Of a stretch of 64,000 bases of DNA, positions 1 to 64,000 are shown piece after piece. The position numbers were made by a program, and so were the translations under genes. The notes under the pieces are model-generated. The model was given only the letters and a program-made list of their open reading frames with translations. It was not told the DNA's origin and ran no database searches. How positions within the stretch are numbered: position 1 is the stretch's first letter; every line of letters starts with the position of its first letter. The DNA comes from Diphasiastrum complanatum (lineage: Eukaryota > Streptophyta > Lycopodiopsida > Lycopodiales > Lycopodiaceae): the NCBI GenBank assembly GCA_029204225.1, contig CM055110.1, forward strand, positions 34,667,947-34,731,946, read 5' to 3'.

Positions 1-276
1 TATGAATAGCTGATCATCAAAGACTTACATAGTTTAGTACAGTGTAGTCTCTAGAAAGTTTCTCATAGTTCGATTAGAGTATCGCTATTAGCACATACTG
101 CTTACTAGCGGAAGTGCATCAGACAAAGTTTTTCAGTTACTCAGAGATAGCTTAGAGTATGCGATTTTCATCCGCTATTGCTTTGTGTTCTCAGCATTTG
201 ATTTGTACATGTTACTTACTAAATCAATATATCTTCTTATTGCATTTAGTATCATGTCAAAATGTATGCTTCTCTG
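1..276 (+). mobile_element. Ty1/copia LTR tail (partial)
   Basis: The segment aligns by eye with the interior of the copia LTR at 60789-61422. Shared strings include TTTGTACATG, TACTTA, AATCAAT and ATCATGT in the same order. The window edge cuts its left end, and its right end is not defined. Confidence 0.55.
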
Positions 277-559
277 TGACTGATAAATCTCTTCTTGTTT
301 TTTGTCTGCTCTGTTGAATATTTTAACGATGCAATATTCTATACATCACTTCGCCCTCTGAAATTGTTTGGCTACAAAATCACTTTAGTACTAGTGATTT
401 CAAAGTTATTTGCTAAAAGATTAAAGGTGACTCATTATAGCTTTGTTCAATTATTGATAGGTGTAGTCACACACTAGGGAAAGAAGGCTCATTCCGCTGC
501 ACTCGATAGTTCGTTCACAAACTTCGAATTATTGAATTGTCATTCCTTCTTCTAACAGG

Positions 560-1560
560 CTCTAGATGTTATCATGCTATTTCATGATGCTATGGGTACA
601 GGTCATTTTGTAGCTGATATTATAGTTCGTAAGATTTTGCACTGGTTGTTGGTGGCCATCTTTTGTGAAGATATGAAAAACTTCATTCAAAATTGTGATG
701 TTTGTCAATGGGCATGACCTACATACACAAATGACGAGTTGTTACATCCAATTTTAGCACAAGCCCCTTTTGGCTAAAATGCATTGGACTAATACATCCA
801 ACTACAAGGGGCACCCATGCAGGATACATTGTCATGGCAACAGATTATATGACCAAATGGGTTGAAGCAAGAGTTGTGCAGGTAGCAAATGCAAGATCTA
901 TCACAACATTTCTTTATGAAAAAAGTATAGTCAGATTTGGTTGTCCAGTGGAGATTGTGAGAGATTGCAACACTCATTTTATTAATGAAACCATTATACA
1001 TCGGTTTAGTACACCCCGTATTACCCACAAAAAAATGAACAAGCAAAATCCTCCAATAAGATTTTTTGAAATATTCTTACCAAAACAATTAAGACTAGTA
1101 GATTGGATTGCGAGCATAAGTTGCATGTCTCAATTTGAGCATTTCGAACTGCTTAGAAAGTTACTACCAACCGAATGCCTTTCAAATCGATCTATGAACG
1201 AGATGCTATAATGCCAGTTAAATTTCTTGTACCATCTTTACGATTTGCAGCAACAGAACATCTAGATGAGGCACGATCAATGCAATAATGACATGAAGCT
1301 TTACATAAATATATTAAAATACGCTTCATGGCAATTCATGCACTGGCAGTGGAAAAGTCTCCGTGGAAGGCTTGGCACGATCGAGGATTGCATAAAATAC
1401 ATCTTAAAGTGGGAGACTTAGTGTTGATGTGCAAAATGAAAAACTGAAGTTTATGAGAGAAGGTCTTTATCGCGTCAAAGACATTTTCTCACTTGGAGTG
1501 GTAGCTTTTGAAGACTTGGATGGAACAAGTTTTGATACTCCCATTAACGGCAGTAGATTA
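560..1560 (+). pseudogene. Decayed Ty3/gypsy (Tat-type) integrase
   Basis: Reading across frames and stops gives a zinc-binding remnant ending IQNCDVCQ (about 600-715). The integrase core follows, with ATDYMTKWVEA and RFGCPVEIVRDCNTHFIN at 834-985. The C-terminal piece KVGDLVLM ... GLYRVKDIFSLG ... LDGTSFDTPINGSRL lies at about 1410-1560. The ATDY-TKWVEA wording is typical of the Tat/Athila branch. Several stops and frameshifts make it dead. Confidence 0.7.
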
Positions 1561-4139
1561 TGAAAGTATTGGTAGCCTAAACTTCCTACTCAGTCTGTAC
1601 TTGAAAATACTTTTCAATTTCTTAAGGGGCAAAAAATCACTAAAAGTATTATTTTTATTCAAACAATCAGACCAACTTTCAAACATATTACAATCATTTC
1701 CAAACAACATAGTTTACTTAGCTTAAGTTCAGTGAAGGTTAGTCTGCAATGGAAGACCAAGAAATAGTGATTTGCGAGGGTTCCAACTTAATGAAAATTT
1801 GGGAATCTTCCCAGGGCATCAAAATGTCATTATAAACCTTTGCTGAGTTGACAGATGAATTTAAAGCATTGAAATTGACTTGGGCGAGAGTTGAAACCTT
1901 GTGAAACATCAATAAATGCAGTACTTGCGTGAGAGTCGATATTTGGTGAAGGTTTAACATTTGCAACACCTATAGAATCCTTGTTGAAAACCTGTAGATG
2001 ACTCTAAAACTCTCGCAAAAGTTTTAGAAAATTTATTCTACAGTACTTTAGAGGCATATCAAGTTTTTATTTTTTTTCAAAACCGATTCAACAAAATAAC
2101 ACTTTTTCTAATAGGCTACCCAAAATTTCTCAATATAAGCCTGAAATTCGATTCATTTTGCACAAATGTTTGTAGAGCTTATGTTGAATTTTCATCTGAA
2201 ACTTTTGTGAAATTGCAAACCAGCCTTACCTATCTTTACTACCAGCGTTCTATCTTACTACCCATCATGTTAAAACATGTCCAGCCTTATGAGAATTCCT
2301 TTGATTCCAATGATACCAATTTTAAAAAATCACTTGTCCACAGGTTTGTGCCTCTTGAACACAATATCTTGGTGCTCTCTAGCACAGAGAAAGTAGTGGA
2401 ATGGCTATAATTTGCTAAATCCTTACTCAACAAAATGTGCATTCACACTGGTTTCTTCAACAATGCAATAAATTTGGAATTTGTTTTTATGGCTTTTGGT
2501 AAATGAGATGAAACCAAGTTCTAGTTTTATATCCAATACCAAGATGCCACACACAAGGTGCATGTGTCTAAGGCCACCCTTGCTACAATAGGATTAGTCA
2601 TAGTGACACATCCATCTCCATCCCATAGGTTAGCTATAGCCACTATAGCCCCTCATGTGGATGCCAAAATCCCCTTTGGGCCCGGCCCAGTGGGCAATCT
2701 GCCACATGGTGGGCTGCTGAGTCCTACTTGAACTATTCAAGTGCTCGCAAAAATTGTGCCAAATCTTTAAATTTGGCTATCATCAAAATTTCATGCACAT
2801 TAAGATTTGGTCGGCACCCTATTTTGCATGCACCCATAATCACATGAGATTAAGATGTTTTTAGTTGTAGTAGCCAATTTTTTTTTCCCCAAGATTTGAT
2901 TATGGGATAATATCACGCTCTTTCATGTAGATTTGACAACTCTTTCAAGACTGGCTATAGGTGAGAGTCTTCTTCGGCGCTAGCTCTACTGCTGCTCGTA
3001 TATCAAAACGGCTCCATCATCTCCAATATCATAAGGTTCTTCTTCAAGGATTAAAAAACGGGCTACTCCTGTCTTGCATTTGCCACATGTCTTCAAGGAA
3101 AGTTGTGGATAGTTGCATAGCTAGAATGAGTCCACTCTTTGTTAGCCTCGTTGTGCAAATCTCTAATTTGTGCCTCACAACAACATGTAAAAGATTGTGG
3201 GCTAACATATTGAATACCCACAACAAGTGTCTCATTCTACATTTTCATACAAATTGCACATCTATAATATTTATCCACTTATGACATATATCCCCTTCAG
3301 GCCCTTTTAACACATTTATAGGTACATTTCAAATATGAACTAAATAACACTACAAGTGTAGCACATGCCAACTTCTTCACTAGGCTAGGATGCCTTTGTG
3401 ATCAATGGGAGATCATAATTCCTATAAAACACAAATTGTTGCAAAAATATTTGGGAAGTCTAGAGCTCGCTTCAAAATAATACCTCAAGTTCACTCATTG
3501 ACTAAGTCTGTTACTTTAGAGAAATTTTCTTCCTGCCAATATTCCTTTCAATGAAATGCATTTCAATTTTGACCTTTCCAGTTGAAAGGTGATTGCTTGA
3601 AAAGAAAACTTAGGGCACCCTTCAACCTTTTAACTTGAAAAGTTTCATACTTGCATTTCAAAACAAACACCTTAAATAAAATGTACCAATCGTATGTCAA
3701 GATTCAAATGGGCCAATCATATTGTCACTTGCCAAGATTCAAAAAATGGGTGGCAAGTGAAAGGGCCAGGGAAAGGGGCTGCCGGTAGTCTGAAACCACC
3801 CTAAGGGTGCAGACAGGGGCCAGTGGAAAATCTTGCATCATCGTGGACAAATCATGACACCAGCTCTCAATCATTCTCCACCATTGAATGAAGATGGGCA
3901 GACTGCATCCCCAGTCACAGCTAAGTATACGTTACGTATGTGAAACCCCCACTGCAGTGTCAATCAGGGACTCCACCTTGGCAGCAGGAGATTTTCCTGC
4001 TTCAAAATTTTCTGTTATAATTTTATAATTAAACAAAACCACAGTGGGTTTAGTCAAAGCATGTAGACTTGGGCAGCCCAATAGCCAATGTACCATTTAT
4101 CGAAACCCAATTAGTCTAAATGGGAATTCAGCCCCATTT
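1561..4139. other. Non-coding stretch, nothing recognised
   Basis: AT-rich DNA without a coding pattern, an RNA gene or clear repeats. It is downstream of the LDAH stop, so the gene's 3' UTR and polyadenylation site should fall between here and 5047. No unambiguous poly(A) signal was seen. Confidence 0.4.
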
Positions 4140-4600
4140 GAGCAGTGGAACAAGGAGCGAGTAGATGGAGTAATGGAGGAGGCAGCAATGGAGCAAGGAG
4201 GACAAAGGAAGAGGCATCATTGAGTTAGCAATAGGACAAGGAGGAGGGAATCATTTGGGTGGTAATGTTTCTTGGTTTCCAAAAGGAGGCTCGAACTTGG
4301 GACCAAAGAAACTTTGGATGTCAAGCTAACCAACTAAGCAAACCCATATTAATGGGTAGTAATGGAACAATAATGGAGGTAAGGAGCAAGGAGGGAGGAG
4401 GCAATGATGGAACGAGGAGGCAACCAATTATGTAGAGATGGACAAAGAGGACGCAACACTGGAGGAATCTGGGGTTCTGGATTCATAGAGGCATCAGCAA
4501 GGAACAAGGATTGATGGAGGTATCTGGACTTACGGATTCATGGAGATATCAACAAGGAGCAAGGAGCAAGGAGTAACGATGGAGGCACCAGCATGAGCAC
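4140..4600. repeat. Degenerate purine-rich GGAGCAAGGAGG repeat
   Basis: Variants of GGAGCAAGGAGG and GGAGGCA(A)C recur through this segment, interrupted at 4274-4348 by a tRNA-like sequence. The copies are too diverged to set a clean period. Confidence 0.45.
4274..4348 (-). repeat. tRNA-derived SINE head
   Basis: On the minus strand, TTAGTTGGTTAGC resembles a tRNA A box. About 45 nt later, AAGTTCGAGCC resembles a B box. The spacing suits an internal Pol III promoter. Its position inside a repeat and the missing acceptor-stem pairing argue for a SINE or tRNA pseudogene rather than a working tRNA. Confidence 0.5.
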
Positions 4601-5047
4601 CCACTAGTTAAAATGGCCTTTTGAGGTCCCCATCATTTTTACCCCTAACTACACATTCATTAGTGGAAATTTTAATTAAAAATGAAACCCAATAGCCTAA
4701 TCATGATTTCCATCGGCAAGTTACATATGGCCCAACTATTGGGTGTCTAGCTGCAAGTGTCCCACGCCCTCTTCCCCCAGTACTTCAATACTTTCAAATT
4801 TGAGACCATATGTCAATTTTATAAGGGAAAGTACGGACCCTGCAATTTGCAGACTTTGGTCTTGCAGAACTCTATCCCAGGGAAAATCTCAACAGAAGTT
4901 TCAATAACAAGTTATAACAGCTAAATTTACTGGTGCACAGGAGAATTATTTTCTGTTGCGAACACTTGCTTCTTCAAAGTCTACCTTTCAAATTCAATGA
5001 TAAAAGCTTGAATGATGCAACCGAATGAATGAAATTGAACAAATGAT

Positions 5048-5188
5048 CTACAGTCCTGGAATAGCTGACAAAACCACATCTGCAGTGAAACGAGCAACCC
5101 ATTCGGAGCCGACTTCATTGCAGCAAAAGTCGTGAAGAAGGCCTTCCCTCTCCACAACCACACTCAAGCTTGGAACTTCCTTTGAGAC
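5048..5188 (-). CDS. LDAH: LDAH last exon (catalytic His, stop)
   Basis: GTCAAAAG|GTC to a TAG stop, 141 nt. It encodes [20 protein letters not shown], then [17 protein letters not shown] and a short tail. This is the conserved LDAH C-terminus with the triad His. It lies 11.1 kb from exon 11. Confidence 0.92.
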   Translation of the reverse strand, partial: VSKEVPSLSVVVEREGLLHDFCCNEVGSEWVARFTADVVLSAIPGL

Positions 5189-8100
5189 CTTTTGACAAAA
5201 ACACACCACCAAAAAGGGCAATGACATATCATAAGTATAAACTTAGACAAGATACAAAAGTTCAAGATGAAAACATCTTTTGACATTTTCCACTGCTCCA
5301 AGGAGAATGAAAGCTCTTAATTGAAAAATTGAGTAAGCAAAAGTATAAATTGAATCTCAAAGAGCACCGTTGACATCCTCTGGTCAGCAGCATAAATGCA
5401 AAGCTACCTGCATCTACAGATAATTACAGTAATAAAACCAAGACATATTTGGTGAATTTATTTGGATGTTAAAGAAGTCCCATCTCTGAATATGGTGCAA
5501 TGAAACACAGAAGATTCTTCTCTGCATTTGGAGCAAGCCTAGCAAACAGGTATAAAATCAGCCAGCTTGAAAGTAAAATTTTGTAGGGCCTGAACCATTT
5601 CAGAGTGCGCCCCACTCCAGTCTATAGCTGGCTTATGACTGAAAAGTTGAGTAAGCAAATAGTATAAATTGAACCTCAAGGAGCACCGTTGACATCCTCT
5701 GGTCAGCAGCATAAATGCAAAGCTACCTGCATCTAAAGATAATTACAGTAATAAAACCAAGACATATTTGGTGAATTTATTTGGATGTTAAAGGAGTCCC
5801 ATCTCTGAATAAAGGTGCAATGAGACCTCACATAAGATTCTTCTCTGCATTTTGAGCAAGCCTCGCAAAACAGGTATAAAATCAGCCAGCTTGGAAGTAA
5901 AATTTTGTAGGGCCTGAACCAATTCAAAGTGCGCCCCACTCCAGTCTATAGCTGGCTTATGACTGAAAAGTTGAGTAAGCAAATAGTATAAATTGAATCT
6001 CAAAGAGCACCGCTGACATCCTCTGGTCAGCAGCGTAAATGCAAAGCTACCTGCATCTACAGATAATTACAGTAATAAAACCAAGACATATCTGGTGAAT
6101 TTATTTGGATGTTAAAGAAGTCCCATCTCTGAATAAAGGTGCAATGAGACCTCACAGAAAATTCTTCTCTGCATTTTGAGCAAGCCTAGCAAAACAGGTA
6201 TAAAATCAGCCAGCTTGGAAGTAAAATTTTGTGGCCTGAACCAATTTAGAGTGCGCCCCACTCCAGTCTATAGCTGAGCTAAAAAATAAATAAATCAAAA
6301 CATAACATGCTAATACTTAAAGAGCTTTAATAAGCATACGAAACATACGCTCTGTGCAATCAGAAAGAGCAAATGTACATAGTTATCAGATGTAAAATGA
6401 TTCACTTCAATTAGCACTAGATGTATCTAGTCGATCAACAGTCTTTGCTTGGAAGCTGATCTGATTTGCAAAAGGATGCTGTTGCCAATGAATCAACTGA
6501 GAATACAAACATTTGGAATCTTTTCCAATTTTTTCTAAGTCTGAATATTTTTACCCTGATGTATGAAAAAATGCCCATTAGCACTTTCCAATAGATTATG
6601 GTATATAAAAGAGCATATAAGCATGCATGGTTAGAGTATTTCTTATAAACAAGTATACAATCTTAAGTGTGTCGTATCAGATTACAGGTGAATATTTCTA
6701 GCAGAGAGTTCATAGCACCTTTTGATACACAAAGTATCCACTCTCTGACGAAAGCCAGGTTGTTGCTTGCATTAGAATTATTCCAAGGGTGTCTGTAATC
6801 TTGCAAAGTTTTCCAAAGGGGGTATTCTTTTTACTTCTCATTTTTTTTTTGTTGTTCTTTTTGCATATGTGATTGGATCTTGTTCTTTCCTATCATTCCT
6901 GAGGATTCTTAAGATCCATTTTCTATCCATTTTTGACCTCTTAAAAGTGAAGGTTTTGAAAAGTCAAACATTGGTCAAATAGGAATATTTTGTTTTCTGT
7001 TTTAAAAGATTCTGTTTTTGGATCTTTATATACTTTGTTTTTCAAGAAATTCATTGCACTTTACGGTTCGCCAAACGGGTGTCTCATTCCCAAGATAAAA
7101 CACTTTGAAGTCGTGCCCTACTCTACCACCTTCAGCCCATTTGCGAATTTCTTTGTGGCTGTCCAACGCCCTACCCCACATTGAGCAGCCAGTTGATGTC
7201 ATAAAGAGTCATAAAATCTTGTCTTAATTGCATGATAAATATAAAAATCTATCTCAAGAGCATAGATGAGTCTTCAAGTCTTAAGAGTCTGAAATTAGTC
7301 AAGGCTAATCCTTAAATGTTCACACACAAGCATTGGTCCCAACAACAAATTTCTTATAAAAGTTGAGTAGGCACAAGTAATGGAGACACTATTGTACCGA
7401 AATGGGGATAGATTTTTGTCAATGAGCAGCATGGTCTTAGAACATCTAGCCTCCACGAGTGTTTTAGATATGATCCATCAGCATACAGAACAGAGCTTGA
7501 CTGAATTATGGCAGATGATGATACAACTCATGGTCTTTATATTGATCAAAATAGTTTTGATCATATCCCAAACGGTCTCCATATGAGTCGTGCACAGACT
7601 CCTATGACCTCCGTTCCGCCCGTCTACGTCCGTATCACAAATTTCAATTTTCATGCCCTGATTCCATACTTTTTAGGATTTAGGAGTGGACCATCGTGCA
7701 AACATCTGCTAGGGGCGCGGTTTAGGCCCACACTGCACTCCTTTATGCCTGCACGGACTCCGACGCTAACGTCAGTCGCCTGTTATCCCTCATACAGAAA
7801 TCATTCTATCCCACGCCCTAATCTCATGTTCTTCTTTGGCACTTGATATAATGTGTGAACTGGAATTGTTCTTATGTATGCTCTGGTATTTTGAGCTCTA
7901 TTTGAGCTCGGTAATGTTGTTCAATGCAATGTATTTTTTTTTTACTGAACGTTTGCCTGATTATTTGTTGTTTGTAGGTTTAGGGTCGTGTTGATACGAT
8001 GCCAATGCAGGACCGAGGCCTTTGTGCCGAGGTTGAGCTTACCGACGGGGATGTGGGCACACACCATGGCTCAGGCACCCACAGATGGAGATGCTTGCAT

Positions 8101-11100
8101 TGTGGTGGTCACTTCACGGGATCACTCACCAGGGTTAGGGCTCACTTGCTGCGGGTCAGAGGGCTAGATGGGCGGACATTGGGCATAGCTGATTGCCCCA
8201 GGATTTCTGATGAGGATTTGCAGAGGTTGTCTACCATGTACGGGCCCGATACTGCATCACAGGGTTCTAGACAGGGACAGGCATGCAGGAGGGCTCACAA
8301 GCAGACAGGCAGGGCCTACCATGGATATTGGGCCCAGTACTACGGATCCTCCAGAGACTCCTCGCCCTCGTCAGGTGCATTGTTCTATCGCTCTCGCTCT
8401 GCCTCCCGGTTAGCCCGAGCTGCCTCCTGGTTAGCCCAACGGCGGGCAGCTCTTTCCCTGACCATGATGAGCTGCCGTCGTGTGAAGTTTATTCCGATCT
8501 GCTCATCCAAATCCAGCTTGACAGCGGGGGCTGGGTGCTCCGGCTCCGGATTTCTTTGCCGAGCCTGTTGCAGCATCTCTGCAATCTCTGCCTCTTGCTT
8601 CCGATGCCTTTCGTTGTGCCTTCGGACATCTTCCTCGAGCTTCTTCCTGGCTTCGCCCTCAGGCCTTGGTGATATGCGCTCTGCCATCTCACGACCCCTC
8701 GTTTCTCGAACTGGCTCTCACAGCCTCTCACAATGCCTCTCACAGCCTCTCTCTCACAGCCTCTCACTGGCTCTCACAGCCTCGTGAGTGTGATCCCTCC
8801 ATGTGCCCTTGTACCTGTCCCCACCACATGCTGCACTCCCATTGGCCCCATGGCCTGCTCCCCCACAGTGCCCATGTGCTACTGTACCTGCCCCATGTAT
8901 TGCTCCCCCACATGCTGCACTCCGATTGGGTCCGTGGTCTGCTCCCCCACAGTGCCCATGTGACGGTGTACCTGTCCAGATTTGCTGCTCCCCCACATGC
9001 TGCACTCCCATTGACCCCAAGGTCTGCTCCCCCACAGTGCCCCCTGTACAGTCCCTCTGTACAGTCCCCCCTTTTTCCTGAACCCTGACACTTTTTTTTT
9101 TCAAAATTTTTTACCCTAAATTACTTTAGTAAAAGGGGTTTTTAATAATAAAAAATACTATTATTATGGTGCCACCCTGGTACCGCAAGTCTGAGGGCGG
9201 CACCATAATGGCGGTACCATGGGGTACTATGATATATATCATGGTACCGCCATTATGGTGCCGCCCTCGAAAACGCGGTAGCAGGGCGGCACCATATTTA
9301 ATATTTTTTATTATTTTTTAAAATATTTTTTCTGATAAAAAATGCTAAAAAATGCTCTAGGGTGCCCAAAAAAAGCCAAAAAAAATGCAAAAAAGGGTTT
9401 AGGGTATTGTGTATTGTTGTGTACAATGTACTGTGAATGCATGTACTGTGTACAATGTTTCTGAGACATTGTTTATCAAACATCACTGTACAAGGGGCAA
9501 GTACAACACATGGGCATAATGGGGGAGCAGACCATGGGGCCAATGGGAGAGCAGCACATGGGAGAGCAACACATGGGGGCAGGTACAGGAGCACATGGCA
9601 GGATCATCAACAGCTGCACATGGGCAAACAGCTTGTGGGGATAAATAGGCAATGTGATTGCCATTGTGAGACGCATTGTGAGAGGCATTTTCAGAGGCTG
9701 TGAGTGAGAGGCTGTGAGAGCCTGTGCGAGAGCCTGGGTGTTGTGAGAGAAAGTCGATCGAGATGGCAAGGCGCATACCACTTGACGTGAGCGTTTGGCC
9801 TGTATCCGTTCGCATGCAATTTAGGCTTGTTTTGTGTTTTTTAAAGTTTATTTCCATCGTGGTATATAGCTTGATGGGCTGCTGCTTTGTGTGCAGATGA
9901 CGAAGCTAACAGAAGAGGTCCGAAGGCACAATGAAAGGCATGAGAAGCTTTGCGCAGAGTTTGAAGAGAGGCAGCGAGAGATTCGGCAGAGACACCCGGA
10001 GCTGCAGCCCCCTACCCCCGTTGGTGAGGGCAAGGAAACACAACGGCAGGGAATTAACTACACTGCGCAACAGCTGGACATGGTCAGGGAAAGGGTGCAA
10101 ATTCGTCGGGCTAACCAGGAGGCAAAGCAAGAGATTAATGCACTTGACCAAGCTGACGAGTTTGTGGGATCTTCGGTGCCTAGTTAATGTCCTTAAACTT
10201 GCATGGTTCCCGCATATTCAGTGCATCCTAATTGCCAAATTTGTTGAGCAATCAAATAACTACTACCACTATATCTTTCTATCCCTATATCTTTAAAGCA
10301 ATGCATGTTGGTCATGCCATTTAGATTAGTAATTAGGATGATTCTCTTCATATTGTATGCTTGCTGTAGATGTGAGATGCAAGGTGAGACTTAGGGCAAA
10401 ATCTCTTCCTCCTGTGAATGCATGTACTGTGTACAATGTTTATGAGACATTGTTTATCAAACATCACTGTACTTCTTTACGGACTTGAGCCCGACATTAT
10501 GTAATGTCACATTTTTACACTCTGTCTTGTTTGGTTTGTGTTTCGATATTTTGAATGATTCTTTGATTGCGACATTAATGATTCTTTGATTTGGCTTTCC
10601 AATGTTCTAATTTGTATTCAAATGTTTAACTAATATATAGTGTTGGAGAGAAGATCTAGTGTTTTCTATATGACTAATGAAATTAATTTTAAATATGATT
10701 CACACACGCACATAAATATACGAGATAAAATTGTCAACAAAGCATGACAATACAACATCGACATATACATAAGGTGCAACAGATAAAATGTGTCAAAAAC
10801 TGGATACAATGTATAAAATAGTCTTAATACAATGTTCGGCCGTCTGGCCACCAAACATGAAACATGATATCAAACTGCTATATAATGAACAACAGAGTCG
10901 ATATCGATGCCTGTCTGGAACTGGCAGAGGCTGTGTATCCGAGGAAGAGGACTCGTCATCCACATCCTCCCAATCTGCCTCCTCATCAGCCCCCAAGCAA
11001 GACAAACCGACAAGACCTGTTCCAACTGGCTTTGATTGTGCTCCTGTAGCCCTGCGAGGTCGCCCCCTCTTCCCTTGCCCTTTCTGTTTCTGTGCTCTGC

Positions 11101-14100
11101 CTTCTCTTGTTCGGTGCACCCTTGAGCCTTCCTGGTCTCTTGCGGATGAGAGGAGCAGTCAATGCCTCATCATCCCCATGCAAATCACCTGGCTGGCTAG
11201 GCTGGGCCCAAAGTTGAGGCCGGCTGGAATAGGAAAGCCAAAGATGGGACTCCCTCAGCAGCTGAGTGAGGAGGCGCTGCCCGTGGAGTGACTGCCCGTG
11301 GAGCTACTACAGGTGGAGGAATTGGTTGTGGAGGGGCAGTTCCTGCAGGAGGCAATGACAGTGGCGATATGTACTAAAAGGGGCGCTGTGGTCGCCGGTA
11401 ATGGTACATCTTGGGCGTTGCCAAAGGAGGAGCCAATGGAGTGGGTGCTGCCAAAGGATGAGGCAGTGGACTGGGTGCTACCACAGGAGGAGCCACTATG
11501 GATGTGGGTGAAGGGTGCTACAAAAGTGGATGGCAATAGAGGGGCTGCAAGCCTCAATGGCAGCGGTGGCACTGGAGGTGCTGTGCGGCGCATCTAAACC
11601 CTCTGAGGAACTGGAGGCACCTCATGGAGCTGATCTGGCTAAGCCTTTGTGTAGGGCATGCTGGCAAGAGATGATGGGGGTGCCCTAACACTCGGCATGA
11701 GCTGGGCCTCTGAGTCCAGTGTGGCAATCAAGTCGTCTAGCTCTGCATCCAAATACAAATGCTCTGGGCTCTGGGCCTCATCACGTGCACCATCCTCTGG
11801 CTCATCCCATGCCTCATCCTGTGCACCATGTAGACCCTGCATGTCATCCCAACTGCTACCATCGAAGTCATTTGGTATCTCATTTGGTGTACTATTGAGG
11901 TCACCTCCAAAACGTTGTGCTACATGCATCCAAGTAGATGTGGGATCTGTTAGAAATCCACAAATCATAATATGGATGGACAGACTAGGATTCGAACCCG
12001 GACCTCCCTCATACCGGATGGGATGCTCTACCACTGAGCTATTCGCCATGTTTGATAGTTCTCTCTAGAGTGTGGATTGATATTCCAATACCGCCCCTCA
12101 AGCCACACTTGGTTGGGGTCATAGCTGTCACCTGCCCCACAACTTGGGCCACCTAACCGTGGCTTCGACACCATGAACTGTTAGGTCTAACTTGGCTCTG
12201 ATACCATGTTAGAAATCCATAAATCATAATATGGATGGACAGACTAGGATTCGAACCCAGGACCTCCCTCATACCGGATGGGATGCTCTACCACTTAGCT
12301 ATCCGCCCTGTTTGATAGTTCTCTCTAGAGTGTGGATTGATATTCCAACAAGATCCGCTCCTATATCACTCTGCCCTCCATCGAGAGCCTCCTCCATCAT
12401 ATCATATGTAGATATGCCACTGCCCCCCCCCGTGTGCCCTGCCTGTCCCCTGGTAAAACCTGTGCCACTTGCCCCACCTTTGCCACCTAATGCACCTGTG
12501 ACCCCTGTCGTCGCATATGTTGGTTCCTCTCGGTGATCAAGCCCAAGCTCTCTCTGAAGGTCAATGTCGTGCGTTGCACAAGGGGTATGGACGATGTGGG
12601 GGAACTCGGCCTCTAGGAGGACACCCATCTGAACACAGTTGGTGGCATTGTCCGTCACCACCGTAACAACATGCTGGGGGCCTATGGACAAGATGGAAGA
12701 CCTAATGACACCAAACATGAACTCTGCAGATATGACTCTCCCCCCCCCCCCTGCTGCAATCCACGGCCCTCAAAAATTGTGTGCCCATACAGCTGGAGAC
12801 CAAAATGTTGAGGATCGGCCTCCTGACGTCAATCCAGCCATCGGACATAATGCTGCAACCGTATGTGGCCTAGTGGCACCTGAGAGGCTCCATCTCTCTA
12901 GACAAGGACTCTACCCTATCTCTCAACATGTGTGTGCGAACAATCTCTGAGCTAGGGACTCTCCAGCTAGGGCTCACCGACTGTGCAAGGTGGAAGGCCC
13001 TTTTGAAGGGCTCGGAATCAGTGATGGCAATTGGAAGGTTCAACTCACAAATCAAACTGGCCACGGCCTGTGTGGCCTCTCTGTCCATGTGCGGCTGATG
13101 GGCGCCACAAATCGTCTGCTGCCTAAGAACTCTCTCTGCAGGGCGACGGGTAGTGGACCTCCAACATGGTGCACCAACTGTAACGGGAATGGATGATGAC
13201 ACGGCAGGCTGGGCACTAGTGGATGCATCAGCTGTAGACGTGGAATGGGGAGAAAGGGATGCAGTGGCAGATATGGGTGCAGCAGCATACGTGGGAGGCA
13301 CTGGAGGGGCAACAACGAGAATGGGAGACTGCAACTGCTGGCTCGGGACGTCATTTGGGTGAGAAGGGAAGGAGGAAGGGATCTCATCAACATCCTCGAA
13401 TGCCTTGTCACTAGCATCCTGGGCCTACTCGGGTGGCGGAGAGTCCATGAGGAAATCATAAACTGGGGGCGTGCGAGCAATAGGAGATGCCGGTGGAACC
13501 GTAGTGGCAACTGGTGGATGCGAGGGGACTGGTCCCACCGGAATGGGTGCAGATGATGGTGCATGTGGCGGAACTGTCTGAGGGGGATGAAGAGCAGTAG
13601 GCCGGGACGAGGATGCATGCTCTTTCCTCGAGCGTGCCAGCCAAGCAGGCAGCAACTCAGGGTCAGCCACATAAGGTGTCGTGCAAAACCTGAGAACACC
13701 CTCCGAAATGGTATTCTCCCCCACCACAAGATGTGGCCCGTAGGTGTCTAGTAGTCGCTGCCTGACCGGGACGGACATACTGGCACAAGGGGCAGCATTT
13801 ATGGAGGCACCATTTTTGGCACGTGCACCGAGCAGGCGGCCTTTAAGGCGAGTGAGGATCGCAGTGAACTCGACCAGGCAATATCGGCAATGCACGACCT
13901 TTGCACTGGTCTTGTTGGACTTGTCGGCAACCCTCCTGACAACATCCACCTTCCCCCACAAATTGGCAAGGTCGGATAGCACCATTGTGATGGAGAAACT
14001 AGCAAGAAAAATCAGAGACTATTGTAAATGCGATAGGAAGCGGAAAGCTGGAAAAAAAACAGCAAAGACACGGGAAAGAGATGCTGAAAACAGGTTATGA

Positions 14101-14602
14101 TCTTGTGGAAACGGAACGTGGGCAGGCGTTGAAGAAAAGGCAGCAGCAGGGTGGAAGCAGGACTGTGAGGGCAACTGTTCGAAATCAGACGTAGGGCGCA
14201 GACAGCGGCGAGGGCAGGGCGCGGACAGCAGCAAGGGCAGGGCAGCGAGGGCAGAGAAATCAGGTGAGAGAGATGAAGTGAGGGTGCCTGTACCATGATA
14301 TAATAATATATTATATTATTTAATATATTTTTTTAATTTTTACCCGGTACCGCTGGATCTATGACATATATATTTATATATATATATATAATAATAGACA
14401 TGAAGGTCCAGGCCGGACGCAGCCATTTTGCGTCCGCGTCCAGACCCGAACGCGGGGTCGGATACGTCCTATTATTTTTTTTTAATTTTTTTTTTTGGGG
14501 GGGGAACGCGTCCCAGGACGTGTCTCGCGTCCAAACACGTCCAGGTCCCCAGACGCGTTCAAAAAAAAAAAAAACAGGTCATGGACAAACAGAACCCGCT
14601 AC

Positions 14603-14636
<34 letters not shown>

Positions 14637-17600
14637 GAGCTTTATTAACGTCTTTTCCATGCCAAAAGGCGTACAAGACGAAAAGGAGTACAACAAAGTA
14701 ACTAGAACTCAAACGGGACAATGAAGCCAACAGAAAACTAAACTAAATTGTAAATTGCTATGTAAAAAAAAGCTTATCTCTCACGCAAGAGGAAATAAAT
14801 GACCATAGCTCAAACATCTCTCACGTAGAGTCATCAGCGCAATATTTTTCATAGCCTTACTTAGACTATTAAAAAAATCAGTTTACGAAGTTATCTTATC
14901 TCTCTACGGATTTATAGCCTATTGAGCTTATTTCCCGCTATATCACTGGACTTCGGGATCCACTACGCTATGATGTTGCATCTTTTCAACCTATCTCACT
15001 TTCTGATGCTATATCACTTGCTATTACATTACAGCATAAGTATCCTGAGACTTCTTTCTCTACTCGTTTTTCCCGTCCTCGTCCTACTAGCATACTTGCC
15101 CCTTCTACTTTTGCTATTTCTTCACCGACCTCTTCTTCTGTTATACCTTCTTCTTCATCACGCCCTTCTATACCTCGACCTGCTTTGTCCGTCATTACGC
15201 GGCTGCAGAGTTCGCTGAGATTCAGCAAAAGCGTCTTTGTTTTGGTTGTAAGAGTCCTTATCACCTTGCCCGTGATTGTCGTCAGCCTCCTTCTGCTCCT
15301 ACTATTGTTTTTTTCATGAGGGTGTTGATGCCAATGAGTCTAATATTTATATCCAGATACTTGATGAGCCTGGCCCTGCTTTTCAGACACTTCCCGCTAC
15401 CTGCCATGCTCAGCTTGCTTATGCTACTTGGGCTGGGCGTCTTGGTCCTCGCTCTATTCGGTTACATGTGCGCATTACTAGTGTATTGCCTTGGTCAATA
15501 AGGGCAATACTCATTCTTTTATATCTCCAGTCAGATTCGTGCTTCACCTGTTCCGGCTCCACAGACTCTTAGTGTTGAGGTTGCAAGTTCTCATTCTTTT
15601 ACCAGTTCTCAGATGTTTCAGGGATTGGACTACCATATTGGGGGATTTACTGGACAAGCGGACTTTTACATTTTTCCTATGGAACGCTATGATCTCATCT
15701 TTGGTGCTGATTGGTTTGCTTCACTTGGTGCAGTTACATTGGATCTGTTCGAGAAATTCTTGGTTACTGTTCTGACAAAAGACTATTGAAGTCTTTTCAC
15801 GTGACTCATTTCACAAACGGTATTTCATTCGACGGACTTCGACTGTTGAAGAATATAATTTGCAATTCACTGAAATAGCTGAATGTGTTCAATTCCCAAT
15901 TGAGAAAACGAATGTGATGCACTATATCCATGGACTCGAGCCTCAAATTCAAGCAGTTATGGAAAGCAAGGGTCAGGTAAGATGCCTCATTCTCTTGGCA
16001 TAGGGTAGGTTGCATGGCGATTAGGAGCAAGCTCTTATGTTTCCTGAATGCTAACATGTACTTCACACTGTAAACAAAGTGAATAATTATCACTTTGTCA
16101 TATTTTATGTGATATTTTGTGCCCTTGAAAGAGGAACCATACGCGTTGATGAGCAAGCATTGCCTGTAAACTTTCTATAAATCCTACATGAAATTTATAA
16201 TTAATGTTGATAAAGTAGAGCCGACATTTTTTCCTCTTCTATCAAATTAGGACCGTATTGCAGTACAACTGTTTAAGCAATACAGATTGACCACTAAAGG
16301 ACACATACCTCTTTAAGATGTGATAAAGGTCCCCAGTGGTCGTTACTTCCAAACAAAAGGCAGATCTTATTCTGGTTCTTTCTCAAAAAATCCCAATCAG
16401 GAGGGCTTTGTAGCTGCCAAACATGATGAAATATTACTGTAGATCTAGTGCAACTAACTGTTCAAATTATTCTGGAAATGTATAAACGCAAGTGCAGATT
16501 AAGCTATGACATGAGAAACTTGAGTGGATTGACCAACTACATACATAGAAAAGTGTTTTTGGTTCAAGAAGTGGATTGATGATAAATTAAGATTCAGTGG
16601 GATTGGTTCAAGCCAGAAAAATTTGGAAAGGTTTGAGTCCAACTGTGAAAAGTAGGACTTAAAATTGTAAGCACACTTGGATACAAGGAATAGCAAATAG
16701 GATATGGGAGGAAAATAAAAATGAAACACCATCTATTCACATGAAAGTTCAACCACCACAAGAAAAGAAAGAGAGGCTAAAAGAGGACAAAGAGAGACCA
16801 GTGAAGAGGGAAGAAGACTTTTTCAGATAATGGAGTGGGAAGAGATATAGAGAATGCCCAATATTTGGCCTAACATTTTAACTGTTGTACCTTTTAGATA
16901 GCTTGTTTACTGCTTTGCAAGCATTGTAAACTGAAAGTACAAATGTAGTGTTGCAGTTTAAGAAGAGGATGAATACCTGATGATACTCTGTTGCTCCCAT
17001 GTGCATCATGTTATGCACCACTGAATACTATAGTGAATTTTAGACAACAAGAGATAATGTCAAAATTCAAGGTTCTAAAAGCAGTATAAAAGGATCAAAA
17101 ATCAGAAAATGAAAGGAGAAGAAGCATGACAATTAGGTATAGCCTCAACCGTGTTAATTGCAATGAAATGAGAACGAAATCTACCATTTACTTCCACAAA
17201 AGAGATTAAACAGGAATTTATAAGCTTCCAACTACGAGCAAAGCTAATCTGATGCTGAAAGCCTCTTACATGATATGTTGAAATATAAAGATAACTACAA
17301 GGAAGTCTGGATATGTATTCCCACAAACTCTGGATGACGATACTGAAAAATTCAGTAACTTTTTCATTTGTCATGCCCGTTATTTATCTCTTGATATTAT
17401 ATCACCCATGAATAAACTTGGAACAACTATACATATGTAATTTTAACTATTGACCATAGCATGCTGTAGCTTGTCAGATATACCAGAAGCTCAGAGAAAT
17501 ATTCTAAGCAGTAGCATTAGAAAGATGCACAAGTTTAGTTTCTTGGTATTATGAAGAACCATTGCCACATATCCAGAAATTAAAGCCACTTAACCTTCAA

Positions 17601-20600
17601 GAGGTGACTGTATGCACTTTCTAAAGCAGCAGCTCCCCATGACCGGCCAATTGTACTCTTTACAAACGGTAGAGTAAACCATCGGGGTAACCTACCCAGG
17701 AAGCCTGCAAAAGAACTCAATCCTGCATTCATTGGAGGGAACCTGCCAGACAAGACACAGGAACACGATCAGTTTGCAACTGATATGTGTGACGGGATTA
17801 AACAATGATGTTTTTGACATCCTAACCATGAGCTATTGCCATATGGGCACATGACAACCAGAAAGACTCAAGAGTACATGACCATGCATTAAAACCCCCC
17901 TCATCCTACAGCACAATTAATACATCAATGTGGAATCATTTGGCCTCATTTAAAATGTGAATTGCAAAAGACCAGATACATAAGAGATGCAAAACTTGGA
18001 GTACCCATACACCAAGTGTCAAATATCAACAATATAACAAGTTAGGACCGTCCTACGTCTAGAAAACATAAGTGTTTTATCCTCAAAGTAGTCACCCATG
18101 ATAAAAAAATTTCGAACTTCTAAGAAACCCAATCTACATCTCTAATGACTCCTATCTTTATGCTTTGATGATGATCACAACTGCACACCAGAGCACACAA
18201 TCACACCTCCTAGTGCTTGCACAAGTTTAGAAAAAGGCCTCACATCAACGTGATCCATTTAAGTATAAATTGACAATACACAGCAATCTAACAATCTCTC
18301 ACAAAGAATGGCAAATAGAATGACTGGTTAAAGTTAGCAAAGTCAAGAGTCCTCACGAAGTTGAAAGAGCCTAATGTGAGACATAAATTTCTATGCCGTC
18401 TTGGCAACTCTGCATCCTTCCAAAAAAGACCCCCAATCCAACATAAAATAATAACAACTGGGTTTCTTGGCCAATCCTACATATAAATGCACAAAAAAGC
18501 CTTCCTATACATGAAGAAAAGGTCTCGAGGTCAGCAAGTGAATACAGGCCACGTAATTCATGCAGTCTATGGATCCATTAGTCCATAAGTCTCCCCCAAT
18601 GAAAAAACATTGTCCTTAATGTGGGCATGTAAAGAACAACATCCAGTAGGAACATCAAAGATGCTATCAAATAGAGTTGATGTCAAATCCAAGCCACAAA
18701 AGGTGCATATGCTCATATTCCACTGCATAAAGGAATCATGTTGAACTACAAAGCTGAACAAGAAAGCTTAAAGAGGTACATTAAGCTATGTCAAGGTAAA
18801 CGAATAGCCCACGAACGGCAAATGAAGACATCATGATACATGTTGCCACAAAAGTTCTATAAATGGAAATAACCCAAGCTAGTTGTACGGCCCAAGAAAA
18901 CCATATGAAGACATGAGTACGAGCACCAGGATTCTAACTTGATGCTATAGAAAAAGGACCACTATTGGGCTGAACAGGTAATACTACTGTCTAAAGGGAC
19001 CAAGTGGCATTGTATCATACTGAAAGTTTGAATAAAGCACAATCATAACTGATGACATAAAATCCAACCTGATAGAACAAGAGAGCCATCTGAAAAATAG
19101 GCTAGGAGTCCTCTGTGAAATGAAGAACCACCAACAAGGGAGATCCCAAGCTATCTAGAAGCATAGATGCACTGCGTTTCTGAAACACGTTTCAAAATCG
19201 CGTTCAGAAACGCGGTTCAGAAAAGCGTTTCTGAAAAATACAAAAAAAATTCCAGAAACGTTTTTTTTATATTTTCTTTTTTGGTTTTTATGGGCAATAT
19301 GGGTATCAGATGAAAGCTCTAATTAAGAGCATAATTAGTATGTAGTTTGTCGACTGTTTCGGGTGCAGGATGGTCCAGTTCAGGTGCATTAATCCATGTT
19401 GGGTTCTGTCAAGGATAAAAATTCAAAACTAACCTCTAGCATGTTCGTTACGATCACAGATGGTCCTAGTAAGTGTGTTTTCGCTTAGGGAGTTGGAAGC
19501 CGTTGGGGGGCGTTTCCCCCCAAACCCCCCACCGGGGGGCGTTTCCCCCTGAGCATTTATTGAAAACCAGAGTAAATAACAACCAAATAGCTATTGAAAA
19601 TAAGATCTGTTTGTGCCCCATCCTTCTGAGAGGTAAAACGCTGGTTTGACCATTGATCTCCTAAAAAAAATTCAGCCATAAAAAAAAAAAAAAATTGTAC
19701 GATTCTGGGAGGAGAAACGCATTTTCAGAAACGCGTGCCCTAAAAAATGCGTTTCTGTGCATCTATGTCTAGAAGGAACATTAATGCCTAAGAAAAGATG
19801 CAACATGCAGACCCATCATAAGAGTAGACCCCTCAATACAAGAGGAGCCATAGGATACCAAATAACGTACCATGGAAGAGGCAGCATCACACTGCCACCG
19901 AACGAAAGAAAGGTACACATCACCCCGAGCTAATTGTAATAACTAGGCATGCCTGGCATCTCAACAGTATACCGGTAATCAGATGGAACAGTAGCCAAGT
20001 GAAATTTCTTCACCACACGAGAATTGATGATATTATGCGAGGAACCGGTGTCAAACAAGACGAGCACGTCATGACCTTCCAGTTTTCCCCTCATGCGTAT
20101 CAATTCACTATCTGGAAACTGATAAGCTTCCCGCGCCTTGGTGGACAAGTAACAAACTGGTGCCTCTGGAACAAGCTTCCGCACCGAAATAGTCATGACA
20201 CGACGAGTGTCCTCATCATCACTTACCAACAAGTCATCCAAAATTCCCTTATCCTTGCCCTCATGTTGACGTTGCATAGTATGGAGCTTCTTGCCCGTAC
20301 ATCGAGGACAATCTTTGAAAAGATGCTTGCCAAGACAGAAAAAGCATAATCCGTCTTTCTTGGCCTTTTCCTTTTGCTCAGGACTGAGGGGAGACTTGTC
20401 GTAAGCATGACAAGCCATGGGAGATCCCGCCTTGCGCTTCAAAGTCTGCTGCATCTAGATAGCGAAAAGCCTTTCTGACCAGCTTGGCTAGACTTTCGCG
20501 AACCCTTCTTCTGAGGCCAGCTTGGCGCTCCAGATTCAGTCTTGGTGCACACATTACCTTAAAAGTTGAGAGCTGTAGCAACTGCCTCTTGTAAGGTCTT

Positions 20601-23600
20601 GCACCCTTCATTAAGCACTGAAGGCCTCAACGCTTCACGAAGGCCAAATATGAACTTGTGGACTACCAGCCACTCGGGAATCTCTTCCGGAATCTTGATA
20701 AGCGTCTCACGATACCTATCAGCATATTCCTGCACCATGTACTGCCTCTGACGATGTAAAAGCCAAGCATCCGTCGCACGACATGCTAGATTTTTGATGC
20801 ATTGACAAGTTTTTCCGAACTTTTATTGCTTAAGATCTATTTTGCAATGCGCATTGGTATAAATCCTATAAGCACGATATGGTCTGGTAAAAACTATGTT
20901 TTTTTGGACATTGCTGTATTAGGAAAATTATACCCGTAATAAGTTCAATCGAACGTAAATTTTTTCAGTTTTCATATGCAAATAGATGGAGTGAAATTCT
21001 AATGAGGGGTGGCAAATGAACATTCGTTGTTGGAAGATGAAGGAAATGTGCTAAAATTCTGACCAAAAATGCGCCCCACCTATCAGCTGCCAAATTTCAG
21101 GTCGTTGGGAAGGTGGAAAGAATATTGATCAGAAATCCACCCAAACAGATTGAGTATTTGCACTGAATCTGCTGCCAAAACAACTTGTTTGGAGGATAGA
21201 AAGGTGCATTGGTTGGGCAAGCAAAGGTGCACCCCAATTGATTGCTGAAAAGCATTAGATAATCCCTCCCTAGGTGCGCTATCCCTACTCAAGGAATTGT
21301 GTATTCATGCAATGCAAACAAGATAAGTCTTTTTGTCAATATTAAAAGTCTGTTTGCTAGTCTGTACCAGTGTTTCCTCGAAACGCGTTCGAAACGGGAC
21401 GTACGAAATGACCCCGTTTCGAAACGCCATTTCAGTGTTTGAAACGACTGAAAAAAAAAACCAATTTTTTTTTTCTGAAACCGCACCATAGGCTTTGTAG
21501 TATGTACTGGCAATGGGCATGAACAGATTCTCGCAACCTAATAACCTATCCATGATAGTATCAATAAGTGACTGAGGAAAGTGACCATAGTCACCATACA
21601 CAGCTTCTCCTCTTGAAATTGCATTCTAATTTCTCTAGGACATTCTCATGAAATTAGACTGTCTATGACATCTGTAAACCCCAAAAACCGCGCCATAAGC
21701 TTTGTAGTATGCACTGGCAATGGGCATGAACAGATTCTCGCAACCTAATAACCTATCCATGACAGTATCAATAATTGATCGAGGATAGTGACCATAGTCA
21801 TCATACACAGCTTCTCCTCTTGAAATTGCATTCTCTAGAGCATTCTCATGAAATTGGATGTATCTACTTGTTACTAGACTTTCTATGACATCTGTAAACC
21901 CCAAAAACCCTCAAAAACACATTTTCAAAAAAAAAAAAACCCAAAAAAAATTTCCCGTTTCGAACCTGAACCAGACGTTTCATACGCATTTCGAAACAAC
22001 GTACGAAACGCGCCCATGAAACATTGATATGGAGTATGACGTTTTTATGTCTCCCTAGATTCAAGAATGCTCTTTGGCTCATGTGAAAGTTGTTCAAAAT
22101 TCACAGGCGTAACTAGAACATTGTCCCTTACTAGATTATTTGATCTAGTTAAAGCCCTTCGTAACTGGTTAACATGGAATACTAGCTGGACTTTAGGGTT
22201 GTTTGGGAGTTCTAGTTTGTAAAAAACTTTGCCTATTCTCCTAATGATGGTAAACGGACCACAATACCTAGGAGACAACTTAGGGCACACTCCTATTTTT
22301 AGGGTTCTAGAGTCAACTAGGATTCTAAGAAAGACTTTCTCGCCAAGGGAGAACTAAATATCCCTTTTGTGTGGATCTTCATAATGTGTGGCTCGATCAT
22401 GGGCTTGCTGAATGCTTTGTTTAGCATGTTTTACCATTTGGTGTAGGTCTTTGAAATTTGTTTTTGCTGCTTCAACTTTTTCTTGTTTCAACCCTACAAC
22501 TATGGGCGAGCGTGGCTAAAAACCATACATCAGCATAAATGGGTTGTGTCCTGTTGTTGAATGTTTGGCACTGTTATAAGCAAACCGGAAAATATTCCTC
22601 CCAACTAGTCTACTTTTTGCTGACATATGCCTAAAGCATATCCTCCAGCATCTGCTTTACTCTTTCTGTTTGACCGTCATTTTGTGGATGGTTTGTAGTC
22701 ATATTCAGTTTGCCATGGAGATGATGGAATACTGCTCTCCAAAAAACCCCATGAAACTTACTATCCCGGTCACTGACTATGCCAAAAGGTAGACCATATA
22801 AATTTAATAGCCCATCTATAAACAACCTTGCTAGCTCTGGAGCTTGATGGTTGTTTTGGTGAATAACATGAGCCATTTTGGTCAAACGGTCAAATTTGAA
22901 ACTAAGGTCGGGCCCAATATGGCATAATTCAACCGACACGACTCTAGTATTTTGCTACCCCTCACTTTTTTCCATGGACTCTCCTATGCTCCAAGCCCTG
23001 GCAGCGGCTGATACGGAGGAAATGGCACGTGCGATCAATCTGTTGCAACAACATATTGCCAAAATGCGGTCTAAGCATGAACGGGCGGAGGCCGAGATGA
23101 AGCCTATGTCCCAATCTCGACAGGCACTCCTCAACTTGATGTTCACCCCGGACTTTTTTACTGGGGAGAAAAAGGACAGACACCAGGACGTGATCTTGGC
23201 ATGGCTTGATCGATGGACAACGCATTTTTCCATGCACGATCTGCCAAACAGCTTCCGGATTGCTATTGCCATTATGTTTTTGCACGGTAAAGCGTACTCG
23301 TGGAGCGCCACATTCCCAACTACTTGGGATGATTTTCAGGTAGCCTTCAAGGCCGCCTTTATGCCAGTCCTTGACGATTTTGAATATTATCATCAATTTT
23401 CTACCTTGCAAATGAGGATGAAACCCTTGGATGTGTACTTACAAGACTTCCAAGAGGCAACGTCGTGGTTCGTTAACCACATTGACGGAGTTCTCCTCAA
23501 ACTTCATTTTATTTTGGGCTTGCCCAAAGAGTATCAGCTAGAGGTCCGTCGTAGCCAGCCACAATTCCTTGAGGATGCAATGTGCTTCGCTCGAATTTTT

Positions 23601-26600
23601 GACGATATGCACGCAGAAACTTGCAAAGAGCAACATAAGCCTGAATCCAAGGACAAACCCTCTTTGGGCCCTTTTTTCAAAAAGGGTCACGAGAAAGTTG
23701 TCGACGTAGCTTCCCAATCAGAAAGAAGAAGAAACGCACTCCGTTGTAGAGAGTAATATGTCGATGGCAGGTCAAGTCCCGATTACTACCAAATACAGTA
23801 AAACCAATCAATTGTACAATACTTACAGTATCACATTTGAAGCTTATACAACTGAATCAGATCAGGCCCGATTTTTAACTCTAATATGGGCCAAAAATAA
23901 CCTCATATTAATGTTCCACTTGCACATTGTAATCACCTAAAATTGGATGGGAACTCGTGAAAATTGCTTCACCGAAAGCTAACGCCGCCATCGAGAGCAA
24001 AAGAGATCGAACACTCCCAAGTCTCCAAGATCAAGTCCAAGCAGTTCTTGGCTCTGAATACCATAGTTACCAGAATACAAAGACTTTTTTAATATGCCAA
24101 CTTGAAAACAAAAACGCATACGGAATTTGGATGAATATGCCGCGTCATCAAAATTTTCAAATTTCTAAATACACACATTCTAAAACAAATTTCAAGGCTT
24201 ATATTAGGATAATGCATTGCAAGACTGTACTATGTATTTTCAAACCAGAAGAAAGAACTATATAATTATATTGCCAAAAAAAATTGAAAAACATGGTTTT
24301 TTGCCCAAAAATGTGAATGCGGCCAAAATACGGCTCGCATATGTTTGCATACAGCATTTTCGGCTATTGTTGGGACCGGATACGTGGAGTATGAGTACTT
24401 GGATCCCCTACCCCCTACATATGTTGCGATGGAGTATTAAATAGAATACAGAGCATTTTGGTAACTATGACTTATACCACGATAACAACATCCATAATCC
24501 AACTTGCAAAGATCAACAAGAAACAAGGAAGCTTACAACATGTAGCCTCCCAACCATAGACTGTGAAGAGACGACACAATCACCCCTATGCTAAGAGAAG
24601 CCTGCTCTCCTAGGGAATCCACAAGAGCACACATAGAACTCTCACCAAGAGTGGAATAGCTGGAATGAGCCTTCAAAAGGAGAATCCCCCTCTCCTTGTA
24701 GGGCTCCCCTTGCATGCTCTCTCCTCCCTAGGATTCTCATGTAGCTACTCTACTCATGCAGGTCATGATGAAGTGTCCCAAATCCCAATCCCCATGCAAT
24801 GGATTCACAAGGTCCCCAACTCGAGTATAACATACTATATCAGCATTCCTTCAGTGAATCACTGGAGACTTCCTCAGTCAGTTTTGAGCCCTCCCTAACA
24901 ATGATGGAGGCTGGTTAAGCCCATAACCAGGGACGCAACACTCATCTAGATCCTTCCATGTAACACATTGGTATAAAGGGCAGAGATAGAAAGAAAGATA
25001 ATCAGAAGATAATTATAAATAAAGAAAGAAAAGTCAGCCATTCAAATGGAAGGGCTAACAAGAAACTTTTCTATAGGGGGATTCAAAACCAAGCAGGAAA
25101 GAAAAAGACTTACAAGCAGATTTTGAAAATGGTGATTTGCTTCAGAGACTCACGATTCAAAGTCAAAAAAGGATACACTCCCAACACATAATGTACCTGC
25201 ATACACAAAAGATAAAACAAATAACTTCATGGACACCGCAAAAAAGTCGAAGCCCACTTTGTAGATTCCAATATCACCAACTGTGCATAAGTAGATGATA
25301 ATGCCACCAATATGTCCTTGAACAACATGCGCTCAAGATTATCCCTCTTGAGAAAGAAAGGGAGGTATGATGCACAAACCTTATCTGAAAACATTTTTAA
25401 AAGCTCCAATGAAATATATGCACCAATGGAATGGCCCACCTACAATACAATATCATGCCTTAGTATTGACGCCAAAAAACAAACAGCAATATTATGCATA
25501 GATTCACAATGTGGCCAGGATTTAGATAGCTAGCAATTTTTTAAAGAACATTATAAGAATAAGTCTGCCTTCATATTTCAGCTGCTAATCCTTAGAATAA
25601 AGTCCACATTGTCGGAGCTAACAGTCTATAAATGTAACAAACTAATATCTACCATAGAATCCCATTCCAGGATTCTTTTAGAATAGTAGGTTTCATTCTA
25701 CACTTTTTTATTATTTATTTTTGTCATTAACTTTACAAAAAGAAAGGTACTTTCAGGACTCCAAACAAAACAGAGGCCGTATTGTGCACGTGGAATCTGT
25801 GTATTCAAAAGAACCTACAGTCAAACTTCTAGAGAGCATTTGAAAGCCAAAATCTATCAAGGAAAAAACATCTTAACCGGAAACAATTGATGTCGATTCC
25901 AAGACCAAAATGTCCAAACACCAATCATCCACAATAATCTTCTCCAATAGCATTACCACCTCCAACTAAGTTCTTTGCTAGAGCACTCCTTGTCCTTTCC
26001 ATCAATGAAATCATTGGATGTATGGTGTGCCTAGGCCGCTATAGATAGCCACCTCTCCTAACTTTGTAAAAGAAAAGCCCTAAAGCAAAAAGCTATTCAC
26101 TCCTTTTACCACATATCACTGTGAGCTTCACCCTCAAGTCTCCATGGCCCAATTTAGTCATGCACTTGTTGGGACCCCGTTGAGCCCTCAAACGAAGTCA
26201 ACAGACCCTGAAGAAGCTAAGCCAATGACCAAAAATCTGTCATCAGGACCCATCAACTTTAAGGGTGTAGTACATTCCATGAAGTTTCATACATTCAGAT
26301 TGTTGTCTACAACAAGAACATATAAGGCAGTTATGAATGTTTTGGCCTCTTCATTTGTTGCATTTTGGTGATTGTCCAAAATTAAAGTTTGTATAATGGT
26401 TTCGAATTCTGTCCACAGGATTACAACAAGCTGCTTTTGCCTTCTATTAACATGCTATCTTCCCCATACATTGAGACAGCATTCAAATACTTTTTAATCA
26501 TTTTGAGGGGTAATTCTTCATTCATTGCTTTTTGAGCTTGCAACAAACCCCATAGCATATCCTCTAAGGTCTGGTTGACTCTCTCAGTTTGGCCATCCGT

Positions 26601-29600
26601 TTTAGGATGCTCCATACTGCTCATTCACAATTGAACTTCAAGTTTGGCCATAACTGCAGTCCAAAAGTTTCTGGTGAATCGAGTATCCCTGTCAGACACT
26701 ATGGATAACGGTAATCCTTGAAGTCTGAACACGTGCTCGATAAACAAATAAGCTACTCCAGTTGCATCAATCTTTTTACGCATTGGAATAAAATGTGCCA
26801 TTTTCGTGAGTCTGTCAACTACGACCAAGATAGAATCATGCTGCAACTGCGTGCGAGGCAAGTTGGTGACAAAATCCATGGAGATACTCTCCCATCTTCC
26901 TTCTGGCACAGGTAGTGGGTGTAATCCTTTCAGCTTTAGTGACTTGGCACTTCAAACAGTGCGTCACGTATTGGTAAACATTTTTTTTAAGCTTAGGCCA
27001 CCAGAAGTTACGTAAGATCAACTCATAGGTCTTATCCACACCAAGATGACCTGCACTAGGGCTATCATGACATAAATGGACAATCTTCCTACGCAGCTCC
27101 TCACAAGCTGGAATGAGAAGTTTGCCATTTCTCCTGATCATACCATCTTCTATGGTATAACTTGCGCAAGATTTGCCTCCCTCACAATTCCTTGACAATG
27201 AGGATCCTCTTGCTGAGCTTGTCTAATCTCAGCAATCAGTTCATTTTCTATGGGATATCCCCCGGGAGCATCGTCTATGTCGCTTGTGCTCGTTACAGGA
27301 GGTGGAAGATGAAGCCCATTTCCTCCTCAGATGTCCGTTGTAATATGAGATACGGGGGAGGTATTATTGTCTCTTTCGCGATGGCCCGCATACACTTCGC
27401 AGTTTTGTCTCCTATCCGGATGCTCGTTGCTTGGGACTTCTTGTTCGTGAGATGCTTACTCTCCGTCAGTCTCATCTGCCTGTACCAGATCACCTGGGGT
27501 TAGACTCCCGGCAACTGCTTCTCACTGGCTTCTTTCGGACTCGAGCACATGCTGATGACTCCGATGATGAGATTCCTATCGCTGTGCCACCGTGGAAAAA
27601 GCCCAGATGTAGTCGGCACTCGCCTCCATCGGGGCCCATTGTACAGTCCACTCAGCGAACATTTCACACTTACTTTCGTTGATATGTACTTATTCTCCAC
27701 CTGGCCCGGGTTGTGGGCATTGGTACTTTTTCTGTAGTTCTTTTGTTATACCTGGCCCGGGTTGTGGGCTTATTTCACTTATGCTTTGTTCTACTTTCAT
27801 TCGTAGCTAGTTTATAGCATTTTACGGCCACGTCCTCCTATGGATGATGCTCCCACTATTGCTTGTACATATTTTCTTTTTGGTCTTATGCACCCACGGG
27901 TGCCCAAAAGACGTAAATAAAGCTTTCTCTCTCTCTCTCTCTCTCTCTACAGGGATATGTGCTTCTAGCAGGGGACGGCCACAAGACAGACGGAGTTCCA
28001 TGCAGTGACAGATCACCTCCAACTTCATGCTTTAGATACAGGATTTGAGCAGGCTTCTTAGGAAGCGGATACCACTCCTACCTCATTTGGTGAGCAGCTT
28101 CTTAGGATTACGAAGGCACATTCCTTGGTTATTCTGAATGGATTATCACAGTGGCCAGACTCTGCAGCCTTCACCTGTAATCCTCATGGAGGTGGACATA
28201 GTGTGGTGGGCACACACACACCAGCCTTGATTCCTTTTATTCACAGTTTTAGCATCCTCCCTCCTACTCTCGCTGATCACTCACTGCTCTCTATTGGCCA
28301 GACCTCTCCCCTTCCACCCATATCTCGACCCAAGATCCTCCAGCCAAGTTTTTCTTTTCTCACACCCTTCATTCCACAATACATCTCCACACTTAACACT
28401 CTTTTGCAAGATTTCCCCTTCTCCTCTTCTATTGAGTACCGGGCCTCTTCACATCAATTGGCTATTGAGACAGGCAGATATACATGCATTTTGAGAGAAC
28501 AGTGGGCTTGTCAACTATGTTCATTGGGAGTGGTGGAGGACGAGTTTCATTTTATATTTATCTGCCCTACCTACTATGAGATACAAGGCCGCTATCACTG
28601 CTTATAATGAGACACTCCCCTCACCCTTAGCACCTTCCTAGATATCAGGATCCCAGATGTGTTGGACTTTTACTACGAGAGATGCTTATACTGAGAGCTT
28701 CTCTGATACCTTCAGAGGATACTACAGATCATAGCCAGCACCTTATCAATAGCCTTTTCCAGAATCGGGAGCGAGGTGACCTGTCAGATGATGAGGCAGA
28801 CATACCAGTGAGGACGAAGGCCCAGTGTGCCCCCAGCAAACCCACATGAGCCATCAGATCAGCCAGGTCTTCTAGAAGAGTTCGACACCAGCCACAGACC
28901 ATAGATTCTAAGGGCATCAGACGCGTCTTCCGAGATTGCTTTGTCTGTACTTGTACATCTCTTTCCTCACCTTCTTCCTCAGCAGAGCAGGAGGTTAAGC
29001 TCGAGCACTTGTACCGTCAATAGAGATGGCAATTAAGCTCTTACATGATTATTGTGTATACTCTTTTGACTAGCTAGAGAGAGTTTTATACATTTGGTTA
29101 GCTTAGACTAGCTAGTTTTATTTTTTATGTTGTCCGATATGGACAATGCTCCTCATAATTATGTATGTATTTTTCCTCTCTCTCTCTCTGGTCTTTTAGC
29201 ATTGGTCTAGTTCGAGCGTGGTTGTACAATGAATCATATTTTTGATCCCGTGCATGATACGTGCCAAGACTACCACCCCTCATGATATCCTATGTGCTGA
29301 GTTTGCTACTCCTCCGATCATCCTTGAGGGCTTTTTCCGCCTTATTCTTTTTTTTCAGCGGATTCAGGAGATTCGTGCATCTCACCCGGATAGATACATA
29401 GTTGTTGCGGTTACTTCTTCACGTGTCCTAGCTGATTCCCACGCCAAGCTATCCTGGTACCAGCAGGCGTCTGATCTCTTACAACATCTGGGCATCTCTA
29501 TCATGGATCTTCCTCGTGGTACGCATTCATATATCCGAGGCTATTTATTCCGTCGATATATGCAGCAGACTTGGAGCTCCCTCCCACCTTCCCGTATTCG

Positions 29601-32600
29601 ACTGAGCTATTACCAGACACACTTCCTCTCTCTGGATCCTTCTGGTTTGCCATTGTTGCCGCTCTATCTCTCACAGCCCCTATCACACGGCCTGCGCTAT
29701 CGTCTTGCGCATTTCCTCTCATCAGCTTGCTATTGAGGCCGATCGTGCATGGGATATCCCCCGGGAGCGTCGTCTATGTCGTTTGTGCTCGTTGCAGGAG
29801 GTGGAAGATGAAGCCCATTTCCTCCTCAGATGTCCGTTGTATTATGAGATACGGGGGAGGTATTATTGTCTCTTTCGCAATGGCCCGCATACACTTCGCA
29901 GTTTTGTCTCCTATCCGGATTCCAGATGCTCGTTTCTTGGGACTTCTTGTTTGTGAGATGCTTACCCTCCGTCAGTCTCATCTGCCTGCACCAGATCACC
30001 TGGGGTTAGACTCCCGGCAGTTGCTTCTCACTGGCTTCTTTCGGACTCGAGCACATGCTGATGATTCCGATGATGAGATTCCTATCACTGTGCCACCGCG
30101 GAAAAAGCCTAGATGTAGTCGGCACTCGCCTCCATTGGGGCCCACTGTACGGTCCACTCAGCAAACACTTCACACTTACTTTCGCTGATATGTACTTATT
30201 CTCCACCTGGCCCGGGTTGTGGGCATTGGTACTTTTTCTATAGTTCTTTTGTTATACCTGGCCCGGGTTGTGGGCTACTTTCATTCGTAGCTAGTTTATA
30301 GCATTTTACGGCCACGTCCTCCTATGGATGATGCTCCCACTGTTGCTTGTACATATTTTCTTTTTGATCTTACCTATCTTTTAGACTGTATACAGGTTCA
30401 AAGGTTTCAGATCCAGATCCACTTTCAAGAGTTATTCAAGCTCAAAAATCATCAAAAATACACTAAATTTCGACTTTTTGAGGTGACCGATTCCTACCAA
30501 ACTTTGTGACAGCCTCTGGACAGCTTCATTACACATCTAAGAACATGCATGCAAAGTTTCATGCATGGATCTTAAGAAGAACTTCGAAAATAGTGAAAAA
30601 TCCATCAAAAAACCTTGTTTTTGACCATTTTTCAACTTTTTCGGCAAAGATCTTGTGGATCTAATCAACATGCAAGTGCAATCAGGCCCAATCAAAAAGT
30701 TCTGATTTTGCTAGATTAGAGCTCTTACTACCCATTTCTAGTCGAAAATCCTCAAAAACAAGCAATTTTTTGAGTAGAGCATAGCCTAGAATCGTAAATC
30801 TTGCAAATTTTCGGCATGCAATCATTAAATCAGCATTTAATGACTCCCTAACTAAAGGTACACTTGCTGGAAATTCAGATCTATCATAAGTTATGAGATA
30901 CACAAGAAAAACCCTGAAAAACAGTCATAAACTGGCTAAAATCGACAATCACCCCTAACTGCTATGGAGAAAGCCAATATCAAATGGACCTTAGCAACAT
31001 GCAAGTGGAAGTAACACCCACTTGGAAGCTTGTTCACGACCAGGAAGAGAAAATGGATTGATCTCCACGACGAAATGCTCCATAGCTCCAAAACCTTCGG
31101 TCTTCATAAGCCTTTGACATGTATTTTTTCGTCTTATAGCCTTTTGGCATGGAAAGACATCAGTTATATCGTACTCCATTGTATCGTCTCTCAGATATAT
31201 CATTCATGAGTAGAGTAAAGTTCTGTCTAGTTCTCCTGATTTAGTCTTCTGATCTAGTAGCTGTTTGATTTTGCAGACATTTATATGCTCCTTTTTAACT
31301 GATTTTAAAATTTCTCCCTTCTTTTCTAATTAGAAATTTTTCACTTGCATAAACTGAATACAATCCAAGTTACACTGGACAGTACAAAGTCCCAGTCCCA
31401 GACCCAGTTGAATGCTTCAATCAAATTTCTAGATAAGATCATAAGAGGCAAGAGAGGGACTAATATAACTGCAAAAAAGCTAGTATTTGTTCATAAAAGC
31501 TGTTGCGTAGGACCTCACAGGCATAAAGGAGCAGGAGTCCAAAGAGGAAAGACATTGCTGTGACATTTAGCAGAAGGTAATGACTACACTTAAGTCATAT
31601 CTGATCTGACTACACAAAGGCTGGTTCTCTAAGGGAAAGAATTTCTGAAGCTACTTTTCCCCAGCGGACTGTGTCAGAACCCCTAGCAATGTTACTAATA
31701 TTTCAAATCTTGAGAATGTGTACTCACAGCAGTTTTGACAACAATATCACAATCAAGCAAGCAGATATCTATACGGCAAGTCATAACAACACTACCAGTG
31801 TCTCTCAATGTGTCATTTGGGTTAAGCTGCTAACTCTATCTTTGTCCAGTCTTGTGGCTTTCAGTAAGGGATGCTTCCTCAAGAACGAAAAAAGAGGTAA
31901 CAGAACCTTGTTCATCAACAGATTCTGTTGCTAATAATGTCTTTCTACAGAATGTTCAATTCCTCTCTGAACTGAGCAGTGAGTAAACTAGGGAGTTTTT
32001 GGTGCCAAATGAGGCAAGGGAATCTTTCCTTCGCGGTGCATAACTTTCCGCAGACACAGAACTGTGAAGGACGTTGTTTGTTTGTCCTGATATCCCATTA
32101 CTAGGATTCTACCTAAAGCAACCTAGTGGCGAGAACTGGCTAATTATATTTGGGATTAGGTCATATGGACTGAGGCTATAAAGCCGAAGGGGCCAGGGTC
32201 TTCCAGGTCATTTGTTCCCAACAAAAAATTCTGAAAAATAATCATGAACTATTACAAGATAAGAACAATTAAAGGGCTATGAAGAAAAGAGTAAAACTAG
32301 GAGAACACCGAATTTTATTTTGAGGACTGACTATGAATAAAAAAGAGCAGCTGTTATCTTGATTTTTGTAACACGTAAGTGTCTCACACAGTCAACAACA
32401 TCCTAGCATGCAGTTGGAGGTTCTATAGAGCTTGATGTATTAAGTCAGTGAAAGAAAGCAAGTTCAGGCGAAGCCAGCTTACCAGCACAATGGGAACATC
32501 AGCCCTTACTACCAAATCTTTAAGAAAGTGAACCTGGGCAAAACAGTTAACAAGTCTCAGTCAAAATCTCAAATCACGCATGTGCCTTCGAGAAACAGTT

Positions 32601-35600
32601 GCTATAGACACCAGACTTAAGGAATCCAAAGCCTATTAGTGGTGCTCACATGAAAGAGAAGTTATATGTGTTATTCATAAAAAGGCATGTTCCATTTCAT
32701 GACACACGTAAAGATTTGGTAAGCAGCAAACATAAGAGCATAGTGAACTCGTGTAACCTTCTATGCTGCATGTGGAGAAGGACATTAGAGATTTGAACAT
32801 TAATGAGTGAAGTGTTGACATGTCACAAGCATTATCAAGAATGCACTTTTTAAGTTTGTCCTTTGCAGCAACTTAACTTAATTTACCAGACAATGCAAAG
32901 CTTGATAGAGCCAAAGGAATACATTCGCATAATAAGGCTTCACTTAGGCCTTTTTGGTCTAACAAAGAAGAGCACCAGCAGCTACTATGAAATGAATCTG
33001 TAGCAGTGTGCCTCTAATTTAACATTTACACACATTAACTCCTGAAGGATTATACGCATAAGAAATGGTAAACTAGAAATGCAAGAACATCAAGTTTTAT
33101 CAATTCCCTATATGGATAGTCTCTAGAACTTTAACAAATCAACAAATCACGCAGAATAGACAAACAGGACCCTAACAATGAGCTCAGCTTCTCCTACATG
33201 ACGAAAACCAATGAGCATTACAATCATCATAACATATTTATTCTATTATAAAACAGATGATTGGGTGCATAAATAGATTCCTTGTAGCAGTTGAATTAGC
33301 AAATAAGGCCAAAACTAACCTTGTGATCAATCTGCTCTTGTAAAGAGTAAAGTTTTCCAGCTTCCCAATCCTGTTCAGAATCAAAATCATGAATTTGCGT
33401 AATTTTTTAGCAATCCAAGAATTCTTCAAGTTGAGAAGCACCACAGCATAGTATTTTAGCTCCATGGTCATCATCATTAGTATTAAGCTCATAAATTGGG
33501 ATTGTAACTAGGCCATTTGAGTCAACAATTTTACTCCATAGATTGTTTTCTAATTTTTCAAACGATGGATATGTTAGATCGTTACTTCAATGGTGCCCCT
33601 AGCGGCTCCCATAAAGAGGGAGAACATCCCATGGCCCCATCCACACCACCTACACATTTGGGGTGTGCCATGTGAAATTTCAATGGTATACACTCTTCAT
33701 AGGGATACCATTGCAGGGAGACTTGATAAATTTCATTACAAGAAGGGACTTACTACTATCCATGGAAAGACATGAGAGCTAAGAGAGGCCTACACAGCCT
33801 ATAGATGGGACTCGGTATATTAGGAAAAGACGAGAGCTGCAAGTGGTAGAGGTTCTCGGGCGTCGCATGTCTAGACAGTCATTACACCTAATCATTCACT
33901 TCATCAACCATAAAGAGCATGCACAATATATATGGATTTGTATTTCAGGACAAAGCATTGGTTTGGATCATAGTTGCAGCGAATCTCGATTCGCTGGGTC
34001 TGCAATCCGCGGGTCGCGATTCGCGACCCAGAATAGCAAAAAAAGAAAAAAAAAAAAAAAAATTTGGAAAAATAGCTTATTGCTGAAATTTTTTTAGGGG
34101 ATCAATGGTCAAACCAGCGTTTTGCCTCTCAGAAGTGCAGTAGATGAGGCACAAACAGATCTTATTTTCAGTAGCTATCCGGTTGTCATTTGCTCTGGTT
34201 TTCAGTAAATGTTAATGCTACAGTTTGGACTATCAACTGTATGGATGATGATCACTTTTGCAATTGGTTCACTGGAGATGTGAGTGCAATGTACATACAG
34301 TTGGGGGCATAAATATTGGGCCCTTCTCGGCGCGCATTTGGACCCCATTTTTATCTACAGGGGGGCGGTGGCATTTTTATCTACAATGTCTATATAGCAA
34401 GAAGCTCTAGGGGGTTCGGGGGACAGTAGCCCCCCGGGAAACGGGGGGTTCGGGGGGGCGGAAGCCCCCCGAGAAACGGGGGGTTCAGGGGGCGGTAGCC
34501 CCCTGGTGGGGGGTTTGGGGGGCAACGCCCCCCAACAGCGGGGTCCGTGGGCTGCCAGTAGACCCCGGCCCCGACGGTAAGGCCTCTTCATGATTTGGCC
34601 TTCCAACTCCCCGAGTGAAAACACACTTTTTGGTGTTTCGCACCCGAAACAGTCGGCAAACTACACAATCATAATCCCCTCGATCAGAGCTTTCATCTGA
34701 TACCCATATTGCCTAAAAAAATTTCAAAAAAAAAAAAAAAAAATCGATTCTACACGATTCTGGGAAAATCCCGAATCGCGCTGCAACTATGGTTTGGATA
34801 GAGATCCCTTTGTTGCAACATGTTACTTTCCTCTAGAGTCATCCTACATTGAGGGTACCGGCTCTCTTTATATTAAATGGAAGCGCCTCATCATACTTCT
34901 TTTCAGCCTTTCTATAAGTGCCTTTTGGTATGAGATCATCCCCATGACCGTACTATCAGGATTGATGGACATGTCATTGCGAAGCTGTATGGCACGATTT
35001 CACTCTTTGAATTCTCATTGAGAAGCTTGGCATAGCAAGGAGTGGGTATACTATTTGCTTCGTCGACCTGACATTTGGTATCAGAGCCAAGGTTTGCAAG
35101 TTTTGGAAGCTTGGGACAGCAAAAAACAAAACGTTCTAGAGAGAGAAAGGAAAGTTTTTTGCTCATAACTTTTGATTGAGAGCTCAAATGGCTATGGGAT
35201 CTGTTGTGAACTGTCTCTATTGCCAAGGCACAATAGATTAGTCACAGGAACCAACCCCAGCAGCGAAATCCAAGCGATTTTGAGAATTTTCTTGTTGCTG
35301 GTGGGCGCTGGCAGGCTGAAGAGTTTTTTCTTCGTAACTTTCCGCTCAGTTCTTGGATCATCCTCAAATTTTGGGAGTCTTCTAGGCAGACCTCAAGGGC
35401 TGTAGTATGCAATTTACAGCAAAGAAAACGGAGTCCTATGGTGTTTTTTCAAAATTTGGTTCTCATACATAGGTGCAAAACCAACTGAGAAGAAATTGCT
35501 TGATGGTTGGGCAATTCTAGCCTAAATCGGACTGTTAAGGGTTCATTGGAAAGCCAGCAGGAGAGCGACGACCTACTGCAAATTGACCGCTCAGGAAAAG

Positions 35601-38600
35601 TCCAAGTCACGGAAATGTTATAGCCTTCCAAAGTTGGTCTGAGTTTTGGGCCAAAATACAAGGAAAAAAGGGTTTGAGAGTTGTAAATTCATTTTTGCCG
35701 GTAATTTCGACTTCTAAACAAGTGGACAGCCTCCAACATTGCAAATATGGATAGAAATCTTGAGAATCGAAGAAGTAGCAGCCAAGGTGGATGCCATGGA
35801 GGTGATTTTACAGCAAATTCTCGACCAACTAAAGTCGGCTAAATCTCCACAGGAACCTGAAAGGGTTAGTGGAACGGCTATGGTAGTCGTTGAGCCTGTG
35901 ACAGTTGAGAAAGAAGCCGAACAACCATCAAAGATGCGGAAATTGCCCACAATTAAAGATTTGAAACCGCCAAAATACACAGGAGCAGTTGCAGTACGCA
36001 ACACCGATGCAATTGAGAATTGGATTCAAAAGTGGAAAAGGCTTTTCAGATGTGTGGTATCGATGATGATGAACAGAAGATTGCAGAAGCCACATATCGC
36101 TTGCAAGAGACGGCACAACGCTGGTGGCGTAAAATTGAGAAGGATGAGAAGCACTGATGCGGATACCTGAGGAGGTGCCGATGTTTTTACAGGTGTTTCA
36201 ATTTGTGGAGGGCTTGCGTGAAAGCCTTCAGCCTTTTGTAAGGAAGGAGCAAGCTCCAAGCCTCCACAGGGCTTTGCAGATGGCCCTATATTATGAAGAT
36301 GGAAAAAAGGCCAAGGAGTCTGAGACACCTACTTCAGGAGGGTTTCAGCCTTGGGGGAAAAGAAAGTTTAAAATATGGAAGGGCCAATCCTCGCAAGAGC
36401 AAATTCAGAGTGCGAAAAAGAGTAAAGGTGCGGGCGCCTCAAAAGGCAAAGGGCGTTATGGGACGTCCAATGCCCAAGGGGGCCAGCGCTTTTCTACTCT
36501 ATCGCCACAGGACTTGGAGCGGGCAAAGAAAGAGAACCTTTGCTTTGGCTGTCTAGGGCGGCATAGGTGGAAGGAGTGTCCTCGCAATCCCTCACGGACC
36601 ACCTACAATTTGCAAGTTGAGGAGGCAGATCCCATGAAAATTGAGGAATTGAGACAAGAAGAACCTCCTGATGTTCCATGGTTGATGAACGTGTCAGTGA
36701 TTCAGAAGGTGGACTCGGTTCCTTTGCCACAGTTGTCAAGAGCGGCACAACACGGGCATCAGTTTCCTTGCACTTCTTTGATTGTTATGCGTGGACAGCT
36801 GTGTAGTAGAGATATTTTGATTGTATTTGACACTGGGTCCTCACATAACGTCATTAACTCCGCTTTGATTAAACGGTTGAGAGTGAGCACACAACCATCC
36901 TTGTACCAGTACACAGTCGAAATGGCTGATGGAAAGGGTGCAAAAGTGTGGGATGCCAGGGTTGTGGGTACGCCTCTAACCATTCAAAGCTATACTGAGG
37001 AGTTAGATTTTGAGATTACCCGTTTGGCTCGCTTTGATGTGGTGCTTGGAATTTGTTGGCATGTGGCTAAGAAACCCTACATCGCTTGGGATACTCATGT
37101 GTATGAGTTCCAGCACGATGGTAGGATTCACTCCCTACGTGGAGAGCCTGATATGCCTCCAGAACCTTTGATCATGGCAACGCAGTTGCGTTAGGTTCAG
37201 TGTAAGTGCATGTATGTTTGTTTCTTGTATGATATGTCTGTTTCTGCTAATGAGTCTGATGTATGTCAAGAACAAACTAATCTTACTAAGAACCTAAATC
37301 GCCAAATTAGGAGAGGAGTTTCTAGATGTGTTCACGAATGAACTTCCATCTATTTTACCCCCTAAGAGAAATGTGGAGCATAGAATTGAGTTAATTCCTG
37401 GATCATCTCCTGTTAATAGACCACCTTATAGAATGAGTCTGAACGAGGAGGAAGAGGTCAGAAGCATGATTGAGGACTATCTTGCCAAGGGGCAAGTAAG
37501 ACCTGGCTTCTCCCCCTTTGCCTCTCCGATCATTCTGGTAAAAAAGAAGGATGGGTCTTGGAGAATGTATGTGGACTATCGAGGCTTGAACAAGATTATT
37601 GTAAACATCGATATCCTATGCAACGTATAGATGATCTTTTGGATGCCCTCCATGGTGCTACAGTGTTTAGCAAAATTGACCTAAAGAGTGGTTACCACCA
37701 GGTGAGAGTTCGAGAAGAGGATGTGCACAAAACTGCCTTCCGGACTCATTTTGGACACTATGAAATTTTTAGTTATGCCCTTTGGATTGACTAACGCCCC
37801 TGCAACATTTATGATGTTAATGAACGATGTGCTTAGGCCGTTTATGGGCAAGTTTGTGGTTAATTTTGTTGATGACATACTTGTTTACAGTTGTGGTGAT
37901 GCTATGCATGTTAATCACCTAAGAACTGTGTTATCAACTTTGAAGGAAAATACATTGTTCGCTAATGATATAAAAAGTGAATTGTTTAAAAAAGAAAATA
38001 ACATATTTGGGTTTTATAGTGTCAGCAGATGGAATAAAACCGGATCCGCAGAAAGTTGTTGTTCTTCTTGCCTGGCCTATTCCTACAGACTTGATGGCAC
38101 TAAGAAGCTTTCTAGGGTTGGCTGTGTTTTATCGTAAAGGTGTGAAGAATTATTCACACGTAGCTGCACCATTGACCGATATGTTACAGAAAAATAAATG
38201 GAAAGAGTGGACGGAAGTTCAGCAGCGAAGCTTCGATGCTTTGAAACAAGCTGTGGCTGACTTTGTCACTTTAAAAATTGTTGATCCTCAAAAACCATTT
38301 GTCGTAGAGATGGATGCAAGTGACATTGTCGTTGGGGCAGTTCTGATGCAAGAGGGTAGGCATGTGGCCTTTGAGAGCAAGAAGCTCAAACCTGCATAGA
38401 AGAACTATCCAACTCATGAGAAAAAGTTGTATGCCATTATCCACGCTTCGAAGGCATGGAGGCATTATTTGTATGGTGCGGAATTTTATGTGTACACTGA
38501 CCATAACACTTTGAGATATTTCTGCAACCAGTCGGACCTAAGAGGGTGGCAAGCCAGGTGGGCTGAGTTGATGCAGGAATTTCACATGGAGATTCGGTAC

Positions 38601-41600
38601 AAGAAGGGTGCAGAAAATCGTGTGGCTGATGCATTATCTCGGATATTTTATCAGATGTCTTTTGTGGTCATAGAAAATGACCTGATTGCTGAGATTAGAC
38701 AGGCTCAGCAAGAGGATCCTCATTGTCAAGGAATTGTGAGAGAGGCAAATCTTGCGCAAGTAGAGTCTCAAGATGAGAATTCTGGTCTCTTTGCTCACAC
38801 TTACCTTAAATATACCATTGAAGATGGTATGATTAAGAGAAATGGCAAACTTCTCGTTCCAGCTTGTGAGGACCTGTCCATTTATGTCATGATAGCCCTA
38901 GTGCAGGTCATCTTGGTGTGAATAAGACCTATGAGTACGTAACTTTTGGTGGCCTAAATTGAAAAAAGATGTTTGCCATTATGTGACCCACTGTTTGAAG
39001 TGCCAGGTCAATAAAGCTGATAGGATTAAAACTCCTGGAGTTTTACACCCTCTGCCTATACCATGTGGAAGATGGGAGAGTATCTCCATGGATTTTATCA
39101 CTAACTTACCTCGTACACAGTCACAGCATGATTCTATCTTGGTCGTAGTTGACAGACTCACGAAAATGGCTCATTTCATTCCAACGCGTAAAAAGATTGA
39201 TGCGGCTAGAGTAGCTAATTTGTTTATCGAGCATGTGTTCAAACTCCATGGATTACCATTATCCATAGTGTTTAACAGGGATACTCGATTCACTGGAAAC
39301 TTTTGGACTGCAGTTATCGCCAAACTAGAAGTCCAATTGAGAATGAGGAGTACGGAGCATCCTGAAACGGATGGCCAAACTGAGAGAGTCAACCAGACCT
39401 TAGAGGATATGCTTAGGGCATTTGTTGGGGTAAGCAAACTCAGTGGGATAAGTACTTGCCACTGTTGGAGTTTGCTTACAATGACAAGAAAAATGTGAGT
39501 ACTAAGATGAGTCCTTTCGAGCTTAACTATGGATTTAGGCCAGCTAGCCCTGTTACGGTAGGAATTCCTTAGAGAGTGCCTAGTGCGGCTAGTTTTCTGA
39601 CTCAAATGAATGAAATGCCTGAGTTAGCAAAGGCTAATATAAGGCAAGCGATGGATCGAGCAAAGACATATGCTGATCAGAACCGCATGCCTAGAGAATT
39701 TGTGGAAGGAGACATGGTGTTTCTCCAAGTACCCAAGGACTCTAAGACCCTTAAGACGGGCAAATGTAACAAGTTGTCCCCGCGTTATTGTGGACCTTGG
39801 AAAACTGTTAAAAGAATCAGTGATGTTTCTTATAAGTTAGATTCTCCTAAAACTTGTAAAGTGCATCCTGTATTTCATGTTTCTAGATTGAAACAGGTTT
39901 TACATAACGGTGATAACTTGTTGTCTGATGGTTTGTTTGCATTCCAGGAGCAAGGAGAAGTAACCCATGGGCCAATGAGGGTATTGGATAGGCGGGAGAG
40001 GCGTTTACGCAACCGTCTGATCCATGAGTACTTGGTCGCTTGGCATGGCAGGCCTCTTTCTGATGCTACCTGGGAGACCGCGCACAGTCTGCATGCAAAG
40101 TACCCTAGCCTTGCCATCACGGACGATGTTACCTGAGGGGGAAGGGATGTTACAGCTTTTACTCCCTATCCCGGTTGTTTACTGTTTTTACTTATAGATA
40201 TACTTCTTGTAAATACATAAATGGGTAAGTCACTGGCCTATGGTGACCTTTGTAACAGAAATGTAAATAAAGTTGTTAATGATGTTTCTGAGCCTCAGAG
40301 TTGCATGTTGCTTGGGTATAAGGTACTGGGTCATTGATTCGGAGTGGCTGGACTGACCTCCTAAAAAGTAGGAGTTGACTAGTCAACGTGACACATGTCA
40401 TATGCTCACTGGGACACTTGGTCCAGTGAATGACTGACACGTGTTAGGGTTGACCAGTCAAACATGACACGTGTCACATGCCCACTAGGACATTTGGTCC
40501 AATGGATGAGTGACACATGTCAGCCTACTCACTTGCCTATGTGTCAGGGTACTGCCAAGTGGCCAGTGTCGACAGTGCATGGAGTTGGCCATGTGTCGAG
40601 ATTTAGGAAGGGTCAGGGTGGTGCCTGAGGATTTTGGATAAGTGAGCCTAGAGAGAGGCATTCCTGATCATAATCTATGCAGCAAAGGCTAGGAGGAGAC
40701 AAGGCAGCCAGCCCCATCTTGTGTTAGAAGTAACTTGATGCTTGTATGTGCAGGAAATTAGCAAGGTTTGAAGGAATATCAGAGAGGGTGTCTGACACTA
40801 TTTGATATAATTGAAGCTACACCAACATATAAAATACAACAAAGAGCTCTAATGCATTTAAAGTGATTACTCATATATCCAACTTTTCAAATTTTTGTAT
40901 CAAAGTTGCCAAGAGAATGTAGTCATTGTGAAAAAGACACTTGCCTCAGAAGTGTGAGCCATGTGGCAAATAGCTGCGATCAAAATTTTAAACAAAGAAA
41001 ATGAACAAAAGTCATTATTAAAAAACCACCATGTACTCATTTTCAAGACCTAACGTCTCAAAAGCTTTTGACATTAAGTTCTCAAACAAGAAATTATTCA
41101 AACACATGTTGATAAAAATAAAATAAACCTGTTATAGAAGCTTTGCCATCCAAATTTTTGAAAAGTGACTCCACATAGTCACGATAAAAGACCACAGCCC
41201 CTGCATCACAAGTAAGTGGACTTTGAGTAAGAAAGATTCCTCTTGACATTTAATCATCTGAAGAACAAGATTTAGACAAAAGTTTGTAGCATCATTACAA
41301 AAAATTGATACAAAACAAATAGATCCAAACATAACCAATTCTACTCTGCAGAAAGGGGCGATAGAGCCCATACATACTCCCATGTCTCTAGTAAAATATG
41401 GTCAAGAAAAAAAAAGGATGGAAAAGATTTTGGACCTGCAACAAACTCTCACAGATTACTAACATATGTCTAATGCTTTGAAGTACTAATAGGCTAATGA
41501 AACCTTGTACATTTAGTAAGAACCATAAAAGCTAGTTTGTGATCAATCAACCACTGATTACGAGCCTTATTGCCTATCTATAGATGTCATGCCCACAACT

Positions 41601-44600
41601 CAAACTATTTGGGTAGTTGATCCTTGCCCTACTTTAAGGGCCCAATAAATGCATTTTTTATACCAAATGTCAATAATAATTTGGTCCAAAATATCCAAAA
41701 CCCAGATGCTACGTGGTCCTAGTGCCATTCAATAAAGTGCAGGCCCATTGGTCCATTTTTGGTAGTTCATGTCCATAACATATATCCTATAAGTCTCATT
41801 GATTCACAAGTGACAACATCCTCATTGTCTGTACAAAGAAAATATTGAAGTTGCAAAATTATGATGTCGTCAAGATGTTGAATGTTGAAAAAATATCATC
41901 TAGATTCCAAAAAATGGAAGATGGTCATGCCACAAAAAAGAAAGAGGTTGATGCCCCAAAGATAAAAATATGAATCGCCAAAAATACATGGAGGGTGATA
42001 ATTGGATCAAAATGCAAAGAATGCCAAAAGGAATGAATTCCACAACAACAAAAGGGTACCAATAGTAGTGTCCAATAAAAGCATATATGTTAGGAATAGC
42101 ATAACCACAGGAAGGCAAGCTAGTCCGATCCACCCAGCCTATGCACTCTCTTATAGAATGCCCCTCCTAGCCCAGTGTGAGTTTGCATGGATGTGGTAGG
42201 TGGTAGTTACTGCTGACACCCATCGTTCATGTTGCATGCATGGGTTTCTGATGTATGCGGGGTCCCAATCCATCACTGAAGAACTGCATGGCCTCCTACT
42301 GGCATGCATGTGTCTGCATGGGCATTATTGGTTCTCCTACCTACTGCATGGTATGCATGCATGCCACTGACTCACATTGTCCTCTGCCTTTGGTGGTTAG
42401 TAGCACCTAGAAGTATTGTTGGGTCAGCATTGTTACAGTCTCGTAACACTTCTTCCCCCTTAAGAGCTGTCCTGGTCCTCTAAGACAAAATCTGGATACA
42501 ATTGTCAAAGCATGTTGCCTTTTTCCCAAGTGGCATTCTCAACTGGCTGATCCTTCCACTTGATTAAATATTCCTGAGATAGGGAATGACGTGTTTGCGT
42601 CTCCATAGAACTAAGAATACTTTCTGGCTCATGTGGAAGTTGTTGAGAATCTGTGGGGGGGGGAACTAGAACACTATCCCTTTGTCAGGTTCTCCCTAAT
42701 CTTCCTATCGACACCCGTCCAAAACATGCACTAATCGCCACAAATATCAAACCTTTCTGATTCCCTATAAGCACATAGCATCAAACACAAACACAATGGA
42801 GCTGGCTTCGACATCTCCACCTAGCCTTTGCTGCATAGATCACGATGAAGAATGCCTCTCTCTAGGCTCACTTATCCATGACCCTCAAGCACCCCTTAGC
42901 CCCCTGACCTTCCTATCGTCGACACATGGGCAATCCCATGCACAGTCGACGCTCGCCACTAGGCAGTACTCTGACACATAAGCAAGCACGTTAGTTGACA
43001 TGTGTCACTCATTCACTAGACCAAGTGTCCCAGTGAGCATATGACACATGTCATGTGTGACCGGTTGTTACGAGCTCGTAACCAGTGCCGAACCCTAGAG
43101 AACACAGATAGGTCAGATACCACAGTCGGGGTCGTGTCCAGCGTACATGACCAACAGGGCAAGACAGTGTGAGTAGTGTGCCCCAGCACGGTCCATAGCC
43201 ATGGCGGGCCTAACACAGCCTAGGGACCCTGTCAGCAGGATAGGGCCCCTAGTTGGGTCCCGACGTGCAGTCGGCCACTACTGTGCCACGTGGCCGACAC
43301 TTGGCAGTAGCATGCTACCAGTCCTCACACTAGGCTAGGAGGGGCTTACTCTATATCAGGGAGTAGGCAAGGTTGGGTGGATCAGTTAGTGCTTGCCCTA
43401 CTGTGGTGTTAGGACCTATTACACTGGTATCAGAGCCATCTCCATCCTAGGGAGTTTAGGACAGCAGTAGAGAAAGCTATCAGAAGATAGGAAGTGTTTC
43501 TCAGATTCTCAGAGAGGAATAGAGGAGGAGGATCGCTGTAGGAGCAGCCTTCAAACTTCTGATTTCCACTGAGAAATCACAGTAGCAAGGAGTCAGATTC
43601 CAAGTGTAGGTAACTCGCTGAAAAAACAGCTGTTTCTCACTGACTTCAGAGGATTCTTCGTAGTTTTCCCAGCGAAATTAGAGTAGGAAGAAGCCAGCAC
43701 CTCCATCGCTGTACAGTCAGAGACCTACATCCGATTTCCAGGGAAAAAGTTACTGGTTTTCAGCGAGTTGGAAGCCAAAAAAGAGGAGCAGGGCCAGCGC
43801 TGCCAGTGCTTCTGAAAATCTGGTTTTTCAACAAGTTTTTGGGCCCCAACGTCAGAGATTTGGAGCAAGAGGATTTCTACCAGATCAGCGAGTAGGAGAC
43901 TTCTGAAATTTCAGAACTCAGAAGGGTTTTTGGACTTCAGATTTGCCTTTTTGTGGACAAGTTGGATTGCAATCAGACCAGCGAGCTACTATCCTCAAAA
44001 AACCGGGTACCGTTTTGAAGCCTCAAACTGGCATTTTTCGGAACAGCAGGTCTGAAATTTTGGGGAAAAGAGCTGAAAGGGTTCCTCTTCATTCTTTCTT
44101 TGGAAGTACAGTCCTCAGAAACAGCTAAGTCATCTTTCCTTTCCCTTGTACAGTTGTAAATTAGTCTTTTAGACTTTTTTCCTTCAGAAGTTAAGGTAGC
44201 TCTCTTTCAGTTTCGAAGATGACCACTCCTCAGGGACCTGATCAACCCCAGGAGAGAGGCTTCGACGAACTTGAAACAGAAGCCTTGGCTTACAGAAAAG
44301 GGAAGGAACCCATGGAAGTAGAAGAACAGGAACAGTTCGCCGAAGAACTCGACGAACTAGTTACCAAGGAGCAGTTCCTCCAATTGGTAACAGAAGTGGA
44401 TGAACTGAAGCTGGCATTAGCCAATTTCAAGTCCAGTGTGGACGACTCGTTCGCTGAACTCAAAAACTTGATTTTGAGCTCCGCGAAAGGAAGCCTTCCC
44501 TCCACTTCTCAGTTATCCCCTTCTCCACTTCCATCAGTTTCGGGTGAGACTTTACGGTCTCACCCCAGTGTTTTTAAAGATTTAAAGCCTCCTACTTTTA

Positions 44601-47600
44601 ATGGGGAAGAGAAGGATAGAAATGCAGATATTCTACAAACCTTCCTCAGCAAATGGAAGAACATTCATGCTCTTAAACAGACCCCTGACCATTTGCAAGC
44701 AATTGAGGCCAGTCTTTCTTTAGGGCCTATGGCCTATAAGTGGTGGTTAAATCTCCAGGAGACTGGGCAGACTCCCCGGTCATGGAAAGCTTTTGAAGAA
44801 GCTTTCCTAAGAGAATTTCTACCAGAGAATGAACTTGATAGAGCCTGGGAAGCCTGGGAAAGAACAGTAATGGACAAGTCCCTCATCCAATATATCTCGC
44901 AGTATCGAGAGGCAATTTTAAAGATTAAAAATATGGATGACTATCAAAAAATCAGGGGATTTGTCCGTGGCCTCAAAGATGAATATAAAGTAGAGGTCCA
45001 GAGAAACTCGCCTACTACCCTTGAGCAAGCTCTCAGATATGCTCAAATCTATGATGATTCAGTGGGTAGGAAGAGAGCGAGACAGCAACCACTTTCTGAG
45101 CAGCTTCCTCATAAAGACTTTCAATTTAAAAAGAAATTTTTAAAAAGAAAGAAAGAAGATAAATTTAAAGGTGAAGCTCCTCAGAAACGCCCTTCACTCA
45201 TACAGCCCTTAAAACCAGATGATTTTGAGAAAGCCAAACAGGAACGTTTGTGCTTTGTGTGTATGGGCAAGGGACACACAGTCAGACAGTGTCCCAAGGG
45301 GCCTTTCACTAAAAAAGATAAAAAAGATAAAAAACAAGTTCATCTTGTTCAGACTGTATGTTTCCCCAGTAACTCGGCAGCTTCCGAGATCAAAGTGTAT
45401 CATGAAGATCATGAACACTGTTGCCAGCTGACCTCTGCAATGCTAGCGAGACCCTTCAGCTTTGGGCCGCATGACCTAGTACGTATGCATGGGAAAGTTG
45501 GTAACCAGTCAGTAAGAGTCATGGTTGATGATGGGGCAACCCATAATTTCATCAACCACACCCTGGGTAAAAAGCTTAAACTACCAGAAGTACCTAGTCA
45601 GCATAGGTACATAGTTTCATTAGCTAAGGGTGAAGATAAAAAAATATGAGAAACTATGGTAAGTAAGTTAAATCTTGGTATTCAGGGGTACCAAGATCAA
45701 ATAAACTTTCACATAATGCACCTGGATCGAACAGACATTGTTCTCGGGAGAGATTGGCTCTACAGTTTAGGACCTTCCCTCCACAGAAACTATCAGGAGA
45801 ACACCCTCAGCTTTCAGTATAAAGGCCGAGAGATCCAGTTGCATGGGGAGCATGATGTTCCCAACAGCCCTATGGTCTGCAGTTCAGAGCTCTGTCAGCT
45901 AATCGAAGACGAAGACCGTCAGGTATTCTTATGTGACTTTCAGTTTATTCCTGAAGTTTCTATTTCCAGTTCTATTCAGCAGAAAATCAGTAAATTAGAA
46001 ACTTTATTGTCTAAATTTAAAGATGTTTTTCCTGAAGATTTGCCACATGGTTTACCACCTAGCAGAGAGGTAGATCATGTAATAAACCTAGTACCAGGTA
46101 CAGCACCTGTTTCTAAACCTCCGTATCGGGTCAGCCGAACAGAGGATGAAGAAATAACTAGGCAGTTAACAGACTATCTTGGGAAAGGCCAAATTCAGAC
46201 CAGTAGTTCACCATGGGCCTCACCAGTCCTATTGGTGAAAAAGAAAGAGGGGTCTATGCGTCTTTGCGTAGATTACAGAGCCCTCAATAAAGTCACAATT
46301 AAGAATAAATACCCTATGCCTCGAGCAGACGAGTTGTTTGATCAACTCGACGGGGCTAAGTTTTTCAGCAAAATAGACCTCAGATCGGGATATCATCAAG
46401 TCCGTATAAAATCGGAAGATGTCTCGAAAACAGCTTTTAGGACTCGTCACGGTCATTATGAGTTTAAGGTGATGCCATTTGGGCTCACAAATGCTCCAGC
46501 TACCTTTATGACCTTGATGAACAGTGTCCTCAGACCATACTTGGGTAAGTTTGTAGTCGTATTTTTAGATGACATCCTCGTCTACAGCAAAACGAGGAAG
46601 GAGCATCTAAAACACCTCAGAAAGGTGTTTCGACTGCTCAGAAAGCATAAGCTTTATGCTAAACAATCCAAGTGTGAATTCTTCGTTGAAGAAGTAGCAT
46701 ATTTGGGTCACATTATCTCTTCAGATGGGATTAAGATGGACCCAAATAAGGTTAAACCCATACTCAGTTGGCTGAGACCTCAGAATATTTTGGAACTTCA
46801 AATCTTTCTTGGTCTGGCGGGATATTACAGACGATTTGTCAAGGAATATGCTCAGATAGCAGTCCCTATGACAAATCTCCTTAAGGGGAAGGGAAAGGAG
46901 TTCATTTGGGAGTCCGCACAACAGGAGAGCTTTGATGCTCTCAAAACAGCCTTAGCTACAGCACCAGTTTTAAAGGTCGTCGACCCCAATCAGCCATTTG
47001 TGGTCGAAACAGATGCTAGCGACTTTGCAGTAGGTGCTGTGCTAACTCAGGGTGGACGACCAGTTGCGTTCGAGAGTAAAAAACTCGAGCCAGCACAGAC
47101 TAGGTATAGTGCCTATGAAAAGGAACTCTTTTCTATAGTCCATGCCCTTAAGACTTGGAGGCATTATTTGTATGGTGCCAACTTTGAGGTCCTGACAGAC
47201 CATGAGAGTCTCAGATACCTTTGCAATCAACCTGAGCTTAGAGGTCGGAAAGCTCGTTGGGCAGAGTTGATGCAAGAGTTTGACATGTCTATCAGATATA
47301 GGCGCGGAAAATTCAATACAGTAGCAGATGCCCTTAGCAGAATGCCTATGATAAACGAGCTGAGTTTTACTCAGATTCGTAATGAGTTACTCGAGTCCTT
47401 GAGAGGGAAATGCCAGCATGATGCATTCTTCTCTATTATCTGGAACTCAGTCCAGAACAGACAGTTACAGACTCCAGAACCAGTTCCCGGGGCTGGTGCC
47501 AGTTCATCCAAGAATACGGCAGCTTCCGTTGAGGATGATGATGAGTCCGAGTATACGTCGTCAGATGACGTTGAGGATTCTGAGCCTGTATTACCCAAGC

Positions 47601-50600
47601 AAACCCTAGTGGTTGAGGGTCAGTTGACTCAAGGATTCAAATGGAAACAGTATTCCATTCAGGATGAGTACTTGCTCTATAGAGATAGAGTATGTGTCCC
47701 CAATTCAGAGGATTATAGGCAGCAGGTCCTATATGAATGTCATGACAATCCTAGCGCGGGACACCCAGGCATACAGAAGACCTATGAGCTTCTTCGTAGG
47801 CAATTTTTCTGGCCCAGTATGAAAAAGGACGTCCACCAGTATGTAACCAGTTGCCAGAAATGTCAAGTAAATAAAGCAGAGCGTTTAAAGGCAGGAGGGT
47901 TGTTGCATCCCTTAGAAATACCAGCTGGTAAATGGGAGAGTATCTCCATGGATTTTATAGTAGGCCTGCCTAAAACCCAAAAGGGTAATGACGCTATATG
48001 GGTCACAGTTGACCGTCTGACCAAAATGGCTCATTTTATTCCGACCAAAACAACCGTTAGAGCTCCAGAGTTAGCGAGGTTGTTTGTAGACGGGCTATTT
48101 AAATTGTACGGTCTACCTTCCGGCATAGTCAGCGACCGGGACAGTAAGTTTACTGGAAATTTTTGGAAGGCAGTATTCCATCATCTCCATACTAAACTTA
48201 ATATGAGTACCACCGACCATCCACAGACGGACGGTCAAACAGAAAGGGTAAATCAAGTGCTGGAGGATATGCTTCGTGCATACGTCAGCAAGAGGCAGAC
48301 TAATTGGGAGGAGTATCTCTCGATATTAGAGTTTGCTTACAACAGTACCAAACATTCAGCTACGGGATACAGCCCATTTATGCTGATGTACGGTTTTCAG
48401 CCACGCTCACCCACAGCTGTAGGGTTTAAACAAGAAAAAGTTGAAGCAGCCAGAAACTTTTTAGAAGACCTAAACCAGATGATAGAACATGCTAAGCGTA
48501 GCATTAGACAATCCCAGGATCGAGCCAGGCATTATGCAGATCCACACAGACGGGATGTGCAGTTCTCCACTGGTGAGAGAGTCTACTTGAGAGTCCCAGT
48601 TGACTCTAAAACCCTCAAATCAGGAGTGTGTGCTAAGTTGTCTCCAAGGTATTGTGGTCCCTTTACCATCAGTAGGAGACTAGGCGAGGTCACCTATGAA
48701 CTAGAACTCCCACACAGCAGTAAGGTTTTTCCAGTTTTTCATGTAGGTCAGTTACGAAAAGCCTTAACCAGATCAGATAATCTGGTAGGGGACAGTGTTC
48801 TAGTTCTCCCATTGGATCCTCAACAACCTCCACATGAACCAGAGGAAATTCTTGATAGTAGAGAGACGCAGACTCGTCATACTCTATACCGAGAATATCT
48901 GGTTAAGTGGAATGATCAGCCTGTTGAGAATGCCACTTGGGAAAGAGGCAGCGTCCTTCGCAAGATTTTTCCAGACTTTGTCTTAGAGGACCAAGACGGT
49001 TCTTAAGGGGGAGGGAGTGTTACGAGCTCGTAACCAGTGCCGAACCCTAGAGAACACAGATAGGTCAGATACCACAGTCAGGGTCGTGTCCAGCGTACAT
49101 GACCAACAGGGCAAGACAGTGTGAGTAGTGTGCCCCAGCACGGTCCATAGCCATGGCGGGCCTAACACAGCCTAGGGACCCTGTCAGCAGGATAGGGCCC
49201 CCAGTTGGGTCCCGACGTGCAGTCGGCCACTACTGTGCCACGTGGCCGACACTTGGCAGTAGCATGCTACCAGTCCTCACACTGGGCTAGGAGGGGCTTA
49301 CTCTATATCAGGGAGTAGGCAAGGTTGGGTGGATCAGTTAGTGTTTGCCCTACTGTGGTGTTAGGACCTATTACACCGGTCAACCCTGACATGTGTCACT
49401 CATTCACTGGACCAAATGTCCCAATGAGCATATGACAAGTGTCAGTTGACCAATCAACCCTCTCCTACAAAACAACAGTGGCAAGTACTTCTCCAACTGA
49501 GTTTGCTTATCCCCAACAAATGCCCTAAGCATATCCTCCAAGGTCTGGTTGACTCTCTCAGTTTGGCCATCCGTTTCAAGATGCTCTGTACTGCTCATTC
49601 TCAATTGGACTTCAACTTTGGCCATAACTGCAGTCCAAAAGTTTCTAGTGAATCGAGTATCCATGTCAGACACTATGGATGACAATAATCCATGAAATCT
49701 GAACACATGCTCGATAAACAAATTAGCTAGTATCAATCTTTTTACGCGTTGGAATAAAATGAGCCATCTTAGTGAGTCTGTCAACTATGACCAAGATAGA
49801 ATCATGCTATGACTGCGTACGAGGCAAGTTGGTGATAAAATCCATGGATATTGTCATGCCCATGACTGGTCTCGGGTAGCGTGTCCACGCTAGGGACCAG
49901 TAGACCAACAACCCATAAGTTAATTGTGACTATAAGGGAATTGGGGCCCTTATGTGTATATGGTCATAATTAATGGTTGTAGGCCTAAAACACTTGATGG
50001 TGGATTTGTATGGGTCTGCAGAGGTGTCCAGTGAGGTGTCACAGTGCACTACTAGTGGTGCATGGGCCTTGGAGGGCACAAATGATGTTCGAATATCATT
50101 CAGATGTCAGTCGAATATCAATCAACAATTGCTCAACTACCACTAAAATTTTAATCAAATATCTATCGACTAACTTTAAAAGTGTATCCAAACAACTTTG
50201 AATTATGCTCTGAACTTTATTTGTCTGAGTTTTAGCTATAGGCTCATTAAATCAAGATAGTATAGAATCAAACAACAACATACTATATCATTCGATTGAT
50301 AATCGAACCTTATAGCAAAACTCGTAAAGAACAAAGAGTCTATAGAAAATTGTTAGAGCCACATGTGACTAACACCAAATATATTACCTTACCAATTTTG
50401 AATACTACGACGGGACTCAGAATGTAAAATCTATGATCGCTTTATTATCTGCGAAGGGGGGTACAACACAATACTACATGAAAATGCTTTATACTATCTA
50501 ACTAATCAATATCGTGTAAGTCCTTGATCCACTGCCTCATATGATGGTATTTTTTCTTCTCAGAATTGAGATTCAGATAGACCCCAGATACAATAGGCTG

Positions 50601-51411
50601 TACTAGTCTTGCAGAGACTAGTACAGCCAGTTCCGCAGCAACTTCTTTCTGCTTCTAAGCCCTCATGACAACCATAACTGGTGCAGATGGATCAATGGAT
50701 TTCCGTAGAACAGGCCGAACTGCTGCTCTTGGTTTGATCATTTTAATGGAGCAGTTACAGGTGGTGGCTTCGGTCTAGCTGGGCAATCCTTGTAGCAATG
50801 CCCATATCCGCATTCACGACAAAAAGGAGTGAATTTGCCCTTGTTTGGACATTCTGCAATTCGATGATTTTCTCCACATCCAAAGCAACCAAGTGATCAT
50901 AGTTAACTAAAAGATCTGCTTTCTGTTGTAACTGACTGAGTGGGACTTCCACTTCCCATATAAGATGAGAGCAGTCAGTTCAGCATGCTGTACTTGCAGA
51001 TATTTTTATTGAAGTCGAATCTCAACATTAGGAAGAGTTTATTGATATTAGAGATTCAAAAAATCCATTGTAGCCAGAATTGCAGCAACAAGTTTTACAA
51101 AGAACCTGGATTTCCTGGGACCAGAACTATTTGGACTGAAGGCTTGAGAGAATGAAGTTCCAAAAACTCTGTAGTATGGCTGATCTTCAAAGAAACATGA
51201 ACTGAATTAGCATATAAATCAACCTTTAGAATAACATGAAATTGAAGCTATCGCGTTACAGATATCTCAAAACCTCAATCAGTTCAAAGTTAAAAAGTTC
51301 ACATGGTTGTAAGAAATTTCCTACATATCAAATTCCACAAAAAAGAAGTGATTACCCCCCCACTTCTTGTGTACGTAGAACAGCTTTCTGAGATTGGGCC
51401 TCCAATGCCAT
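5048..51411 (-). CDS. LDAH: Lipid droplet-associated hydrolase (LDAH/DUF2305), 12 exons over 46 kb
   Basis: Alpha/beta-hydrolase-fold serine hydrolase of the LDAH family, in animals associated with lipid droplets. The plant substrate is not settled. Exons, in order: 51411-51364 (tentative), 51184-51106, 41200-41129, 40973-40945, 33370-33320, 32533-32483, 25439-25380, 25196-25114, 17742-17595, 17027-16977, 16413-16309, 5188-5048. They sum to 918 nt, giving 305 residues plus TAG, close to the family length of about 320. Every junction keeps the frame, and all introns are GT-AG except intron 4 (GC-AG). Visible motifs are VPGNPG (39-43), the nucleophile elbow GHSIGAY (Ser about 114), YPFLTLN, the acid in NDHWGP (Asp about 249) and the base His about 278 in EREGLLHDF. 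No stop or frameshift is seen, so the gene is probably functional. Introns 2, 4, 6, 8 and 11 are 7-11 kb and filled with transposons. Identity is recognised from motifs; the first exon is inferred. Confidence 0.88.
5322..6275. repeat. Tandem array, three units of about 320 bp
   Basis: Three successive units share landmarks such as GAGCACCGTTGACATCCTCT (5362, 5681, 6005, the third with one change), TCTGAATA and CCAGTCTATAGCTG. The spacing is 319 and 324 bp. The first and third units carry small indels. The array lies in LDAH intron 11, close to the last exon. Confidence 0.85.
6276..7998. other. Intron 11 DNA, nothing recognised
   Basis: AT-rich intronic sequence. A short open stretch at 7508-7846 has no recognisable motif. 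I see no element boundary here. Confidence 0.35.
7999..8370 (+). pseudogene. BED-type zinc-finger fragment of a hAT transposase
   Basis: The first 120 residues read [20 protein letters not shown], then AHL, then [15 protein letters not shown]. The C-x2-C, His and late Cys spacing fits the BED-like finger at the N-terminus of plant hAT transposases, and resembles the finger of the minus-strand hAT gene at 13985. The frame then runs into sequence antisense to the neighbouring coiled-coil gene, so only the N-terminal part survives. Confidence 0.6.
8385..8687 (-). CDS. Small coiled-coil protein, left copy of an inverted pair
   Basis: A 100-residue ORF beginning [20 protein letters not shown]. 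It continues [15 protein letters not shown] and ends near the motif [20 protein letters not shown]. It is highly charged and helical, so probably a coiled coil. The same order (VRRHNERH, then [13 protein letters not shown], then RANQEA) occurs in the plus-strand gene at 9763-10187, so this is a repeated family probably carried by a transposon. This copy has no intron where the other does. I do not recognise the family. Confidence 0.5.
   Translation of the reverse strand: MAERISPRPEGEARKKLEEDVRRHNERHRKQEAEIAEMLQQARQRNPEPEHPAPAVKLDLDEQIGINFTRRQLIMVRERAARRWANQEAARANREAERER
8830..9060 (-). repeat. Tandem repeat, about 85-bp unit, three copies
   Basis: GCTGCACTCC recurs at 8830, 8914 and 8999. 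Each is followed by CATGG/CGTGG-like text and CTGCTCCCCCACAGTGCCC. The repeat has a counterpart in the opposite arm of the inverted region (about 9485-9600). Confidence 0.7.
9165..9295. repeat. Perfect hairpin (29-bp arms) inside an outer inverted repeat
   Basis: Positions 9193-9221 are the exact reverse complement of 9240-9268 (key core GGCGGCACCATAATGGCGG), with an 18-nt loop. An outer arm, 9165-9185 against 9275-9295, matches at 19 of 21 bases. It sits near the centre of the larger inverted region 8385-10187. Confidence 0.9.
9763..10187 (+). CDS. Small coiled-coil protein, right copy, one intron
   Basis: Exon 1 is 9763-9786 (MARRIPLD). The intron 9787-9896 has donor GAC|GTGAGC and acceptor GTGTGCAG. 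Exon 2 is 9897-10187, ending in TAA. The spliced product is 104 residues: the start, then [17 protein letters not shown], an acidic helix, [20 protein letters not shown] and a Ser-rich end. The protein resembles the minus-strand copy at 8385-8687, which runs MAER... straight into the same helix without this intron. The intron call rests on splice consensus and the paralog. Function unknown; probably a transposon passenger or accessory ORF. Confidence 0.55.
10188..10792. other. Intron 11 DNA, nothing recognised
   Basis: AT-rich spacer. A short segment (about 10417-10470) repeats 9434-9490 (CTGTGAATGCATGTACTGTG), which again ties this side to the inverted region. Confidence 0.4.
11971..12048 (-). 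promoter_or_regulatory. tRNA-like Pol III domain in the TRIM 3' terminal repeat
   Basis: Minus-strand TAGCTCAGTGG (A box, 12041-12031) and GGTTCGAATCC (B box, 11998-11988). This A box fits the consensus better than the one in the 5' repeat. Confidence 0.75.
12231..12308 (-). promoter_or_regulatory. tRNA-like Pol III domain in the TRIM 5' terminal repeat
   Basis: Minus-strand TAGCTAAGTGG (A box, 12301-12291) and GGTTCGAATCC (B box, 12257-12247, exact consensus) lie 44 nt apart. The D-arm and T-arm can pair, but the acceptor stem mostly cannot. It therefore looks like a tRNA-derived promoter, not a working tRNA. Confidence 0.75.
14604..14720 (-). mobile_element. LINE/SINE 3' end with hairpin and (CT)n tail
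   Basis: On the minus strand, CGTCTT...GCC...GGC...AAGACG can fold into a hairpin. TTAATAAAGCTC and a (CT)n tract (14633-14604) follow. The LINE at 27253-27955 ends the same way. Confidence 0.55.
14985..15990 (+). pseudogene. Ty3/gypsy gag and protease remnant, rearranged
   Basis: Across frameshifts the segment encodes [18 protein letters not shown], a Ser/Pro-rich linker and the CCHC knuckle [14 protein letters not shown] (about 15240-15285). A protease piece with NTHSFIS and [20 protein letters not shown] (15490-15760) follows. A separate gag capsid piece, [20 protein letters not shown] ... [17 protein letters not shown], then appears at about 15847-15975, out of the usual order. The element is dead and mosaic. 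Confidence 0.7.
16309..16413 (-). CDS. LDAH: LDAH exon 11 (catalytic Asp)
   Basis: TTTGGCAG|CTA to GAG|GTATGT, 105 nt, phase 0. It encodes [20 protein letters not shown], then [15 protein letters not shown]. The Asp of NDHWGP is the acid of the triad. Confidence 0.92.
16977..17027 (-). CDS. LDAH: LDAH exon 10
   Basis: CACTATAG|TAT to CAG|GTATTC, 51 nt, phase 0. It encodes [17 protein letters not shown], matching the family segment before the PDW motif. Choosing the later TTCAG acceptor would give a stop. Confidence 0.85.
17595..17742 (-). CDS. LDAH: LDAH exon 9
   Basis: TCTGGCAG|GTTC to GAAG|GTTAAG, 148 nt. Its first base completes the Leu codon split by intron 8. It encodes the lid region, including [17 protein letters not shown] and [19 protein letters not shown]. 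Confidence 0.9.
17743..19161. other. Intron 8 DNA, nothing recognised
   Basis: AT-rich intronic sequence with no coding pattern, RNA gene or repeat unit. An open stretch at 18567-18761 has no motif. Confidence 0.35.
19162..19767. mobile_element. Non-autonomous hAT-type element, 606 bp
   Basis: Terminal inverted repeats CATAGATGCAC (19162-19172 and its complement at 19757-19767) are flanked by the exact 8-bp duplication TCTAGAAG (19154-19161 and 19768-19775). Subterminal regions repeat CGTTTCTGAAACG-like motifs. The interior has C/G-rich self-complementary tracts and no ORF. The 8-bp target site is diagnostic of the hAT superfamily. The interior matches the element at 33969-34791 in reverse. 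Confidence 0.9.
19935..20790 (-). pseudogene. Ty3/gypsy gag C-terminus, zinc knuckle and protease
   Basis: The minus strand encodes [20 protein letters not shown] ... [15 protein letters not shown] (gag). The CCHC knuckle [13 protein letters not shown] and the aspartic protease start [14 protein letters not shown] follow. One frameshift and a stop separate gag from the knuckle. The protease is cut off after YRYTVEMPG. The wording is close to the gag/protease of the element at 35074-40797. Confidence 0.75.
20791..21367. other. Non-coding stretch, nothing recognised
   Basis: No coding pattern or repeat was recognised between the gypsy fragment and the foldback element. Confidence 0.35.
21368..22026. 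mobile_element. Foldback-type element with duplicated coding-like insert
   Basis: The ends CAGTGTTTC and (reverse complement) CAATGTTTC match at 8 of 9 bases. Both sides are rich in CGAAACG motifs followed by A-runs, the same architecture as the hAT element at 19162. The right end cuts cleanly into gypsy pol sequence at 22027. No matching target-site duplication was found (left GTCTGTAC, right ATATGGAG). The interior holds two copies of a coding-like segment. Confidence 0.55.
21482..21907 (-). repeat. Two tandem copies of an unidentified coding fragment
   Basis: Copies of about 205-215 bp (21482-21689 and 21691-21907) encode on the minus strand the same peptide pattern: [20 protein letters not shown], then [20 protein letters not shown] and [16 protein letters not shown]. 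The second copy is open throughout. I do not recognise the source gene. It looks like captured host sequence inside the foldback element. Confidence 0.6.
22027..22960 (-). pseudogene. Ty3/gypsy integrase and C-terminal region
   Basis: The minus strand encodes the integrase core ([51 protein letters not shown] at 22631-22939). After degenerate sequence comes [20 protein letters not shown] ... SILESRET (22045-22290). The foldback element truncates it before the chromodomain. It closely resembles the intact element at 43066-49375. Confidence 0.75.
22974..23756 (+). pseudogene. Ty3/gypsy gag, plus strand
   Basis: A 260-residue open frame starts [20 protein letters not shown]. Capsid-type motifs include [40 protein letters not shown] and [15 protein letters not shown]. 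It ends in a Lys-rich stretch before any CCHC knuckle. It runs head-to-head against the minus-strand integrase next to it, so the two pieces are not one element. The open frame suggests a fairly recent insertion. Confidence 0.75.
23757..25113. other. Intron 8 DNA, nothing recognised
   Basis: AT-rich intronic sequence. Open stretches at 24217-24444 and 24533-24898 carry no motif and do not continue the LDAH frame. Confidence 0.35.
25114..25196 (-). CDS. LDAH: LDAH exon 8
   Basis: ATGCAG|GTA to CTT|GTAAGT, 83 nt, ending in phase 2. It encodes [20 protein letters not shown] and a few more residues. The YPFLTLN segment is typical of plant LDAH. Intron 7 is only 183 bp. Confidence 0.92.
25380..25439 (-). 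CDS. LDAH: LDAH exon 7 (nucleophile elbow GHSIG)
   Basis: TTGTAG|GTG to AAG|GTTTGT, 60 nt, phase 0. It encodes [20 protein letters not shown]. The Ser in GHSIG is the catalytic nucleophile of the family. Intron 6, upstream of it, is 7.0 kb and holds the LINE cluster. Confidence 0.95.
25440..26420. other. Intron 6 DNA, nothing recognised
   Basis: No coding pattern or element boundary is recognised between LDAH exon 7 and the gypsy integrase fragment. Confidence 0.35.
26421..27252 (-). pseudogene. Ty3/gypsy integrase fragment
   Basis: The minus strand reads [20 protein letters not shown], the HHCC zinc domain ([10 protein letters not shown] ... CLKCQV), a frameshift, then [45 protein letters not shown] and [16 protein letters not shown]. 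It belongs to the same family as 35074-40797. Its 5' side is cut at 27252, where LINE sequence starts. Confidence 0.8.
27253..27955 (+). mobile_element. 5'-truncated LINE copy
   Basis: The copy starts inside the post-RT zinc motif, corresponding to [20 protein letters not shown] in the second copy. It continues through a 3' UTR with two GGCCCGGGTTGTGGGC repeats. It ends in a hairpin (GTCTT...GCACCC/GGGTGC...AAGAC) followed by TAAATAAAGCTTT and (CT)n at 27922-27951. It matches 29754-30366 almost base for base. Abrupt 5' truncation is typical of target-primed reverse transcription. Confidence 0.75.
27956..29200 (+). pseudogene. LINE remnant: endonuclease and C-terminal zinc motif, RT deleted
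   Basis: The plus strand encodes an endonuclease-like segment ([20 protein letters not shown], then [13 protein letters not shown], then [10 protein letters not shown]) at about 28080-28290. The C-terminal motif [19 protein letters not shown] follows at about 28500-28570. The C-x2-C-x9-H-x4-C spacing matches the neighbouring LINE copies. The reverse transcriptase that should lie between is missing. The 3' part ends in a CT tract near 29175-29192. Confidence 0.65.
29201..30390 (+). pseudogene. LINE copy: post-RT domain, zinc motif and 3' UTR
   Basis: Plus-strand ORF 29242-29736 carries post-RT sequence ([20 protein letters not shown] ... [15 protein letters not shown]). In a second frame (29705-29956) come [20 protein letters not shown] and the zinc motif [19 protein letters not shown] (C-x2-C-x9-H-x4-C). 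The 3' UTR shares GGCCCGGGTTGTGGGC with the copy at 27253. The 5' part, with endonuclease and RT, is absent. Confidence 0.7.
30391..32482. other. Intron 6 DNA with one LINE 3'-end fragment
   Basis: Mostly unrecognised AT-rich sequence. At about 31118-31165, CGTCTTATAGCCTTTTGGCATGG matches the LINE 3' hairpin seen near 14660. Open stretches here show no motif. Confidence 0.4.
32483..32533 (-). CDS. LDAH: LDAH exon 6
   Basis: TTTTGCCCAG|GTT to CTG|GTAAGC, 51 nt, phase 0. It encodes [17 protein letters not shown], the strand leading into the nucleophile elbow. Confidence 0.9.
32534..33319. other. LDAH intron 5, nothing recognised
   Basis: A 786-bp intron without mobile element signatures, bounded by good splice sites. 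Confidence 0.6.
33320..33370 (-). CDS. LDAH: LDAH exon 5
   Basis: CTGAACAG|GAT to AAG|GTTAGT, 51 nt, phase 0 at both ends. It encodes [17 protein letters not shown], which is the conserved LDAH helix (W-G-L-SLQ-QI-HK pattern). Confidence 0.92.
33371..33968. other. Intron 4 DNA, nothing recognised
   Basis: Intronic sequence between exon 5 and the hAT element. No motif was seen. Confidence 0.4.
33969..34791. mobile_element. Non-autonomous hAT-type element, 823 bp
   Basis: Perfect 13-bp terminal inverted repeats CATAGTTGCAGCG are flanked by the exact 8-bp duplication GTTTGGAT (33961-33968 and 34792-34799). The interior aligns in reverse with the 606-bp element at 19162 through several blocks, including TCAGATGAAAGCTCT, GACTGTTTCGGGTGC and ATCAATGGTCAAACCAGCGT. 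The terminal sequences of the two elements differ. No coding capacity was seen. Confidence 0.9.
34415..34545. repeat. G/C-rich self-complementary short tandem repeat
   Basis: Units like GGGGGTTCGGGGGGCGGAAG followed by CCCCCCGAGAAACG recur three to four times inside the hAT element. Each unit can fold on itself. The 606-bp relative has a shorter version (19500-19550). Confidence 0.7.
35739..37194 (+). pseudogene. Family A gag and protease
   Basis: The N-terminal part ([19 protein letters not shown] ... [14 protein letters not shown]) is frameshifted near 36040. A second long frame (36157-37194) holds capsid, Lys-rich linker, CCHC knuckle and protease. The protease has DTGSSHNVI and DVVLGICWH, where intact relatives have a W after the G-x-D position. 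A frameshift and stop separate the two halves. Confidence 0.75.
37300..38921 (+). pseudogene. Family A reverse transcriptase and RNase H
   Basis: Frames change at least four times. Motifs in order are [53 protein letters not shown], the catalytic box [11 protein letters not shown], then RNase [21 protein letters not shown] and [19 protein letters not shown] stop (38397) splits RNase H. Confidence 0.75.
38930..40136 (+). pseudogene. Family A integrase and chromodomain
   Basis: Zinc-domain end [16 protein letters not shown], core [18 protein letters not shown] (D to N change in the usual SDRD) and [16 protein letters not shown]. After a frameshift near 39440 come [20 protein letters not shown] and the chromodomain [17 protein letters not shown]. 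The last 186 residues are open. Confidence 0.75.
40148..40797 (+). repeat. Family A 3' LTR (650 bp)
   Basis: The LTR begins TGTTACAG right after the polypurine tract and ends TCTGACA. It contains two 75-bp tandem units (40374-40522) with GACACGTGTC-type palindromes. A truncated copy in reverse lies at 42683-43065 plus 49376-49477. Confidence 0.7.
40374..40522 (+). promoter_or_regulatory. Tandem G-box-like palindromes in an LTR
   Basis: Two units start GTTGACTAGTCAA and GTTGACCAGTCAA, 75 bp apart. They carry GACACATGTC, GACACGTGTT, the 12-nt palindrome TGACACGTGTCA and GACACATGTC. CACGTG is the plant G-box core bound by bZIP/bHLH factors. The regulatory role is inferred. Confidence 0.5.
40945..40973 (-). 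CDS. LDAH: LDAH exon 4 (29 nt, GC donor)
   Basis: A micro-exon after acceptor GATCGCAG, encoding [10 protein letters not shown] with the split Ala codon. It ends at GAG|GCAAGT, an exact match to the GC-AG donor consensus. This is the only end in the segment that joins in phase 0 to exon 5. Confidence 0.8.
41129..41200 (-). CDS. LDAH: LDAH exon 3
   Basis: Acceptor GATGCAG|GGGCT, donor ACAG|GTTTAT. It encodes [19 protein letters not shown] followed by KASIT, matching the family segment after PGNPG. It starts in phase 1, which fits exon 2. Confidence 0.9.
41201..42087. other. Intron 2 DNA, nothing recognised
   Basis: AT-rich intronic sequence between exon 3 and a truncated gypsy LTR. No coding pattern was seen. 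Confidence 0.4.
42088..42682 (-). mobile_element. Truncated minus-strand gypsy: pol 3' end, PPT and 3' LTR
   Basis: On the minus strand, pol C-terminal coding (42682-42464) matches the intact element's segment from LVGDSVLV to the chromodomain. A purine tract (42463-42449) and an LTR of 361 bp (42448-42088, TGTTACGAGACTGTAACA ... CCTAACA) follow. The LTR end resembles the 358-bp LTR of the intact element. It joins directly to a different LTR at 42683, so it is a chimera. Confidence 0.7.
42683..43065 (-). repeat. Family A LTR, part 1 (interrupted)
   Basis: It aligns in reverse with 40450-40797, for example GTGAGCCTAGAGAGAGGCAT and ATCTATGCAGCAAAGGCTAG. It ends CCTGACA at 42683. The intact gypsy at 43066-49375 splits it from its other part (49376-49477). 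Confidence 0.75.
43066..43423 (+). repeat. 5' LTR (358 bp)
   Basis: It starts TGTTACGAGCTCGTAAC, whose 43067-43082 part is a perfect 16-bp palindrome, and ends CCTATTACA. The 3' LTR differs at four positions. Confidence 0.95.
43425..43437 (+). promoter_or_regulatory. Primer-binding site (initiator Met tRNA)
   Basis: TGGTATCAGAGCC, complementary to the 3' end of plant initiator tRNA-Met, one base after the LTR. Confidence 0.92.
44219..45649 (+). CDS. gag: Gag and protease start of the intact gypsy element
   Basis: 476 residues from ATG to TGA. Order: acidic coiled N-terminus with [20 protein letters not shown]; capsid with [29 protein letters not shown] and [16 protein letters not shown]; a Lys-rich basic stretch; the CCHC knuckle [14 protein letters not shown]; and the start of the aspartic protease, [14 protein letters not shown]. 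Its active site reads DDG instead of DSG/DTG. The TGA (45647-45649) falls inside the protease, and pol continues in the same frame, so the natural product was probably one Gag-Pol polyprotein. Confidence 0.9.
   Translation: MTTPQGPDQPQERGFDELETEALAYRKGKEPMEVEEQEQFAEELDELVTKEQFLQLVTEVDELKLALANFKSSVDDSFAELKNLILSSAKGSLPSTSQLSPSPLPSVSGETLRSHPSVFKDLKPPTFNGEEKDRNADILQTFLSKWKNIHALKQTPDHLQAIEASLSLGPMAYKWWLNLQETGQTPRSWKAFEEAFLREFLPENELDRAWEAWERTVMDKSLIQYISQYREAILKIKNMDDYQKIRGFVRGLKDEYKVEVQRNSPTTLEQALRYAQIYDDSVGRKRARQQPLSEQLPHKDFQFKKKFLKRKKEDKFKGEAPQKRPSLIQPLKPDDFEKAKQERLCFVCMGKGHTVRQCPKGPFTKKDKKDKKQVHLVQTVCFPSNSAASEIKVYHEDHEHCCQLTSAMLARPFSFGPHDLVRMHGKVGNQSVRVMVDDGATHNFINHTLGKKLKLPEVPSQHRYIVSLAKGEDKKI
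45656..49006 (+). CDS. pol: Pol: protease end, RT, RNase H, integrase, chromodomain
   Basis: 1116 residues in the same frame as gag. It opens with the protease C-terminal part (IVLGRDWL). RT spans about residues 150-370 with [33 protein letters not shown] and the catalytic [10 protein letters not shown] (Asp about 305-306). RNase H starts at [18 protein letters not shown]. An acidic spacer with [13 protein letters not shown] follows. Integrase has an HHCC zinc finger ([10 protein letters not shown] ... CQKCQ, from about 694) and the DD35E core ([32 protein letters not shown]). The C-terminus is a chromodomain ([17 protein letters not shown], about 1080). This is the chromovirus layout. Apart from the upstream TGA it is intact. 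Confidence 0.93.
49005..49017 (+). promoter_or_regulatory. Polypurine tract
   Basis: AAGGGGGAGGGAG directly before the 3' LTR, the plus-strand primer of reverse transcription. It overlaps the pol stop codon. Confidence 0.9.
49018..49375 (+). repeat. 3' LTR (358 bp)
   Basis: Same ends and length as the 5' LTR, followed by the CCGGT duplication. Confidence 0.95.
49376..49477 (-). repeat. Family A LTR, part 2 (interrupted)
   Basis: Continues part 1 (42683-43065) beyond the inserted element, with GACATGTGTCACTCATTCAC and ATGAGCATATGACAAGTGTC. It includes one TSD copy. Confidence 0.7.
49478..49858 (-). pseudogene. Ty3/gypsy integrase core fragment (family A)
   Basis: Minus strand: LTKMAHFI-type start, [37 protein letters not shown] and [20 protein letters not shown]. 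The usual SDRD reads SDMD. It is joined without normal order to the LTR piece at 49477. Confidence 0.75.
49859..50741. other. Intron 2 DNA with a gag-like remnant
   Basis: Contains a short inverted repeat CTGGTC...TAGCGTG/CACGCTA...GACCAG near 49875-49910. Otherwise AT-rich sequence. No coding is recognised except possible gag debris near 50500-50740 on the minus strand. Confidence 0.35.
50742..50970 (-). pseudogene. Retroelement nucleocapsid fragment with two CCHC knuckles
   Basis: The minus strand, after [19 protein letters not shown] and a frame change, encodes [13 protein letters not shown] and [13 protein letters not shown]. Both match C-x2-C-x4-H-x4-C. A Pro-rich tail follows. This is a gag zinc-knuckle remnant in LDAH intron 2. 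Confidence 0.6.
51106..51184 (-). CDS. LDAH: LDAH exon 2 (PGNPG exon)
   Basis: The exon is bounded by TTGAAG|ATC and CCAG|GTTC and runs from phase 0 to phase 1. It encodes [10 protein letters not shown], then [10 protein letters not shown]. This is the conserved first strand and the PGNPG oxyanion loop of the family. The last G of PGNPG is completed across the 9.9-kb intron 2. Confidence 0.88.
51364..51411 (-). CDS. LDAH: LDAH exon 1 (tentative)
   Basis: Short candidate start exon [16 protein letters not shown]. It ends in phase 0 at a weak donor (GAA|GTGGGG), which joins in frame to the next exon. A second in-frame ATG 66 nt upstream would add an N-terminal extension, and an in-frame TAA lies 18 nt before that one. 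The family has a short variable N-terminus here, so similarity cannot confirm the choice. Confidence 0.45.
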
Positions 51412-51986
51412 TGAATAAGTTTCAAATTTGTAGAATAATCTGCAAAGCCTGCACAAGATGATACAGTATGTAGCAAACATTCCTATATCTCCTGATTAAA
51501 ACTGTGGAGAGTCTGTGGCAAAGTGAGTGGACCCTGCAAAACTGTTGAAGAATTGTGAAGCCCCTCTGAACTGCTCTGCAGCTCGAGTGCGAGCACAGGC
51601 TGTCAATGCAAATGGATGAAGTAGCAAAAAACACAAGAAAAGTTGTTTATATCTGGTGCCTTTGATGCACATAGCCCTGAACAAATTGTGAACCACTTGG
51701 GAACAATGGCATCCACTAAACAGGAAGGCATTACTTGAGCTACAGGTGTAACAAATTTGAGATCCAAAATGAGCCAAATTTTCCAGTCCGAGAAATATTT
51801 ACTGTTGTCCTCCACAGAAATTGAGGTGGGCAGTTCAGAAATACGATGAAAGTAGCATGATATTGAAGCTGATGCGAACCTGGTAGAGCGGGTTGAAGAA
51901 GCGAGTGAGGGAAGACGGAATGCAGGAAAGCTTGTTGTGATCTTATTAGCGATAGCTTTGTTCATCAGCACCCACATCCCAACAAA

Positions 51987-51988
<2 letters not shown>

Positions 51989-52043
<55 letters not shown>

Positions 52044-52077
52044 CTCTTCTACTCTTCTTTTTCTCTCTCTCTTCTTA
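51989..52077. repeat. (CT)n/(GA)n microsatellite
   Basis: Long CT runs with short TTCT interruptions, about 600 bp upstream of the first LDAH exon. On the LDAH coding strand it is GA-rich, so it could lie in the promoter or 5' UTR. Confidence 0.8.
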
Positions 52078-53491
52078 ACGACACAAAGGAAGTATAGTCC
52101 ACCACCATTGGATCTCTTCAGGAAGCATTCAGATTCTGCCACGTTTCATAAATCTAATGTTAAATTAGTACACGTGCTAATATGAAGTGTGGAAGCATCC
52201 AACTGGGCGGGAGTAAAAGTATATGCCGCTGGCAAGAGCATAACCCCACGGCTTTCATTAGAGAGTGCACTGCAGGTGCAAGTGCTCCATAGATCGCACA
52301 TGATCAAAGTGGAAAGATATCGTTTTTCTCCCTTAGCCCCATCCATCACCATTGGATGGAGTGAGGCCAACACTTAGGTGCCCATGCAAGCACTCCTTAA
52401 ATATTCAATTGCAGGGCTATTTCCCATTCATTTTGTTGTATTTTTTGTTGATGAACTGCCCATGAACTTTTGATGGCTAGGGCAGTTTTTTTGTAATTGG
52501 GCACTTGTTCTTAGGCCATTTTAGACGAGTTTCAAGTCCCTATACCTAGCACTTTCACTTGCCATCCATGCTAGTATGGCAGGGATAACGGGGCCATTTT
52601 GGTTTTCGCTGACGTCATGGCAAAAGGGTCCTTTGGGGACACCACGTGTTTTGGTCATCCAATGAAGAAAAAGTGGATTCGTTGAAATAAGTAGTGGCCA
52701 TTTATTGCCTCAACCCATGTCATATCCTCGTGGAAAGGACAGTTGTCTGGCCCTTTGCTTTTCCCTTGTTCGTGTTTCTAAGGGAGGCCAGTTTTTTGCT
52801 TGCTGCTTGCTTGTTCCTTGCAGGTACGGTGGAGCGTGCATGGTGGGATAGATGCCTCAAATTTTAACTTTCGAATTTCATTGAGGGAGGCAAGTGGTCT
52901 TAGGATGTGTGGGTTCTGGTTGCTTCTTTTTGGACAGCTAGTGCGCTCCATTATTTTTCTCGTGTGTGGGCTACATGCTGCATGCTATGGTTTTCTCAAG
53001 CTGGAGCATGAGGTAGATGGAAGGTGGATGTCTGGCAAGCATGCAAGGTATGCAGATTTCCGTTGTTTGGTCGTTGCATTCTAGTTTTAACATGCAGGTC
53101 AGTGTTTTATTTTCTTCTACTTTCATTGGGTTGTGGCCAGTTTACAAATTGTTGGAAGGTTTCTAGCTTTTGTCAATTTTTGCAAGGTATGGTCAGCTTT
53201 TTTTTTTTTTGCAACTTCTATTAATTCTGGTTGGCAGTTCTCATTATGATAGCTTTTGGTTTCGGTTTTCTAATGTATGTGTACTAAGAATCGTGTACCT
53301 ATGAAAGGTTCATGTTTGCTTGGTGAACATTTTGAAAAGGTTTGGGAAATCTTTGAAAATTCGATGCTCGTCAAGGTATGGATTCTTGGAATTTGCTCAT
53401 TCGTGGACAACATTTGCAAAAGTTTTGTCTAATCTTTGAAGAGTTATTGGTTTTCAAGGTAAGCATTTGTAGGATTCAGTTTTACGTTGTG
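52078..53491. other. Upstream flank of LDAH, no gene recognised
   Basis: Should include the LDAH promoter if the first exon is right. CACGTG occurs near 52645. No clear TATA box, coding pattern or mobile element. Confidence 0.3.
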
Positions 53492-53777
53492 CACATGTAT
53501 GGTTCTTTGAAACATGCTTTCAATATTTGTGGGTTGACCTTTTCATTGAAGGTAGTAAATGATGCAGGGACGTGTAACTTTCATGTTGGAAATGGAGGCT
53601 GATTTGCAATGACCGGTGGGATTTTGGTTTCAGACACATGTATGGTTCTTTGAAACATGCTTTCAATATTTGTGGGTTGACCTTTTCATTGAAGGTAGTA
53701 AATGATGCAGGGACGTGTAACTTTCCTGTTGGAAATGGAGGCTGATTTGCAATGACGAGTCGGCTTTTAATTTCAGA
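53492..53777. repeat. Tandem duplication, 143-bp unit, two copies
   Basis: CACATGTATGGTTCTTTGAA begins at 53492 and 53635. The copies stay nearly identical up to TTTCAGACA. Confidence 0.85.
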
Positions 53778-54640
53778 CAGTTGTCTTCCCATAACTTGTG
53801 GACTATTTCTTTTTTGTATGGATGAGGTATTTAGCTGTGTTGTGGAGTTTAGCACCTTGCAAAATTGGGTTCCCATGAGTCATCCAAACTAGTCTTTTAT
53901 TACGAATGGGAGTAGTCTCTATGAGAAAGTGAGTAATTTTTTTGTTTCTCTATTTCTCTGAAAACCATGGCCGAGGCTTGTACTTAACATATCAAGACAT
54001 TTTATTATGTCGTTTTCAATTGCACATTCAAACACAAGTAACGTGCAAATGAAAGACAAAATAGAGGGATGGATTATACAAGAGTATATTTTGGCAATGG
54101 AAGCGAGATTTGATATATGTTCCAAATACATATCCACAGCAAGATCATTGTTTGGAAGTCACACTCCATGGTTCGGATAAGTGCACAATTCATAGTAGTG
54201 CAATATATTTTTTGGAATGGTATTTGGAACATGTAAATGGCTTATAATTATGTTTGAGTTGCAAACTGGAATGTGGATATCGTTTCCACTTCAATTTGAT
54301 TTGCTGAACCCTATTGCACATACCATTGTCGATGAGTACTGCTACCTCCTTTCCAATGGATCAAACATGTTTTTTTTTTTTAATAAAAGCACACATCGAC
54401 AAATAGAATTGGGACGCTAAAAAGGTTGATTCTAAAAATTGCTATTGAGAATGTACAAATGTGGATAGTTGTTGCTAGAATGCCTAGGCATTTGTAAAAT
54501 GTTATTGGTGGATTTAACTATGTCAACGCTTATTGTGTGGGACAATTTATTCACATTTTATTTTACAAATCCCTTCTTAGTTACCACTTCATGACAAAAG
54601 AATGGACAATTCATGGCATGTCAGGTAAATGTTCTTCGTT
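53778..54640. other. Non-coding stretch, nothing recognised
   Basis: AT-rich DNA without coding pattern or recognised repeat. Confidence 0.35.
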
Positions 54641-54806
54641 GCATGATCTTCTACACCACCTTTGCATAGATATATGGGTGTGATATTGGAATGTTTATAA
54701 AACTTCTTTGCACACATATGCAAGCATGATCTTCTACACCACCCTTGTATAGATATATGGGTGTGATGTTGGAATGTTTATAAAACTTCTTTGCACATAC
54801 ATACAG
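54641..54806. repeat. Tandem duplication, 83-bp unit, two copies
   Basis: GCATGATCTTCTACACCACC starts at 54641 and 54724 and continues with ATAGATATATGGGTGTGAT in both. Confidence 0.85.
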
Positions 54807-55065
54807 AAACAGATATATGTTGGGGATGGTTTCATAACTAGGCATGATGAAGATATTCTAAATATATAATCATTTTACATGTACAGTTCCAAAATAAGCA
54901 ATTTTTGTGCTCCTGTCTAAAATGCATGCTTGCTATGGTAATGCGATTACCATATGCTTATTGTGTGAGGGCCTAGTACTATTTCGATATCAGAGAAAAA
55001 GCTCTAATACTTGATATCTTTCATGATATCAAATTGATATCATATTCTTCAGTTCCTTTCATTGT

Positions 55066-58000
55066 TTCAGTATCAGAGAATTGATTTCTAGTTGTTGGCA
55101 TTACTACATCTTAGCGTCATCGATAAATCGACAGACTAAGTTCCAGATGGATTCTCAAAGTAAAGCTGATCTTATTGCAGACAAGCTGAATGAGTTCAAT
55201 TATCATTTGTGGAAATTTAAGATGAAGACCTTGCTAATCACCAACGAGTTATGGGATGTTGTTACAGGAACAGAAGTAAAACCTGAAGACAACACAGAAG
55301 ACTCAAAGTGGAGATTGAAGGATGGTAAAGCTTTCGCGCTTATTATCCTCAATATATCAGATACACAGATTGGACACATACTTGAAGCTAAAACGTCAAA
55401 AGACATTTGAGACATCTTGAACTCACTATATGACGTGAGCCTGATCAACAAGCAAACACAGTTTCATCATCTCCCTAGGTTAAAGTGGACAAAGGCGCAT
55501 TCATGGTCAAAGACCAAAGCGCATTTTTGGATGATTCATGATTCCTTGATTCTAGAGCAACTCAACACATGACCAATTAACGTGAGATTTTCAACTCCTA
55601 CACGCCTTATAGCATGAAGAAATTTGTTCATCTTAGTGACAATAGTACTCACACTATTGAAGGTGAAGGTACTGTAAGATTGCGATTCCAGCATGATCAA
55701 TTCAAATTATTATCAAAGGTCTTATATGTTTCTAAAATCTCTACAAATTTGTTATCAGTAAGTAGAATTACAGATTTAGGTCATAAGGTAGAATTTGAAT
55801 CTGATCAATGCAAAATAATTGATAGGAGTAATAAGATCCTTGCACTCCACAAGAGGTAGGGTTACTTATATAGATTGGCACATTGTTATTCTGAGTCTAG
55901 TCAAGCCTTGAAAACCTCTGTTCTAGTCAATAAAGCATTACTATGGCATCAACACTCAGGACATTTGAATTATGCATCTGTTTTGAACATGTCCAGACAA
56001 TCCATGGTTCTTGATCTCGACTATCCTTCTGATAAGGTCGATCTCCCTGTCTATCATAGCTGCATCTTTGGAAAGTAGGCTAGAATTCCTTTTAGATCAA
56101 ACTATAGGCATGCAGCAAAAGGTCTGTTAGATGTTGTTCATATAGATATATGTGGACCTATGCAAACTCCTTCATTGCTAGATGCAAAGTATTTCATTAC
56201 TTTTATTGACAAATTCTCCAGAAGAATAGCTGTTTACTTCATTAAATAGAAATCAGAGGCTTTCATCAAATTCAGACAATTCAAAGAGCATGCTGAAAAT
56301 CAAACTGGCAAACGAATCAAAGCACTGAGGTCAGATAACGGGGGAGAATACATCTCCACCGAATTCAAAGAGTATTGCCTTAACAACAAAATTGAGCAAC
56401 AATACATTTACTTCTTATTCGCCTCAGTCAAATGGTCTTGCTGAGAGAAAGAATGAAACTTTAGTTGAATCGGCAAAGTGCACGTTATCACATGCGACAC
56501 TTCCGAAGTCCTTTTGGGCGGAAGCTGTTTCAACAGTAACCTATATTCATAATGAATGTCCTACTAAAGGTCTCTCAGACAAAACACCATTCAAAGTTTG
56601 GACAGGTACCAAACCTTCTTTATCAAACTTACGAATTTTTGGATATACTGCTTTTGCGCAGATATCTCTTGATCTCATGAAGAAGCTCGACTTCCAAAGT
56701 ATCAAATGAATTTTCATCAGCTACACTACTTCAGATCAAGCCTACAATTTAGTTGATCCCATCGAGTCAAAGATATTCACTAGCCGGGATGTCATCTTCA
56801 TCAAAGATCAGTTTCAAGACCTCAAAGGAAAAGGCAGTCCCCATATAGCCGACCTATTAGATTCTCCCTACATACTAAATTTTCAAGTTTCTCAGTCGAC
56901 TATTCCCATTGAAAGTCCAACCTCTTCTACTTTTGACGAACAACCAATCAACAACGAATCAGAAGATTATGATGTTGTAGTTCAACAACTGAAGTATAAT
57001 GGAAATGATCAACTTCCTCTATTACCAAGAAGATCTTAAAGAGCAAGTAAACCACCTAACTGGTATATCGACGAGTCTGCAACCTACCTTTTTCATGAAT
57101 CAATGTCTATCCAAGAGGCACTCAGTTAGACTGATTCAGATCTTTGGAAAGAAACTATGGATAAAGAGTATTCATCTCTTATCAAGAACTAGACATGGAC
57201 AATTGTCGAATTACCTGCTAGCAGAAACGTAGTTGATTGCAAATGAATTTTCAAAGTCAAGTACAATGCAGATGGAAGCATCAACAGGAGAAAAGCATGA
57301 CTTGTCGCCAGAGGATTTTCTCAAGTATACACGTCGATTACACTGACCAATTACAAACCAAGTGACTTTCCACTCGACCCTGGAACAAAGCTATCAAAGG
57401 AACAGTCTCCTCAAACCGAGGCAGAAAAGGAGGAGATAAAGAGCTACCCATTTCAATTCGTCATCGGCTCACTGATGTATGCAATGATCTTCACGCGATC
57501 TGACCTTGCATATTCGATCAGTACACTCAGCCAATTCTTGTCAAATCCAAGCTTAACTTATTGGAAGGCACTAACAAAGGTCATGAAGTACATCCAAGCA
57601 ACGAAAACTCTCAGGATCTGCTACGGAGGCAGCCACACTACCAACATCCTTCAAGCCTACATAGATGTGGATTGGGTAGGAGATGTCGACACCAGAAAAT
57701 CAACTTCTGGATTTGTATTCTTATACAACCAAGGCCCAATCTCATGGAACAACCAGAGGCAGACCTCATTTGCATTATCATCAACAGAATCGGAATAGAT
57801 AGTTGCCACCAATGCAACCAAAGAGGCGATCTGGCTAAGGCAACTCCTTGCACAACCACTTCCTACAACAATCTATTGTGACAATCAAAGCACAATAGCG
57901 CTATCTCTCAATCCGAGATTTCACTCTCGAAGCAAACATATAGAAATCAGGTATCATTACCTTAGAGAGAAAGTGCACGGCAAGGAAGTAGAACTGATTT

Positions 58001-58126
58001 TCTACAGAAGAAATTACATGACAGCAAATTACTTCACAAAGGCTCTATCAAAGGAGCAACATCTCAGATTTAACGATATGTTAAATCTGAAGATCAAAGT
58101 TTTTCAGGATCCACATTAAGAGGGAG
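55066..58126 (+). pseudogene. Ty1/copia polyprotein remnant, RT core deleted
   Basis: Gag starts MDSQSKADLIADKLNEFNYH. It is followed by a jump to the protease side (FLDDS-like, SVSRITDLGHKVEF) and the integrase zinc finger LLWHQHSGHLNYAS. The core follows (VHIDICGPMQTP, RSDNGGEYIS, SYSPQSNGLAERKNETLVES). The RT start (KETMDKEYSSLIKN, VARGFSQVY) is joined directly to SDFPLDPGTKLSKEQ, so the central RT is lost. RNase H keeps YCDNQSTIALSLNPRFHSRS. At least eight stops or frameshifts occur. It ends at a purine tract and an LTR start at 58127. Confidence 0.8.
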
Positions 58127-58690
58127 TGTTAGATTCTTTATGCTCAGCCTTAAACAAATCGTTAAATTAATGAGCATTCCGAAAATCGAAGGCCGACAAC
58201 ATATTTTCGGGCCTTCACATTTTTCCTCTGAGATTTCTTGTGCCTTAAACGTCTTTAAGGCACCTTCTCCTTTTGTCCCTTGTTGCACAACTTCACGAAA
58301 AAAGTGACATAATGGCCAAGTGGCCAGAATGCCTTAAAAACCATTTTTAAGACACCTTCATATTTTTTGTCTTTTTTGTTGCCTTTAATCTAAGGCACCT
58401 TTACCTTCTTCACTGCCTTTTAGTTCTAAGGCACCTTCGCCTTCTTCACTAAAACTTCAGTGTAAGACACCTTCGGCTTTTTTGCCTTTTTTGGCTTCTT
58501 CGCTGCCTTCAGTGTAAGGCTGGCCAGAATGTCTTAGAAACCATTCTTAAGGCACTTTCGTCTTTTTTGCCTTCTTCGCTGCCTTCAGTCTACAGACACC
58601 TTAGAGATCTACACACCTTAAGTCTAAGGGCACCTTCAGGAGTTGCATGCCTTCAATCTAAAGGGCACCTTCGTCCTGTCGTCAAACATA
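58127..58690 (+). repeat. Copia LTR built of AAGGCACCTTCG-type repeats
   Basis: It starts TGTTAGATTC after AGAGGGAG. It contains many imperfect copies of CTAAGGCACCTTCGCCTTCTT and CGCTGCCTTCAGT. It runs without a clear end into further copia coding at 58690. Confidence 0.6.
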
Positions 58691-59890
58691 CTATGTTGCA
58701 ACTAGAGGGATACAAACCGAAGGGTAAATAGCACCTAGTGTGCAAATTTCACAAGGCTCTCTATGGTTTGAAACAGTCACCAAGAGCCTGGTTTCAAAAG
58801 ATCAACGCATTTCTAATCAAGAATGCTTTTATTCCAAACTCGGTAGACTCGAATGTTTACTTCAAGTCTGTTTCTACTTCCTTCATTATCATCACTCTTT
58901 ATGTCGATGATACGTTACTATTTAGTAACAATTTGAATTTCTTGAAGGATACAAAATGCATGCTAGCACATGAGTACAAGATGACTGATGGGTCCAGCCC
59001 ATTACTGTCTCAGAATCCAGATCTATAGAGATCGACCCAACAAACAGATTTTCATCAGTCAACAACGATATATCACTAATGTGCTAGACGAAATGACCAA
59101 TTGCAAATTGAGCTACTTCCCACTCGACCCTGGTCTGAAGCTGTCAAAGGAGCAATGTCCACAAACCGAGGCAGAGAATTAAAGGAGAAAAAAAAAGCAA
59201 TATTCGTTTCACTCCATTATCGGTTCATTAAAGTATGCCATGATATGCAGTCAACCCAACCTTGCATACTCGATCAGCTCTCTCAGCCCATTTCTATCGA
59301 ATCTAGGGCTAGTTCATTGGAAAGCTCTCATGAAGGTCATAAAATATGTCCAAGCTACAAAGCATCTCAGCATCTATTATGGAGGCAACCAATCTGCCAA
59401 TATTATCGAAGGATACACAGATGCAGATTGGGCAGGAGATATCGATACCAGAAGATCGACTTCTGGATTTGTATTTTTATACAATCAAAGCCCAATCTCA
59501 TGGAACAGCCAAAAACAGACCTCGATAGCATTATCTTCAACTGAATTAGAATACATAACTACCATGAATGCTACCAAGGAGGCAATTTGGCTCAAAAACT
59601 TGCTTGCAGATATCGACCTTGCTCAGGAATTTCCAACTACAATTTATTGTGATAATCAAATTACAATAGCACTCTCTCTAAATCCGATATTTCACTCTTG
59701 GAGCAAACACATCAAAATTACTACCTTAGAGAAAAAGTGCAAAGCAAGGAAGTGTCATTGTTTTATTGTAGGATAGAGTTAATGGCAATAGATTACTTCA
59801 CCAAGGCATTGTCCAAGGATCACCACATTAGATTTAACAACATGCTAAATCTGAAGATCCAAGTTTTTCATGATCCACTTTAAGGGGGAG
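58691..59890 (+). pseudogene. Second Ty1/copia 3' half: RT and RNase H
   Basis: RT with HKALYGLKQSPRAWFQKINA and the catalytic LYVDDTLLFSNN, then YFPLDPGLKLSKEQCPQTEA and RNase H YTDADWAGDIDTRRSTSGFV and YCDNQITIALSLNP. Frameshifts at about 59000 and 59200. It ends in AAGGGGGAG. Confidence 0.8.
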
Positions 59891-60107
59891 TGTTGGATTT
59901 CAATGCTCAAGACCAAATCCATTGAGTAATGAGCATTCTGAAAAATTCAGCCGAAGTCAACTCCATCGACTTCAAAGTCACCGACATCCAAGTCATTGAC
60001 TTCATCAATTTCAACTTCTCCTTGTATATATTCCATCATTAACTCGACATCGACTTCATCAACTCACACTCACTGATCCCACCGATTTCTGACATGGTAT
60101 CAGAGCT
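59891..60107 (+). repeat. Short copia LTR (204 bp) plus primer-binding site
   Basis: TGTTGGATTTCAATGC ... TTTCTGACA (59891-60094) follows a polypurine tract and is itself followed by TGGTATCAGAGCT (60095-60107). It therefore has features of both a 3' LTR (left side) and a 5' LTR (right side), as expected at an LTR shared between tandem elements. Confidence 0.65.
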
Positions 60108-60159
60108 CATCTCTGGTAACCTACCAATTTTCGACAGACCAGACATAGCTTTGCAGTCA

Positions 60160-60788
60160 GTTCCTTAAGTCAATATATTACCAATTCTGGTATTGCACAT
60201 TGAAAAGCTCTTATTAGAGTTATGAGATATATACGAGCTACTATGGACTTTTGCATTTGTTACGGGACAGTCGACAATAACAAACTCAATATTCTCAGTG
60301 GTTATACAGATGCAAGTTGGGCAAGAGATGTAGACACTCACAAATCCACATCTAGATTTACATTCTTCCACAACAATGGTCCTATTTCATGGAACAATCG
60401 CAAGCAAACTTTGATAGCTCTATCTTCTACTAAATTAGACTATACCGCAGCCTCTCAAGCTACAAAGGAAGCAGTATGGTTGAGAACTTACTTTCAGATG
60501 TTTGTCTAAAACAATATGCTCCGGCAACTTTATTTTGTGGTAATCAAAGTGCTATTGATTTATCAACCAACCCTAGATTTCATTCATAGAGTAAGCACAT
60601 TGAAACTAAGTATCACTATGTCAGAAGCAAAGGTCTCGACAAAGAAATAAACTTGTAGTACTGTTGAACGCAAGACATGACAACTGATATTGTTACTAAG
60701 GCATTAAGCTTGGATGCACACAAAATTTTGTGCGAACTAATTTAAAGTTTGAAGGTCAAGGCATTCATGGATTCAGATTAAGGGGGGG
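60160..60788 (+). pseudogene. Third Ty1/copia fragment: RNase H only
   Basis: YTDASWARDVDTHKSTSRFT, SWNNRKQTLIALSSTKLDYT and ATKEAVWLR, then frameshifted remnants. It ends with the purine tract AGGGGGGG before an LTR. Confidence 0.7.
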
Positions 60789-61422
60789 TGTTGGATTATT
60801 CTATTATCGTGAGTGATTCATCCGAATAATCGAACTTTAATCTACATCCATTTCATTTATTCAATTATGTAGTTTTATTAGTGTTTCTACACAGTCTGCA
60901 GAAATACTCGAGAATTGCTCAACATGTGACTCCGACATATCGGAGCGACTTCGACGACACCAACATATCGGATGATTTCAAAGACGTCGAAGGAAGACAG
61001 TTACTATTTCCACTTGTTATGAAGCTTACGACTTGCCCTAACAACTTTGCAAGTAAATTTTCGAAAAGGCCTTACTGAAATGGATGACAACACATTGTGG
61101 CTAACTGTCAATTGTGATCTATGACCTAATTAAGCTGACCTAATTGAATAAGCTTAAATTGCTTTAGTATAAATAGTTGCTCATTATAGAAGAACTATCT
61201 ACAGAGTAAATCATAGAAGGACTCATAGAGTTCTATTAGTGTTCTGTTTGAGTATTGCCATTTAGCTCCACTATTGTTTTGTGCTCATCATCATCTGACT
61301 TTGTACATGCTACTTAGTGAATCAATCCATCTTCTTTTTGTGTTCAACATCATGTTAGAATGTATCAACTCAGAATATGTGTAGACACTTGTAGTTCCCA
61401 CAATAATGTCTCTGTTCTAACA
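60789..61422 (+). repeat. Copia LTR (634 bp)
   Basis: TGTTGGATTATTC ... GTTCTAACA, TG...CA ends. Its interior resembles the window's first 276 bp, so another copy lies at or beyond the left edge. Confidence 0.6.
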
Positions 61423-62599
61423 CGGTTATTGTTGTGGATGGATGCGGGTGAGCATATTCTTCTCAACTCGGAGCTTTTGTTGGTTGTTAGGTTTGGTCAA
61501 TATGATATGTTTGACTGTGATGACTCTATACGAATTTGATTTACTTTAACATTTGTATAGTTATGAATAGAGCCACAGCTGATCTAGAGCTAAGCTATGA
61601 AAGCATCAATAAGCAAGACTTAAGCTATGAAAGCAGTACATAAGCAAGACTTAACCCTAGAAAGTAGGAAAGAGAGAGATTAAGGAGACTATAGAGAGAG
61701 ATCAATATCATCAGCTAAATAACAAATGACACAGTTTTCCTACTTATAGCCGAGAGGAAGCCCTAAAAGGTAGCTTCCGGTGGCTAGGTGTTGTAAAGCT
61801 ACCTTTACAAGCTTTACTTCCGGCGCCACTGGCGCCAGCATTGTCCCCGGCGCTAGCAGCGCCCCTGTTGCTCCTAGCGCCACTGTGACCAGAATCCAGC
61901 CGGCGCCAAGTTCCTATGGCTGAAAATCTTTGATCGGTTCTAGCGAAGTCCAGAGAGCTTAGATCGATGTGCAATCACCTCACACGATCTAGGCATGATT
62001 AAAGGAAGCCTGGGGATCAATAAATTCTAGAGAGAGAAAATGACTTTCTAGAGAGAGAAAATTATAGAGAGAGAAAACGTGTTTTACCAGCCTGGGTAGA
62101 GTACTTGGTATGAGGGGAGGTGGCGAATCCCACCAATACTATAGGGGGAGTGCGGGTTGTGACTCAGGACGAGCTCCAATCAAGTCTCAGCCTCCCTTGC
62201 TGGAATGTTGTCCTGGCACTTGCCTTGGCATGCCAACGCCCCAGAGACTAGGGTCGGTCACACACTTGAAATGTAACCTTTTCAGATTTATCAATAAAGT
62301 GGGATTTTTCTCAAACTGACTCTGATTACCTTCTGGGTTTCAGTGTTCGATAAAAGTGCCAGTTGTAAGGCCGCTTCAAATTTTTTGATTTGGCACATAG
62401 CTGAGGGTCGTATCTCGGGACGCCAACGGTATGCCGTCGGGACCGTTCGGTCTGTGGCGCCAGCGGTATGTTGTCGGGACCATTTGGTTCGGGAACTGGT
62501 TGTCTCCAAATTTGTCACGGCTTGTGGTTCTGAGTGTTCCTTGCATGAACGTGAATGGGTTAAGCTCTTGGAGAACGAGTTCTAACCTGTCAGCGGAGT
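61423..62599. other. Unassigned repeat-like DNA
   Basis: Contains several TCTAGAGAGAGAAAA repeats (62028-62078) and a purine tract TATAGGGGGAG near 62140. It has the look of LTR-element flanks, but no coding or paired LTR is visible. Confidence 0.3.
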
Positions 62600-62920
62600 T
62601 GGATGGCTTGCTTGGGTGGAAGTTACCTATTTATGGCTGTCCAGTCTGGCGTGGCGCCAGGTTGGCTTCCAATGCTCGTGACGAAGCTTTTAGTTGGTTA
62701 AGTCTGATGTAAGTCAGACCACTTGCTTGGAATGGATGTTACTCGTTTGTAACGAAGCTTCGAGTTGGTTAAGTTTGATGTATGTCGGGCGGCTTGCTTG
62801 AAGGGAAGTCACCCATATCGGGACCCCCGATCTGGCATGGCGCCAAGTTGGATCTCAATGTTGGTTTTCGAACTTCCAGTTGGTTAAGTCTGATCATTGT
62901 TGGTGAGTTGATTGCTTGTA
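62600..62920. repeat. Degenerate tandem repeat
   Basis: AGTTGGTTAAGT(C/T)TGAT recurs at 62691, 62764 and 62876. TTGCTTG-GAAG and TGGCGCCA(A/G)GTTGG recur beside it. Copies differ in length. Confidence 0.5.
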
Positions 62921-63289
62921 TGTCAAGTGGGTTTGGACGGCAAGAGTTGAAGGCTGGGAAGCTAAGTCGTGGTTCCCGGCTCCCTTTGGGATGCCTGCGC
63001 TACACTAGGGCCCAACTGGGAGGGAAAATAGTGCGCCCTCCAATAAGGCCCCCACTCTCCAGTAATATGTCCAAATGGCCTAATAATGAGTAATAAGGCC
63101 AAAGGCCACCATATCGTCTAAGTGTCACTAATGAATAAAAAAGGACCCAAGGCCTGCTTATGCATAAAGTAAAGTAAATGTAAATGGACATGACGAATGT
63201 AATGAGCCGAGTCCATAACTCTCCCTGGCACAAAAAAATAGACCCAACTATCGAAAAGAAACTGGATCAAATAGCAGCAAGCCCTAGTG

Positions 63290-63720
63290 CATCAACAACT
63301 AGAACAACATTTGATGTAAGGGAATCTGCAAGTGCAGCAAGAGCACGAGCCTGATCCGCAAGTGATGGTTTATGATAAAAGACATCAATAGGCTCCCATG
63401 TGGCCTCCTCAATAGGATGACCATCCCACTAGACCAAAAACTGAATCTGTCGGCGGCGTCGACTATGGTATAGATAACATGTAATATAGCAGCAGGTAAA
63501 AATGGAAATAACTCTGACAGGTGTATCCTCAGGAGGGAGAGCAATGCCAGGTAAAAGAGGTGCATAGCCATGAGATAATAAAAATGGTGAGACACCTGTG
63601 CTGGTACTAACAGAGCTATTGTAGTTATACTCTGCTAAACATAAATGCTAATCCCAATCCTTCCCAGAAGAAGTAACAAAATGGCGTAAATAATCCTCAA
63701 AGATCTTGTTAAGGACCTCA
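63290..63720 (-). pseudogene. Ty3/gypsy integrase C-terminus and chromodomain
   Basis: The minus strand encodes SEVLNKIFEDYLRHFV (integrase core end), LAEYNYNSSVSTSTGVSPFL and, after a frameshift and stop, the chromodomain WDGHPIEEATWEPIDVFYHK. It differs from the other gypsy families here. Sequence from 63721 to the right edge reads open on the minus strand but does not match integrase, so the element is rearranged or interrupted there. Confidence 0.65.
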
Positions 63721-64000
63721 GACTACCCATCAGAAGTAGAATGATCAAGCAACAACCATGAATGCCAAGGTATCCGTAATGCCCAAGATAGTAGAGGATC
63801 AGCCCAAAAGATAGGGACATCATACCAAGGTATCCAAAAAGCCCGAGAAGGTAGAACTGCATTAACAATAGGAAGCCAATAAGGAAACTGGAAAAGAGAT
63901 GGACACTCATCGCAAATAGCTGCATCATACATGTAACCATCAACCATATGTGCAAACTCAGTGATATAGGTGCCCCAACAAAGATAGCAGCATCGGAAGA

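Follow-up and report, generated by a model that had tools for sequence, protein, structure and literature searches.

A probable Helenus-type miniature LTR retrotransposon with tRNA-like sequences in its terminal repeats, inserted in a DUF659-containing gene

Miniature, non-autonomous LTR retrotransposons (TRIMs) that carry tRNA-derived sequence were named Helenus, within 'TRIMp3', in February 2024 (Kojima 2024, PMC10886601). According to the excerpted text of that paper, Helenus elements occur in fungi, animals and one plant, Selaginella moellendorffii, the sole plant with a characterised family; their lengths range from 311 to 1263 bp, the TRIM screen having used <1000 bp, and 5-bp duplications are given for those of plants and fungi. 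Most Helenus LTRs are described there as holding an A box with TRGCY and YGG and a B box with GGTTC. The family Helenus-1_SMo has LTRs of 120 bp, an internal region of 85 bp and 5-bp duplications, and the consensus sequences were placed in the supplement and in Repbase; on the same excerpt, the Pol III function of Helenus is without experimental validation (PMC10886601). Helenus is also mentioned, together with Ajax, in an excerpt of a 2026 meeting report (PMC12859917).

The element described here occupies positions 11948-12350 of the window, by which we mean the whole stretch of DNA that was analysed (64 kb). Its sequence has the anatomy of a TRIM, with an LTR pair, a PBS, a purine tract, a putative, imperfect 5-bp duplication, boxed tRNA-like sequences and no coding. 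We consider it likely that this is a non-autonomous LTR retrotransposon of the Helenus kind, driven by Pol III and helped in trans. The first-pass annotation had suggested that such a combination might be new; that suggestion has to be withdrawn, because the same combination, one plant included, had already been published as Helenus in the text cited above. The earlier reservation that the family might already be catalogued was justified as regards the group, which appears in that text as Helenus.

Anatomy of the element and its insertion site

The element is 403 bp long and lies on the minus strand. Its LTRs are direct repeats, the 5' LTR (TGTTGG...CTAACA) at 12207-12350 measuring 144 bp and the 3' LTR (TATTGG...CTAACA) at 11948-12090 measuring 143 bp. 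When aligned, they agree at 138 of 144 columns, the differences being five substitutions and a gap of 1 nt. One of the substitutions falls on base 2 of the 3' LTR, which begins with TA where the 5' LTR has TG. Between them lies a non-coding internal region of 116 bp (12091-12206, minus strand), and across the six frames the longest stop-free stretch inside the element is 55 codons. The PBS, TGGTATCAGAGCCAAG (12191-12206, minus strand), follows the 5' LTR with no spacer, and we take its first 12 nt to be complementary to the plant initiator-Met tRNA. A polypurine tract, GAGGGGCGG, with one C in it, stands before the 3' LTR (12091-12099, minus strand). The element is flanked by GGATC (11943-11947) and AGATC (12351-12355), which differ at one of five positions; the chance of a match in at least four of five is about 0.016, so the duplication is weak when taken alone. 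The skeleton of an LTR retrotransposon reported in the first-pass annotation (direct repeats, a PBS abutting the 5' LTR and a purine-rich tract before the 3' LTR) is confirmed, as is the lack of coding; the flanks are those of a putative 5-bp duplication with one mismatch.

The Jukes-Cantor distance between the LTRs is about 0.036 (5/142). At rates of 1.3e-8 and 2.2e-9 per site per year the insertion would be about 1.4 or 8 million years old, respectively, and hence not fresh-looking.

The element sits, on the same strand, in a frame containing a DUF659 domain (2.4e-12), a domain that presumably goes with hAT-like transposases. With the element present, that strand holds a stretch of 156 codons ending inside the 5' LTR and another of 141 codons starting inside the 3' LTR. 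When the element and a single copy of the 5 bp are omitted, 408 bp in all and so divisible by three, an uninterrupted frame of 240 codons results, which matches the prediction for an insertion and supports the 5-bp duplication. The joined translation has two protein matches (93 and 76% identical), both covering 23% of the query, and an uninterrupted homologue spanning the insertion site was not found in the protein search. The wider region (11000-14018, minus strand) is a decayed DUF659 (hAT-like) gene with interrupted frames, which shares 50 of 54 residues with P0001 up to a point of abrupt divergence, as if part of the gene had been deleted or rearranged.

The order of these parts bears on two readings that dispense with LTR retrotransposition. 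Like tRNA-derived SINEs (SINE2), the element has a putative internal Pol III promoter that is tRNA-like, and the insertion or duplication of such a SINE, or of a tRNA gene, could account for a sequence that resembles a tRNA head and contains A and B boxes. SINEs, however, have no LTR, PBS or PPT, all of which are present here. Moreover, the repeat extends over 143-144 bp with the tRNA part lying 42 nt inside it, a 12-nt PBS of initiator-Met type abuts one repeat and a purine tract the other, and the frame is open when the 403 bp and 5 bp are left out, all of which makes this origin very improbable. Direct repeats spaced by about 260 bp could also arise if a 260-bp segment holding a tRNA pseudogene were duplicated in tandem by chance, but such an event would have to coincide with TG..CA-type ends, a PBS exactly at one repeat edge, a purine tract at the other, a near 5-bp duplication and a frame that opens on omission, and we find it scarcely credible. 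Both a SINE without LTRs and a tandem duplication were rejected on the LTR-PBS-PPT order together with the empty-site frame.

tRNA-like sequences and promoter boxes in the LTRs

Each LTR contains a tRNA-like sequence that starts 42 nt inside it and lies on the sense strand of the element: 73 nt at 12236-12308 in the 5' LTR and a more degenerate 72 nt at 11977-12048 in the 3' LTR (both minus strand). ARAGORN calls tRNA-Thr(GGT) in both LTRs. Both were also scored with the Rfam tRNA model (RF00005), the 5' copy at 45.7 bits (E 1.5e-6 for the whole window) and the 3' copy at 28.9 bits, which is 0.1 under the curated cut-off of 29 bits. Near-consensus A boxes are found at 12291-12301 in the 5' LTR (TAGCTAAGTGG) and at 12031-12041 in the 3' LTR (TAGCTCAGTGG), and the B box GGTTCGAATCC is exact in both (12247-12257 and 11988-11998, respectively), all four on the minus strand; the spacing from A box to B box, start to start, is 44 nt in the 5' LTR and 43 nt in the 3' LTR. 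On both strands of the 64 kb, GGTTCGANNCC occurs at these two B boxes only, and the looser GWTCRANNC occurs 19 times on the plus strand and 13 times on the minus strand. Taken together, the tRNA calls, the RF00005 scores, the boxes and the lack of any other GGTTCGANNCC in 64 kb place the observation beyond chance, with the two tRNA-like parts counting as one ancestral event since the LTRs are copies of each other. The boxes and their tRNA spacing had been read correctly in the first pass, and a tRNA model check of the terminal repeats, as proposed there, came out positive for the 5' repeat and marginally below the cut-off for the 3' repeat.

In the cloverleaf of the 5' LTR the acceptor stem has seven pairs (two of them G-U), the T stem five (one G-U) and the D stem three. 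Its anticodon stem contains an A.A mismatch, and in the loop the anticodon is immediately preceded by C instead of the U (U33) found in working tRNAs. The 3' LTR cloverleaf has lost two acceptor pairs and one T-stem pair and has a D stem of four pairs. In energy folding against shuffled sequences, z was 0.07 for the 5' tRNA-like sequence and -0.24 for the whole 5' LTR, and the 3' tRNA-like sequence (z 1.89) folded worse than its shuffles. A working tRNA gene is not favoured, given the anticodon-loop C, the A.A mismatch and a fold no better than shuffles. Two further candidates were set aside: a match on the plus strand (12236-12282) to Rfam RF04351, the plastid psbL-rps4 3'UTR, reached 19.6 bits against a cut-off of 68, and a search for direct repeats flanking the tRNA part within the LTR, as a scar of SINE insertion, gave one shared 5-mer and hence no evidence of such a scar.

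The same features can be read in another way, namely that this is an ordinary TRIM transcribed by Pol II, whose LTR, in an ancestor, acquired a tRNA or a SINE head, now an inert relic. The fold that is no better than shuffles and the degenerate anticodon loop are in keeping with a relic, as is the position of the LTR differences, four of the six falling inside the tRNA-like part, so that no constraint is visible there in this copy. A relic accords less well with an exact B box and a near-consensus A box in both LTRs, with the score of 45.7 bits for the 5' LTR copy and with an element that is without TTTT. With one copy only, selection cannot be shown either way; on the whole, we regard the inert relic as unlikely and prefer a Pol III-driven element of the Helenus kind.

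Proposed transcription and mobility

The first-pass annotation presented the element as a TRIM with a tRNA-like promoter in each LTR, parallel to Cassandra. The anatomical side of this proposal stands (the LTRs, the RF00005 matches and the boxes); Pol III transcription, and with it the promoter function, we infer from the A and B boxes. We propose that the A and B boxes of the 5' LTR would be the assembly site of TFIIIC and TFIIIB and that Pol III would start at 12308 (LTR position 43) or slightly upstream. The polymerase would then read through the internal region into the 3' LTR, since the element has no TTTT on that strand, and would terminate either inside the 3' LTR, at a weak run of TTT, or in the flanking DNA, at a TTTT. 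Each end of the resulting RNA would comprise the LTR sequence from roughly position 43 on, and the molecule would thus possess the repeat required for strand transfer. Initiator-Met tRNA would prime at the PBS, the purine tract would prime the second strand, and an autonomous LTR element, Copia or Gypsy, would supply reverse transcriptase and integrase in trans; integration into the DUF659 (hAT-like) transposase gene would have made the 5-bp duplication. The tRNA-like part would act as a promoter rather than as a working tRNA, as the C before the anticodon and the A.A mismatch suggest.

In the transcribed strand, the 403 nt of the element contain no TTTT, and TTT runs only, two per LTR. A scan of the minus strand from 12450 to 11449 placed the first TTTT downstream of the putative 5' LTR promoter at 11909-11912 (minus strand), in the flank, 35 bases beyond the end of the element; a transcript from 12308 to this TTTT would be 400 nt at this locus. 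The lack of TTTT is thus compatible with full-length Pol III transcription. It is no evidence of selection, since, of 5000 copies simulated from the element by a first-order Markov model, 2981 were likewise TTTT-free, though among sampled 403-bp stretches of the minus strand only 1119 of 9086 were so. A point against the Pol III model is that RNase P and Z could cut the near-complete cloverleaf and sever the template.

A more specific version of this model can be put forward tentatively, as possible though somewhat short of probable. It holds that the element represents a Helenus family from plants outside the Selaginella lineage, that a tRNA or SINE was captured independently in a TRIM LTR, and that the full-length RNA for retrotransposition is made by Pol III from the tRNA-like sequence of the 5' LTR, in a TTTT-free read to the 3' LTR or beyond. 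If this is so, the 5' LTR cloverleaf must escape tRNA end-processing for the element to be mobile. A near-intact, TTTT-free cloverleaf also provides a test case for the way in which a Pol III transcript might escape both termination and tRNA processing and act as a retrotransposition template.

As to the helper, the first 12 bases of the PBS recur at 35076, 43425 and 60095 in the 64-kb window. At 43425, the Pfam domain order (reverse transcriptase, RNase H, integrase, chromodomain) marks the element as a Gypsy; that at 35076, read as Gypsy from its frame order, matches reverse transcriptase and integrase domains. The frame beside 60095 gave no Pfam match and is read from its translation as a Copia RNase H. 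In favour of Copia, the LTR end plus PBS (element positions 134-156) matches 60084-60106 in 22 of 23 positions, and the last 11 LTR bases agree in 10/11 with the Copia-like LTR as against at most 7/11 at the two Gypsy-type elements (spacers 0-3). Against it, the same 11-mer is also matched in 10/11 at 41454, 43872 and 14186 of the window, the last 24 LTR bases match the Gypsy at 43425 in 14/24 and the Copia-like LTR in 11/24, the first 16 PBS bases are exact in the Gypsy-like element at 35076, and the Copia-like frame lacks a Pfam match. A Copia helper may be taken as a lead only, and the assignment to the Helenus kind does not rest on it.

The Gypsy at 43066-49375, with its PBS at 43425, is near-intact, has a chromodomain and is flanked on both sides by CCGGT; its LTRs are of about 358 bp (the BLAST pair is 363 bp, 98.6% identical), with a gag-like frame at 44219-45649 and a pol frame at 45656-49006. 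The gag-like protein (44219-45646) has nine protein matches with E values of 0.001 or below; the top one is 39% identical across 96% of the query, and one in Asparagus officinalis is 23% identical. The type of PBS and the kinds of element present suggest that the host is a plant. At 59240-60500, a Copia RNase H-like frame and a purine tract are followed by an LTR-like stretch of 204 bp (59891-60094), a PBS and a second, diverged piece with 68% identity to 59315-59611; this looks like two Copia-like remnants with one common LTR.

Other copies and comparison with known systems

A second copy of the element was not found in the 64-kb window. Repeats of other kinds are present there: a tandem repeat with units of about 318 bp (5322-6276, 94-95% identical), a tandem pair with a 143-bp period (53492-53779, 95% identical) and two same-strand copies of about 640 bp (27250-27888 and 29749-30372, 92% identical) whose starts are 2.5 kb apart and which are possibly the LTRs of another element. 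An exact 17-base stretch taken from the tRNA-like part occurred in 14 IMG/VR contigs; the LTR pattern gave no hit in IMG/VR, the tRNA-part pattern none in the genome contigs collection, the element no match to plasmids, and the LTR-encoded peptide no candidate in the protein search. Since these collections consist of viral, prokaryotic or plasmid sequences or of proteins, they give little information on plant copies. Nor did the open-licence literature yield a further plant Helenus in titles and abstract starts among the matches listed. A further plant Helenus family would show that miniature retrotransposons have captured tRNA promoters more widely in plants. It would also show that such elements can burden plant annotations with false tRNA genes, ARAGORN having made two calls here.

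With ordinary plant TRIMs the element shares the form of an LTR-bounded, non-coding miniature (Gao et al. 2016, PMC4717578, in excerpt); the word 'tRNA' is absent from the main text of that survey, and its excerpted passages report no tRNA-bearing TRIM. Like Cassandra, it is a TRIM, probably of a plant, whose LTRs contain what appears to be a promoter derived from a Pol III gene (PMC7215508 and PMC10886601, both in excerpt). The Cassandra promoter, however, is derived from 5S rRNA, whereas the sequence here is tRNA-like, and membership of Cassandra was rejected because the element has no Rfam 5S match. Ajax, as excerpted from PMC10886601, similarly combines a small-RNA promoter in TRIM LTRs with a 5-bp duplication, but it is 5S-derived and comes from two nemerteans.

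The closest agreement is with Helenus as characterised in the excerpted text of PMC10886601. As in Helenus, tRNA-derived sequence lies in the LTRs (with the 3' copy 0.1 bit under the Rfam cut-off), the element has two LTRs, is non-coding and, at 403 bp, falls within the range of 311-1263 bp, and a PBS and a PPT, the latter with one C, bound the internal region. As in most Helenus LTRs, the A box and B box motifs are present, here as TAGCT..TGG and GGTTC in both LTRs. The 5-bp duplication of plant and fungal Helenus may have a counterpart here in GGATC/AGATC, which agree in 4/5 positions. Compared with Helenus-1_SMo (LTR 120 bp, internal region 85 bp), a comparison made by dimensions only, the present element differs in having an LTR of 144 bp and an internal region of 116 bp, and it is probably a further Helenus family.
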